IMG/VR virus record: IMGVR_UViG_3300030090_006831
Span: 1-30,344 of that record
Source of the DNA: a virus
Length of the DNA: 30,344 nt
Reading direction: 5' to 3' (one strand)
The translations under genes were made by a program, and so were the position numbers. The notes beneath the pieces were generated by a model, which saw only the letters and a program-made list of their open reading frames with translations, had not been told where the DNA came from and did not search any database. This document shows, in pieces, positions 1-30,344 of the stretch (within the stretch, counting starts at the first letter, position 1; each line of letters starts with the position of its first letter).

Positions 1-28
1 CAACTATCTCCTCTCTCATCCTCGTCTG

Positions 29-259
29 CTATCCTCTTATACGACGTGTAGGTGTACGCCTATTTCCCAATGTCGGAGTGCGCCACCCACTTGTTTTCCA
101 GCCCTGTGTCCTCCTAGCCTCGGACTTTTTTGCAGTGGCTGCAGAAGCGCGACGGCGCTTGGCCCGGCTCTTAGACGCTGCTTGAGACTTTGCGGCCCCA
201 ACATAACGCTGTTTAGACCTTGCGCTCTGTGGGGTCGCACGTAGACGTGGCATAACCAA
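29..259 (-). CDS. Small, very basic Arg/Lys/Ser-rich protein
   Basis: The 76-residue product has almost no hydrophobic core and is dominated by Arg, Lys, Ser, Ala and Thr, with runs such as KSRAKRRRAS. That composition fits a nucleic-acid-binding or packaged-DNA-condensing peptide rather than an enzyme. I know no family for it. The chosen start is TTG at 259, directly after the TAG of the preceding ORF and four bases after AGGAG; an ATG two codons later (253) is the alternative. The same 12-base initiation sequence recurs at the extreme left edge of the window. It lies at the end of the late operon, behind another basic mini-protein, so a virion-associated role is inferred. It could be a spurious low-complexity ORF, but its start signal argues against that. 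Confidence 0.5.
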   Translation of the reverse strand: MVMPRLRATPQSARSKQRYVGAAKSQAASKSRAKRRRASAATAKKSEARRTQGWKTSGWRTPTLGNRRTPTRRIRG

Positions 260-370
260 CTATCTCCTTTTTTTAGGCTTGATTGCCTTCTTCTTCTTCT
301 TCATTGCTGCGGCTGCAGCCTTCCGGCCCTGTGGCGTGTAACTATAGTGTTTTCCTCCAACTTTAGGCAT
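260..370 (-). CDS. 36-residue Lys-rich mini-protein (MPKVGGKHY start)
   Basis: This short ORF has a clear Shine-Dalgarno sequence (AAGAGG, seven bases before the ATG). It encodes MPKVGGKHYSYTPQGRKAAA, then a run of alanines, five lysines and a KPKKRR end. Small proteins beginning MPKVGGK.. with YTP.G are, as I recall, common in environmental phage genomes next to structural genes, with no known function. The basic tail suggests DNA or RNA binding. It starts 20 bases after the MscS-like gene and its TAG is followed immediately by the TTG start of the next gene, so the three are probably translated from one message. Confidence 0.7.
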   Translation of the reverse strand: MPKVGGKHYSYTPQGRKAAAAAMKKKKKAIKPKKRR

Positions 371-390
371 CACAATACCTCTTCAATTTA

Positions 391-741
391 TTACTGATCT
401 AGATGAGCTAAATCTAAATTTGTGAGCGGCTTCTCGATCTTCAAATCTTTTAATTTGTGGTTGTCAACGCTGATTTTCGTTCCACCTGCAACTCGACGCT
501 CTTCGCCTTGTCCAGTTATAGTATAGAGATAAAATGTTGTCGTCCACGGAGTGATGCGAACAATTCTTCCAGGTCTCCCGTCGAGAATAACAACATCGTC
601 GGCATTATAGTCGCTCCCGAGAAAGATGATGAGGCCCGCAATCGACGACTCGATTGTCGACTTGAAGAACAGCAAAGTGGCACCACCCAGAAACATCCAT
701 CCATACTCCCCCAGAAGCTGCTGGATAACATCGACTTCCAT
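391..741 (-). CDS. Small membrane protein resembling the MscS pore helix and beta domain
   Basis: Residues about 12-26 form one membrane segment (GWMFLGGATLLFF). A second amphipathic stretch (STIESSIAGLIIFLG) leads into ADDVVILDGRPGRIVRI, then an aromatic strand region, a GGTKISVDN motif and an IEKPL end. The order matches the last helix and the Sm-like beta domain of MscS mechanosensitive channels, where G.YV...G..G.V..I is followed by IPN..I....I.N. At 116 residues it lacks MscS's first helices and its C-terminal cage. It lies in the late operon between tail-fibre-associated genes and the basic mini-proteins. A channel, a lysis factor or a virion membrane protein are all possible; the function is inferred. 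No strong ribosome site is visible before the ATG, so it may be coupled to the upstream gene. Confidence 0.7.
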   Translation of the reverse strand: MEVDVIQQLLGEYGWMFLGGATLLFFKSTIESSIAGLIIFLGSDYNADDVVILDGRPGRIVRITPWTTTFYLYTITGQGEERRVAGGTKISVDNHKLKDLKIEKPLTNLDLAHLDQ

Positions 742-769
742 GTCGAGCCACCATCACGTCACTCTACTA

Positions 770-991
770 TTACTGGTTAGCGTCGAAAATCGTCTGCTGC
801 TGGTCGAGGGTCTTGCTCTTCCACCAGCTGATCAGCTTGTCGCGCCGCAGACGGTCTGCAGTGCCCTGGACTACTCCAGTAGCTATCTGAGCCGCTGTCA
901 CGGTAGACCCACTTGCAGTACTTTGTGCGGTAGCCTCTGCGGCCAAAGCTGTCTGCTGGGCGTCAGCAACACTCACTGTGATGTTTGGCAT
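770..991 (-). CDS. Small hypothetical protein downstream of the tail fibre
   Basis: The 73-residue product starts MPNITVSVADAQQTAL and continues with an Ala/Thr/Ser-rich helix, then a charged WWKSKTLDQQQ end. The ATG is preceded by a good ribosome site, GGAGAGATAG, immediately after the stop of the tail fibre gene. Small proteins beginning MPNITV.. are frequent next to tail fibres in environmental phages, as far as I recall, but I know no function. The predicted structure is mostly helical. Its position suggests a fibre-associated or virion accessory role. Confidence 0.65.
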   Translation of the reverse strand: MPNITVSVADAQQTALAAEATAQSTASGSTVTAAQIATGVVQGTADRLRRDKLISWWKSKTLDQQQTIFDANQ

Positions 992-1001
992 CTATCTCTC
1001 C

Positions 1002-3065
1002 TTATGCTGTTTTCTTGAGGGATTCGATTTCGTCCTTCAACTCCTGCAGCTGCTCCAACAGCAAGACAGACATCATCTGATACCGGACACTATAGGGCTT
1101 ACCGTCCTTGAAGTTGACCAACTCCGGCATCACCTCTGCAACTTCTTCTGCAATCAGACCAAAGTCCCGACGTCCTGGCTCTCCTACCTGCTGTGCCCAC
1201 CCATCTGGGGCATCGACTGGATGACGCCAAGTAAACGTCCTCGGCTTTAGATCCATCACTCGGTCAGATCCCGTTCCTGAAGTATAATCCTCCTTATAGA
1301 CCCCAGAGGATGTCACCGAGTGGAGTTCATTTGATCCGTTGATGTTGACGTCCGTCGAAGCGGATGCTGCCAGCAGAGCATTCATGAATACGCCGCCATC
1401 GCTCTCAACAACCACTCTGAACGCCGAAGCATTATTGTCATAAAGCCCCCATTCGTCCTTGTAGCCGCCGTTCTGGCCTCCAACGAGAAACGAGTAGTCG
1501 CCGCCATCCAAAGGGCCAGTAGCATGCATCCGTAGCTCGACGCTATGGCGCCCGATGTTCTGGATGATCATGCCAATCAGCGCGCTATTGTCGTCGCCCG
1601 TGACATCAAGAACGCTGTCTGGAGTATCAGTCAGTATACCGATCCTGTCAGTCGACGCATCCGCGAAGAAAAGATGCGTTTTCCCATCGCCCTCTATGCG
1701 GAAATCCTTATCGGCTCCTGCCTCGTTGAATACGAAAGTGCCCCCATCAAAGCTCACATCGCCGGTGGCCGATAGCGTGGTAAATGCCCCCGTAGAGGCT
1801 GAAGAAGCGCCAACAGTAGTGCCGTCAATGGCCCCGCTGTCGATGTCCACGTTGGTTATTTCATGATTGTTGAAGTCCAACTCTACAGCACCATCACCAC
1901 CCCAGGTTAGCTTGCCTGCTGTATGCGTCAGCGTGATGTCGCCGCTATTCCAGTTGATCACCGATCCCGAAGACGTGAGAAGCAGATCATCTCCTACTGA
2001 GACATCTGTAGTGGCAGACAGGCTGGTAAAAGCCCCCGTAGAGGCCGACGCTGCCCCGATAGCCGTGCCGTCGATGGCCCCGCCGTTGATGTCGAACGCA
2101 CTGCCCTCGATCTCCACACTCCCCGCCTCCAGCTTCTGGCCGAGGGTGATCTTCTCGCCGCTATTGGTTGTGACAAAGGTCAGGTAGGCATTGTTAGCCT
2201 CCTCGATTATCAGCGAGGAAGCTTGGTTGTCGGGGATCTTTATCGAGTTCTCACCCGCATTGCTGAAGACCAAAGCCCCGTCACCGCCAGCAGAAAGCGT
2301 AAGATCGCCTGATATATCCGCAGCGCCGTTGATGTCCACCGTGCCGCCTATCGTCACTACCGTGGCAGTAGACGTTATTACATCAGTCCCACCAACCTTG
2401 AGTTTGACTGTATCATCAGCAGAAGCATAAAGGTAGCTATCATGGTCGGCGTCCAACATATAGCCCAAGCCGCCAGCTTGGCCCGTAAGATACTCTTCAG
2501 CGCACTGGCTTAGATCAAAGACTATACGCCCACTGCTAGCGTGGACAACGCTCACATACCCAACAACCTGTATAAACTCACCAGAGGTAGGGCGCGTTAG
2601 TGTCCAACCTCCTGCCGTAGAAGACAAGTAAACCGGGTTGCCTACCGTGCTGCCAGACGTGTTTAGGCCAGAGACCTCCTTTGACAGCAAAGCTGTACCG
2701 TCGGCATTGTTTGAAATGTTCGCATCAACAATAGCGATAGCAAAGTAATTGGTAGCTAATGCAGCAGTGCTATCAGCTTTTGCTGCCGTTGGATAGTTGT
2801 CAGTTCCATCAGAATAGGTTCCTGACAGATAGATCAGGTCGTTGCCAGAAAGAGTGCCGCCTGTTTCATTGCGGATCTTGAAGCGACCATTTTCAACGTT
2901 GGCGTGAGAACGGATCTTACTGGTTCGGATCCCATTATCCTGCAGATTGAGATAGTCAAGCTTAGTCGTATTCGCCCAAGTCCTAACCTGCTCTAAGGGA
3001 GTCTGCACGTGGTTCCAGTTGTGCGGTTGGGCATTGGCAGCATATGTGAGTGTTAGTTCAGGCAT
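1002..3065 (-). CDS. Tail fibre/spike with C-terminal S74 intramolecular chaperone
   Basis: This 687-residue receptor-binding-type protein has three visible parts. The N-terminal third (1-200) starts MPELTLTYAANAQPHNWNHV and is probably the virion attachment part. The middle (about 200-560) is beta-rich and repetitive: two copies of a GAIDGT..GA.SASTGAFT.LSAT motif, as in trimeric fibres. The last 100 residues are a peptidase S74 (endosialidase-type) chaperone with S586 and K591 in an SSGVYK motif (Ser and Lys five apart, as in the known autoproteolytic dyad), then LKPRTFTW, GLIAEEV and a closing coiled coil. In this family the domain trimerises the fibre and then cuts itself off. The ATG overlaps the upstream stop as TAATG. 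Confidence 0.9.
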   Translation of the reverse strand: MPELTLTYAANAQPHNWNHVQTPLEQVRTWANTTKLDYLNLQDNGIRTSKIRSHANVENGRFKIRNETGGTLSGNDLIYLSGTYSDGTDNYPTAAKADSTAALATNYFAIAIVDANISNNADGTALLSKEVSGLNTSGSTVGNPVYLSSTAGGWTLTRPTSGEFIQVVGYVSVVHASSGRIVFDLSQCAEEYLTGQAGGLGYMLDADHDSYLYASADDTVKLKVGGTDVITSTATVVTIGGTVDINGAADISGDLTLSAGGDGALVFSNAGENSIKIPDNQASSLIIEEANNAYLTFVTTNSGEKITLGQKLEAGSVEIEGSAFDINGGAIDGTAIGAASASTGAFTSLSATTDVSVGDDLLLTSSGSVINWNSGDITLTHTAGKLTWGGDGAVELDFNNHEITNVDIDSGAIDGTTVGASSASTGAFTTLSATGDVSFDGGTFVFNEAGADKDFRIEGDGKTHLFFADASTDRIGILTDTPDSVLDVTGDDNSALIGMIIQNIGRHSVELRMHATGPLDGGDYSFLVGGQNGGYKDEWGLYDNNASAFRVVVESDGGVFMNALLAASASTDVNINGSNELHSVTSSGVYKEDYTSGTGSDRVMDLKPRTFTWRHPVDAPDGWAQQVGEPGRRDFGLIAEEVAEVMPELVNFKDGKPYSVRYQMMSVLLLEQLQELKDEIESLKKTA
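1764..2093. repeat. Two imperfect ~85-bp direct repeats in the tail fibre gene
   Basis: Copies lie at about 1764-1848 and 2009-2093. Both run from a GTGGC..A.AG..TGGTAAA block through GCCCCCGTAGAGGC to GCCGTC.ATGGCCCCGC. They encode the repeated GAIDGT..GA.SASTGAFT.LSAT motif of the fibre shaft. Such repeats can recombine and change shaft length. Confidence 0.75.
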
Positions 3066-4714
3066 TATCGTCGATCCTCCAACTCGCCCTCTAGCACTAG
3101 CGATTGTAACATGAAATCGTTATTGATATTTCCTTCGTCGTAAACCTCGATCATATGACGCCGCCCTAGAGTCCCATGCTCTGTGCGCCAAGGCAGCGCC
3201 TCTCCAGCATTCCAAAGACCACCATCGCCCCATTCACCCTCTGCCGCATCATCGGTCCAGAAGCTCAAATTACCCGACAGATCTGCCTCATCCAGCACGG
3301 CTGCGTTTCCCTCATCCGCAATGACGTTAACAAATAGCTTGAATTTCCCAGCAACGTTACTCTCGCCATAGACATGGTTAACGCTTTTCACCTGCGTCTT
3401 CACTCCATCTTCAATGCCATCAAAACCATCTCGCTTGGCGTGAATAGGCATTGGCTGATCATTATCCTTGTATACGGATTTAGCATCCATCTCGTAGATA
3501 ATGCCATTACGTCCCGTAAAACTCTGCACCACCCCTGTCGTAGAGGGCAATCCATTATCCGGATCTACCTCAACGTTGAATAACACTGAGGCGGGGAAGT
3601 TGATACCAGTATTATCTCGAATGCGAAACCAAGGGTAGTTCTCATCCGGATTCTGGGCGTAGGCTATAGCAGAGTCCACATCGAGGCACAGGTAAGCGTC
3701 TGGAGTAGTTGCCGTATCCTTGCAAATACCCCAACGCACCTCCCGGTACTGAGGGGAGTAAGCGCCATGGATATTATTCGCCTGTGTTAAATTCAACGCC
3801 GGCATCTCCTCATAGGCACGCCCCGCACAGAAGTGTATCAGGGTCTCCCAAAGCGAGTAGAGAATCGGCAGGCCACGGCCAGTGTACAAAATCATCATGG
3901 GCCCCTCGGAACCCCAGAAGAAGGCTACGTCCTGAGACTCATTGCCACGCCCCAGAGAAACATCAACAAAGCTCTCCCAATTCACTGGACCCGATATACT
4001 CGAAATCTCATCCCAATCCCAATCGCGGGGGCCACCTGTTCCCAAGTAGTAGGCACGTGTAAATTCTCGGCCGCCAACAATCAAATAGGGCCCACAGCGT
4101 CCAAGCGACTGAATCGCCTCACCCCGAATTCCAGTAACCTCAACTATATCGCCCGAGTTGGCAGAGGTCTCATTTACCACTGCCGAAGGTTTGAACACGT
4201 TGGCATCCGCACTATCACCCGAGGCTATCAGGCGGTTTCCATAAACCGTACCAAAGCGACACGCGTTGAAACCAGTCGTCCCCGGCTGCGCAATCGTGGA
4301 CGATGAATTGATAGTTGTAAAAGTCGTACCATCAAAGATGCAGACCTTATTATTGAACATCATCGCCTGCGGGCGTACATCTGCCAGAACCGTTGCCTTA
4401 GCTGAACCCCAAGTACGACCTACGTTGGAAAACTCGTAGATCTCAGTTCCTCCGCTCTTGGCCTGGAACACGAAGAGCTTCTGGGTGGAATCGTCGTAGT
4501 GAGCATCGATACCACCGCGCAAGTCGTAGCTGCCCGACTGCAGCTGGTCCTGACTTAAACGCCGGAGACCCAAATCTTTGGTAAGGGCACCATCGTTTAC
4601 CCAGTTGAAATTTCGACGAAGTCGCCAGCGACGCATAGCAGCTGTGACGTTCTGACGTATGCCCCCGCCCAGATTCATCTCGGGCCAGGAGAAATGTCCA
4701 TCACGCTCGATCAC
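3065..4714 (-). CDS. Large neck/tail structural protein, probably beta-propeller-like
   Basis: The 549-residue product contains many short beta repeats with aromatic, Gly and Asp-rich turns (for example NNKVCIFDGTTFTTINSS and YGNRLIASGDSADANVF). That pattern suggests a propeller or tail-knob protein. It sits between the head-tail adaptor-like gene and the fibre, the place taken by P22 gp10-like or T7 gp12-like tail proteins. I cannot assign it to one family with certainty. The GTG start at 4714 overlaps the TGA of the preceding mini-ORF (GTGA), so translational coupling is likely; no separate ribosome site is seen. A later ATG (MNLGGGIR) is the alternative start. Confidence 0.7.
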   Translation of the reverse strand: MIERDGHFSWPEMNLGGGIRQNVTAAMRRWRLRRNFNWVNDGALTKDLGLRRLSQDQLQSGSYDLRGGIDAHYDDSTQKLFVFQAKSGGTEIYEFSNVGRTWGSAKATVLADVRPQAMMFNNKVCIFDGTTFTTINSSSTIAQPGTTGFNACRFGTVYGNRLIASGDSADANVFKPSAVVNETSANSGDIVEVTGIRGEAIQSLGRCGPYLIVGGREFTRAYYLGTGGPRDWDWDEISSISGPVNWESFVDVSLGRGNESQDVAFFWGSEGPMMILYTGRGLPILYSLWETLIHFCAGRAYEEMPALNLTQANNIHGAYSPQYREVRWGICKDTATTPDAYLCLDVDSAIAYAQNPDENYPWFRIRDNTGINFPASVLFNVEVDPDNGLPSTTGVVQSFTGRNGIIYEMDAKSVYKDNDQPMPIHAKRDGFDGIEDGVKTQVKSVNHVYGESNVAGKFKLFVNVIADEGNAAVLDEADLSGNLSFWTDDAAEGEWGDGGLWNAGEALPWRTEHGTLGRRHMIEVYDEGNINNDFMLQSLVLEGELEDRR

Positions 4715-4842
4715 TTTGCTTTGGCTTTGGCCTTGGCCTTAGGCTTTTCTTTCGCTGGCGGTGCGGCTGCTGCCGCCTGCTTCTCGGCGTCTTTGATACG
4801 CTGGGGCTTACCAGAAGCCCAACTTGTCTTGTCTTGCGGCAT
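4711..4842 (-). CDS. 43-residue Ala/Pro/Lys-rich mini-protein
   Basis: This short ORF lies between two structural genes. It encodes MPQDKTSWASGKPQRIKDAE, then an alanine run, PPAKEKP and a (KA)n end. The ribosome site GGAGAG lies five bases before the ATG, one base after the upstream TAA, and its own TGA overlaps the GTG start of the large downstream gene. Spacing and signals support a real gene. The tail is low-complexity and basic. Function is unknown; it may be a short virion peptide or may serve mainly to couple translation. Confidence 0.65.
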   Translation of the reverse strand: MPQDKTSWASGKPQRIKDAEKQAAAAAPPAKEKPKAKAKAKAK

Positions 4843-4843
4843 C

Positions 4844-5746
4844 TTACTCTCCCAAGTCTACAGGTCGTACTGTGCGGCCCTTGGCGCTCTGGCGTGAACG
4901 TATCCAGCCCAACATCTCTTTCAACTCGCCGGGAGCGCCTATATAGCCATAGAATTGCCGGCGCAGCACGTCACTGCGCTTTGGCGATTTGGTGGCAGCA
5001 GTCATCGCGGCATGCGTGACTACCACCGGATGATGATCCTCTGGAACCGGACAAATGATGGCAAAGGTCGTTGTATTATCCGGCGTAGTTGACCAATTCT
5101 CATCCATCGTCAAGATCCCCGTCGATCCTGCATAGTCAGAGATCTTGTTAGTCTGACCAACCCCGGTGCCACCTGTCAGGATGATGTTCATATCGTTGTA
5201 ATAATCGTCGCGCACATCTTTCCAACCGTGGTTCGTGCTGTAGTTCGGATTGCCGCTAAAAACAGTCAGCGTCGAGGTGCCGCCAGCCGAGGCGGTGCCT
5301 TGAATCATATTCCCGAACATAGGAGAAAACCAAACACGGATAGCATTAGCTAACGTCTTAGTTGGCTCTGGCATCACGCGCACCTTGCTGCCATGCAGCG
5401 TGATGTGAGTATCCGGTACTAAGTTGATAACCCCTGGATCGGCGAAATTGGTGTAATCGTCCAACTCAGCCCAAGGCATTTCAGCACCGGAAGGATTATC
5501 ACGATTCTCGGCAAAAATGATCTTAGACCCCAAACGGGCATTCAGGGGCATATCATACTCTGCCTGTCCAGACACCAGCGATATATCATGGGTTTCGACA
5601 AAGAAGGAAGGATCTTCTTTTACGATATATCGTAAAATGGTCTGCTGCGAGTCAAATAAGCGACGCCAGATCTGCACACCCGACCAGAAATTATCGCCGG
5701 CATGCAGATGATCCTTAAAGCTGTCAACCATCTCGGTGGGCAGCAT
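4844..5746 (-). CDS. Head-tail adaptor/tail-tubular-like structural protein
   Basis: The 300-residue product opens with a helical part (FKDHLHAGDNFWSGVQIWRRLFDSQQTILRYIV) and continues with a beta-rich domain interrupted by an insertion (about 150-225) carrying repeated Gly/Thr strands. This layout, its size and its place just after the capsid and neck genes fit a connector adaptor such as P22 gp4 or T7 gp11-type proteins. The family assignment is by pattern and context, not by a diagnostic motif. It ends with a basic segment (RSRQSAKGRTVRPVDLGE). The start lies seven bases after the previous stop. Confidence 0.6.
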   Translation of the reverse strand: MLPTEMVDSFKDHLHAGDNFWSGVQIWRRLFDSQQTILRYIVKEDPSFFVETHDISLVSGQAEYDMPLNARLGSKIIFAENRDNPSGAEMPWAELDDYTNFADPGVINLVPDTHITLHGSKVRVMPEPTKTLANAIRVWFSPMFGNMIQGTASAGGTSTLTVFSGNPNYSTNHGWKDVRDDYYNDMNIILTGGTGVGQTNKISDYAGSTGILTMDENWSTTPDNTTTFAIICPVPEDHHPVVVTHAAMTAATKSPKRSDVLRRQFYGYIGAPGELKEMLGWIRSRQSAKGRTVRPVDLGE

Positions 5747-5752
5747 GACACC

Positions 5753-6232
5753 TCAGTTGCTATCGATTTCCGCCAGCTCCTGCTCAATCGGCGGTTGATT
5801 CAACTCGTTGGCTTTCAGGGCAGCATTCCGATCTTCTTTTGGTCGGTTGTCAACCGGGAAGGTATCCGCATCTTTCTTCGCCGCCCAATGTATTGGATCC
5901 CGAACCAGGTCGTCCGTCTCGGCTCGTTGAGATAGCACATTCCGGCGGTGCGCTGATCGTTGCACCTCCATTTGCTCGCGCATAATGTCATTAGTTCGCC
6001 GAACATGATGGTCACATGACTTGAGCATCCGGAAGGTGCGGATGTCAAAGGGACGATAGCTCCCATCATTATTCTCTACAAAGCAAATATGCTTCTCAAC
6101 ATCGTAAAGCTGAGACGGGGCCGGACACAGACGTGTGACCTCCCAACGCTCTCTGGAATCACACCAGCGCACATTGAGTTTTGGATCATACGCCTGCATC
6201 CGCTTGAGCAAACCCCGATCAGGAATATACAT
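5753..6232 (-). CDS. Conserved-looking neck-region protein
   Basis: I place the start at the ATG at 6232, which overlaps the TGA of the preceding gene as TGATG, giving 159 residues (MYIPDRGLLKRMQAYDPKLN...). The frame is open 21 codons further upstream, but that part overlaps the neighbour. The protein has an N-terminal alpha/beta part with RWCDSRERWEVTR, a DGSYRPFDIRTFRML segment, then a long charged helix rich in Arg, Glu and Gln. I recall similar small proteins beside connector genes in other phages. A head-completion or neck role is inferred from position only. Confidence 0.6.
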   Translation of the reverse strand: MYIPDRGLLKRMQAYDPKLNVRWCDSRERWEVTRLCPAPSQLYDVEKHICFVENNDGSYRPFDIRTFRMLKSCDHHVRRTNDIMREQMEVQRSAHRRNVLSQRAETDDLVRDPIHWAAKKDADTFPVDNRPKEDRNAALKANELNQPPIEQELAEIDSN

Positions 6233-6861
6233 CAGGCCGCTACCAGATCCGCCGTAAGCGCACCCGATGTCTGCTCGATCTCGTTGCGCGTCCACAGCGG
6301 CACATAGTCGATAACAAGACCCAGGAACACAGCTTCATCTGCTTCGAAACCAGTCCAAGCATCAGCTTCAACATTCCAGGCAATAGCGCCCTGGCGTGCC
6401 GTAAAGTCAAACTTATTCTTCGAAATGATACCTCGGCTGGATCGATATAGCCGCAGTGTCGTAGTTGCCGAAGGACTTTGAGCGGCAATAGTCGTGTCAA
6501 GGGCCGCTCCCGTGCCTTTCTGTGGCGCGGTCAGCGCTTCTCCTACATCACACTGATCGTAGCTAACGGCCCAAGTAATTGAGTCGCTAGTTGCGATACC
6601 AGTAGCCGCCTCTACTGTCCATATAACCGTAGCCCCAATAGTGTGCCGTGGATCCATCAGCGCAGGTGTTTCCAAGTCTAACGCAGACCACTCATCACCA
6701 GCTGCCCCCACAGTGATGCCACCATAGGCAAATGTCGATAGCTCACCCCAGGCAGGGGCACCCGCCCCGCCGCCAGCATTGCCAACGCCCAAATTGAAAA
6801 CGTGCCAGGGTAGCACAGTCCGACCGCGAAGAGATTCAATACCCTTATTTCTCAGTCCCAT
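6232..6861 (-). CDS. Structural-region hypothetical protein (beta-rich)
   Basis: The 209-residue product begins MGLRNKGIESLRGRTVLPWH, then a Gly/Ala-rich stretch and alternating strands with Thr, Ala and Asp. It has no transmembrane segment and no catalytic motif I recognise. It lies between a small beta-rich protein and the neck protein and ends in a TGATG overlap with the next gene. Size, composition and position suggest a virion component, perhaps a head decoration or fibre-type protein. The ribosome site CGGGAG precedes the ATG by nine bases. Confidence 0.6.
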   Translation of the reverse strand: MGLRNKGIESLRGRTVLPWHVFNLGVGNAGGGAGAPAWGELSTFAYGGITVGAAGDEWSALDLETPALMDPRHTIGATVIWTVEAATGIATSDSITWAVSYDQCDVGEALTAPQKGTGAALDTTIAAQSPSATTTLRLYRSSRGIISKNKFDFTARQGAIAWNVEADAWTGFEADEAVFLGLVIDYVPLWTRNEIEQTSGALTADLVAA

Positions 6862-6918
6862 AATATCATACTCCCGTAAAAATGGATAGTTTACCCCCTC
6901 CGTAGAGGGATACTGGTA

Positions 6919-7287
6919 TTACGCTGATGTGCTGCTAGACCGCTCGTAGTGATAGCGACAGAAGACAACGACTGTGCCGGAAGCAACGGTAAGTGTCAAT
7001 GCCAAGTTGGCGGCATTGACACGTATCGGCCCCCACAGCGTTTCTGGCGTGTTAGCAATCGAGGTAGTCTCGTCAACTATTGTGTCAGATCCCGTTCCTG
7101 ACGTAATCTTCCAGGCTAAAGCAGATGCCGTCTTGATAACCAAATAGTCAATGACACCAACTTTGTCGGCAACCGCTGGCACCAAAGCCGTACCGGAAGC
7201 AAGATTTGTCGAAGTCAGCGTTTTCTGACTGAACTCCTCACCCGAAGTATCACGCGGCGGCCGAATAGGTACGGTCAGTGAAGCCAT
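6919..7287 (-). CDS. Small beta-rich virion-type protein after the capsid gene
   Basis: The 122-residue product starts MASLTVPIRPPRDTSGEEFS and is almost wholly beta-type: short Thr, Val and Ala strands ending in GTVVVFCRYHYERSSSTSA. A good ribosome site (AGGGAG) lies three bases before the ATG. It is the first gene after the major capsid protein, separated from it by a strong hairpin. Small beta proteins in this place often decorate or stabilise the capsid; that role is inferred. Confidence 0.65.
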   Translation of the reverse strand: MASLTVPIRPPRDTSGEEFSQKTLTSTNLASGTALVPAVADKVGVIDYLVIKTASALAWKITSGTGSDTIVDETTSIANTPETLWGPIRVNAANLALTLTVASGTVVVFCRYHYERSSSTSA

Positions 7288-7301
7288 AATCTCCCTTTCA
7301 G

Positions 7302-7338
7302 AAAGGGGAAGGCAAGCCCGAAGCTCACCTTCCCCTTT
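7302..7338 (-). terminator. Strong hairpin just after the capsid gene
   Basis: A perfect 11-bp stem (AAAGGGGAAGG with CCTTCCCCTTT) encloses an inner AGC/GCT pair and a five-base loop. On the minus strand it starts four bases after the capsid stop codon and ends in CCTTTC, so the U-tract is short. It may act as a partial terminator or an mRNA-stabilising end for the capsid message, as is common after phage capsid genes. Confidence 0.6.
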
Positions 7339-7341
7339 AAA

Positions 7342-8565
7342 CTAGCGCTCTAGGTCGCGGATAACACCCTGGTCGTCGGGTGCCATGCAGCCAAGCTCGG
7401 CGTAGTAAAACAACGTAGCGTCATAGGCCGCTTGGCCCGACACGCGATGTAGAACATCTCCGTCAAGATCGTCGAAGTCCCAATCCTGCAGCTCGTAGAA
7501 TCCAAGATCAGACTCGTCGAGACAGAAGAGCATGTCATTCCCATTCGCGTCTACCGGACAATCGCGATCCCAGACAATCGGGATGCCAGCCCAGTCCAGC
7601 GCCTGGAAACCGCCCTGTAGCGTCAGCGTTGAGGTATAGCGACGGTCGGCCGCCATCAGCTGGCCAATCTTGCGCCACTGCGTCGAAGTTGTGATCATCA
7701 GCGAAGGATCGCCCTCACCCTGATCCTGGACCTCCAGAATGATCTGATCCAGCAAGTCTGACGATATAGCACGGGCCGTACCAGGCGTCGAATGCTCAAG
7801 GACCTGCGCATTCCATTCGGGATAGGTGGATCGGCTAATGGCCTGCAACGTCGTAACAAAAGCCCCAATACCCGAGGTTTTTGAGGCATCGTCACAGATA
7901 CCCAGCAGCCCCATCATCTCCATGCCACGGTTGTCCTCGCGGAAGACGAAATCGCCATCAGCCCAACTTGACGAAGCCACGGTACAAGTATTACCGGAGA
8001 CTCCCGTAACTGAAACCGAGTTTAGCTTCTGAGAACCGCCTGATTTCGCGGAATAGACATCGATCACCATATTCACCTTGACCTTGTGACCGGTGTCCAG
8101 AACCAGCGATGTAGCAGAGGAACCTGTACCATTGGCAGTACCCAATGAGCCAGAGGCATCACCGAAAAGCTGCCGGTTGATGTCATTCTTAAGATCGCGG
8201 CGGATACCGTCCATCTCGGCTCCAACCACGCGGATGAAGCTTCCCTTGTCGTTCTTAGAAGCAACGATCGACGGATGCGTCATCCGGATCGTTCCGTAGT
8301 TGTAGTTGAAATTGACCTGCGTTGATACGTAGGTCTGGTTTTGCGCGGTAGGAAGCGAGTTGTTGCTGGCATCATCGCGCGCGCCGATGGCCTGTGTTGG
8401 GCGGAGATTGACCGGCACGTCGGCATATCTTCCGGATATGTCGGTCGATTCGGTGTCTCTTTCCAGGCGGGTCATCAGAATACGGTCCACGGGGATTGTG
8501 GACCGCAGCCGAGGGAGGTAAAACTCCTTCAGCGCAGAGTTCATATTAGTTACTGTGGCGGGCAT
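7342..8565 (-). CDS. Major capsid protein, HK97-like
   Basis: At 407 residues this has the size and layout of podovirus major capsid proteins. An N-terminal arm (MPATVTNMNSALKEFYLPRLRSTIPVD) precedes a region with FNYNYGTIRMTHPSI, the long spine-helix region (VVGAEMDGIRRDLKNDINRQLFG), a Gly/Ser/Thr-rich insertion and a C-terminal part with PSLMITTSTQWRKIGQL and LDWAGIPIVWDRDCP. The order P/SLMITTS..., then a G.PI..D.D segment, is typical of HK97-fold capsids. It follows the scaffold gene, has a ribosome site AGGA eight bases before the ATG, and is followed by a strong hairpin. It forms the shell in which the scaffold is later lost. Confidence 0.9.
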   Translation of the reverse strand: MPATVTNMNSALKEFYLPRLRSTIPVDRILMTRLERDTESTDISGRYADVPVNLRPTQAIGARDDASNNSLPTAQNQTYVSTQVNFNYNYGTIRMTHPSIVASKNDKGSFIRVVGAEMDGIRRDLKNDINRQLFGDASGSLGTANGTGSSATSLVLDTGHKVKVNMVIDVYSAKSGGSQKLNSVSVTGVSGNTCTVASSSWADGDFVFREDNRGMEMMGLLGICDDASKTSGIGAFVTTLQAISRSTYPEWNAQVLEHSTPGTARAISSDLLDQIILEVQDQGEGDPSLMITTSTQWRKIGQLMAADRRYTSTLTLQGGFQALDWAGIPIVWDRDCPVDANGNDMLFCLDESDLGFYELQDWDFDDLDGDVLHRVSGQAAYDATLFYYAELGCMAPDDQGVIRDLER

Positions 8566-8582
8566 TGCTTAGTTCCTATTGG

Positions 8583-9485
8583 TTATCCGCCAGTCATTTT
8601 TTCCGCCGTACTGTCGAGGAAGCCCTTGACCATCTTCTGGAAGTCGCCACCGCGGAAGTCCATCGAGCGATTACGTGGATCCTTGACGGCATTCATTACC
8701 TGAGTGGCCCGAGCCGTATCCCCAGACTGAGGGGCGGTAACGGGCGGCGTATTGGTTTCATCTTGAGTGGCCGCATCAACCTCGGCCTCTCCCGAAGCAT
8801 GCCGCTCCCGCAGGCGCTGGTTGTTCAGCTCCCGCAAGAGTTGCGATGCATGATTCAGGCTAAAGCTGTTGCCATGTTTCTCCATGCCTTGCTGCGTAGT
8901 CTGTGCCTTCAACGCGCTGCGATCAAAGCCCGAGGTAACGTGGAGGCTGTCAAGAAGACCGTCCAGGTGGCTTTCGTACTGCGCCCGAATTGTCTTTTGA
9001 TCATCCATTGCCTGCCGAGACTCAACGTTGGCAACTTGATTGACCACCGGCTTAAGACGTTCATCCATAACGTTGTTAATCTCACGGCGGAACATATCCG
9101 TGAGATCTTTAACCCCATCTGGATCATCTGGAGCCATCCGGCTCAGACCTTCTTCTATAACCGACTTGGTCTCTTCCTTCGTAGGTTCGGACCCTGTATC
9201 AGAGCGCTGCTGAAGCTGTCCAGCAGTCCATTGCATCAGCCCGCCCACAATCTGCTTCAGATCGGTAGCGGTGACATAGTTGGGCTGCTCTTCGGCCGGT
9301 GGAGCCTCCGACGCGGATGCTGCTTCGGGCGCAAGTGCCGATGTATTTGGCGCAGGCGCCTCACCCCGCTCGACACGGTTCTGTTCGATAATCGTGTCAA
9401 AGTCCTCAGTGGTGATCTCCTCAGGCAACTGTGCCACCTCCGGCGGTGCCTCGGCACCAGCGACGGGCTGCGTTGCTTCACTCAT
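8583..9485 (-). CDS. Capsid scaffold protein
   Basis: The 300-residue product is acidic, rich in Ala, Glu, Pro and Gln at the N-terminus (about 1-70), with long charged helices in the middle (about 75-230) and a C-terminal helix ending FQKMVKGFLDSTAEKMTGG. It has no enzymatic motif. Composition and its place between portal and capsid genes are the classic signs of a scaffolding protein, which shapes the procapsid through its C-terminal helices and then leaves. The ATG is one base after the portal stop, with AGGGAG as ribosome site. Confidence 0.85.
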   Translation of the reverse strand: MSEATQPVAGAEAPPEVAQLPEEITTEDFDTIIEQNRVERGEAPAPNTSALAPEAASASEAPPAEEQPNYVTATDLKQIVGGLMQWTAGQLQQRSDTGSEPTKEETKSVIEEGLSRMAPDDPDGVKDLTDMFRREINNVMDERLKPVVNQVANVESRQAMDDQKTIRAQYESHLDGLLDSLHVTSGFDRSALKAQTTQQGMEKHGNSFSLNHASQLLRELNNQRLRERHASGEAEVDAATQDETNTPPVTAPQSGDTARATQVMNAVKDPRNRSMDFRGGDFQKMVKGFLDSTAEKMTGG

Positions 9486-9486
9486 G

Positions 9487-11649
9487 TTAGGCTACTCCCT
9501 GAGGCGCTTGCTGCTGCAATGCCCCGGTTTGCGCTAGTTGGTCGGCTACCTGGTCAGGTGCCCCCTTGGCGGCTTCAGCCGCCTGCATTTGCGCCTGCTG
9601 CCGCTGCTGCAGCATTTCGCGATGCATACCAGCGCGTTCACGTAAAAGCTGCTGCCGATCTTCGGGCAGCTGGCTGAACTCCGCCGTTAGCATGTAATCC
9701 CGTAGGATAGACAGCTGCACAGCGTCGTTGTCAATTCCCGGCTCTGGCTTCTCCGGATCACGTCCCCTAATAATCGCTCTCAGGACACGGCGGGCCTTCT
9801 TGGCATCATTGATATACTCAGATTCAAAGCCGTCAATGTCCAATTTTTCGAGTATTTTCCCACGGACTTCAGGTTGCCGGATGTCGCCCAGAAGGCCCAT
9901 CTCAGCTGCACGCAGAACCTTCTGCTGCCGAGCCGTATTGGAAAACTGCTGCCCCAAGGAAATTCGGACAGTCATATCCTCGGCGTTCTCAATATCAGCC
10001 CGAGAGTAGTGATAAACCTCGGTTTCTGCATTATCGCCGACAACGCGAATCATCCGAGAAGAACGCCAGTGTTTACGCACCAGACGCATCTTGCGCATCT
10101 CATGGTTAGAGAGAGCCTGACGCATCAACTTGACAGAGGGACCAAAACGCTTAAATGCCTGCTCAATTAAATGCTCTATGGCAGCGCCGGTCTCTGGCCC
10201 AGGAGGAACATCACCGGACAGCACTTCACGGGCGCCGGATACGTCTTCCATATCACGCAACGTCTGTGAGCGCTCCTCGATGACTTGGGCAGGGACTGGG
10301 ATTGGCGGAACCTGCTCTGGCTTGAAGCCACCAGAAGCATGCGGATCATAGTTAATCTCCAGGCCAGCCTGCCCAGTAATCTCAGTGACGCCAGAGCCGT
10401 CAGGGATAAGCCACTGCGCCGTCGCCATCTTCTTCCTATTCATTACCAGATGGCTGTCAATGCCATTAAGACGCTTCTGCTGTGGAATGAGATCGGAAAA
10501 AACAGAGGCGCCCCAGAAAAAACCAGGAATGTCACGATACTTTATAAGCTCGTATCCCAAGGTTCCATCGTCACAGTCCAGCGGACTTGTATGCAAAATC
10601 TGCCCATTAGCCTCGCAGATTAACAAGCCCTTAGGGAATAGCTCATTAGGCACATGGCGCACCCACTTATGAAGGACACGCTCCCGATTCTTATCAGATT
10701 CTACGCCAGAATGTCCATGCAGGTGTGTATTATACATTCCCTGCCACTCATCCAACTCAATCGACTCAGCGACAACATCCTTGGCCTTCGACCCGTATAT
10801 ATGCTTAATCTCATCCAAATCCATCGGGTCAACCTCGACAGTGAGGCGCAGCTTGTCGAAGGTTCGGGCAGGGCCAGGATACCAGTTTAGCAGATTAACA
10901 ACGCGCTCTTCAATCTCGCCAACCTTGACGGTGCGATAGCGCTGCTTGCCATTCTCATCTAAAACTGGTCGCTCCTGAAGCTCGATCTGCTCATTGCCTA
11001 AATCATCCAGGGCGTATACCTCGCCATCGGCAATAGTACCGCCGCAGCGCGGACATTGTGGCCCAGGACCAGGAAGCGGGAAAGAAGTGTCGCAATTAAG
11101 ACAACGCTTAATTGGATCGACAGCCGGACGCTCATCCAACTGCATCATCGGCTTACGCATGCGGCGACCAGCGCGGCCATTCCAGTTGCAGTGGATTACT
11201 GCATTGCCAGCTAGCACCAGCCAGCCAGTAGCAGGGATCAAGAGGCTGGTATCGGTCTTGAGGCGACGCCACTCAGAATGCGATATGCGCTGGGCAGCGT
11301 AGGAAGCTTCAATATCAGGCTGGTCTTCACCAGCCGGCAACCACTCCGGCATAGGATTGCCGGAAGTGAATATGTCTACGATACGGTCAAAGTGTTTGGT
11401 GAGATAGTTGGTGACCGGGGTGGGTATCCAGTCATCTAAATCGTGCTGAGTAAACTGCTGGGTATAGGGTAGATAGCGTATCCACTGGTCGCCCAGCAAA
11501 AAGTGCATCGCCTCGCGGATTCGGTACTCCAGACCAGGGCGCGCATTCTTTACATAATCCCAGCACGAAGAGACAAACTGAGCATGCTCTTCGGGGGTGC
11601 TGGGAGCCTTCTCAAGATTGGTGACCGGTGAGCCGGTGGAATTTCCCAT
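9487..11649 (-). CDS. Portal protein with a zinc-ribbon insertion
   Basis: This 720-residue protein is the dodecameric channel through which DNA enters and leaves the head. I chose ATG 11649 because AGAGGAG lies just before it; an in-frame ATG 15 codons upstream has no such signal. Typical portal features are the N-terminal helical clip/wing part (YRIREAMHFLLGDQWIRYLP, then PVTNYLTKHFDRIVDIFT), the middle LIKYRDIPGFFWGASVFSDLIPQQKRLNGIDS segment, the EVLSGDVPPGPETGAAIEHLIEQ stretch and a Gln/Ala-rich coiled-coil tail. Unusual is a four-cysteine pattern C183-x2-C186-x12-C199-x2-C202, a zinc-ribbon-like insert. P22-type portal homology is likely from length and order. Confidence 0.9.
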   Translation of the reverse strand: MGNSTGSPVTNLEKAPSTPEEHAQFVSSCWDYVKNARPGLEYRIREAMHFLLGDQWIRYLPYTQQFTQHDLDDWIPTPVTNYLTKHFDRIVDIFTSGNPMPEWLPAGEDQPDIEASYAAQRISHSEWRRLKTDTSLLIPATGWLVLAGNAVIHCNWNGRAGRRMRKPMMQLDERPAVDPIKRCLNCDTSFPLPGPGPQCPRCGGTIADGEVYALDDLGNEQIELQERPVLDENGKQRYRTVKVGEIEERVVNLLNWYPGPARTFDKLRLTVEVDPMDLDEIKHIYGSKAKDVVAESIELDEWQGMYNTHLHGHSGVESDKNRERVLHKWVRHVPNELFPKGLLICEANGQILHTSPLDCDDGTLGYELIKYRDIPGFFWGASVFSDLIPQQKRLNGIDSHLVMNRKKMATAQWLIPDGSGVTEITGQAGLEINYDPHASGGFKPEQVPPIPVPAQVIEERSQTLRDMEDVSGAREVLSGDVPPGPETGAAIEHLIEQAFKRFGPSVKLMRQALSNHEMRKMRLVRKHWRSSRMIRVVGDNAETEVYHYSRADIENAEDMTVRISLGQQFSNTARQQKVLRAAEMGLLGDIRQPEVRGKILEKLDIDGFESEYINDAKKARRVLRAIIRGRDPEKPEPGIDNDAVQLSILRDYMLTAEFSQLPEDRQQLLRERAGMHREMLQQRQQAQMQAAEAAKGAPDQVADQLAQTGALQQQAPQGVA

Positions 11650-11721
11650 ACACTCCTCTGAATGCAAAATAACATCATAGAGCGCATGCGTCAACTAAAA
11701 CTGCAACATATTGGGTGCAGC

Positions 11722-12477
11722 CTACAGCCCCATAAGCGCAACAGTCCCTGCGAAGTCTGGGTGCACCTCCACATGAGAACGAAAGAGCAGGTCTGCTTCA
11801 GAGGGCTGCAAATGCTTGGAAAGGACACTGAGAAGAGGGCGGATAGCCTCAACCCAATCGGCAGGGTGTATTCTATATAGGATAGAGTCACCCATTGGGA
11901 TCTGTAGGATTTTGCCCTGCTTCTGCTTGTCAGTCAGATAGACAGCATTGGGCAGATTCATCTTCGACTGGTTGCTCTCAGACAAAAGCCAATCCATGAT
12001 TAGATTGCCACAGATGGTTCGCAACTGAATAGCGTCAGCCTCAAAGGTCTGAGGCGCCCCGGCCGTACGAGTAACCGGCAGAGTATCGCCGTTGACTCCT
12101 GTCGGAGGCTTGGTCGGTCGAGATGGAACCGGCTGAATAACTTCCTTGGGCTTAGAAAACCACTCAGTCTGCCTTCCTGGAATACGCTCGCCTGTAGCAG
12201 TAGAAGCTCCGCCAGATAGCGATTTATGCCCCTGCTTGGTGAAATGCCCGCCAGAGTTATAGTCATCTGGACGGATCTGGTGCAGATACTGCCCCGCTGA
12301 GTCACGCCCCTGAACGCCTCGCGTAGCCAGCAAATTTATACGCTCTTCGGAAAGCTCTCCCAACTCTCCTGTGCGAGCATGCTGCTCTGCCTCCACCTCT
12401 TCTGGCGCCTTCATCTTCGTAGACGCCATAAGATGCTCTACGTCAATCTCCTCAGGAAGCCCTTCTTGTTCCGCCAT
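11722..12477 (-). CDS. Hypothetical protein between terminase and portal
   Basis: The 251-residue product has an acidic N-terminal helix (MAEQEGLPEEIDVEHLMAS), a middle Gly/Ser/Pro-rich linker (about 75-140) and a compact C-terminal domain (about 145-251) with IQLRTICGNLIMDWLL, LTDKQKQGKILQIPMGDSILYRIHPADW and a final LLFRSHVEVHPDFAG strand. No family is recognised. It overlaps the small membrane protein gene as TAATG. Position suggests a packaging or head-assembly accessory. Confidence 0.65.
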   Translation of the reverse strand: MAEQEGLPEEIDVEHLMASTKMKAPEEVEAEQHARTGELGELSEERINLLATRGVQGRDSAGQYLHQIRPDDYNSGGHFTKQGHKSLSGGASTATGERIPGRQTEWFSKPKEVIQPVPSRPTKPPTGVNGDTLPVTRTAGAPQTFEADAIQLRTICGNLIMDWLLSESNQSKMNLPNAVYLTDKQKQGKILQIPMGDSILYRIHPADWVEAIRPLLSVLSKHLQPSEADLLFRSHVEVHPDFAGTVALMGL

Positions 12478-12719
12478 TAGACGCCCTCAACATCTTCTAC
12501 TGTGGCCCGTCTCGGGCCGTGAGATCGAAGATGATCCATCGGATCTATTGGACCATGAAGTTCCACATCCAGCTGCGCATTACGCACCCGAAGCGCTAGC
12601 TCACGATAGAGCTTCTGAGTATCAGTACGTTCTTGACGCTCCCGATTAAGCTGAGCCAGCAAGGTGACGATTACAAAACAAAGAGCCACTAGAGCAAAGT
12701 AGGGAAACCATTCTATCAT
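12477..12719 (-). CDS. Small single-pass membrane protein
   Basis: An N-terminal membrane helix (FPYFALVALCFVIVTLLA, residues 5-22) is followed by a charged coiled-coil-like region (NRERQERTDTQKLYRELALRVR) and a polar end. At 80 residues with N-out or N-in anchor and a soluble coiled coil, it could be a spanin- or holin-like lysis factor, but it lies between terminase and portal and lacks a decisive motif. It is coupled to both neighbours by ATGA and TAATG overlaps. Confidence 0.6.
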   Translation of the reverse strand: MIEWFPYFALVALCFVIVTLLAQLNRERQERTDTQKLYRELALRVRNAQLDVELHGPIDPMDHLRSHGPRRATVEDVEGV

Positions 12720-13450
12720 GACATATACCTCCCCATGCCAGAGTCATAATCAGGCGTGCGTTCTTTAGCTTTAACCCGTCGGATCAGCCTTTCCGAGTAA
12801 TCCTCATCGTCATCTTCAACCTCCCGAACCGGGATTCCCTGGACAGTAGCCGGCAACTCATTCTGCTGCCGATGCGCCTGTAGTGTTGCAACCTTCATCA
12901 TCTCAAGACAAATAAGCCAAGCCATAACCAAATCATCATAGCTTCCTGGAAGTCCCTGGAACTTATTCCCGTGCAACGCAAAGTTCTTAAACTGATTCAA
13001 CAGCTTGCGAGAGCGCGGCTTAGCTGTCTTGTCCTGCATCCATCGACGCCCCTGTGCGATGAGCATCGGACGCGTTAGCTCGGAAGTATTCCAACCCAGC
13101 TTGGATGTTGGGTCTCTATACGCCCGTCGTGTCTCGCGACGCTCGAAATAAATATTAGGATAGCGCAACTGCTTGAGGACCAGATTAGAAGTGGCATCCT
13201 TGTTGTTTTCGATACCAATCAATGCCGTGTTGTAGTGCGTGCCCAGCATCCAACACAACTCCCCAAAAGCAATAGGCTCGATCTTCCCCTGAAGCTCGGC
13301 TACCTGCTCTCCAGTGTTGACGCAGCCCACCTGGGCCACTGAGTCGTCACCGCGCTCCAAGCCTTCTGCCGGGTCGCCGCCCAAAGCATAGACCCAGCCA
13401 GGAACAGGCGGCTCAAAAATACGCAGATCGTAGGGGACACCTCTAGGCAT
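12716..13450 (-). CDS. terL: Terminase large subunit, nuclease part
   Basis: This 244-residue frame is the RNase-H-like nuclease half of a large terminase, which cuts the concatemer during packaging. The metal-binding acids are visible: D26 in YALGGDPAEG, E81 in LIGIENN, and D172/D173 in SYDDLVMAW. The ATG at 13450 is in the same reading frame as the ATPase part upstream and is separated from it only by one TGA (13471-13469) and six sense codons. No ribosome site precedes it at a useful distance, which makes independent initiation doubtful. It ends in an ATGA overlap with the membrane protein gene. Confidence 0.85.
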   Translation of the reverse strand: MPRGVPYDLRIFEPPVPGWVYALGGDPAEGLERGDDSVAQVGCVNTGEQVAELQGKIEPIAFGELCWMLGTHYNTALIGIENNKDATSNLVLKQLRYPNIYFERRETRRAYRDPTSKLGWNTSELTRPMLIAQGRRWMQDKTAKPRSRKLLNQFKNFALHGNKFQGLPGSYDDLVMAWLICLEMMKVATLQAHRQQNELPATVQGIPVREVEDDDEDYSERLIRRVKAKERTPDYDSGMGRYMS

Positions 13451-13468
13451 GATAAAAGTATAAAGAGA

Positions 13469-14479
13469 TCATATCCCCTCATATTCTTCTACTAAGGGGG
13501 TTTCCACCGACTGATAAGAAACTAGGCCCTGCTCATCAACAAAAAGCTCGCCCAACTCTGGATCTTCAACGTCTTGCTCCATCTCACGAATCAGAGAGCC
13601 AGGAAAGGCTAACTTAACACCTATAGGCACAAACATTCCGTAGACACGCGCATCCAATTCATCCTCACCATACTCCTCTAATAGCCGCTGCTTTGCTTCA
13701 GGAGGAATATAGGGGTTATCCAAAAGGCTCCAGTTATGGAACTCAATGCCCTTCTCTCGGCGCGGCAAATACAATTCCTCGTAGACCCATGAGATCCCGC
13801 GAGATCGTTCGTAGATAGGCGTCATCGTCCCAAGCATAAATCCATCCCGGTCAGTAAGACGCTGACGGCATTCCTGATAGACGTCGATAGGCTGCTCCTC
13901 ATCCAGGTGAACCTTACCCAAGGATGTCCCCTGAAAGGTGCGCCGTTTCTGGGTAGCAAACTTAAAGCGAATAGAACTGCCGTTGACAAACTCGCAGAGA
14001 TGATCCGAGAACCCGGCTTTCCGAGTCCAGGTAGTGGAATCCTTGACCAGCTGCCACCCCATACCTAACTCATCCAAACCTAAAACATGCTCAGCAAAAG
14101 TTTGTTCAATGACATCGATTGAGGTCTCCTCGGTATCGGAGACAATCCACATAGGAAAGGGTTCGTGAAAACGCTCTGACGGCCCCAGCGTGATGGGATC
14201 CAAAAGCATCATATCGCAGAAATCTTCGACAAGGCCGCGCAGCGTCTTGCCGGATCGATTGCCGCATACGTCCCACTTATTTCGGGCATGCGAACGATGC
14301 GTGCCTACCTGCGCTGGGTTCCCGCTAGTCCCCTTGAATGGCTCAAAGCGCATCGCCGGAACCGCCATAAGACGCCAGACATCCTTGAACTCCTTGGGAT
14401 TCTCAGCCTCGAAAAGGGTCGCCAGCCCTGGCTCCTCGTTCATCATACGAGCCAGCTGCGCAACTTCACTCAGATTCAT
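13469..14479 (-). CDS. terL: Terminase large subunit, ATPase part
   Basis: This is the motor half of the large terminase. Walker A is GNRSGKT (residues 73-79), Walker B with the catalytic acid is VHLDEE (190-195), and GTMTP follows as the coupling motif. I chose ATG 14479 (336 residues), nine bases after AGGA and overlapping the HTH gene by 14 bases; the frame is open 34 codons further up, but that part lies inside the HTH gene. It ends at a TGA after LVEEYEGI, just where the nuclease domain should begin, and the missing domain continues in frame downstream. A full-length protein of about 586 residues would have normal size. Confidence 0.9.
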   Translation of the reverse strand: MNLSEVAQLARMMNEEPGLATLFEAENPKEFKDVWRLMAVPAMRFEPFKGTSGNPAQVGTHRSHARNKWDVCGNRSGKTLRGLVEDFCDMMLLDPITLGPSERFHEPFPMWIVSDTEETSIDVIEQTFAEHVLGLDELGMGWQLVKDSTTWTRKAGFSDHLCEFVNGSSIRFKFATQKRRTFQGTSLGKVHLDEEQPIDVYQECRQRLTDRDGFMLGTMTPIYERSRGISWVYEELYLPRREKGIEFHNWSLLDNPYIPPEAKQRLLEEYGEDELDARVYGMFVPIGVKLAFPGSLIREMEQDVEDPELGELFVDEQGLVSYQSVETPLVEEYEGI

Positions 14480-14681
14480 TGAGTTTTTTCCTGGCCGGAG
14501 CGCCCGAGCCGTAACACTTGAAATAGATGTCGTCGAGCCTATGCGCGGGATAAACCCGATAACCAAGACTATCCCGACCAACCGTGATTAAGCCCTCGTC
14601 CTCCCAGCGACGCAAGGTGGCTTGTGATATGCCCATACGACGGGCAGCCTCACGGATGTGAAGAAATTCAGTCAGACTCAC
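14466..14681 (-). CDS. Small MerR/excisionase-type HTH protein
   Basis: The 71-residue product contains a winged-helix DNA-binding core: FLHIREAARRMGISQATLRRW (residues 6-26), then EDEGLITVGRDSLGYRVYPAHRLDDI. This is the pattern of MerR-like or excisionase-type domains that recognise one half-site. The GTG start at 14681 has AAGGA five bases upstream and overlaps the resolvase gene end by 14 bases. Directly upstream of terminase, it might be a transcription regulator or a small-terminase-like DNA recogniser; a separate TerS candidate exists at 17.2-18.0 kb, so regulation is my preference. Confidence 0.8.
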   Translation of the reverse strand: MSLTEFLHIREAARRMGISQATLRRWEDEGLITVGRDSLGYRVYPAHRLDDIYFKCYGSGAPARKKLNESE

Positions 14682-15012
14682 GAGTTTCCTTCACTAACTC
14701 AAGATAACGATGATCCTGATACATTTTAGTAAAAAGTTCAAAGTCCATTACGATTAATGGCTCGGCTCGATCGCGAGACAGAATAAGAAGGTCATTGTCG
14801 CCCTTCCACTTCTCTAGAGTGCGAAAACCTTCACCTGACTTCCGAGCTTTAACCTCGGCTCGGAGACTTCCAATTTGTACGTCCCCAGAGTAAGATCCTC
14901 CAGCTGCGCCGGAGAGAGGCACGCGCTCAGCTGTAATGCCCCTTTCCGCAAGGAGACCAACGACTTTCCGCTCGACGCGGTTGCCTTTGTCACGGCTGGC
15001 GCGGCCTCCCAT
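14668..15012 (-). CDS. Holliday-junction-resolvase-like PD-(D/E)XK nuclease
   Basis: From the ATG at 15012 (TGATG overlap with the upstream gene) the product has 114 residues. It follows the Hjc-type plan: RDKGNRVERKVVGLLAERG with E14, SGAAGGSYSGDVQIG with D44, and AEVKAR with E53 and K55, then a GFRTLEKWKGDNDLLIL segment like the resolvase core. Such enzymes cut four-way junctions and help clear branched DNA before packaging, which fits the gene's place right before terminase. An ATG 23 codons upstream exists but would overlap the neighbour. An alternative is another small nuclease of the same fold. Confidence 0.85.
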   Translation of the reverse strand: MGGRASRDKGNRVERKVVGLLAERGITAERVPLSGAAGGSYSGDVQIGSLRAEVKARKSGEGFRTLEKWKGDNDLLILSRDRAEPLIVMDFELFTKMYQDHRYLELVKETRESD

Positions 15013-15224
15013 CAGCGAGTAAAAAACAGGCGTTGTCGCTCCATGGTCTCCTCCAGGTCGACCGCCAGATGCAGCGCCCACATGTCATCGTAGGCGCGCA
15101 GCGTGATCGGCTCCCCGTGACGTGGGGTGATCTCTGGGCAAGAGATGCCGTCCGCATTGGCATGAATCACCATGCCGCTAAAGCGGCTCATCTGCGCCCG
15201 TTTGAGCAAGTTGCCGATCTTCAT
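15012..15224 (-). CDS. Small hypothetical protein
   Basis: The 70-residue product (MKIGNLLKRAQMSRFSGMVI..., ending MERQRLFFTR) has mixed alpha/beta character, with no motif I know. It is coupled upstream by ATGA and downstream by TGATG, which supports translation. It is in the leading part of the late operon with the resolvase and HTH genes. Confidence 0.6.
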   Translation of the reverse strand: MKIGNLLKRAQMSRFSGMVIHANADGISCPEITPRHGEPITLRAYDDMWALHLAVDLEETMERQRLFFTR

Positions 15225-15535
15225 TGCGAAGTTGCACTGATCTTCGATTCGTGGAATTCATGCATCTGCAAAGCCAAGGGGTCGAACCGCTCTTTTGCTT
15301 TGGTATATAAATCCCGCGCCGACCGGTTTGAAGGTCGGTAGCGATCTATGAAATCAACGTCCGACATATTTGAGATCCACCCCTTACCGACGATAACCCA
15401 ATTCGGCGACCGCTTCAAGTGGAAGGCATAAACAGTTCTCCGACTGCCTTGATCCCTATCCCGGCGTCTGTAACGCGGCAGTTCTTCGCGGCCAAGTTTC
15501 GTCGAAAGCAAGTTAGTCTTTTGTCTTTGTTGCAA
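15221..15535 (-). CDS. First gene of the leftward operon, hypothetical
   Basis: I prefer the TTG start at 15535 (104 residues) because AAGGGG lies seven bases before it and about 29 bases after the predicted leftward transcription start; a GTG at 15568 in the same frame would lie upstream of that start. The product is basic (LPRYRRRDRDQGSRRT) with a central VYAFHLKRSPNWVIVGKGWIS strand pair and a helical C-terminus with RYRPSNRSARDLYTKAKERF. No family is recognised. It might bind nucleic acid. Confidence 0.6.
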   Translation of the reverse strand: MQQRQKTNLLSTKLGREELPRYRRRDRDQGSRRTVYAFHLKRSPNWVIVGKGWISNMSDVDFIDRYRPSNRSARDLYTKAKERFDPLALQMHEFHESKISATSQ

Positions 15536-15546
15536 TATTTCGCCCC

Positions 15547-15575
15547 TTGTCAATATGGGTATATACACCTATATT
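15547..15575 (+). promoter_or_regulatory. Rightward sigma-70-type promoter of the nuclease-like gene
   Basis: TTGTCA (15547-15552), a 17-base spacer and TATATT (15570-15575) predict a start near 15582, at or next to the ATG at 15583. The message would be leaderless. The spacer contains the palindrome GTATATAC, a possible operator. Confidence 0.75.
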
Positions 15576-15599
15576 AAGACCTATGGATATTCTTGTCAA
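15571..15599 (-). promoter_or_regulatory. Leftward sigma-70-type promoter of the late operon
   Basis: On the minus strand a perfect -35 TTGACA (15599-15594) is followed after 17 bases by TAATAT (15576-15571), with a predicted start near 15564. This is close to consensus and is the only good promoter seen before the long leftward gene block. Its -10 overlaps the -10 of the rightward promoter. Confidence 0.8.
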
Positions 15600-16302
15600 G
15601 TACGACGAGGTGCCCGCCAATACACCCCGCATAGGCTTTTTTTCGCCCGACATCGAGGAACGGGCACATGCCATGGCCTCCCTCGTCGCTTATAAGAGAA
15701 AATGGAAGTGGATCCCCAGGGATTTGACACCCTATACCGACTGGTGGCCAAATATTGCCCGAGTCGAACTGCCCGAGAATTTATTGCCAGACCTTAACGC
15801 CGAAGCACAGCGACGCATTGAGAATAAACGCGGTCCCGCTGGACGCCAGGACCAGCGCATAGGACGCGGGAACCTGGATATGATGGGCGTGAGAGGAGAA
15901 GCCGCTTGGTGCATCTTCCTAGGACTAGATCCCAAACAAGTGCTTACCTTTGACTCTGACAGAAGAAAGTGGGGCGACCTTAATGTCCCTAATACACCCT
16001 TCGTCCTAGAAGTGAAAACCTGCATGACCCGAATGCCAAATCCACACATGATTCTGGCCCCATCAGTTCGTGAACGCAACCAAGCAAAAGCTTCCGCATA
16101 CTGCCTAGCAATGCCCGACGCCTTCTTTCCTAAAGATTTAGAGAACTTCAAGAACTTCATCCTCGTAGGATGGCAGCGCGGAGGCTATGTGCGACGATAC
16201 GCCCAGAAGCGACAGTTGGGGAAAAAGGCCGGGTGGTCGATAACCGTTGATGAGCTAAAACCACCCCGTGACCTTAAAGAAAGATTGAAGCGCTACCAAT
16301 GA
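15583..16302 (+). CDS. PD-(D/E)XK nuclease-like protein
   Basis: From ATG 15583 the product has 239 residues. The acid triad of a restriction-endonuclease-like fold is visible: E106 in GVRGEAAWCIFLGL, D132 in WGDLNV and E143-x-K145 in FVLEVKT, in the correct order and spacing. The N-terminus (1-95) is Trp- and Arg-rich and may bind DNA; the C-terminus is strongly basic (RRYAQKRQLGKKAGW). Substrate is unknown; host DNA breakdown, recombination or end processing are possible. The start is chosen from the promoter: the -10 box ends seven bases before this ATG, and no ribosome site is present. The frame is open to 15547, which lies inside the promoter. Confidence 0.7.
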   Translation: MDILVKYDEVPANTPRIGFFSPDIEERAHAMASLVAYKRKWKWIPRDLTPYTDWWPNIARVELPENLLPDLNAEAQRRIENKRGPAGRQDQRIGRGNLDMMGVRGEAAWCIFLGLDPKQVLTFDSDRRKWGDLNVPNTPFVLEVKTCMTRMPNPHMILAPSVRERNQAKASAYCLAMPDAFFPKDLENFKNFILVGWQRGGYVRRYAQKRQLGKKAGWSITVDELKPPRDLKERLKRYQ

Positions 16303-16311
16303 TGTCTTTTC

Positions 16312-16340
16312 TTGACTTCGCACAACAAACACCGTATCAT
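16312..16340 (+). promoter_or_regulatory. Sigma-70-type promoter of the endolysin gene
   Basis: TTGACT (16312-16317), 17 bases, then TATCAT (16335-16340) lies between the two plus-strand genes. The predicted start near 16347 leaves only about five bases before the endolysin ATG at 16352, so the message would be nearly leaderless. Confidence 0.75.
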
Positions 16341-16351
16341 GAGAAGACTGC

Positions 16352-16768
16352 ATGAATCGTATACTGAAGATAACCGATCACTTTTCCATCGATGTCAATC
16401 GGGCGCCAGAAGACGACCTGATAGCCTGCAGCCACTGTGGGCTAATCAAGATCGACGACCTCTTCTGGGCACACATGGAAAAGGTCGAAACCTTGCGCAT
16501 CCGATGCGGATTTGGTATCCGGATGACCTGCGGATACCGATGCAAAGAACATAATGACGCCGTCGGCGGAGCCACTAATAGCCTACACCTCCATTTTGCT
16601 ACGGATCTTCAGCCGTGGAAATCCAACGACAACCACCTCAACCTCATGTGCGAGATGGCCGCATCTATGGACTTTGATGGAATAGGCAAATATGACAGCT
16701 TCGTACACCTCGACAGCAGAGGCTTGCTCGATAGGCCGCAAGCCCGATGGGATTACCGCTCAAGATAA
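16352..16768 (+). CDS. Endolysin, peptidase M15 family
   Basis: The 138-residue product matches small M15 zinc peptidases that cut the peptide bridges of peptidoglycan. The core is GYRCKEHNDAVGGATNSLHLHF, with candidate ligands H79 and D85, and FDGIGKYDSFVHLDSRG with H119, ending RWDYR. An N-terminal CSHCG (26-30) is typical of phage members. The usual HxxGxAxD motif appears here as HLHFATD, one residue shorter and without the glycine, so activity should not be taken for granted. No signal peptide is seen, so a holin or other membrane factor would be needed. It lies outside the late block with its own promoter. Confidence 0.85.
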   Translation: MNRILKITDHFSIDVNRAPEDDLIACSHCGLIKIDDLFWAHMEKVETLRIRCGFGIRMTCGYRCKEHNDAVGGATNSLHLHFATDLQPWKSNDNHLNLMCEMAASMDFDGIGKYDSFVHLDSRGLLDRPQARWDYRSR

Positions 16769-16776
16769 CAAGTCCC

Positions 16777-16977
16777 ATGGAACCCTACGCCCCCAAGATA
16801 ACTTCTCTTAAAGACCTCTACCAAGCTTGCCTTGATAAATCGCGCAAAGACAACGACTACTTCGATCGGAATGCCAAATTCTTAGCTCAATATCTTGAAG
16901 ACACACCCAGAAAACGCGTGCGACAACTGCCAGACACGGCGCGTGCGAGGGTGAAAATGTTGATGAGATACGTCTGA
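16777..16977 (+). CDS. Small hypothetical protein after the endolysin
   Basis: From ATG 16777 the product has 66 residues (MEPYAPKITSLKDLYQACLD...), charged and helical, ending in RVKMLMRYV. An in-frame start at 16747 would overlap the endolysin by 22 bases. No membrane segment is present, so it is not a holin. Its close spacing suggests co-transcription with the endolysin. The opposite strand also has an ORF here, which I judge less likely. Confidence 0.5.
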   Translation: MEPYAPKITSLKDLYQACLDKSRKDNDYFDRNAKFLAQYLEDTPRKRVRQLPDTARARVKMLMRYV

Positions 16978-16984
16978 AATAAGA

Positions 16985-17135
16985 CAAGCCGCCCATAGCG
17001 CGAGCGGCCATATAAACTCCTGACAGTCGCGCTAAAACTCCACCGCTTGAATGCGGAAAGCTGTAGCCAGTGTGAGGCGGGGACGCCCACCACAGTATGA
17101 CCCCTGGCTGTATATCCAAGGGTTGGAGTGTCCTA
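16985..17135 (+). ncRNA. Structured intergenic RNA candidate
   Basis: Between the convergent ends of two operons lies a gene-free 264-base stretch (16978-17241) with nested inverted repeats. GCCGC pairs with GCGGC near its left end, CCGC with GCGG follows, and AGCCAG pairs with CTGGCT around an inner hairpin whose stem GGCG/CGCC is capped by a GGGA (GNRA-type) tetraloop and extended by GTG/CAC. A further hairpin GGAGT-gtcct-ACTCC lies downstream. No U-tract follows. It may be a non-coding RNA or remnant; strand is assumed. Confidence 0.4.
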
Positions 17136-17241
17136 CTCCAGTAGGTTGCATGCCCCAGCTATAAAAAGCCTCTAAGCATGCCCATGCCTGACTGCAAACA
17201 GGTGCCTACAAACTTAGGAAGGGAGACGGGTGCCCCCGATC

Positions 17242-17976
17242 CTATGCGTCGGGGCGGTGAGCCTGGGTGGACCCGGGGTGGTCGGGAAGCTCAAGAGAAG
17301 AAAGCTGACCCTGACGTCGACGCCGCTCTTCCCATTGCTCCAGAGGCGAAGCCTTCGGACGACCCAAAGGCTCATGACGGCCGTCAACCCTCTCCTCCGC
17401 TTCCATAACCTCACCCTCTTCAATCACTTCTATAGACGGCGGCTCCACTTCTACAGGTGTGGCCTTAGGAATGTCCTCCTCTAATGCCACCGCCATCTCT
17501 GCACGAGCCGCCAAACCACTGCGGCGGTCTACTCCCTCAACACTGATCTCTACCTTCCGACCCTTTGCCTTCTCTAACAACATCTTAGCGCCAGATACCG
17601 CAGACTCTAACATCTCCTCCATGCCACCACTGGGATGTAAGGCCGTAGCCAGCTGCTGGTCTGTTAGCGTCTTGCGAACAAAATCCAAGTAAATCTCCGC
17701 CGCACGGATACTACCACTCTCAGCCGCATCACCCAACGTCCGAAGTATATTCGGGACGCGGAATAAACCGCCCAGAGCTACCCCCTGCAAAGCGTGCTTT
17801 ACCCCAGCATCCGTACGCAAAAGCCTTGATAAAGATGCCACACTCACACCCTGCTGAGTTGCAAAACTAGGCAAATCAATCGCCTCGCCTCGCAACTCAG
17901 CAGGCGTTCCCAGCCAATCCACAAAACGTTGCTTTAAAGCCTTCTCGCCGTCCGTCTCTACTAATGACTTAGACAT
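17242..17976 (-). CDS. terS: Terminase small subunit-like HTH protein
   Basis: The 244-residue product (start ATG 17976, after GAGG elements) has an N-terminal helical DNA-binding domain with LPSFATQQGVSVASLSRLLR (about 33-52), then ALGGLFRVPNILRTLGDAAESGS and RAAEIYLDFVRKTL. The pattern of HTH, then a repeat of A..G....A..YL, is typical of phage small terminases that recognise the packaging site. The second half is a long acidic and Pro-rich region with a basic Gln/Arg end. It is separated from terL by the divergent promoter and the plus-strand endolysin block, which is unusual. A transcription regulator is the alternative. Confidence 0.65.
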   Translation of the reverse strand: MSKSLVETDGEKALKQRFVDWLGTPAELRGEAIDLPSFATQQGVSVASLSRLLRTDAGVKHALQGVALGGLFRVPNILRTLGDAAESGSIRAAEIYLDFVRKTLTDQQLATALHPSGGMEEMLESAVSGAKMLLEKAKGRKVEISVEGVDRRSGLAARAEMAVALEEDIPKATPVEVEPPSIEVIEEGEVMEAEERVDGRHEPLGRPKASPLEQWEERRRRQGQLSSLELPDHPGSTQAHRPDA

Positions 17977-18565
17977 CCTCAACTTCCTCAAGGTTTTAGT
18001 GATCCTACATCCGGGAAGCTTCTCTCACCTACCGGGGGGTAACCTTCAGGGGGGAACCGCCCCCTAGGGGGGCCTCCACCGCGCGGCATTCGTATACGCA
18101 CCCGCATACGCGCGCCGAAGCCTAACGCAAGACTCAACCTACACGTAGAAGCCAATGTCCGACATACTAAGTTCCACATCACATCAGCTTCACTTCTACT
18201 ATATACATACCCGTCGCTTCGCGCCAGTTCGCACCCACAGCAACACCGGTCATGGGCTGGTGCTAGCCTGGGAGTAGCCTGCCTGCCTGGGTCGCCGAAA
18301 GGTACGCGGGTCACGGTGTCAAGTGATCCGCAGGGCGTGCATTTCCAAGGCGCTCTCGGCGCGTGCTGCGGATCCTGGGTGTGAGGCGGTTGATTCTATT
18401 ACGGCGTGGGCCTCACATCCCTCCGTAGCACGCTTGTTCGCAAGCAAATGCACAAGCGGACACTGGACACCTACGGCAGTGCACTCGCTACTCTCCGAGG
18501 CGCGTATTTCGGCAAGCACCCAGACAGGGCAGTAGCGCTTTGCTGGGACACTTAGGAGATAGGAC
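17977..18565. other. GC-rich gene-free region with many hairpins
   Basis: No convincing gene is seen in these 589 bases. They contain a G6/C5/G6 block around 18036-18072, a pair of near-repeated GTATACGC/GCATACGC boxes (about 18092-18112), and further right the stems GATCCGCAG/CTGCGGATC, TGTGAGGC/GCCTCACA, GCTTG-ttcg-CAAGC and CGCTACT/AGTAGCG. They separate the divergent TerS-like gene and the early operon, so both promoters and perhaps the origin should be here. I find no near-consensus promoter. Confidence 0.6.
18325..18537 (+). ncRNA. Structured leader or small RNA candidate
   Basis: Four perfect stems follow each other: 18325-18333 with 18366-18374 (9 bp), 18380-18387 with 18411-18418 (8 bp), 18432-18436 with 18441-18445 (UUCG loop), and 18486-18492 with 18531-18537 (7 bp, enclosing CCGA/TCGG). 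They end about 30 bases before the ATG of the 296-residue gene. A 5' leader with regulatory structure or a separate RNA would fit; the strand is inferred from the gene. Confidence 0.4.
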
Positions 18566-19456
18566 ATGGAAGCGCACGAGTTGCCTCAACGCATCGAAGC
18601 TCGACGGAAGAAGCTCATGAACAATTCACTTTCAATTACGCATGGAGGACAGGTCATGCGCACGATGAAGCCGGACTTCGGTCCAGACAACAAGCATCAC
18701 TTCTACCCTCGCCCCTTGGAGGAGATGTCGGACGACGAGCGGGACCGCTGGCTGGGTAGGACGCCACGTTCCAAGCGCGTTCGTGGGTTGGAGCCGCGCA
18801 AGGCGGAGAGCAGATTACACGCCATGAACATGGCTCGGAAGCTGTCTCGACGTCGTGGGGCAAAGCCGCCCATCGAGGTAAAGGTGGTCTACTGCGCCAA
18901 GCGTGGCTGGTGGGTATTCCCACAGCGCAGCCCCAAGGACGTCACGCTTGAGCGCGGTCTCTTCTACGACGGCGTTTACACTCACCCCAAGCCCTACCAC
19001 AAAGAGGATGAGATGCCGCCAGCGTGGGACATCTGTCTTCAGACGTGGGATGGCGAGGACATCTCCATCGAGGTCCATGAGTTCGACGCCCGTGTAGCCC
19101 AAGGCAAGGCCCTCGACAAAGGGCCGGCAGGTGCGAGGGTCATAGACTGCATTCAGATAGACGCAGACCGAGGTGCATGGCTGGCGGAGGTCAGTGCAGC
19201 ACCGGGTGCCAAGGCGTTGCCGCCGGAGCAGGTGGACGAAGACGCCGAGGTGCGCCAGCACGAGGTGGCTACGTGCCAGCAGCTACCGGACGACAAGCCG
19301 AGGGTAGACGGCCTTGTAGCTGCTGCCGAGGAGGCTGGATTCGACTACCTCTCCGGCGACTACTACCTGGGAGAAGACGCCAAGCCGGTGGCTGAAGCCA
19401 TAGCCATTGCGGTCACCCGCAGCGAAGCCGGCGTCGCCCACGCCGTAGCAGTATAA
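18566..19456 (+). CDS. First gene of the early operon, unknown function
   Basis: The 296-residue product has a strong ribosome site (AGGAG, seven bases before the ATG). The first 100 residues are basic (RTPRSKRVRGLEPRKAES, MARKLSRRRGAK) and the rest is acidic, with VVYCAKRGWWVFPQRSPKD, GLFYDGVYTHPKPY and a final EEAGFDYLSGDYYLGED segment. No known domain is recognised. The codons are visibly richer in G and C than those of the genes from 20.4 kb on, hinting at a different history. A strong terminator follows directly, so it forms its own unit. Early takeover or DNA-binding function is possible, but unsupported. Confidence 0.7.
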   Translation: MEAHELPQRIEARRKKLMNNSLSITHGGQVMRTMKPDFGPDNKHHFYPRPLEEMSDDERDRWLGRTPRSKRVRGLEPRKAESRLHAMNMARKLSRRRGAKPPIEVKVVYCAKRGWWVFPQRSPKDVTLERGLFYDGVYTHPKPYHKEDEMPPAWDICLQTWDGEDISIEVHEFDARVAQGKALDKGPAGARVIDCIQIDADRGAWLAEVSAAPGAKALPPEQVDEDAEVRQHEVATCQQLPDDKPRVDGLVAAAEEAGFDYLSGDYYLGEDAKPVAEAIAIAVTRSEAGVAHAVAV

Positions 19457-19462
19457 CCTCTG

Positions 19463-19501
19463 CCCGCCGGGGAGCCTTCGGGCTTCCTGGCGGGTTTTTT
19501 T
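19463..19501 (+). terminator. Intrinsic terminator
   Basis: A 14-bp stem (CCCGCC-GGGGAGCC pairing with GGCTTCCT-GGCGGG) with a UUCG loop is followed by seven T. This is a textbook rho-independent terminator six bases after the stop of the preceding gene. Confidence 0.95.
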
Positions 19502-19508
19502 AGTTGTC

Positions 19509-19537
19509 TTGCCTTTCAATTACGGGGTGGGTATGAT
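19509..19537 (+). promoter_or_regulatory. Sigma-70-type promoter for the SSB operon
   Basis: TTGCCT (19509-19514), 17 bases, then TATGAT (19532-19537), placed right after the terminator. The predicted start near 19544 leaves a leader of about 44 bases with AAGGAG eight bases before the ATG at 19588. Confidence 0.7.
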
Positions 19538-19587
19538 GGGCCTGGGGGGCGAACGCAATTAACCCGAAGCTCTAAGGAGTAAAGCCG

Positions 19588-19806
19588 ATGAAACTGAAAA
19601 CAGAATCTCCCATGTTATCTCGTCCTCCTGAGGTGTTTCAGAATGTGGAAACGCAAGAAGACGACTGCCTATCCACTTGCGTCATAGACGGCGCCCGGTA
19701 CTACTGCACTCTACAGGAAGACCACGATGGCGACCACCAAGCAGAAGGCTCTGACGATCACATCCACGCCCACTGGCGTCACACGCCAAAGACAATTCCG
19801 TATTAG
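19588..19806 (+). CDS. Small Cys/His-rich protein, possibly zinc-binding
   Basis: The 72-residue product has C..C-type residues and many histidines in TCVIDGARYYCTLQEDHDGD and HIHAHW near the end. The CTLQEDHDGDHQ pattern recalls the CxLP.GH.G.H motif of many small phage proteins (common in actinobacteriophages) of unknown function. Strong ribosome site and own promoter. It precedes SSB in one operon. Metal binding is inferred from the Cys/His spacing. Confidence 0.7.
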   Translation: MKLKTESPMLSRPPEVFQNVETQEDDCLSTCVIDGARYYCTLQEDHDGDHQAEGSDDHIHAHWRHTPKTIPY

Positions 19807-19870
19807 AAAATTGTTGGACATTCATTCCATTACGCGTTCAGCGTTCACCTCGTAACAGGAGAGAATAGTC

Positions 19871-20308
19871 ATGCCAGAATTGAAGATGCCGAACCTGAAC
19901 CAGCTAACTGTCTCAGGCAGGCTCACGCAGGATCCGGATGTCACCAGCATGGCCAGCGGCCAGGACCGCGCCTACTTCCGCATCGCTGTCAACCGCAGCT
20001 ACAGGGTTGGCGAGGAGTGGAAGGAGGAGACCAGCTTTTTCAGCGTTGTTGCCTGGGGGCATGCTGCTACTCGTGCGGGAGAAAACCTGTCCAAAGGAGA
20101 CCCCGTTATCATCGAAGGGCGTCTTCGCAGCTACGACCCGCCTGCTGGAGATGACGGAGAGCGTCGCGCCTCGGTAGTCGAGATCACAGCACAGCGCGTT
20201 GTAAAGCTCACCTCCAACGGCGATAGCAACGGCGATAGCAACGGCCACTCCAGCGAGGAGGACCGCACCAGCTTCCCGCCCGAATCAACCGAATACTCCG
20301 ACCTTTAA
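19871..20308 (+). CDS. ssb: Single-stranded DNA-binding protein
   Basis: The 145-residue product has the OB-fold of bacterial-type SSB at residues about 6-115: LNQLTVSGRLTQDPDV, AYFRIAVNR, ETSFFSVVAWGHAA, NLSKGDPVIIEGRLRSYD and VEITAQRVVKL. A tandem 12-bp repeat at 20219-20242 encodes an NGDS linker, followed by an acidic tail ending EYSDL, shorter and different from the usual D-D-I-P-F. It protects single strands during replication and works with the annealing protein encoded further on. Ribosome site AGGAG is nine bases before the ATG. Confidence 0.95.
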   Translation: MPELKMPNLNQLTVSGRLTQDPDVTSMASGQDRAYFRIAVNRSYRVGEEWKEETSFFSVVAWGHAATRAGENLSKGDPVIIEGRLRSYDPPAGDDGERRASVVEITAQRVVKLTSNGDSNGDSNGHSSEEDRTSFPPESTEYSDL

Positions 20309-20381
20309 GGCACACGCCCAGCCCACAGGCGCTGTGCCACGTGGGCGCTCCCCACCCCCCTGTCCTCCGGGGAGCGCCCAC
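20309..20381 (+). other. Two hairpins between SSB and the next gene
   Basis: GGCACA (20309-20314) pairs with TGTGCC (20333-20338), and a perfect 13-bp GC-rich stem follows (20341-20353 with 20369-20381, 15-base loop). No U-tract follows, so an RNA-processing or mRNA-protecting element is more likely than an intrinsic terminator. The next ribosome site begins six bases later. Confidence 0.65.
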
Positions 20382-20399
20382 ACATTAAGGAGAAGAGCG

Positions 20400-20723
20400 A
20401 TGCTCCCTGCAGTCGAATCCTTCATACAGCGACACATAACCTTCGAACGCGCACTTAAAGCAGTGAATTTCACGCCAGAAGACTGGAGTCTATACCCTCC
20501 AATCAAACAATGCCGACGGTACAGCCAAGAACGGATCCACAGCGTCGCAGTTGACCTGAATGAGGGAGTGCGATTAGCCTACGCATCCAGCCCCGATAAG
20601 AAAGTGTTTAAAGAGAGGATGCTTAAGCTGCTGAGTATACACAAAGAGTGTATCTCTAATACTAACAGTTTTCACTGGCTAATTAACGACATTTCTAACT
20701 ACCTCTATGGGCCAAGGGCATAA
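20400..20723 (+). CDS. Small hypothetical protein
   Basis: From ATG 20400 (AAGGAG nine bases before) the product has 107 residues, mostly helical: MLPAVESFIQRHITFERALK, then DWSLYPPIKQCRRYSQER, SPDKKVFKERMLKLLSIH and a closing HWLINDISNYLYG. No motif is recognised. It follows the strong hairpin behind SSB and is probably an early gene. Confidence 0.65.
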   Translation: MLPAVESFIQRHITFERALKAVNFTPEDWSLYPPIKQCRRYSQERIHSVAVDLNEGVRLAYASSPDKKVFKERMLKLLSIHKECISNTNSFHWLINDISNYLYGPRA

Positions 20724-21012
20724 TGCCCCAGAAAGCATTGTAACCGCCGCGACTCTAATGAAAGACATTCCCACCCACTGGACCTGCCCGTATTGCCAGC
20801 AAGAGAACACCCACTATCGACATTGCGACACAGCTTGTCGGTGCGGCCGATGTGAATACATGGCAGAATGGTGGGATGTAGATTTCAATTTTTCATTACA
20901 GCGATGGTATGCAGAAAAAGATCCACTCTCACATCACTATACCGAGAGAGGGGGTCAAGTCCGCAACAAGGCCAAATTCAATCGCTTTGGTGAACCGTAT
21001 GGAGGCAATTAG
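20707..21012 (+). CDS. Small zinc-ribbon-like protein
   Basis: The 101-residue frame contains CPYCQQENTHYRHCDTACRCGRC (residues about 27-49), with paired cysteines and histidines that could hold one or two zinc ions. The end is charged with aromatic residues. Two starts are possible: ATG 20707, overlapping the previous gene by 17 bases, and ATG 20758; neither has a good ribosome site. The last codons include GGAGG, the ribosome site of the next gene. Confidence 0.6.
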   Translation: MGQGHNAPESIVTAATLMKDIPTHWTCPYCQQENTHYRHCDTACRCGRCEYMAEWWDVDFNFSLQRWYAEKDPLSHHYTERGGQVRNKAKFNRFGEPYGGN

Positions 21013-21270
21013 ATGAATGGCCGGTTTTATTGGAGACGCAATCAGGATCTACAAGATATGAAGAATATGGAAGAGATTTTCCTCATCTCTACACCCAAGT
21101 TGCTGGAGGAGAAGGTGCGACTGCAACTAGAACTACAGCGTCAGATGGATCAGTTGCACGACCGTATGGAGCATGTCAGACTTGAGATAGAAGACATCTC
21201 TGCTGACCTTGTAGCCCCCGACTATGCATGCTTTGACAAGGAAGACTATGTCCTTCAAGATGCGCCATGA
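21013..21270 (+). CDS. Small coiled-coil protein
   Basis: The 85-residue product has a clear coiled coil in the middle (LLEEKVRLQLELQRQMDQLH and following DRMEHVRLEIEDIS) and a short acidic end. The ribosome site GGAGG lies seven bases before the ATG, directly after the upstream stop. No family is known. Confidence 0.7.
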   Translation: MNGRFYWRRNQDLQDMKNMEEIFLISTPKLLEEKVRLQLELQRQMDQLHDRMEHVRLEIEDISADLVAPDYACFDKEDYVLQDAP

Positions 21271-21339
21271 GAAATAATCGCACTAAAAAGGTGAAAAATA
21301 AAGACAGTTTTCACTCTTTCATCTACAGGGAGAAAGACA

Positions 21340-22167
21340 ATGGCTGATGAAACTCACATCCTAACATACTCGGACAAGAATGCCCGTGAGGTTACCTTCG
21401 ATGAGCTTCCTCATATCCAGCCCCTTGAAGAGAAAACAGCTACCTATACACCACTTCCGCACTACGACTTTGCCCAGAATGTAGCCCGACTGGGTGTTGA
21501 GATGCTGGGACCGCATGGTTTCGAGTTAAACGGCAGTCGCATTGTTGTAAACAAAGACGCCGGCCGTATGTTTATGGTGCAAGCTTTCAATCACAATGAG
21601 AGAAGTGACCTGAAGCTAGCCGTAGCTGGACGCAACTCAACGGATAAGTCATGCTTGGCTGCTGTAGCCATCGGCGCCCAGGTGACAGCATGTCTCAACC
21701 TGTGCATAGGCGGTAAGATCCGCGTTGTACGCAAGCATACGGGAGACATCTTCTCCTACCTGAATGACAATCTGGTGCTAGCCTTTCACAAGGCCACCGA
21801 TGGATGGAACGACATGCAGGCAGATGTAGAAGCCATGAAGAAGTCCACCCTTGACGACCGTGAAGCATGTCGTCTCATTGGACAGTTTTGGCACTCAGGT
21901 CTCCTCATGCCGCAGCAGATGACGGCCGTGCGCAAACGCTGGGAAAATCCCCCGCAAAACGAGTTTAAAGATCGAACACTATGGTCGCTATACAACGGTG
22001 TCACTGACGTTTATAAGCAGCTGCCACCGACAACAATAATGCAAAAGCACCTGAAGTTACATGCCCACATGCGAGAGGAAATATTGTATCCCGAGAAACA
22101 GAACGAACGGGAAGAGCTGTTACTTGCCGGAGATCACGACGTCGACACCCACGAACGAGCAGAATAA
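21340..22167 (+). CDS. DUF932-like phage/plasmid protein
   Basis: The 275-residue product resembles the DUF932 (phage-plasmid-like, TIGR03299-type) family of unknown function. The typical core is visible: ELNGSRIVVNKDAGRMFMVQ, a GRNSTDKSCLAAVAIGAQVTA segment like the family's RNSHD.S..A....V..C, then CLNLCIGGKI, VRKHTGDI and a long helical part with FKDRTLWSLYNGVTDVYKQ. These proteins are often found beside recombination genes in phages and plasmids. Ribosome site GGGAG is seven bases before the ATG. Its stop codon lies inside the closing stem of the structured RNA that follows. Confidence 0.7.
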   Translation: MADETHILTYSDKNAREVTFDELPHIQPLEEKTATYTPLPHYDFAQNVARLGVEMLGPHGFELNGSRIVVNKDAGRMFMVQAFNHNERSDLKLAVAGRNSTDKSCLAAVAIGAQVTACLNLCIGGKIRVVRKHTGDIFSYLNDNLVLAFHKATDGWNDMQADVEAMKKSTLDDREACRLIGQFWHSGLLMPQQMTAVRKRWENPPQNEFKDRTLWSLYNGVTDVYKQLPPTTIMQKHLKLHAHMREEILYPEKQNEREELLLAGDHDVDTHERAE

Positions 22168-22500
22168 AAGACTCTGCGCTGCGGCAGCAGCGAGGATTAA
22201 AGGGGCTGAATCCTAAGTTAATTCTCAGGATGTCGCTTCTGGGGAAGGCGAATAGCGATCTGTGCCAGCGGCAAATGCGACGCTTCTGCCGAAGCTAAGT
22301 TCCAACTGACCCTGGCACGGGTAAGTGACGCTTTAAAGGTAGGCAGCAGGGGAACACTGCCCAGAGTCTATAGACGGAGAAGAGTAGGTATGCCTAGTAG
22401 GTCCGCCAGGGCCCTCGCACCGAAAAGCTACTGAGCAAATCCCTGCCATGACCAGCCAGAGAAACGCTATCTGGCCGCAGGTTCTTCTTCGTCTTTTATT
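22163..22500 (+). ncRNA. Large structured non-coding RNA candidate, first element
   Basis: A perfect 10-bp closing stem (AATAAAAGAC at 22163-22172 with GTCTTTTATT at 22491-22500) encloses 318 bases without a credible gene. Inner stems include GTGCCAG/CTGGCAC (22262-22268, 22312-22318) with nested CGGCA/TGCCG, GGCAG/CTGCC (22342-22346, 22357-22361), and CCTGC/GCAGG (22442-22446, 22477-22481) with nested GCCAGA/TCTGGC. AATCCT at 22209-22214 can pair either with AGGATT (22193-22198) or AGGAT (22227-22231). It does not show the conserved sequences of RNase P, tmRNA or 6S RNA that I know. Confidence 0.7.
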
Positions 22501-22505
22501 TAAAA

Positions 22506-22652
22506 TGGAAGCCGGTGCCTCTGTCTGGGGAGGGAGAGGTTAACGCCGTTGAGACGAACCACCTCACTCCAAGAGGAGAGCGCCAGGGAAAGCCCCCGGC
22601 GCAGGAGGATCCGAACGTCTCCCGGTTCACCGGCTTCCACTTTAATTTTTTT
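22506..22652 (+). ncRNA. Second structured RNA element ending in a U-tract
   Basis: A perfect 12-bp stem (22506-22517 with 22628-22639) closes a multi-branched fold: CCTCT/AGAGG, GAGACG/CGTCTC (22551-22556, 22616-22621), and within it CTCC-aaga-GGAG (22567-22578) and GCGCC/GGCGC (22580-22584, 22598-22602). Seven T at 22646-22652 follow the closing stem, so the same element could end transcription. It begins five bases after the first element. A riboswitch-type terminator or the 3' domain of one large RNA are both possible. Confidence 0.7.
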
Positions 22653-22683
22653 GACTCGAAACCCAGCATAGGATCAGCCAGCT

Positions 22684-22905
22684 ATGAAAACATTGGTAGC
22701 CCTCACCGAAAAGCAAATATACGTCATCATGAGCGCCCTTCGTTATTATCACTTGTGGAGTGGGCACCCGATCGTCGAACGGGGGGCGGGGAGGAGTGCC
22801 TTCAAAGCGTTGTCGGAGGCACTGACCCCTTACGAGAATCGCGAAGATCGCGGGGAGGTGACCCATGGAAATAAAGGCAACACCTACCACTCAGATAAAA
22901 GTTGA
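22684..22905 (+). CDS. Small hypothetical protein
   Basis: The 73-residue product starts MKTLVALTEKQIYVIMSALR, a helical pattern seen in many small phage proteins, with HLWSGHPIVERGAGRS and FKALSEALTPYE behind it. It is the first gene after the structured RNAs and overlaps the next gene by 41 bases. The ribosome site is weak (AGGA, ten bases before the ATG). Confidence 0.6.
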   Translation: MKTLVALTEKQIYVIMSALRYYHLWSGHPIVERGAGRSAFKALSEALTPYENREDRGEVTHGNKGNTYHSDKS

Positions 22906-23170
22906 GTTATACTGCACGCGAAAAGAGCTTGACCACATCTATGACATAGTAGATGCGATCAAAAGCCATTCTGGCATGACTATTCTCTTAACTGACTTTT
23001 TAGAGTTTGCGCACGGCCGCAGCAATTACTTCGCAACCTTAGATAAATTATCCCTGTCCTTATCCCTGGCTTACAAGCAGCTTTCGCTCAGCAACAAGCA
23101 AGGATCTACGGATGACACCCACACAACGCCTGATGCAGATAGTGAAAATAGCGATGAAAGCGGACCATAA
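22865..23170 (+). CDS. Small hypothetical protein with acidic tail
   Basis: An excellent ribosome site (GGAGGTG) lies four bases before the ATG. The 101-residue product has a strand-helix start (IKVELYCTRKELDHIYDIVD), a Leu/Ser-rich helix (KLSLSLSLAYKQLSLSNK) and an acidic Asp/Ser/Thr tail. No family is recognised. Confidence 0.65.
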   Translation: MEIKATPTTQIKVELYCTRKELDHIYDIVDAIKSHSGMTILLTDFLEFAHGRSNYFATLDKLSLSLSLAYKQLSLSNKQGSTDDTHTTPDADSENSDESGP

Positions 23171-23339
23171 AATCATTGATCAATTTACTATGGGTTCTCA
23201 GACGTTCTACACTGAAGCAAACTCACATGCCGACTTCTACGGCCGTGCCCTTTCCCTGGGGGTTATTGACCAAAAGGAGTACGAGGAGATCAAGGATTCC
23301 TTCAACGGCTACAGCTGGTCTGTGGCTCATAATCACTAA
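23112..23339 (+). CDS. Small hypothetical protein
   Basis: The 75-residue product (MTPTQRLMQIVKIAMKADHK..., ending GYSWSVAHNH) overlaps the previous gene by 59 bases and the next by a TAATG junction. It has a predicted helical fold with DFYGRALSLGVIDQKEYEEI. AGGA lies nine bases before the ATG. Function unknown. Confidence 0.55.
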   Translation: MTPTQRLMQIVKIAMKADHKIIDQFTMGSQTFYTEANSHADFYGRALSLGVIDQKEYEEIKDSFNGYSWSVAHNH

Positions 23340-23587
23340 TGACCACCCGAGAGTTATTTGAATTACGTGTGCGAGAATTTGCAGTACTAGCAGACGACTT
23401 TGGGCAAAAACACAACCTAAACTCCATCGACATGGCTGGCATAAGCGGAGGACTGGCAGCAGCAGCTATTATCCACATTGGCAAAGAACATCCAAATAAG
23501 GCGATCGAAAGCCTCAATCACATCATAGACAAGCTTGAAATTGTTAGACAGGAGATCATCCGTGGCACAGCACAAGAGGGCGGGTGA
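23339..23587 (+). CDS. Small helical hypothetical protein
   Basis: The 82-residue product is a likely two- or three-helix protein: MTTRELFELRVREFAVLADD, then SGGLAAAAIIHIGKE and KAIESLNHIIDKLEIVRQ. It starts in a TAATG overlap and contains the ribosome site of the next gene in its last codons. No family known. Confidence 0.6.
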   Translation: MTTRELFELRVREFAVLADDFGQKHNLNSIDMAGISGGLAAAAIIHIGKEHPNKAIESLNHIIDKLEIVRQEIIRGTAQEGG

Positions 23588-23798
23588 CCATTTTATCCGA
23601 TTTAGAATACCAAAAGACGAATATATTCAGTTACGGGACCACTGCCACGAACATGACATGACTGTTTCTGAAATGGTTCGTCTGTGCCTGCGAACAGTAA
23701 TGAGGCAAGAAGAAGCCAACTTCACCGAAAGGAAAGCCAGTGTTCGACGAGAAGCAGCTGAAAGAACTAAGGAAGGACCTGGACAAGAAGCATGTTAA
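23562..23798 (+). CDS. Ribbon-helix-helix regulator
   Basis: I chose the GTG at 23562 (78 residues) because AGGAG lies seven bases before it; a TTG at 23535 is an open alternative. The Arc/MetJ/CopG plan is visible: a strand HFIRFRIPKDEYIQL, a first helix with RDHCHEHD, the turn MTVSEMVRL and a second helix CLRTVMRQ. Such proteins bind DNA as dimers through the strand. The C-terminus is basic and charged. It lies directly before the annealing protein and overlaps it by 59 bases, so it may regulate this operon. Confidence 0.75.
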   Translation: MAQHKRAGDHFIRFRIPKDEYIQLRDHCHEHDMTVSEMVRLCLRTVMRQEEANFTERKASVRREAAERTKEGPGQEAC

Positions 23799-24600
23799 AG
23801 GGCGCAAGCAAGCCGGTACTACGCTCTCTTACATCGAATCCTGGCATGCCATCCGAGAAGCCAACCGGATATTCGGAGAAGGTAACTGGTCCCGAGAACT
23901 GCGAGACCTTGATCTAGTAGTTCCTCCACAGGAAAGACAGGGTGGAACTATTCTAGTCGCCTACGTAGCTACCGTACGTATTCATATCCACGATGGAGAA
24001 AAGTCTCTGTTTCGAGATGGAACTGGATACGGCTCCGGCATATCCAAATCAGTCGGGGATGCCTTTGAAGGTGCCGCAAAAGAAGCTGAGTCCGACGCGA
24101 TGAAACGGGCACTGATGACATTCGGATATCCCTTTGGGCTGGCCCTCTACGACAAAACTCAAGAACATGTAAGCACTGGCGTAGACATCGAGAAAAAAGA
24201 ACCTCCAAAGAAAGAATCGCCAAAGAAAGAATCGCCACCACCAACGCCTCGATGGGCGGCTTCGCTAAAGAAAACAACACAGGCACAGATGGACATCGAA
24301 CAAGTGCGTAAGGATATTGAGTCAATCCTAGCCAGCGGAGACAAAGAATGGACCGATTTACTCGACAACTTTGCCATCCTTCTGGGCGACCGATACTATC
24401 ACGCTGGCGCCCCCACCAACTTCCCTGAGTTCTGCGGCATGATAGACAAGGTAAAGAAAGAGCTGGGTGACGACCCTTGGTACTACGACCTGTGCAAGTC
24501 CTTTAAGATGAAAAATCGCTCCGACGCTTCTAATAACCCTCGAAAGATGACTCTGTTTATCTGTATGATCCAGTCCGAAATTCTAAATCGCAAATCATAA
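23740..24600 (+). CDS. Rad52-family single-strand annealing protein
   Basis: The 286-residue product carries the Rad52/Rad22 core at residues about 5-150: LSYIESWHAIREANRIFGEGNWS, VAYVATVRIHI, RDGTGYGSG and AFEGAAKEAESDAMKRALMTFGYPFGLALYD. These proteins form rings that anneal complementary strands coated by SSB and serve phage recombination and genome repair or circularisation. A Pro/Lys linker follows (about 150-185), with a tandem 15-bp repeat at 24205-24234 encoding PKKES. The C-terminal domain (190-286) is helical and unassigned. Start GTG with AGGA six bases upstream. Confidence 0.93.
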   Translation: MFDEKQLKELRKDLDKKHVKGRKQAGTTLSYIESWHAIREANRIFGEGNWSRELRDLDLVVPPQERQGGTILVAYVATVRIHIHDGEKSLFRDGTGYGSGISKSVGDAFEGAAKEAESDAMKRALMTFGYPFGLALYDKTQEHVSTGVDIEKKEPPKKESPKKESPPPTPRWAASLKKTTQAQMDIEQVRKDIESILASGDKEWTDLLDNFAILLGDRYYHAGAPTNFPEFCGMIDKVKKELGDDPWYYDLCKSFKMKNRSDASNNPRKMTLFICMIQSEILNRKS

Positions 24601-24613
24601 AGCGAGCATACCG

Positions 24614-24853
24614 TTGAGTCATAAAGCGAGCAGTAAGAGTCAACTGGAGCTGACCTGCCGCATCTATAAGACTAATGCCGATGCCGCTCGTGCAATGGGC
24701 GTATCGAAAACCGGGCTTTCAAATATGTGTAAGCGACTAGGCGTAGAGTCGCCAGCTGAGAGGAATAAGAGACTTAAAGAGCCAGGGAAAACTATCAGGA
24801 ACAGGAAAAGATATAACGAGAAGCTATATCATATTTCTGATTCAAAAGCCTGA
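24614..24853 (+). CDS. Small HTH protein, last of the early operon
   Basis: The 79-residue product has an HTH of Fis/transposase type: TNADAARAMGVSKTGLSNMC (about 21-40), followed by a very basic C-terminus (KRLKEPGKTIRNRKRYNEK). The start is TTG at 24614 with no clear ribosome site, so the exact start is uncertain. It lies just before the inverted-repeat cluster at 24859, which it might bind; that is inference. Confidence 0.65.
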   Translation: MSHKASSKSQLELTCRIYKTNADAARAMGVSKTGLSNMCKRLGVESPAERNKRLKEPGKTIRNRKRYNEKLYHISDSKA

Positions 24854-24858
24854 GAAGA

Positions 24859-24916
24859 CCACTGACAGAACTGACAGAAGGCATGATCTGTCAGTTCTTG
24901 TCAGTTCTGTCAGTGG
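24859..24916. repeat. Iteron-like 9-bp units forming nested inverted repeats
   Basis: Two ACTGACAGA units (24861-24878) face three TCTGTCAGT-type units (24887-24916, one imperfect). They form either a perfect 18-bp stem (24859-24876 with 24899-24916) or a 12-bp stem (24867-24878 with 24887-24898, 8-base loop). The site lies between convergent operons, so a bidirectional terminator, a protein-binding array or an origin element are possible. No U-tract is present. Confidence 0.75.
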
Positions 24917-24932
24917 GATCTCCTTGCGACTC

Positions 24933-24972
24933 GATTAGAGGTAAGTATTACGAGGAATACTTACCTCTAATC
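24933..24972. repeat. Perfect 17-bp inverted repeat with 6-base loop
   Basis: GATTAGAGGTAAGTATT (24933-24949), loop ACGAGG, then the exact complement (24956-24972). The stop codon TAG of the large virion gene is inside the right arm. As RNA it is a long hairpin that could end or protect the leftward late message; as DNA it is a strong protein- or recombinase-site candidate. Confidence 0.8.
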
Positions 24973-27900
24973 TTCCAATCGTGGCCTGCGAGGTCGCCGA
25001 GGACGTCGCTCTCGCGGATCATACGCTTTAAGTCCAAGCAATTCGACAACATCCCTCTTACTATCTGGGACGCCAGTATCCTGCATTCGTTGCAGGGTTG
25101 ATGGAACTGCCAGCTGCGTCACAGCCTCCATAACATTCCAATGCATCATCTCGACCAGAGTATCCGCAAAGGGACCAGAGATTGTCTCCATGACCCCTCC
25201 AAGAAGTCCATAGCGTGGCGTCCCCCTAACAACATCCGTCACTGTCTCAGTCGCTGGATGTTGAGATCGATCGCCGATATTAGTCGATGACCACCCAGAT
25301 AATCCTGCGCCCAGAAGAAGACCATAAGCAAGGCCATGACGCAAAAGAGGCTGAATGCTCCCCTTATCTCCCTTCGTGCGCACATAGTCCATCGCATCCA
25401 GCACCATATCTCCAGTAAAACTCGTCTGATGAATGCGGTAAGAACTGAACATGAACAGCAACCGCAGCATAGGCGGCCTTAAAACAGGCGGTGTGCCCGC
25501 AACATTAAAAGGGAAATTAGCCTTCAAGGACAGCTGTCGCGCCTGATCCAATGCCTTGACATGATCCAGCCCCTGATCCCGGAATTGCTCATAGGCGCCC
25601 AAAACTACAGAAGAGCGATTGAAGCGCTCTGACCAACGAGATGGCGTTAACGCAGCATCTTGCATCATCTTAAAAAACGATCCAGCATCCACCAACTCGA
25701 TAAACTCTTCCACCTTAGATGCGTCTGAGAGCATGCCAGACTCATTTAAGATCTCTTTCGGCGTGATGATACGCTCGCTACCATCGTCATTCCTTACTCG
25801 GGACCAAGCTTTGTCTTCCCACTGAGAGGGGTTATTCTTATAGAAGAAATTAGCAATGCCCCTTGAAGTATAGTCGGCATCCAACATAGGCCAACCATTA
25901 ACCAGAGTTTGCGTTGTATTAATCAAGCCGTGAGCGAAGTTAATCCCAAGCTTGGCAAGCATCTGCGTTCGGTATATCTGCTGCAGAACAGGCTGCTGCA
26001 AATGAGGATCTGACAGCGCAACCCGAATGTCGTCAATCTTAAGAGCAGTCTTAGCTCGCATGCGCTGAGCCTTATTGCCCTTAATACGCTTCCCGGTAAC
26101 ATTATCTACCACCCGAGAACGATCGCCCAGCTGCTTTAAAAAGGCATCCGCCTGCGAGATCATATAACTACGATCATTCTCAGGCAGACCATTCCACTCC
26201 TGATCGGTCATGTTCAGACGCCGAAGAACCTGCCTCTCCTCGGCATCGCCTACCCACTCTACCGCTCCATCTACCAAGCGGTTAAACATATTACTATTGC
26301 GGAACTTTCCGGATATCCACTGTCGCGTAGGCGTAGACGAACCCAGCACATGCTTCATATAATCACGCCAAGCTGGACGAATCTGAGTGGCCCCACCCTC
26401 CCGTGTTTTCCGTGGCAAGCGGTTATAAAGGTAAAGGCCATAGTGGGCAATCTTCTCAGATGCAATGCGAGAACTTGCACCACGCAAATAGATATTCATG
26501 ATTGTCGAAAAGTCGCCCTCAAATCCCTGCAGCCCCTTGGTGCGTGGGAGCAGATGCCCAAAGGGTCGTGCCCTTAAATCCGGCGCCTCTTCTTCAAAGA
26601 CCTCTTCTACCTTCTCGCGCAGCTGACGTCGAGTGCGTTCACCTGGATCCAGCGTTAAATCAAGAAGAGCATCTCCCTTACCTGGCCCCAAGCGACCTGC
26701 CAACACTCGCGCTCGCATCTTGCCAGCATTGCCAGTAAAGACATGAGCAATGTAATTATTCAGCCGTTGTCCCTCCGGCAAGCCTAGCTCATCAGCTACT
26801 TCCTTGAGAAGCTTTCTCGAAAGCTGATAGGCTTCCCGCATCCCCTGACGCTCCAGCTGAGATTTAGCCCAATCGCTCTCTACTCCCTCATCAAGAAGAC
26901 GCGTCAGGGTGTGCGCACGCTCACGCGCTGCATCAAGCTGAGTACTCTGACCTCGAACGCGGGTCACCAACTCTGAAGCTACCGTCCGTGCCCCTGGAGA
27001 TGGCATACCAAGAAGCTTGTTTATTTCCCTAACCTGATTCCACCAGCCCGTAAAACGACCCTGATCTTCCTCGATCCAGTTTAATATCTTCCACTGAGCC
27101 TGCTGAGTAGAAGCATTGCGGCCCATAGAAACCCGCGAGGTATTTGAAAAAAAGCGATACCAGGGCTGGATATCCACCATCTCCGCATCGGTAGGAACTG
27201 CCTGATAAGCAGAATCCGTCATCTCTTCACGAAGCTTTACTGCCTCCCCAGGATGCTCATCCCCCTTCGCGAAGAAATTGTAAATGGCATCTTCTTCCTC
27301 GGCCATCTTCACTGAGCGTGCCTGACGAAGATCACCCAACGCCTGGATAGCCTCTTCCTGTGTCATCTTTTCAGGCACCATATCCTGGCGCACATCAACA
27401 CCACGTACAGACAACTCGTCAATAAGGCTGGCCATCTCTCCACGCATAGATGCCGTAGCTGTAGCTCGTGGATCACCCAGCATAAACGAGGGTGTATCAA
27501 GCTTGTGCGCCGGCATGTTAGTGAGAAAGCCTCGGTACTCAGGCTGATTTCTCAAAAGAGCCTGATCCGCTAACTCAGGTACAAACTCTGCCCGCAACCG
27601 GAACACCGTCTCCAATAGCTCGCCAATCTCCTTGCCTTGCATAGGACTTCCATGAAGCTGCTGGCGAGAGTAGATGTATTCAGAGACATCCTGACTGCGT
27701 GCTGACATTAAAAACATAGACTCGGTCTCGTTAAAACGAGCCTTAGAATCTGCCAACCCCTGCAAGCGCTCCATGCCCTGACGCTGACGCGGCGACATCC
27801 GCATCAGGAGACGCTCACGGTCAGGAATACGCATCAAATCATCGGGTGACAGCGCTCCTGGATATACCAGCGGTGCTGGCTCCAGCATCACCTCACGAAT

Positions 27901-29199
27901 AGCATAGTCCGAATCCTCAAAACGCAACCCATGATAGACTCCCGAAGGCAACGGAGGCACATAGCTGTCTCCCAATGCTAGCGCATTAATCCGATCTTCA
28001 TAGGCAGCTTTGCTCTCCTTCGGAAATCCCTTAAAAGCTTCGCGTTGCGGCACTGTAGCATGCATCAATTCATGGCGCAATGAGAAGGCTTCAAACTCCC
28101 CATAAGTACGGAAGGCATTCTCCGGAAGAGGCTTCACCCCCGGAACCTGAGGCTTAGTCCATGCCTTATCGCGGAATTTCTCCTCTAAGGCCGGGCGTGA
28201 GATCAAAACCTCGTTGCCAGTGTATCGGCCACCGATCAGCTTATCTTCTTCTCCTGGACGTGAAGGGATATGATCGACATAACGGACCTTGACATTACGC
28301 GCCACCCGCTGCATGTGCTGATCAACAGTCTCTCCCAATCGGGGGAAAGCATTCTCGCCAAAGGCAGTCTCGAAATCCGCGTCTGGCATACGCTCCGGCC
28401 CCAAGAAGGCATCCGCTGAAGCCTGCTTCTCCCAAGGCGGCGTTAAGTCAGGAGCTTCGTCGACAGGAATTGGCTCTTCAGGCCCAACATAGGTTCGAGC
28501 CTCAAGATCCTCTGGCTCAATCGGAGTAAAAGCCCCCTCACCCGTAACCATCTTCTCAATTTCTGCAAGATCGTGGTTAATTTCAGAGGTTCTCTTCCCC
28601 CTGCTTTCTCGAACCCGTTTTAGAAAACGACCACCTACATTAGCTAGAGCCTCACCGCCTACACCCAGCGTCATCCAAAGAGCTACCGTATTGCCTATCT
28701 GGTCCAAATCGTCTGTCCGCCATATCTCGGCGGAAGTTGCAACACCTGTCTCTGGGAGCATAGCTGCAGCAGTTTCTCCCGTCCATACAGCACCCCGTCC
28801 CACTCCGGTCTCTGCACCCTTACCAAGAAGCTTGCGAACAGCCTGCCCTGCGACAGGAGACGCTACCCGACGTCCTATATTAAATAGACCCGTGCCAGTG
28901 GCACCACCACCCAGCAGTCGGCCAAGCTCTCGGGAGGGCGTTACCTCTCCCAAGATAGGTATATCGGTCTTATAGGCCCCTGGCACCTCATCCAATTCCA
29001 GAAGGTTGAAGGAGGCGCCTTCCGGTATACCCTTGCCAAAGGCCGCTAGCTCTTGCAGAAGATCATCACCAAAGGTCTCAAATGCAGAAGTATCATAGCC
29101 TCGCTTACGCAACGAGGCTACAACCTCTTCTTTCGTAGCATCACCTCGCTCAATCTGAGAGCGAAGATTTTCAATGATCCTCTGAGAAAGCTCAGGCAT
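24967..29199 (-). CDS. Very large virion (ejection-type) protein with HExxH motif
   Basis: The 1410-residue product is the largest in the window. It starts with a helical segment (MPELSQRIIENLRSQIERGD, KRGYDTSAF), then Gly/Ala-rich stretches (about 93-135) and weakly hydrophobic pieces. Residues 376-380 form HELMH in LRHELMHATV, the zinc-peptidase signature. Long helical regions follow (about 450-1200), near the C-terminus a hydrophobic part (LLRLLFMFSSYRIH, LAYGLLLGAGLSGW) and a basic end (RERRPRRPRRPRLED). Size, position behind a coiled-coil protein and the membrane-active pieces suggest an internal virion protein injected with the DNA. Ribosome site AGGAG is eight bases before the ATG. Confidence 0.8.
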   Translation of the reverse strand: MPELSQRIIENLRSQIERGDATKEEVVASLRKRGYDTSAFETFGDDLLQELAAFGKGIPEGASFNLLELDEVPGAYKTDIPILGEVTPSRELGRLLGGGATGTGLFNIGRRVASPVAGQAVRKLLGKGAETGVGRGAVWTGETAAAMLPETGVATSAEIWRTDDLDQIGNTVALWMTLGVGGEALANVGGRFLKRVRESRGKRTSEINHDLAEIEKMVTGEGAFTPIEPEDLEARTYVGPEEPIPVDEAPDLTPPWEKQASADAFLGPERMPDADFETAFGENAFPRLGETVDQHMQRVARNVKVRYVDHIPSRPGEEDKLIGGRYTGNEVLISRPALEEKFRDKAWTKPQVPGVKPLPENAFRTYGEFEAFSLRHELMHATVPQREAFKGFPKESKAAYEDRINALALGDSYVPPLPSGVYHGLRFEDSDYAIREVMLEPAPLVYPGALSPDDLMRIPDRERLLMRMSPRQRQGMERLQGLADSKARFNETESMFLMSARSQDVSEYIYSRQQLHGSPMQGKEIGELLETVFRLRAEFVPELADQALLRNQPEYRGFLTNMPAHKLDTPSFMLGDPRATATASMRGEMASLIDELSVRGVDVRQDMVPEKMTQEEAIQALGDLRQARSVKMAEEEDAIYNFFAKGDEHPGEAVKLREEMTDSAYQAVPTDAEMVDIQPWYRFFSNTSRVSMGRNASTQQAQWKILNWIEEDQGRFTGWWNQVREINKLLGMPSPGARTVASELVTRVRGQSTQLDAARERAHTLTRLLDEGVESDWAKSQLERQGMREAYQLSRKLLKEVADELGLPEGQRLNNYIAHVFTGNAGKMRARVLAGRLGPGKGDALLDLTLDPGERTRRQLREKVEEVFEEEAPDLRARPFGHLLPRTKGLQGFEGDFSTIMNIYLRGASSRIASEKIAHYGLYLYNRLPRKTREGGATQIRPAWRDYMKHVLGSSTPTRQWISGKFRNSNMFNRLVDGAVEWVGDAEERQVLRRLNMTDQEWNGLPENDRSYMISQADAFLKQLGDRSRVVDNVTGKRIKGNKAQRMRAKTALKIDDIRVALSDPHLQQPVLQQIYRTQMLAKLGINFAHGLINTTQTLVNGWPMLDADYTSRGIANFFYKNNPSQWEDKAWSRVRNDDGSERIITPKEILNESGMLSDASKVEEFIELVDAGSFFKMMQDAALTPSRWSERFNRSSVVLGAYEQFRDQGLDHVKALDQARQLSLKANFPFNVAGTPPVLRPPMLRLLFMFSSYRIHQTSFTGDMVLDAMDYVRTKGDKGSIQPLLRHGLAYGLLLGAGLSGWSSTNIGDRSQHPATETVTDVVRGTPRYGLLGGVMETISGPFADTLVEMMHWNVMEAVTQLAVPSTLQRMQDTGVPDSKRDVVELLGLKAYDPRERRPRRPRRPRLED

Positions 29200-29210
29200 T
29201 ATTCAAACTC

Positions 29211-30344
29211 CTAACGTCGTAAAGACACCAAAATACGGTCTATCTCTTTCACCATCTTTCCCCAATCCATAAGCTTAGCAGAATCCTTAACACTATTTAA
29301 AACATTCAAATCAACTGGATCTTGCTGCAATGCCTTCAAAACGTCATACCAAAGACGTCTATATGGTCTCACTCTATTAGTTTTACTTCGTGAATTATCC
29401 ATTCTTCCTAACTCATCAGGAAGAATTTTATTAAAAGCTTCATTTGAAACCTTCGTATCTACCCGAAGTTCCACCCTTCGAGATTTGCCTCCTACCTGTT
29501 TAGCCGAAGTAGCTCTACGAGGTAGCGAATAAATACCGTATTCTATCTGCTTATTGCGGACAGTATCATTGTCTGAAAGGCCATCTCCAACATCATCTTT
29601 ATCTACCCTAGGTCCAGGAGGAGGAGATACATCATCACCTTCATCATCACCTTCATTATCCGTCTCCCTTCGTGCCCGATCTAGAGGGTCCTCACTTCGA
29701 TCACCTCCTAGATTATCTAGCTCAGTTTTAAGTTCATTATAATCTTTCATCAGGGCAGTAGCTTCATCCCTGTTGCCAATATCCAAATGAGACTGTACTT
29801 CCCTTAGAGTTAAATTCATTCTCGTCAGCAAACGACGTTGCTCAGCATGAGGCTTAGACATCACTATCGGCATCCCGCCTTTCTCAACATCTAGGATATA
29901 AACAGTGTCTTCATCCTGAGTGATGTAGAACTGGCCTGTCTTTTGATCATAAGCGACCTGTTCCGCTTTAATGTCTAAGCCTCTGTTCCGTAAATCCTGC
30001 TCAATTCTACGCCAGCTCGCGTCATTTCTCAGCTGGCTCATATTATAATAATTATCGTTGCTAACACGCCGAGACTCAGTGTTGGCACGCTGCTGATCGA
30101 TCCTCAGACTATCTCGGTCTATTTGTTTCTCCCATTCTGCGATCTTAAGGTTAGTATAGCTAGCCAACTTCGCTTGTTCCATGGCTGCCTCTGTTTGAGT
30201 CTTTACATTCTCCCGACTGGTAGTCTGCGGGTGGTAAGGCGCAGCCTCCCAAGAGGTGGGATCCAGAGCCTCTGGCTTGCCTCCTATAATATCCCGCAAT
30301 TTCCCCATAATCCCGCCGCCAGCCGAAGGTCGTGGCCTTAAGCC
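29211..30344 (-). CDS. Coiled-coil virion-type protein, open at the window edge
   Basis: An ATG at 30308 gives 365 residues, but the frame stays open for 12 more codons to the window end (GLRPRPSAGGGI before MGKLRDIIGGKP). The product has a long coiled coil (about 30-110: EQAKLASYTNLKIAEWEKQI..., RIDQQRANTESRR), a strand segment QFYITQDEDTVYILDVEKGG, a second helical hairpin, an acidic low-complexity linker (about 200-240) and a basic end. It precedes the 1410-residue protein and probably is a second internal virion protein. If the window ends join, the start would be TTG at base 3 on the minus strand with AGGAG before it. Confidence 0.7.
   Translation of the reverse strand, partial: GLRPRPSAGGGIMGKLRDIIGGKPEALDPTSWEAAPYHPQTTSRENVKTQTEAAMEQAKLASYTNLKIAEWEKQIDRDSLRIDQQRANTESRRVSNDNYYNMSQLRNDASWRRIEQDLRNRGLDIKAEQVAYDQKTGQFYITQDEDTVYILDVEKGGMPIVMSKPHAEQRRLLTRMNLTLREVQSHLDIGNRDEATALMKDYNELKTELDNLGGDRSEDPLDRARRETDNEGDDEGDDVSPPPGPRVDKDDVGDGLSDNDTVRNKQIEYGIYSLPRRATSAKQVGGKSRRVELRVDTKVSNEAFNKILPDELGRMDNSRSKTNRVRPYRRLWYDVLKALQQDPVDLNVLNSVKDSAKLMDWGKMVKEIDRILVSLRR

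Follow-up and report, generated by a model that had tools for sequence, protein, structure and literature searches.

A probable sigma70-type bidirectional promoter between the terminase operon and a nuclease-like/endolysin operon of a phage

Bidirectional promoters are defined by -10 elements that overlap on opposite strands and by reciprocal pairing of -11A and -7T (PMC10268837). Their transcription starts lie 7–25 bp apart, most commonly 18 bp, a spacing that two reports attribute to this pairing (PMC10268837; PMC12825309). The five natural E. coli examples studied had a basal activity too low for the two directions to compete, and at E. coli bidirectional promoters a stronger -35 element lowered the opposite transcript, which amounts to mutual interference and not bistability (PMC12825309). 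Among other control regions, that of the EcoRV restriction-modification system comprises divergent promoters with overlapping, mutually exclusive polymerase sites and a nuclease gene to one side; the system also has a methyltransferase and is regulated by a C protein (PMC5333194). In the immunity region of phage PY54, strong and separate divergent promoters without a common -10 produce leaderless mRNAs for cI and cro, both repressor genes, and Cro binds a mapped operator (PMC4488713). The soxR/soxS promoter of E. coli is also read both ways, and its MerR-type activation uses misaligned promoter elements (PMC12825309).

Here we describe a junction in a 30,344-nt stretch of phage DNA (hereafter the window) at which a terminase/structural operon on the minus strand diverges from a nuclease-like/endolysin operon on the plus strand. 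The rightward (+) promoter consists of a -35 element, TTGTCA (15547–15552; 5/6 consensus, read directly and rescanned), and a -10 element, TATATT (15570–15575), with a predicted start at 15582 (T) or 15583 (the A of an ATG). The leftward (-) promoter consists of a perfect -35, TTGACA (15594–15599; 6/6 consensus, within codons 4–6 of the right-hand gene), and a -10, TAATAT (15576–15571), with a predicted start at 15564 (A). Both spacers are 17 nt. An earlier note on this DNA had proposed two promoters with overlapping -10 boxes, and direct reading and rescanning reproduce them base for base, with five bases in common (15571–15575). As that note had also claimed, each -35 lies in the downstream region of the other promoter (about 12–17 nt past the other's predicted start), CTTGTCAA is present as direct repeats (15546–15553 and 15592–15599), and GTATATAC lies within the core (15559–15566). 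The first CTTGTCAA box contains the rightward -35 and overlaps the Shine-Dalgarno-like AAGGGG of the leftward transcript (15548–15543); the second is the source of the leftward -35.

The predicted starts are 18 bp apart (19 bp if the rightward transcript begins at the A of the ATG), and -11A of each promoter pairs reciprocally with -7T of the other, at 15571 and 15575. With this pairing, with -10 elements that overlap on opposite strands and with the predicted separation, the site fits the bidirectional class in every testable sequence feature. It resembles the prokaryotic bidirectional promoters of Warman et al. 2021 (as cited in PMC10268837 and PMC12825309) in its common -10, its predicted 18-bp start separation, its reciprocal -11A/-7T and its divergent genes. 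It differs from the five promoters studied in PMC12825309, which are too weak to compete, in that both of its -35 elements are near consensus at 17 bp, and it differs from known bidirectional promoters more widely in that one product is predicted to be leaderless and the genes are phage late genes. The likeness to the EcoRV region lies in the divergent promoters, the overlapping and mutually exclusive polymerase sites and the nuclease-like gene on one side, but neither a C-protein regulator nor a methyltransferase was found here, and the right-hand gene is PDDEXK-like by motif only. With PY54 the site has in common strong divergent phage promoters and a leaderless mRNA (predicted here), whereas its first genes are not recognised regulators, any operator is putative and its two promoters share a -10. 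As for soxR/soxS, the site is a two-way promoter with a MerR-like gene in one of its operons; however, both spacers here are 17 bp long and the MerR-like ORF has only 71 aa.

The site is thus probably a sigma70-type bidirectional promoter that is loaded either way, one polymerase at a time, with a leaderless rightward mRNA and with competition setting the ratio of the transcripts. On our best reading of the sequence, about 50 bases would drive packaging and structural genes in one direction and a nuclease-like/lysis set in the other, as a strong and tidy bidirectional promoter and not as a new type of switch. We infer promoter activity, start sites and competition as follows. One AT-rich core (TATATTA) would serve as the -10 on both strands, with a near-consensus -35 at 17 bp on either side, so that polymerase would load in either orientation, one at a time; the earlier claim that RNA polymerase cannot occupy both promoters together thereby gains support, as a prediction from the shared -10 bases. 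Leftward loading would start near 15564 and yield an mRNA for the terminase/structural operon with a leader of about 29 nt that carries the AAGGGG. Rightward loading would start at or beside ATG 15583 and yield a leaderless mRNA for the nuclease-like gene and then the M15 endolysin. The two orientations would compete and so fix the ratio of the two transcripts, competition being the expected state because both -35 elements are strong.

The right-hand gene (15583–16302, +) encodes 239 aa with a PDDEXK-like motif (E106...D132...EVK 143–145). It gave no family match, and its protein has no close relatives in annotated phages or in a single-protein scan of viral contigs; structure prediction gave a mean pLDDT of 49 (two sequences), and Foldseek returned nothing at E <= 0.001, so that the model was set aside. 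The next gene rightward encodes the M15 endolysin (16352–16768, +). The promoter-like site that ranks second in the window (TTGACT-17-TATCAT, 16312–16340) ends 11 nt short of its ATG at 16352 and is possibly, from its position, a lysis promoter in its own right, giving a very short leader. The leftward operon opens with a gene (15221–15535, -) that has a TTG start behind the AAGGGG and no family match; an alternative start for it, GTG 15568, was dropped, as the predicted leftward transcription start lies downstream of it. There follow, all on the minus strand, a PDDEXK_15/Holliday-junction resolvase-like gene (14668–15081, ORF limits as listed, the true start probably lying further in), the MerR-like helix-turn-helix ORF (14466–14681) just ahead of the terminase gene, and the ATPase part of the terminase large subunit (13469–14482), which served as the reference gene in the search for relatives. 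The large terminase is split across the group into separate ATPase and nuclease ORFs (window 12716–13450 and 13469–14482; L003 4974–6442; L007 379–5572, where L numbers denote loci in other viral contigs), with an M15 endolysin-like gene between the halves in L002/L003 and several genes between them in L007. The window holds no Rfam or tRNA feature. A strong intrinsic-terminator-like hairpin (19462–19495; 15 pairs, of which 11 are G-C, then T6) follows the gene at 18566–19456.

The leaderless start is predicted from the layout of the rightward promoter. Seven nucleotides separate its -10 from ATG 15583. Upstream of this ATG, pairing with the anti-Shine-Dalgarno amounts to -1.4 kcal/mol, whereas most of the window's other ATG-start genes reach about -5 to -13; weak scores also occur at a few other listed starts, some of them probably misjudged. 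The start thus has the two marks of leaderless genes, a -10 that ends some 6–7 nt ahead of the start codon and the lack of a Shine-Dalgarno sequence. The same layout recurs in the outward promoters of L009 (TTGACA-17-TATATT-6-ATG), L003 (TTGACC-17-TATATT-6-ATG) and L005 (TTGATT-17-TATATT-6-ATG), all without a Shine-Dalgarno sequence and all facing away from the terminase operon, as in the window. The first outward genes differ: L009 has a 78-aa ORF, followed by a 256-aa homologue of the 239-aa protein (25% identity, E 1e-18 in a single comparison). The similarity to the L009 protein extends upstream of the next ATG (15670), which supports the start at 15583 and led us to reject ATG 15670.

An E. 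coli sigma70 weight matrix was used to score both strands of the window (60,628 positions); the host's sigma factor may differ. The two promoters come 1st and 3rd of the 60,628 positions, at 14.4 and 13.8 bits. Promoters of that strength occurred 0.67 times per Markov shuffle on average (60 shuffles), and an overlapping pair of such strength in 0/60. Since TATATTA is TAATAT when read from the complementary strand, the second -10 costs almost nothing; what counts as independent evidence is a perfect TTGACA placed precisely 17 bp away. The excess over chance is confined to the top-scoring cluster: a plain consensus count over 8000–24000 showed no excess of promoter-like sites (7 versus 10.8 expected from shuffles). 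That count and the AT-richness of the segment are what could be expected if these were functionless promoter-like words in AT-rich intergenic DNA. We hold this to be extremely improbable in view of the two ranks at a divergent junction, the empty shuffles and the top-ranked promoters of relatives, which sit at the same place.

Relatives were found through the terminase and capsid proteins (21 terminase loci and 3 capsid loci, on contigs that are partly the same). None was found among bacterial and archaeal genome contigs, and when phages were searched with the junction at the DNA level, the sole match was 38 nt long (E 0.5). Both divergent promoters stand near the top of the locus in L005 (ranks 2 and 3), L016 (1 and 2), L023 (1 and 3), L026 (1 and 3), L028 (1 and 2) and L011 (1 and 6), and the outward promoter alone is strong in L009 (rank 2) and L003 (rank 1). 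Judged from these predictions, strong divergent promoters at this junction are conserved in relatives. The geometry of the overlap is not, because the predicted start-to-start distances vary, from 18 bp in the window to 99 in L005, 63 in L016, 28 in L023, 111 in L026, 88 in L028 and 1 in L011. Conservation of the spacing, which the earlier note had named as its own test, therefore fails, relatives having 1, 28, 63 or about 90–110 bp, or a single strong promoter, and the exact arrangement of the window is known from one genome. In L016, the locus's two strongest promoters face apart and take their -35 from one and the same TTGTCAA box (4165–4171). In L011 (1847–1870), divergent predicted starts 1 bp apart lie between an HTH_17/MerR-like gene and a DUF5675 gene ahead of the terminase. 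Relatives also carry an M15 endolysin or DUF5675 gene inside the terminase operon itself.

A reciprocal partner of the outward promoter at 18 bp exists in weaker form in L005 (score 9.5) and L009 (score 5.4). In L009, the closest relative found, this leftward-type partner is merely TCCACA-16-TAATAT (rank 302), and L003 has no good reverse partner promoter, so that reading in both directions may be a peculiarity of this phage. These weak partners, together with the retention of the leaderless promoter in L009, L003 and L005, would suit a site at which the rightward promoter alone works and the leftward one arises incidentally, from the symmetry of the -10 and a chance TTGACA in the right-hand gene. 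We find this very unlikely, as the leftward promoter combines a perfect, optimally spaced -35 with rank 3 in the window, an A at its predicted start and a Shine-Dalgarno-like leader, and no other leftward promoter of similar strength was seen a short way upstream of the late operon. A broader proposal is that mutual exclusion upstream of the terminase operon is maintained in the phage group while its geometry drifts (a common -10 here, one -35 box for both in L016, starts that coincide in L011 and promoters nested in L023), the core being a hard-wired, regulator-free divider between lysis/nuclease and structural expression through polymerase competition; this seems quite unlikely.

In viral contigs, we scanned for two -35 boxes at 17/17 bp around TANNNTA, with the wrong spacing of 14/14 as control. 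The 17/17 scan gave at least 119 sites and the control 78. By simple ORF calling, 28 of 119 sites (24%) among the matches listed lay at divergent junctions, compared with 2 of 78 (3%) in the control (Fisher p 2.6e-5, which is optimistic because some of the 28 are on related contigs; about 19 appear independent by eye from core sequences and neighbours). Several of the doubly strong sites found elsewhere have cI/cro-like genes on both sides (L061/L094, L071).

The earlier note had read the site as a switch between the endolysin/nuclease side and the late operon. Mutually exclusive promoters at that divergent junction are supported; a dedicated switch is not, since both arms are late-type, no regulator is linked and the published E. 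coli results would lead one to expect competition for occupancy and not bistability. Competition would fix a ratio and is by itself no switch, for which a regulator would be needed; such a protein may bias the ratio or close both promoters. The cI/cro-like form of this idea, in which a phage protein on a 24-bp palindrome or on the CTTGTCAA boxes flips transcription between the arms, we consider unlikely. The palindrome (15552–15575; imperfect, 10/12 pairs, unique in the genome) covers the leftward start and the rightward spacer and speaks for this form as a possible operator. It is statistically weak, however, with 1.2 expected per 30-kb shuffle and 19/5000 local shuffles, and was rejected as an operator, being near chance and absent from L002 and L003. 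Two further long imperfect palindromes occur at 5615–5640 and 24940–24965 (TTTACGATATATCGTAAA; GGTAAGTATTACGAGGAATACTTACC). As a genome-wide binding site, CTTGTCAA was rejected as well: it has only 3 copies, the third at 21233–21240 on the other strand, and 7/100 shuffles reach that number. MerR-type promoters have a spacer of 19–20 bp with a dyad inside. Both spacers here are 17 bp, so the MerR-like ORF is unlikely to act as a classical MerR activator. A family search of the first genes of the two arms (15583–16302 and 15221–15535) found no HTH family and no regulator gene at the junction of the window. Some points favour regulation nonetheless: the doubly strong sites flanked by cI/cro-like genes, the divergent immunity region of PY54, where strong promoters yield cI and cro mRNAs without leaders (PMC4488713), and the gene that diverges from the terminase operon in relatives, which can be regulator-like, of Cro/C1-type HTH in L020 and L023 and HTH_17/MerR-like in L011. 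The HTH genes on this outward side keep a regulated version alive for the group.

For the window itself, a bidirectional promoter driven by competition remains our preferred reading. The bidirectional promoters studied so far are mostly too weak for directional competition, and a natural site with two strong -35 elements lends itself to asking whether competition between polymerases is enough to set an expression ratio. The conserved leaderless start and the recurrent strong divergent promoters point to this junction as the control centre of a phage group not otherwise characterised.

Follow-up and report, generated by a model that had tools for sequence, protein, structure and literature searches.

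The gene-free stretch that follows the DUF932 gene of an uncultured tailed phage (22168-22652) may be a cis-acting, structured 3'-untranslated or intergenic spacer of the early operon, a reading that could as readily prove right as wrong. Comparison with relatives suggests that it is a much enlarged form of the hairpin spacers that these phages keep after some early genes, and not a new GOLLD-like giant RNA. On the best reading, the element diverges rapidly. What was observed is the absence of genes, the strong fold of the last of three domains (domain C), the U-run that follows it, and the recurrence of structured spacers at the equivalent position of relatives.

The source phage and its early operon

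The window, i.e. the whole 30,344-nucleotide stretch of DNA that was analyzed, is contained in a virus record of 37,689 bases. The phage gene set identified comprises portal, major head protein, terminase, SSB, DUF932, and Rad52. Relatives of the head protein reached a top identity of 64% (L047), relatives of DUF932 were found at ∼100 IMG/VR loci, and those of Rad52 were mostly distant phages. The + strand genes between 18566 and 24853 look like an early operon, and the following features were located in it.

19462-19495: strong terminator in the early operon region, from a terminator scan
19509-19537: promoter-like site in the early operon region
20309..20399 (+): structured spacer (z -4.8) 3' of SSB, containing a 13-bp GC-rich hairpin; an element of the same kind as the stretch behind DUF932
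21340..22167 (+): DUF932 gene (PF06067; Pfam E 1.8e-7, over the cut-off)
22684..22905 (+): small orphan ORF 3' of the structured stretch, the first of four ORFs without known relatives

Several neighboring features were also recorded. The 574 bases without genes between divergent genes at 17992-18565 contain GC-rich repeats and strong folds and are perhaps an early control region. Directly 5' of Rad52, the product of 23535-23798 (+) is a small protein whose match to a RelB antitoxin is weak, slightly under the Pfam cut-off, and a similar small gene occupies the equivalent position, before Rad52, in the syntenic G048. Two long perfect hairpins at 24860-24980, where the genes 24614-24853 (+) and 24967-29199 (-) converge, were the top-ranked fold of the genome scan and are probably a two-way terminator. 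For the 1410-aa protein encoded by 24967-29199 (-), no Pfam family was found and the PHROG match, to a DarB-like antirestriction family, was weak; its homologues lie close to DUF932 in L072, L077, L080, L093, and L117. The large terminase consists of two ORFs on the - strand, an ATPase part and a nuclease part, at 12716-13450 and 13469-14581. It is equally split in L047, L048, and L049, with ∼220, 480, and 3,400 bases between the parts, as if the gap were an intron, intein, or insertion site.

Extent and fold of the gene-free stretch

The first-pass annotation had described 22163-22500 as a large, gene-free RNA closed by a perfect 10-bp stem and filled with internal inverted repeats. The perfect repeat is present (AATAAAAGAC at 22163-22172 and GTCTTTTATT at 22491-22500), the stop codon of DUF932 falls inside it as had been stated, numerous internal inverted repeats were found, and no plausible ORF lies within 22168-22683. 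The boundaries, by contrast, were wrong, since the structure goes on to 22646 and its final domain is the most significant by far. The view of the repeat as a closing stem was likewise not borne out: it is mostly unused in the predicted fold, because its inner AGAC and GTCT are taken up by pairing within the stems of domains A and B. Of dinucleotide shuffles of the 338-base stretch, 4.65% contained a perfect 10-mer inverted repeat, and the fold of these bases is only moderately better than that of shuffles (z -2.6 to -2.8, with 7 of 67 equal-length genome windows equal or better) and about equally good on the minus strand. Over a 498-base region, four 10-mer inverted-repeat pairs were counted against 0.19 expected, the fraction of shuffles reaching four being 0.004.

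The structured stretch runs from the DUF932 stop (22167) to ∼22652, a length of ∼500 bases, and three stem-closed domains could be defined from base-pair probabilities.

22163..22500 (+): stretch reported at first (338 bases), with the perfect 10-bp inverted repeat at both ends
22169..22369 (+): domain A, closing stem 22169-22179 / 22359-22369, from base-pair probabilities
22372..22494 (+): domain B, closing stem 22372-22383 / 22483-22494, from base-pair probabilities
22500..22646 (+): domain C, branched, closing stem 22500-22517 / 22628-22645, an inverted repeat
22646..22652 (+): terminator-like run of seven T directly 3' of the domain C stem, from the sequence

Comparison with shuffles gave z values of -2.7 on the + strand and -3.8 on the - strand for domain A, and of -3.0 and -1.6, respectively, for domain B. 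The strongest fold is that of domain C, which lies outside the range first reported: its z was -4.7 to -5.7, none of 200 shuffles was as good, and it ranked third of 467 windows in the genome fold scan. Its 18-nt closing stem is 94% complementary. Given that a stable stem is directly followed by a T-run, domain C has the form of an intrinsic terminator; it went unreported by the simple terminator scan because that scan accepts only loops of 3-8. Domains A-C place a strong helix before the next gene, its start no more than a few tens of bases from the DUF932 stop. Two other candidates were rejected. An ORF at 22515-22874, across domain C, overlaps the next gene, has its GTG start inside a stem, and is without relatives, and a CsrB-like sponge would have to rely on only five GGA in the 338 bases (counted by eye), which is about chance level.

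The proposed mechanism is that the stretch is cotranscribed with DUF932 and folds into the three domains, the helices of which would block 3' exonucleases and/or serve as long helices for RNase III-type cutting. The DUF932 message would thereby be separated and stabilized, and domain C, through its 18-nt stem and U7, would stop or lower transcription into the small genes downstream. Several observations count against such a cis-acting role. Domains A and B are far bigger than a boundary requires, neither a homologue nor covariation was obtained for the stretch among the databases searched, and the minus strand of domain C gives an equally good fold.

Structured spacers behind DUF932 and SSB in related phages

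At ∼12 DUF932 loci a strong hairpin lies directly 3' of the DUF932 stop, with sizes from a single 15-bp hairpin up to a multi-domain spacer of 273 nt. The median z of gaps 3' of DUF932 was -3.26, compared with -1.15 for other gaps of the same loci, with a p of 0.0025 that is to be read with care given the relatedness of the loci and the uncertainty of several start codons. The two extremes are found in close relatives: L077 has the 273-nt spacer (z -4.1) and L080 a 76-nt spacer with one 15-bp hairpin, the next gene being the same in both, which indicates that spacer size changes fast while structure persists. In the nearest DUF932 relative (L076; 54%), a 16-bp hairpin directly follows the stop codon, and in L089, L091, and L100 the DUF932-linked hairpin retains pairing despite differing sequence. 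Most of these hairpins are without a U-run, and termination is therefore not a shared role. That relatives have, behind the same gene, either just a short hairpin or a spacer that is structured but unrelated points to a cis-acting spacer.

Structured spacers behind SSB, an association noticed after the fact, are present not only in the window but also in L077, L080, L093, and L078. Resembling domain C, those of L077 (z -7.2) and L080 (z -5.7) are branched, 120-148 nt long, and have a long closing stem with a U-rich stretch after it. Among the 16 pairs of this closing stem, 8 are the same in L077 and L080, 5 differ by one-sided and 3 by two-sided changes, and none is broken; the one-sided changes give G-U on the coding strand, and such intermediates support pairing in RNA. 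The interiors of the two spacers gave no alignment. In L011 and L039, SSB is followed by a plain hairpin with a T-run and then a sigma70-like promoter sequence, and in several more distant phages there is almost no gap behind SSB. Loops of the form (T)GGGGA(G/A) occur in the window (22240-22246, 22346-22351, and 22525-22531) and in L077, L080, L078, L093, L088, and L072. The apical-loop motif TGGGGAG was seen in 5 elements against 0.45 expected, an enrichment that loses significance once all 7-mers are corrected for.

A further comparison was with G048 (L058/L072; head protein 61%). Here, the order SSB, DUF932, ribbon-helix-helix-like small gene, and Rad52 is that of the window, and DUF932 is followed by a hairpin spacer only, of less than 100 nt; the window has ∼1.4 kb extra, made up of the structured stretch and the four orphan ORFs. 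The absence of the stretch from G048, the modest folds of domains A and B, and the very different spacer lengths of L077 and L080 would fit neutral or decaying inserted DNA, rich in inverted repeats by chance and perhaps a relic of some palindromic or mobile element, with domain C alone at work, as a terminator. Such an origin is a serious rival explanation for domains A and B and is, on balance, somewhat unlikely for the stretch. No repeat copies were found in the surrounding window or in the whole record, inverted repeats over the region exceed chance, the phage genome is compact, and structure recurs at the same position.

Searches for homologues and comparison with known systems

The suggestion of a GOLLD- or ROOL-like RNA, or of a further such class, was assessed with Rfam, which gave no match at the gathering score in the window; at E<=10 there was just a 29-nt match to Atu_Ti4, taken as chance. 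DNA similarity to the structured stretch was found in none of 50,697 phage records and 72,556 plasmids, whole related virus records searched by DNA yielded chance matches only, and the loci around DUF932 relatives held no sequence homologue; these databases may omit records very near the window, so that an absence of close relatives is unproven. The pattern of the domain C closing stem had four matches in IMG/VR, judged to be chance because they fall within predicted coding genes or span them and have only the pattern in common with the element. In genome contigs, a 19-base pattern gave one isolated match and the DUF932 alignment none, and IMG/VR queried with DUF932 alone and with portal alone also returned no match. 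With no homologue found in these searches, no conserved fold could be ascribed to the stretch. The presence in the early operon of a large multi-stem element free of genes is supported; a new GOLLD/ROOL-like class, for which the searches gave neither an Rfam match nor a homologue, is not.

A rival proposal, in line with the first-pass annotation, is a free-standing, trans-acting phage RNA of ∼340-500 nt, processed from the operon or made from its own promoter, that would bind a host or phage factor or form an RNA assembly. Its size, three domains, and lack of genes agree with this proposal, the ending of domain C resembles that of a free RNA with a terminator, and the extra 1.4 kb relative to G048 has the look of cargo. 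Set against them are the missing Rfam match, a sequence kept by none of the relatives searched, a scan that found no promoter-like site near the start of the structured stretch, the only moderate fold of the 338 bases first reported, and the spacers without homology that relatives carry at this position. A trans-acting RNA, which nothing specific supports, is considered unlikely. A more far-reaching variant is improbable: behind SSB and DUF932 there might be hypervariable, large, multi-domain, trans-acting phage RNAs that keep only closing stems and position and serve, for example, as RNA decoys for host factors, with a fast-diverging interior as a result. An element that acts as DNA through extruded hairpins, for instance an origin of replication or a site of recombination, would fit the about equally strong folding of both strands and the SSB and Rad52 genes in the same operon and is very unlikely, given that no iterons or direct repeats were found, that the L077 and L080 SSB spacers tolerate G-U pairs on the coding strand, which points to RNA, and that the spacers follow gene ends in one direction.

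If the cis-acting spacer reading is true, this uncultured phage group uses large, fast-evolving RNA structures as early-gene boundaries. With position and pairing kept and sequence not, such elements would be missed by sequence or Rfam-type searches; the structured spacers described here came to light through position. They would also offer a way to study how proteins encoded in one operon come to be made at unequal levels in a phage.

Like GOLLD and ROOL, which are often near tRNA islands (PMC12286853), the stretch is large, gene-free, multi-stem, and phage-encoded. It differs from them in that the Rfam models are unmatched, no tRNA gene is present in the window (ARAGORN), the stretch is smaller, and the searches found no conserved family. 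In T7-type phages, RNase III processing hairpins lie between early genes. The present elements are similarly intergenic helices of an early operon, directly after a gene and before the next ribosome-binding site, whereas those described here are up to 0.5 kb, branched, and candidate processing sites. Domain C shares with intrinsic terminators a long stem with seven T directly after it, but has a 110-nt branched interior rather than a short loop, and domains A and B are without a T-run. REP-type palindromes at mRNA 3' ends are likewise stable helices between genes of the same operon, and those described here could similarly protect the upstream message; REP-type palindromes occur as many similar copies per genome, whereas each element here has its own sequence. 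Structured intergenic elements in phage operons are already known in general, and those described here stand out by their size and branching, by recurring behind SSB and DUF932, and by an interior that changes fast.

Follow-up and report, generated by a model that had tools for sequence, protein, structure and literature searches.

The locus lies in a 30,344-nt window, the whole stretch of DNA that was analysed, which is part of a 37.7-kb IMG/VR virus record (37,689 bases). The source is an uncultured tailed phage encoding a major head protein, a portal, a terminase, an SSB, a DUF932 protein and a Rad52 protein. Its closest IMG/VR relatives have major head proteins that are only 42-64% identical, and more distant ones 22-26%; consequently, the records searched contain no close relative. 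The early genes of the + strand form a tightly packed unit (18566-24853), with which a large gene of the - strand converges. A single large gap of 516 nt, between DUF932 and a block including the RelB/RHH-like and Rad52 genes, interrupts this unit, every other gap being at most 131 nt. A coding reading of 22168-22652 was rejected since 3-10 stops are found in each of the six frames, three on either strand. The gap holds two structured elements, hereafter element 1 and element 2, the latter occupying the last ~150 bases (Table 1). For the 87-aa product of the RelB/RHH-like gene, the Pfam match to RelB antitoxin stayed below threshold (E 0.0003; 21.1 bits vs 22.4). A 1410-aa protein encoded at 24967-29199 weakly matched a DarB-like antirestriction family in PHROG and has relatives in several phages sharing the gene order.

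Table 1. Features in and around the gap between DUF932 and the Rad52 block (window positions; inner stems and hairpins of element 2 were read by eye from the dot-bracket fold)
Feature	Position	Strand	Remarks
DUF932 gene	21340-22167	+	Pfam PF06067; directly upstream of the 516-nt gap
Element 1	22163-22500		two closed domains (about 22169-22370 and 22371-22495) in 10-bp outer arms
Element 2, closing stem, 5' arm	22500-22517	+	12 bp perfect from 22506; A.C mismatch, then five outer A-U pairs
Element 2, hairpin P2 of first junction	22518-22539	+	MFE and centroid
Element 2, inner arm	22545-22626	+	MFE = centroid; 4-bp stem, 6-bp stem, internal loop, 4-bp stem, two hairpins
Outer 4-bp stem of inner arm	22545-22548/22623-22626	+	
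6-bp stem of inner arm	22551-22556/22616-22621	+	
Internal loop of inner arm		+	AACCA/AUCCGAA
Inner 4-bp stem of inner arm	22562-22565/22605-22608	+	carries two hairpins
Two terminal hairpins, second junction	22567-22578 and 22580-22602	+	
Element 2, closing stem, 3' arm	22628-22645	+	inverted-repeat search, pair probabilities
U7 tract, terminator-like	22646-22652	+	directly 3' of the extended stem
Downstream block	22684-24853	+	seven tightly packed or overlapping genes incl. RelB/RHH-like and Rad52
RelB/RHH-like gene	23535-23798	+	in downstream block, next to Rad52
Rad52 gene	23740-24600	+	in downstream block

Element 2 is closed by TGGAAGCCGGTG (22506-22517) and CACCGGCTTCCA (22628-22639), which are perfectly complementary over 12 bp, as a sequence-only reading of this DNA had claimed. 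An inverted-repeat search recovered the larger arms of Table 1, which are 94% complementary and enclose 110 nt. In a joint fold with element 1, the closing pairs form with probabilities of 0.78-1.0 and the A-U extension with 0.69-0.96. That reading had also described an internal 6-bp stem enclosing two hairpins; both are present, but hairpin P2 and the outer 4-bp stem of the inner arm had been omitted. Its statement that the element ends directly in a U-tract is accurate for the extended stem, whereas the 12-bp stem is separated from U7 by six bases (CUUUAA). The five-base spacing it gave between the two elements is correct (outer arms of element 1 at 22163-22172/22491-22500), and once the A-U extension is counted the elements have base 22500 in common.

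Element 2 is genuine and, as RNA of the + strand, strongly structured. The MFE of 22506-22652 is -69.5 (z -4.5), a value that none of 200 shuffles reached, and the + strand adopts one dominant structure at about -71 kcal/mol. For 22500-22645 on this strand, the MFE was matched in 0 of 600 shuffles and the ensemble diversity was 8.4 vs 31.8 in shuffles (3/600 as low); without the arms, the interior still gave 6.5 vs 22.9 (17/600 as low). The - strand matches this stability, yet its fold is defined no better than that of shuffles, with an ensemble diversity of 32.7 for the element (312/600 shuffles as low) and 22.5 for the interior (299/600). A stable fold on both strands is what an inverted repeat alone would give, while an interior that is well defined on the + strand only argues for a function in RNA rather than DNA. 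Together, these single-sequence folds, as distinct from covariation, argue for element 2 acting as a + strand RNA. A DNA-level element, either a replication or strand-initiation site or a MITE-like insertion, would fit the stable folding of both strands, the neighbouring SSB and Rad52 genes and the lack of any element-2-like RNA in the syntenic phage G004, where a 74-aa ORF lies ~31 bases after DUF932 and is followed by Rad52. We nonetheless hold such an element to be highly improbable given the strand preference of the fold, interior included, its single copy in the 37.7-kb record and, as judged by eye, the absence of a clear target-site duplication beside the arms.

At 7 places in the window, perfect inverted repeats of 12 bp enclose a loop of 3-150 nt, vs 0.22 per shuffle, and 100 shuffles of the window produced none with T6 just downstream. 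Under the scan settings, a 12-bp-closed structure with T6 occurs twice in the 1,543,037 bases of the window and fetched loci, as element 2 and at 2515-2632 of locus L133. The L133 structure is branched, is followed by U6 and sits within ~660 bases (2377-3036) without an ORF of 50 aa. A perfect 12-bp inverted repeat with arms 111 bases apart is also found within a predicted - strand gene of the window (29849-29983).

This excess of inverted repeats would be compatible with an intercistronic processing or stabilising structure, e.g. a double-strand RNase site, separating and protecting the SSB-DUF932 mRNA from the Rad52-block mRNA. Early transcripts of phage T7 contain sites of this kind for RNase III. 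Long stems are likewise found in other gaps of the early unit, namely a 13-bp hairpin without U-tract after SSB (20341-20382) and, where the early unit meets the converging large - strand gene (24859-24972), two long near-perfect tandem hairpins, again without U-tract. A processing site would, however, leave U7 unexplained, and only one other + strand run of T6 or longer in the early unit (19495) follows a comparably strong hairpin. We regard this role as decidedly unlikely.

The reading that we prefer, and to which we accord about even confidence, is that element 2 would form a 3' end akin to an intrinsic terminator but with an oversized branched head, i.e. a leaky terminator or attenuator constituting the 3'-end domain of the SSB-DUF932 transcript. 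Like intrinsic terminators, it has a stable GC-rich stem, an uninterrupted U7 abutting the extended stem and a location that closes an early gene group. Unlike them, it carries, in place of a compact short loop, a 110-nt head with two junctions and three hairpins, and five weak A-U pairs separate its strong stem from U7; both features speak against termination. A simple terminator scan of the + strand did not list element 2. A canonical terminator of the + strand, a stem followed by U7, is present in this phage at 19462-19501. The proposal that element 2 is the 3' domain and terminator of a composite RNA thus finds support for element 2 alone, in its + specific and well-defined fold, its U7 and the presence of this textbook terminator on the same strand.

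Under the terminator reading, a polymerase arriving from the SSB-DUF932 side would transcribe the 18-nt arms, which would close over a rigid Y-shaped interior. The polymerase would then pause in U7, and some transcripts would terminate near 22652, their 3' ends being protected. Such transcripts could start at a promoter-like site (19509-19537, 9/12) just after the canonical terminator. U7 and the ATG at 22684 are separated by 31 bases without a promoter-like site, and a promoter scan of the + strand over 19800-24290 reported none. Consequently, the Rad52 block would rely on read-through, on an antitermination factor or on a type of promoter outside the scope of the scan. By transcribing the block through one of the first two routes, the phage would let element 2 set how strongly SSB/DUF932 are expressed relative to the Rad52 block. 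If element 2 terminates, an intrinsic terminator can bear a large, rigid branched head overlooked by simple terminator finders, and large-headed terminators may occur widely at the boundaries of phage gene blocks.

It had also been suggested that element 2 is a regulatory switch deciding whether the downstream genes are transcribed. A switch by the RNA fold itself is not borne out: the closing stem forms with a probability near 1, blocking its 5' or 3' arm shifts the joint-fold MFE from -198.8 to -177.8 or -178.0, respectively, at a cost of ~21 kcal/mol, and no antiterminator or upstream partner for the closing arms appeared in the joint fold. We rejected an intrinsic fold switch since the terminator arm has no mutually exclusive pairing; attenuation via read-through or a protein antiterminator is possible. 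PMC2864571 presents the crcB and pfl motifs as structured RNAs overlapping a terminator upstream of genes, and element 2 is similarly a structured RNA with a putative terminator upstream of genes. It differs from these riboswitches in having neither an alternative fold nor an Rfam match, and no known riboswitch class was matched in the window or, to E 10, over 22100-22750.

Rfam covariance models identified no family at gathering score in the window and, to E 10 over 22100-22750, three matches that are all unrelated and below cut-offs; we thus rejected identity with a known RNA family. The GOLLD, ROOL and OLE models gave no gathering match in the window and were absent from the matches to E 10 over 22100-22750. 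ARAGORN detected no tRNA or tmRNA, and these identities, along with group I or II introns, were rejected for lack of a covariance or ARAGORN match. A distant blastn of 541 bases against phages gave a best match of 25-29 bases at E 2 or worse. Plasmids yielded no relative, nor did IMG/VR when searched via the DUF932 protein, a 101-aa downstream protein or the exact closing-stem pattern; the internal-loop pattern returned two matches (L143 and L144), both of which fold differently. The noncoding strand was also rendered as two nonsense translations, which served as multi-word DNA probes for scanning 84,980 GTDB genomes and gave 343 and 593 word matches, none of them confirmed. Finally, a covariance model, R1, built from the single sequence, was run on the window with 67 loci, on 75 loci and on 18 whole records. 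Beyond element 2 and its own - strand (E 0.00029, from the same inverted repeat), R1 found short terminator-like or partial matches only, at 19463-19501 of the window (E 0.044) and elsewhere at E 0.38 or worse. As no homologue was found, element 2 offers no covariation.

Element 1 is also more stable than its shuffles on both strands (0/100 as low on +, 1/100 on -). Its ensemble diversity is 26.9 vs 75.8 in shuffles on the - strand (0/100 as low) and 58.6 vs 79.6 on the + strand (24/100 as low). In the joint fold, the outer 10-bp closing stem of element 1 scarcely forms (pair probability below 0.1), as its bases are claimed by the two inner domains. U-rich tails (UUUUAUU), read by eye, follow the closing stems of element 1 on both strands.

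Both elements could together make up a single structured noncoding RNA of ~480 nt that would represent a new class, with element 2 as its 3' domain and terminator, and that would serve as an RNA scaffold or decoy during infection. The 516-nt gap without an ORF, the direct adjacency of the elements, a joint fold at z -3.97 and a structured gap at the same place in the syntenic phage L070 all point in this direction. Membership of both elements in one RNA is nevertheless uncertain because the better-defined fold of element 1 is that of the - strand; in addition, its outer stem competes with its own inner closing stems, the searches above brought up neither relatives nor any Rfam match to E 10 besides the three unrelated ones, and the L070 RNA has no sequence in common with it. 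We consider this single RNA possible, if doubtful. PMC12286853 places GOLLD and ROOL in phages and prophages. The candidate RNA resembles these ornate large RNAs, and OLE, in being large, elaborate and noncoding, but it lacks an Rfam match and a nearby tRNA and measures only ~480 nt even with elements 1 and 2 as one RNA. If element 2 is the 3' domain of a larger RNA, that RNA would be a phage orphan with no place in Rfam and a directly testable function.

The region after DUF932 was compared among 74 related loci. In the 61 used for ORF distances (13 were dropped for short flanks), the next ORF of at least 60 aa lay at most 277 bases from the DUF932 stop under a crude ORF rule. Structure and terminator comparisons used 58 of the 74 after short flanks and duplicates were dropped, the structure comparison additionally dropping stretches that hold N. 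Downstream stretches with z < -2 numbered 27/58 vs 25% of 160 controls (Mann-Whitney p 0.01, relatedness not corrected); they appear somewhat more structured than controls, a result on which we lean little. Terminator-like hairpins were not enriched after DUF932 (7/58 vs 29/276 after other genes), which counts against the terminator reading of element 2, as does the lack of a U-tract in the structured L070 gap.

L070 has the gene order of the window, with SSB, DUF932 and a convergent large gene. Its DUF932 gene is followed by a 274-nt ORF-poor gap (5838-6110) that folds at z -3.4 and contains a domain with perfect 12-bp arms at 5958-6091; this gap showed no U-tract, no sequence similarity to the window RNA and no Rfam match. 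The structured gaps of the two phages suggest that structured RNA follows DUF932 in more than one lineage. It seems on the unlikely side that the DUF932-Rad52 gap would encode a new class of phage multi-domain noncoding RNA, the 3' domain of which doubles as a terminator, and that syntenic phages, L070 among them, would harbour fast-evolving counterparts. In L069, whose DUF932 protein is 54% identical, a short hairpin follows DUF932. L080, another Rad52 phage, also has a long-stem branched structure downstream of DUF932, where two short genes flank it (6130-6237).
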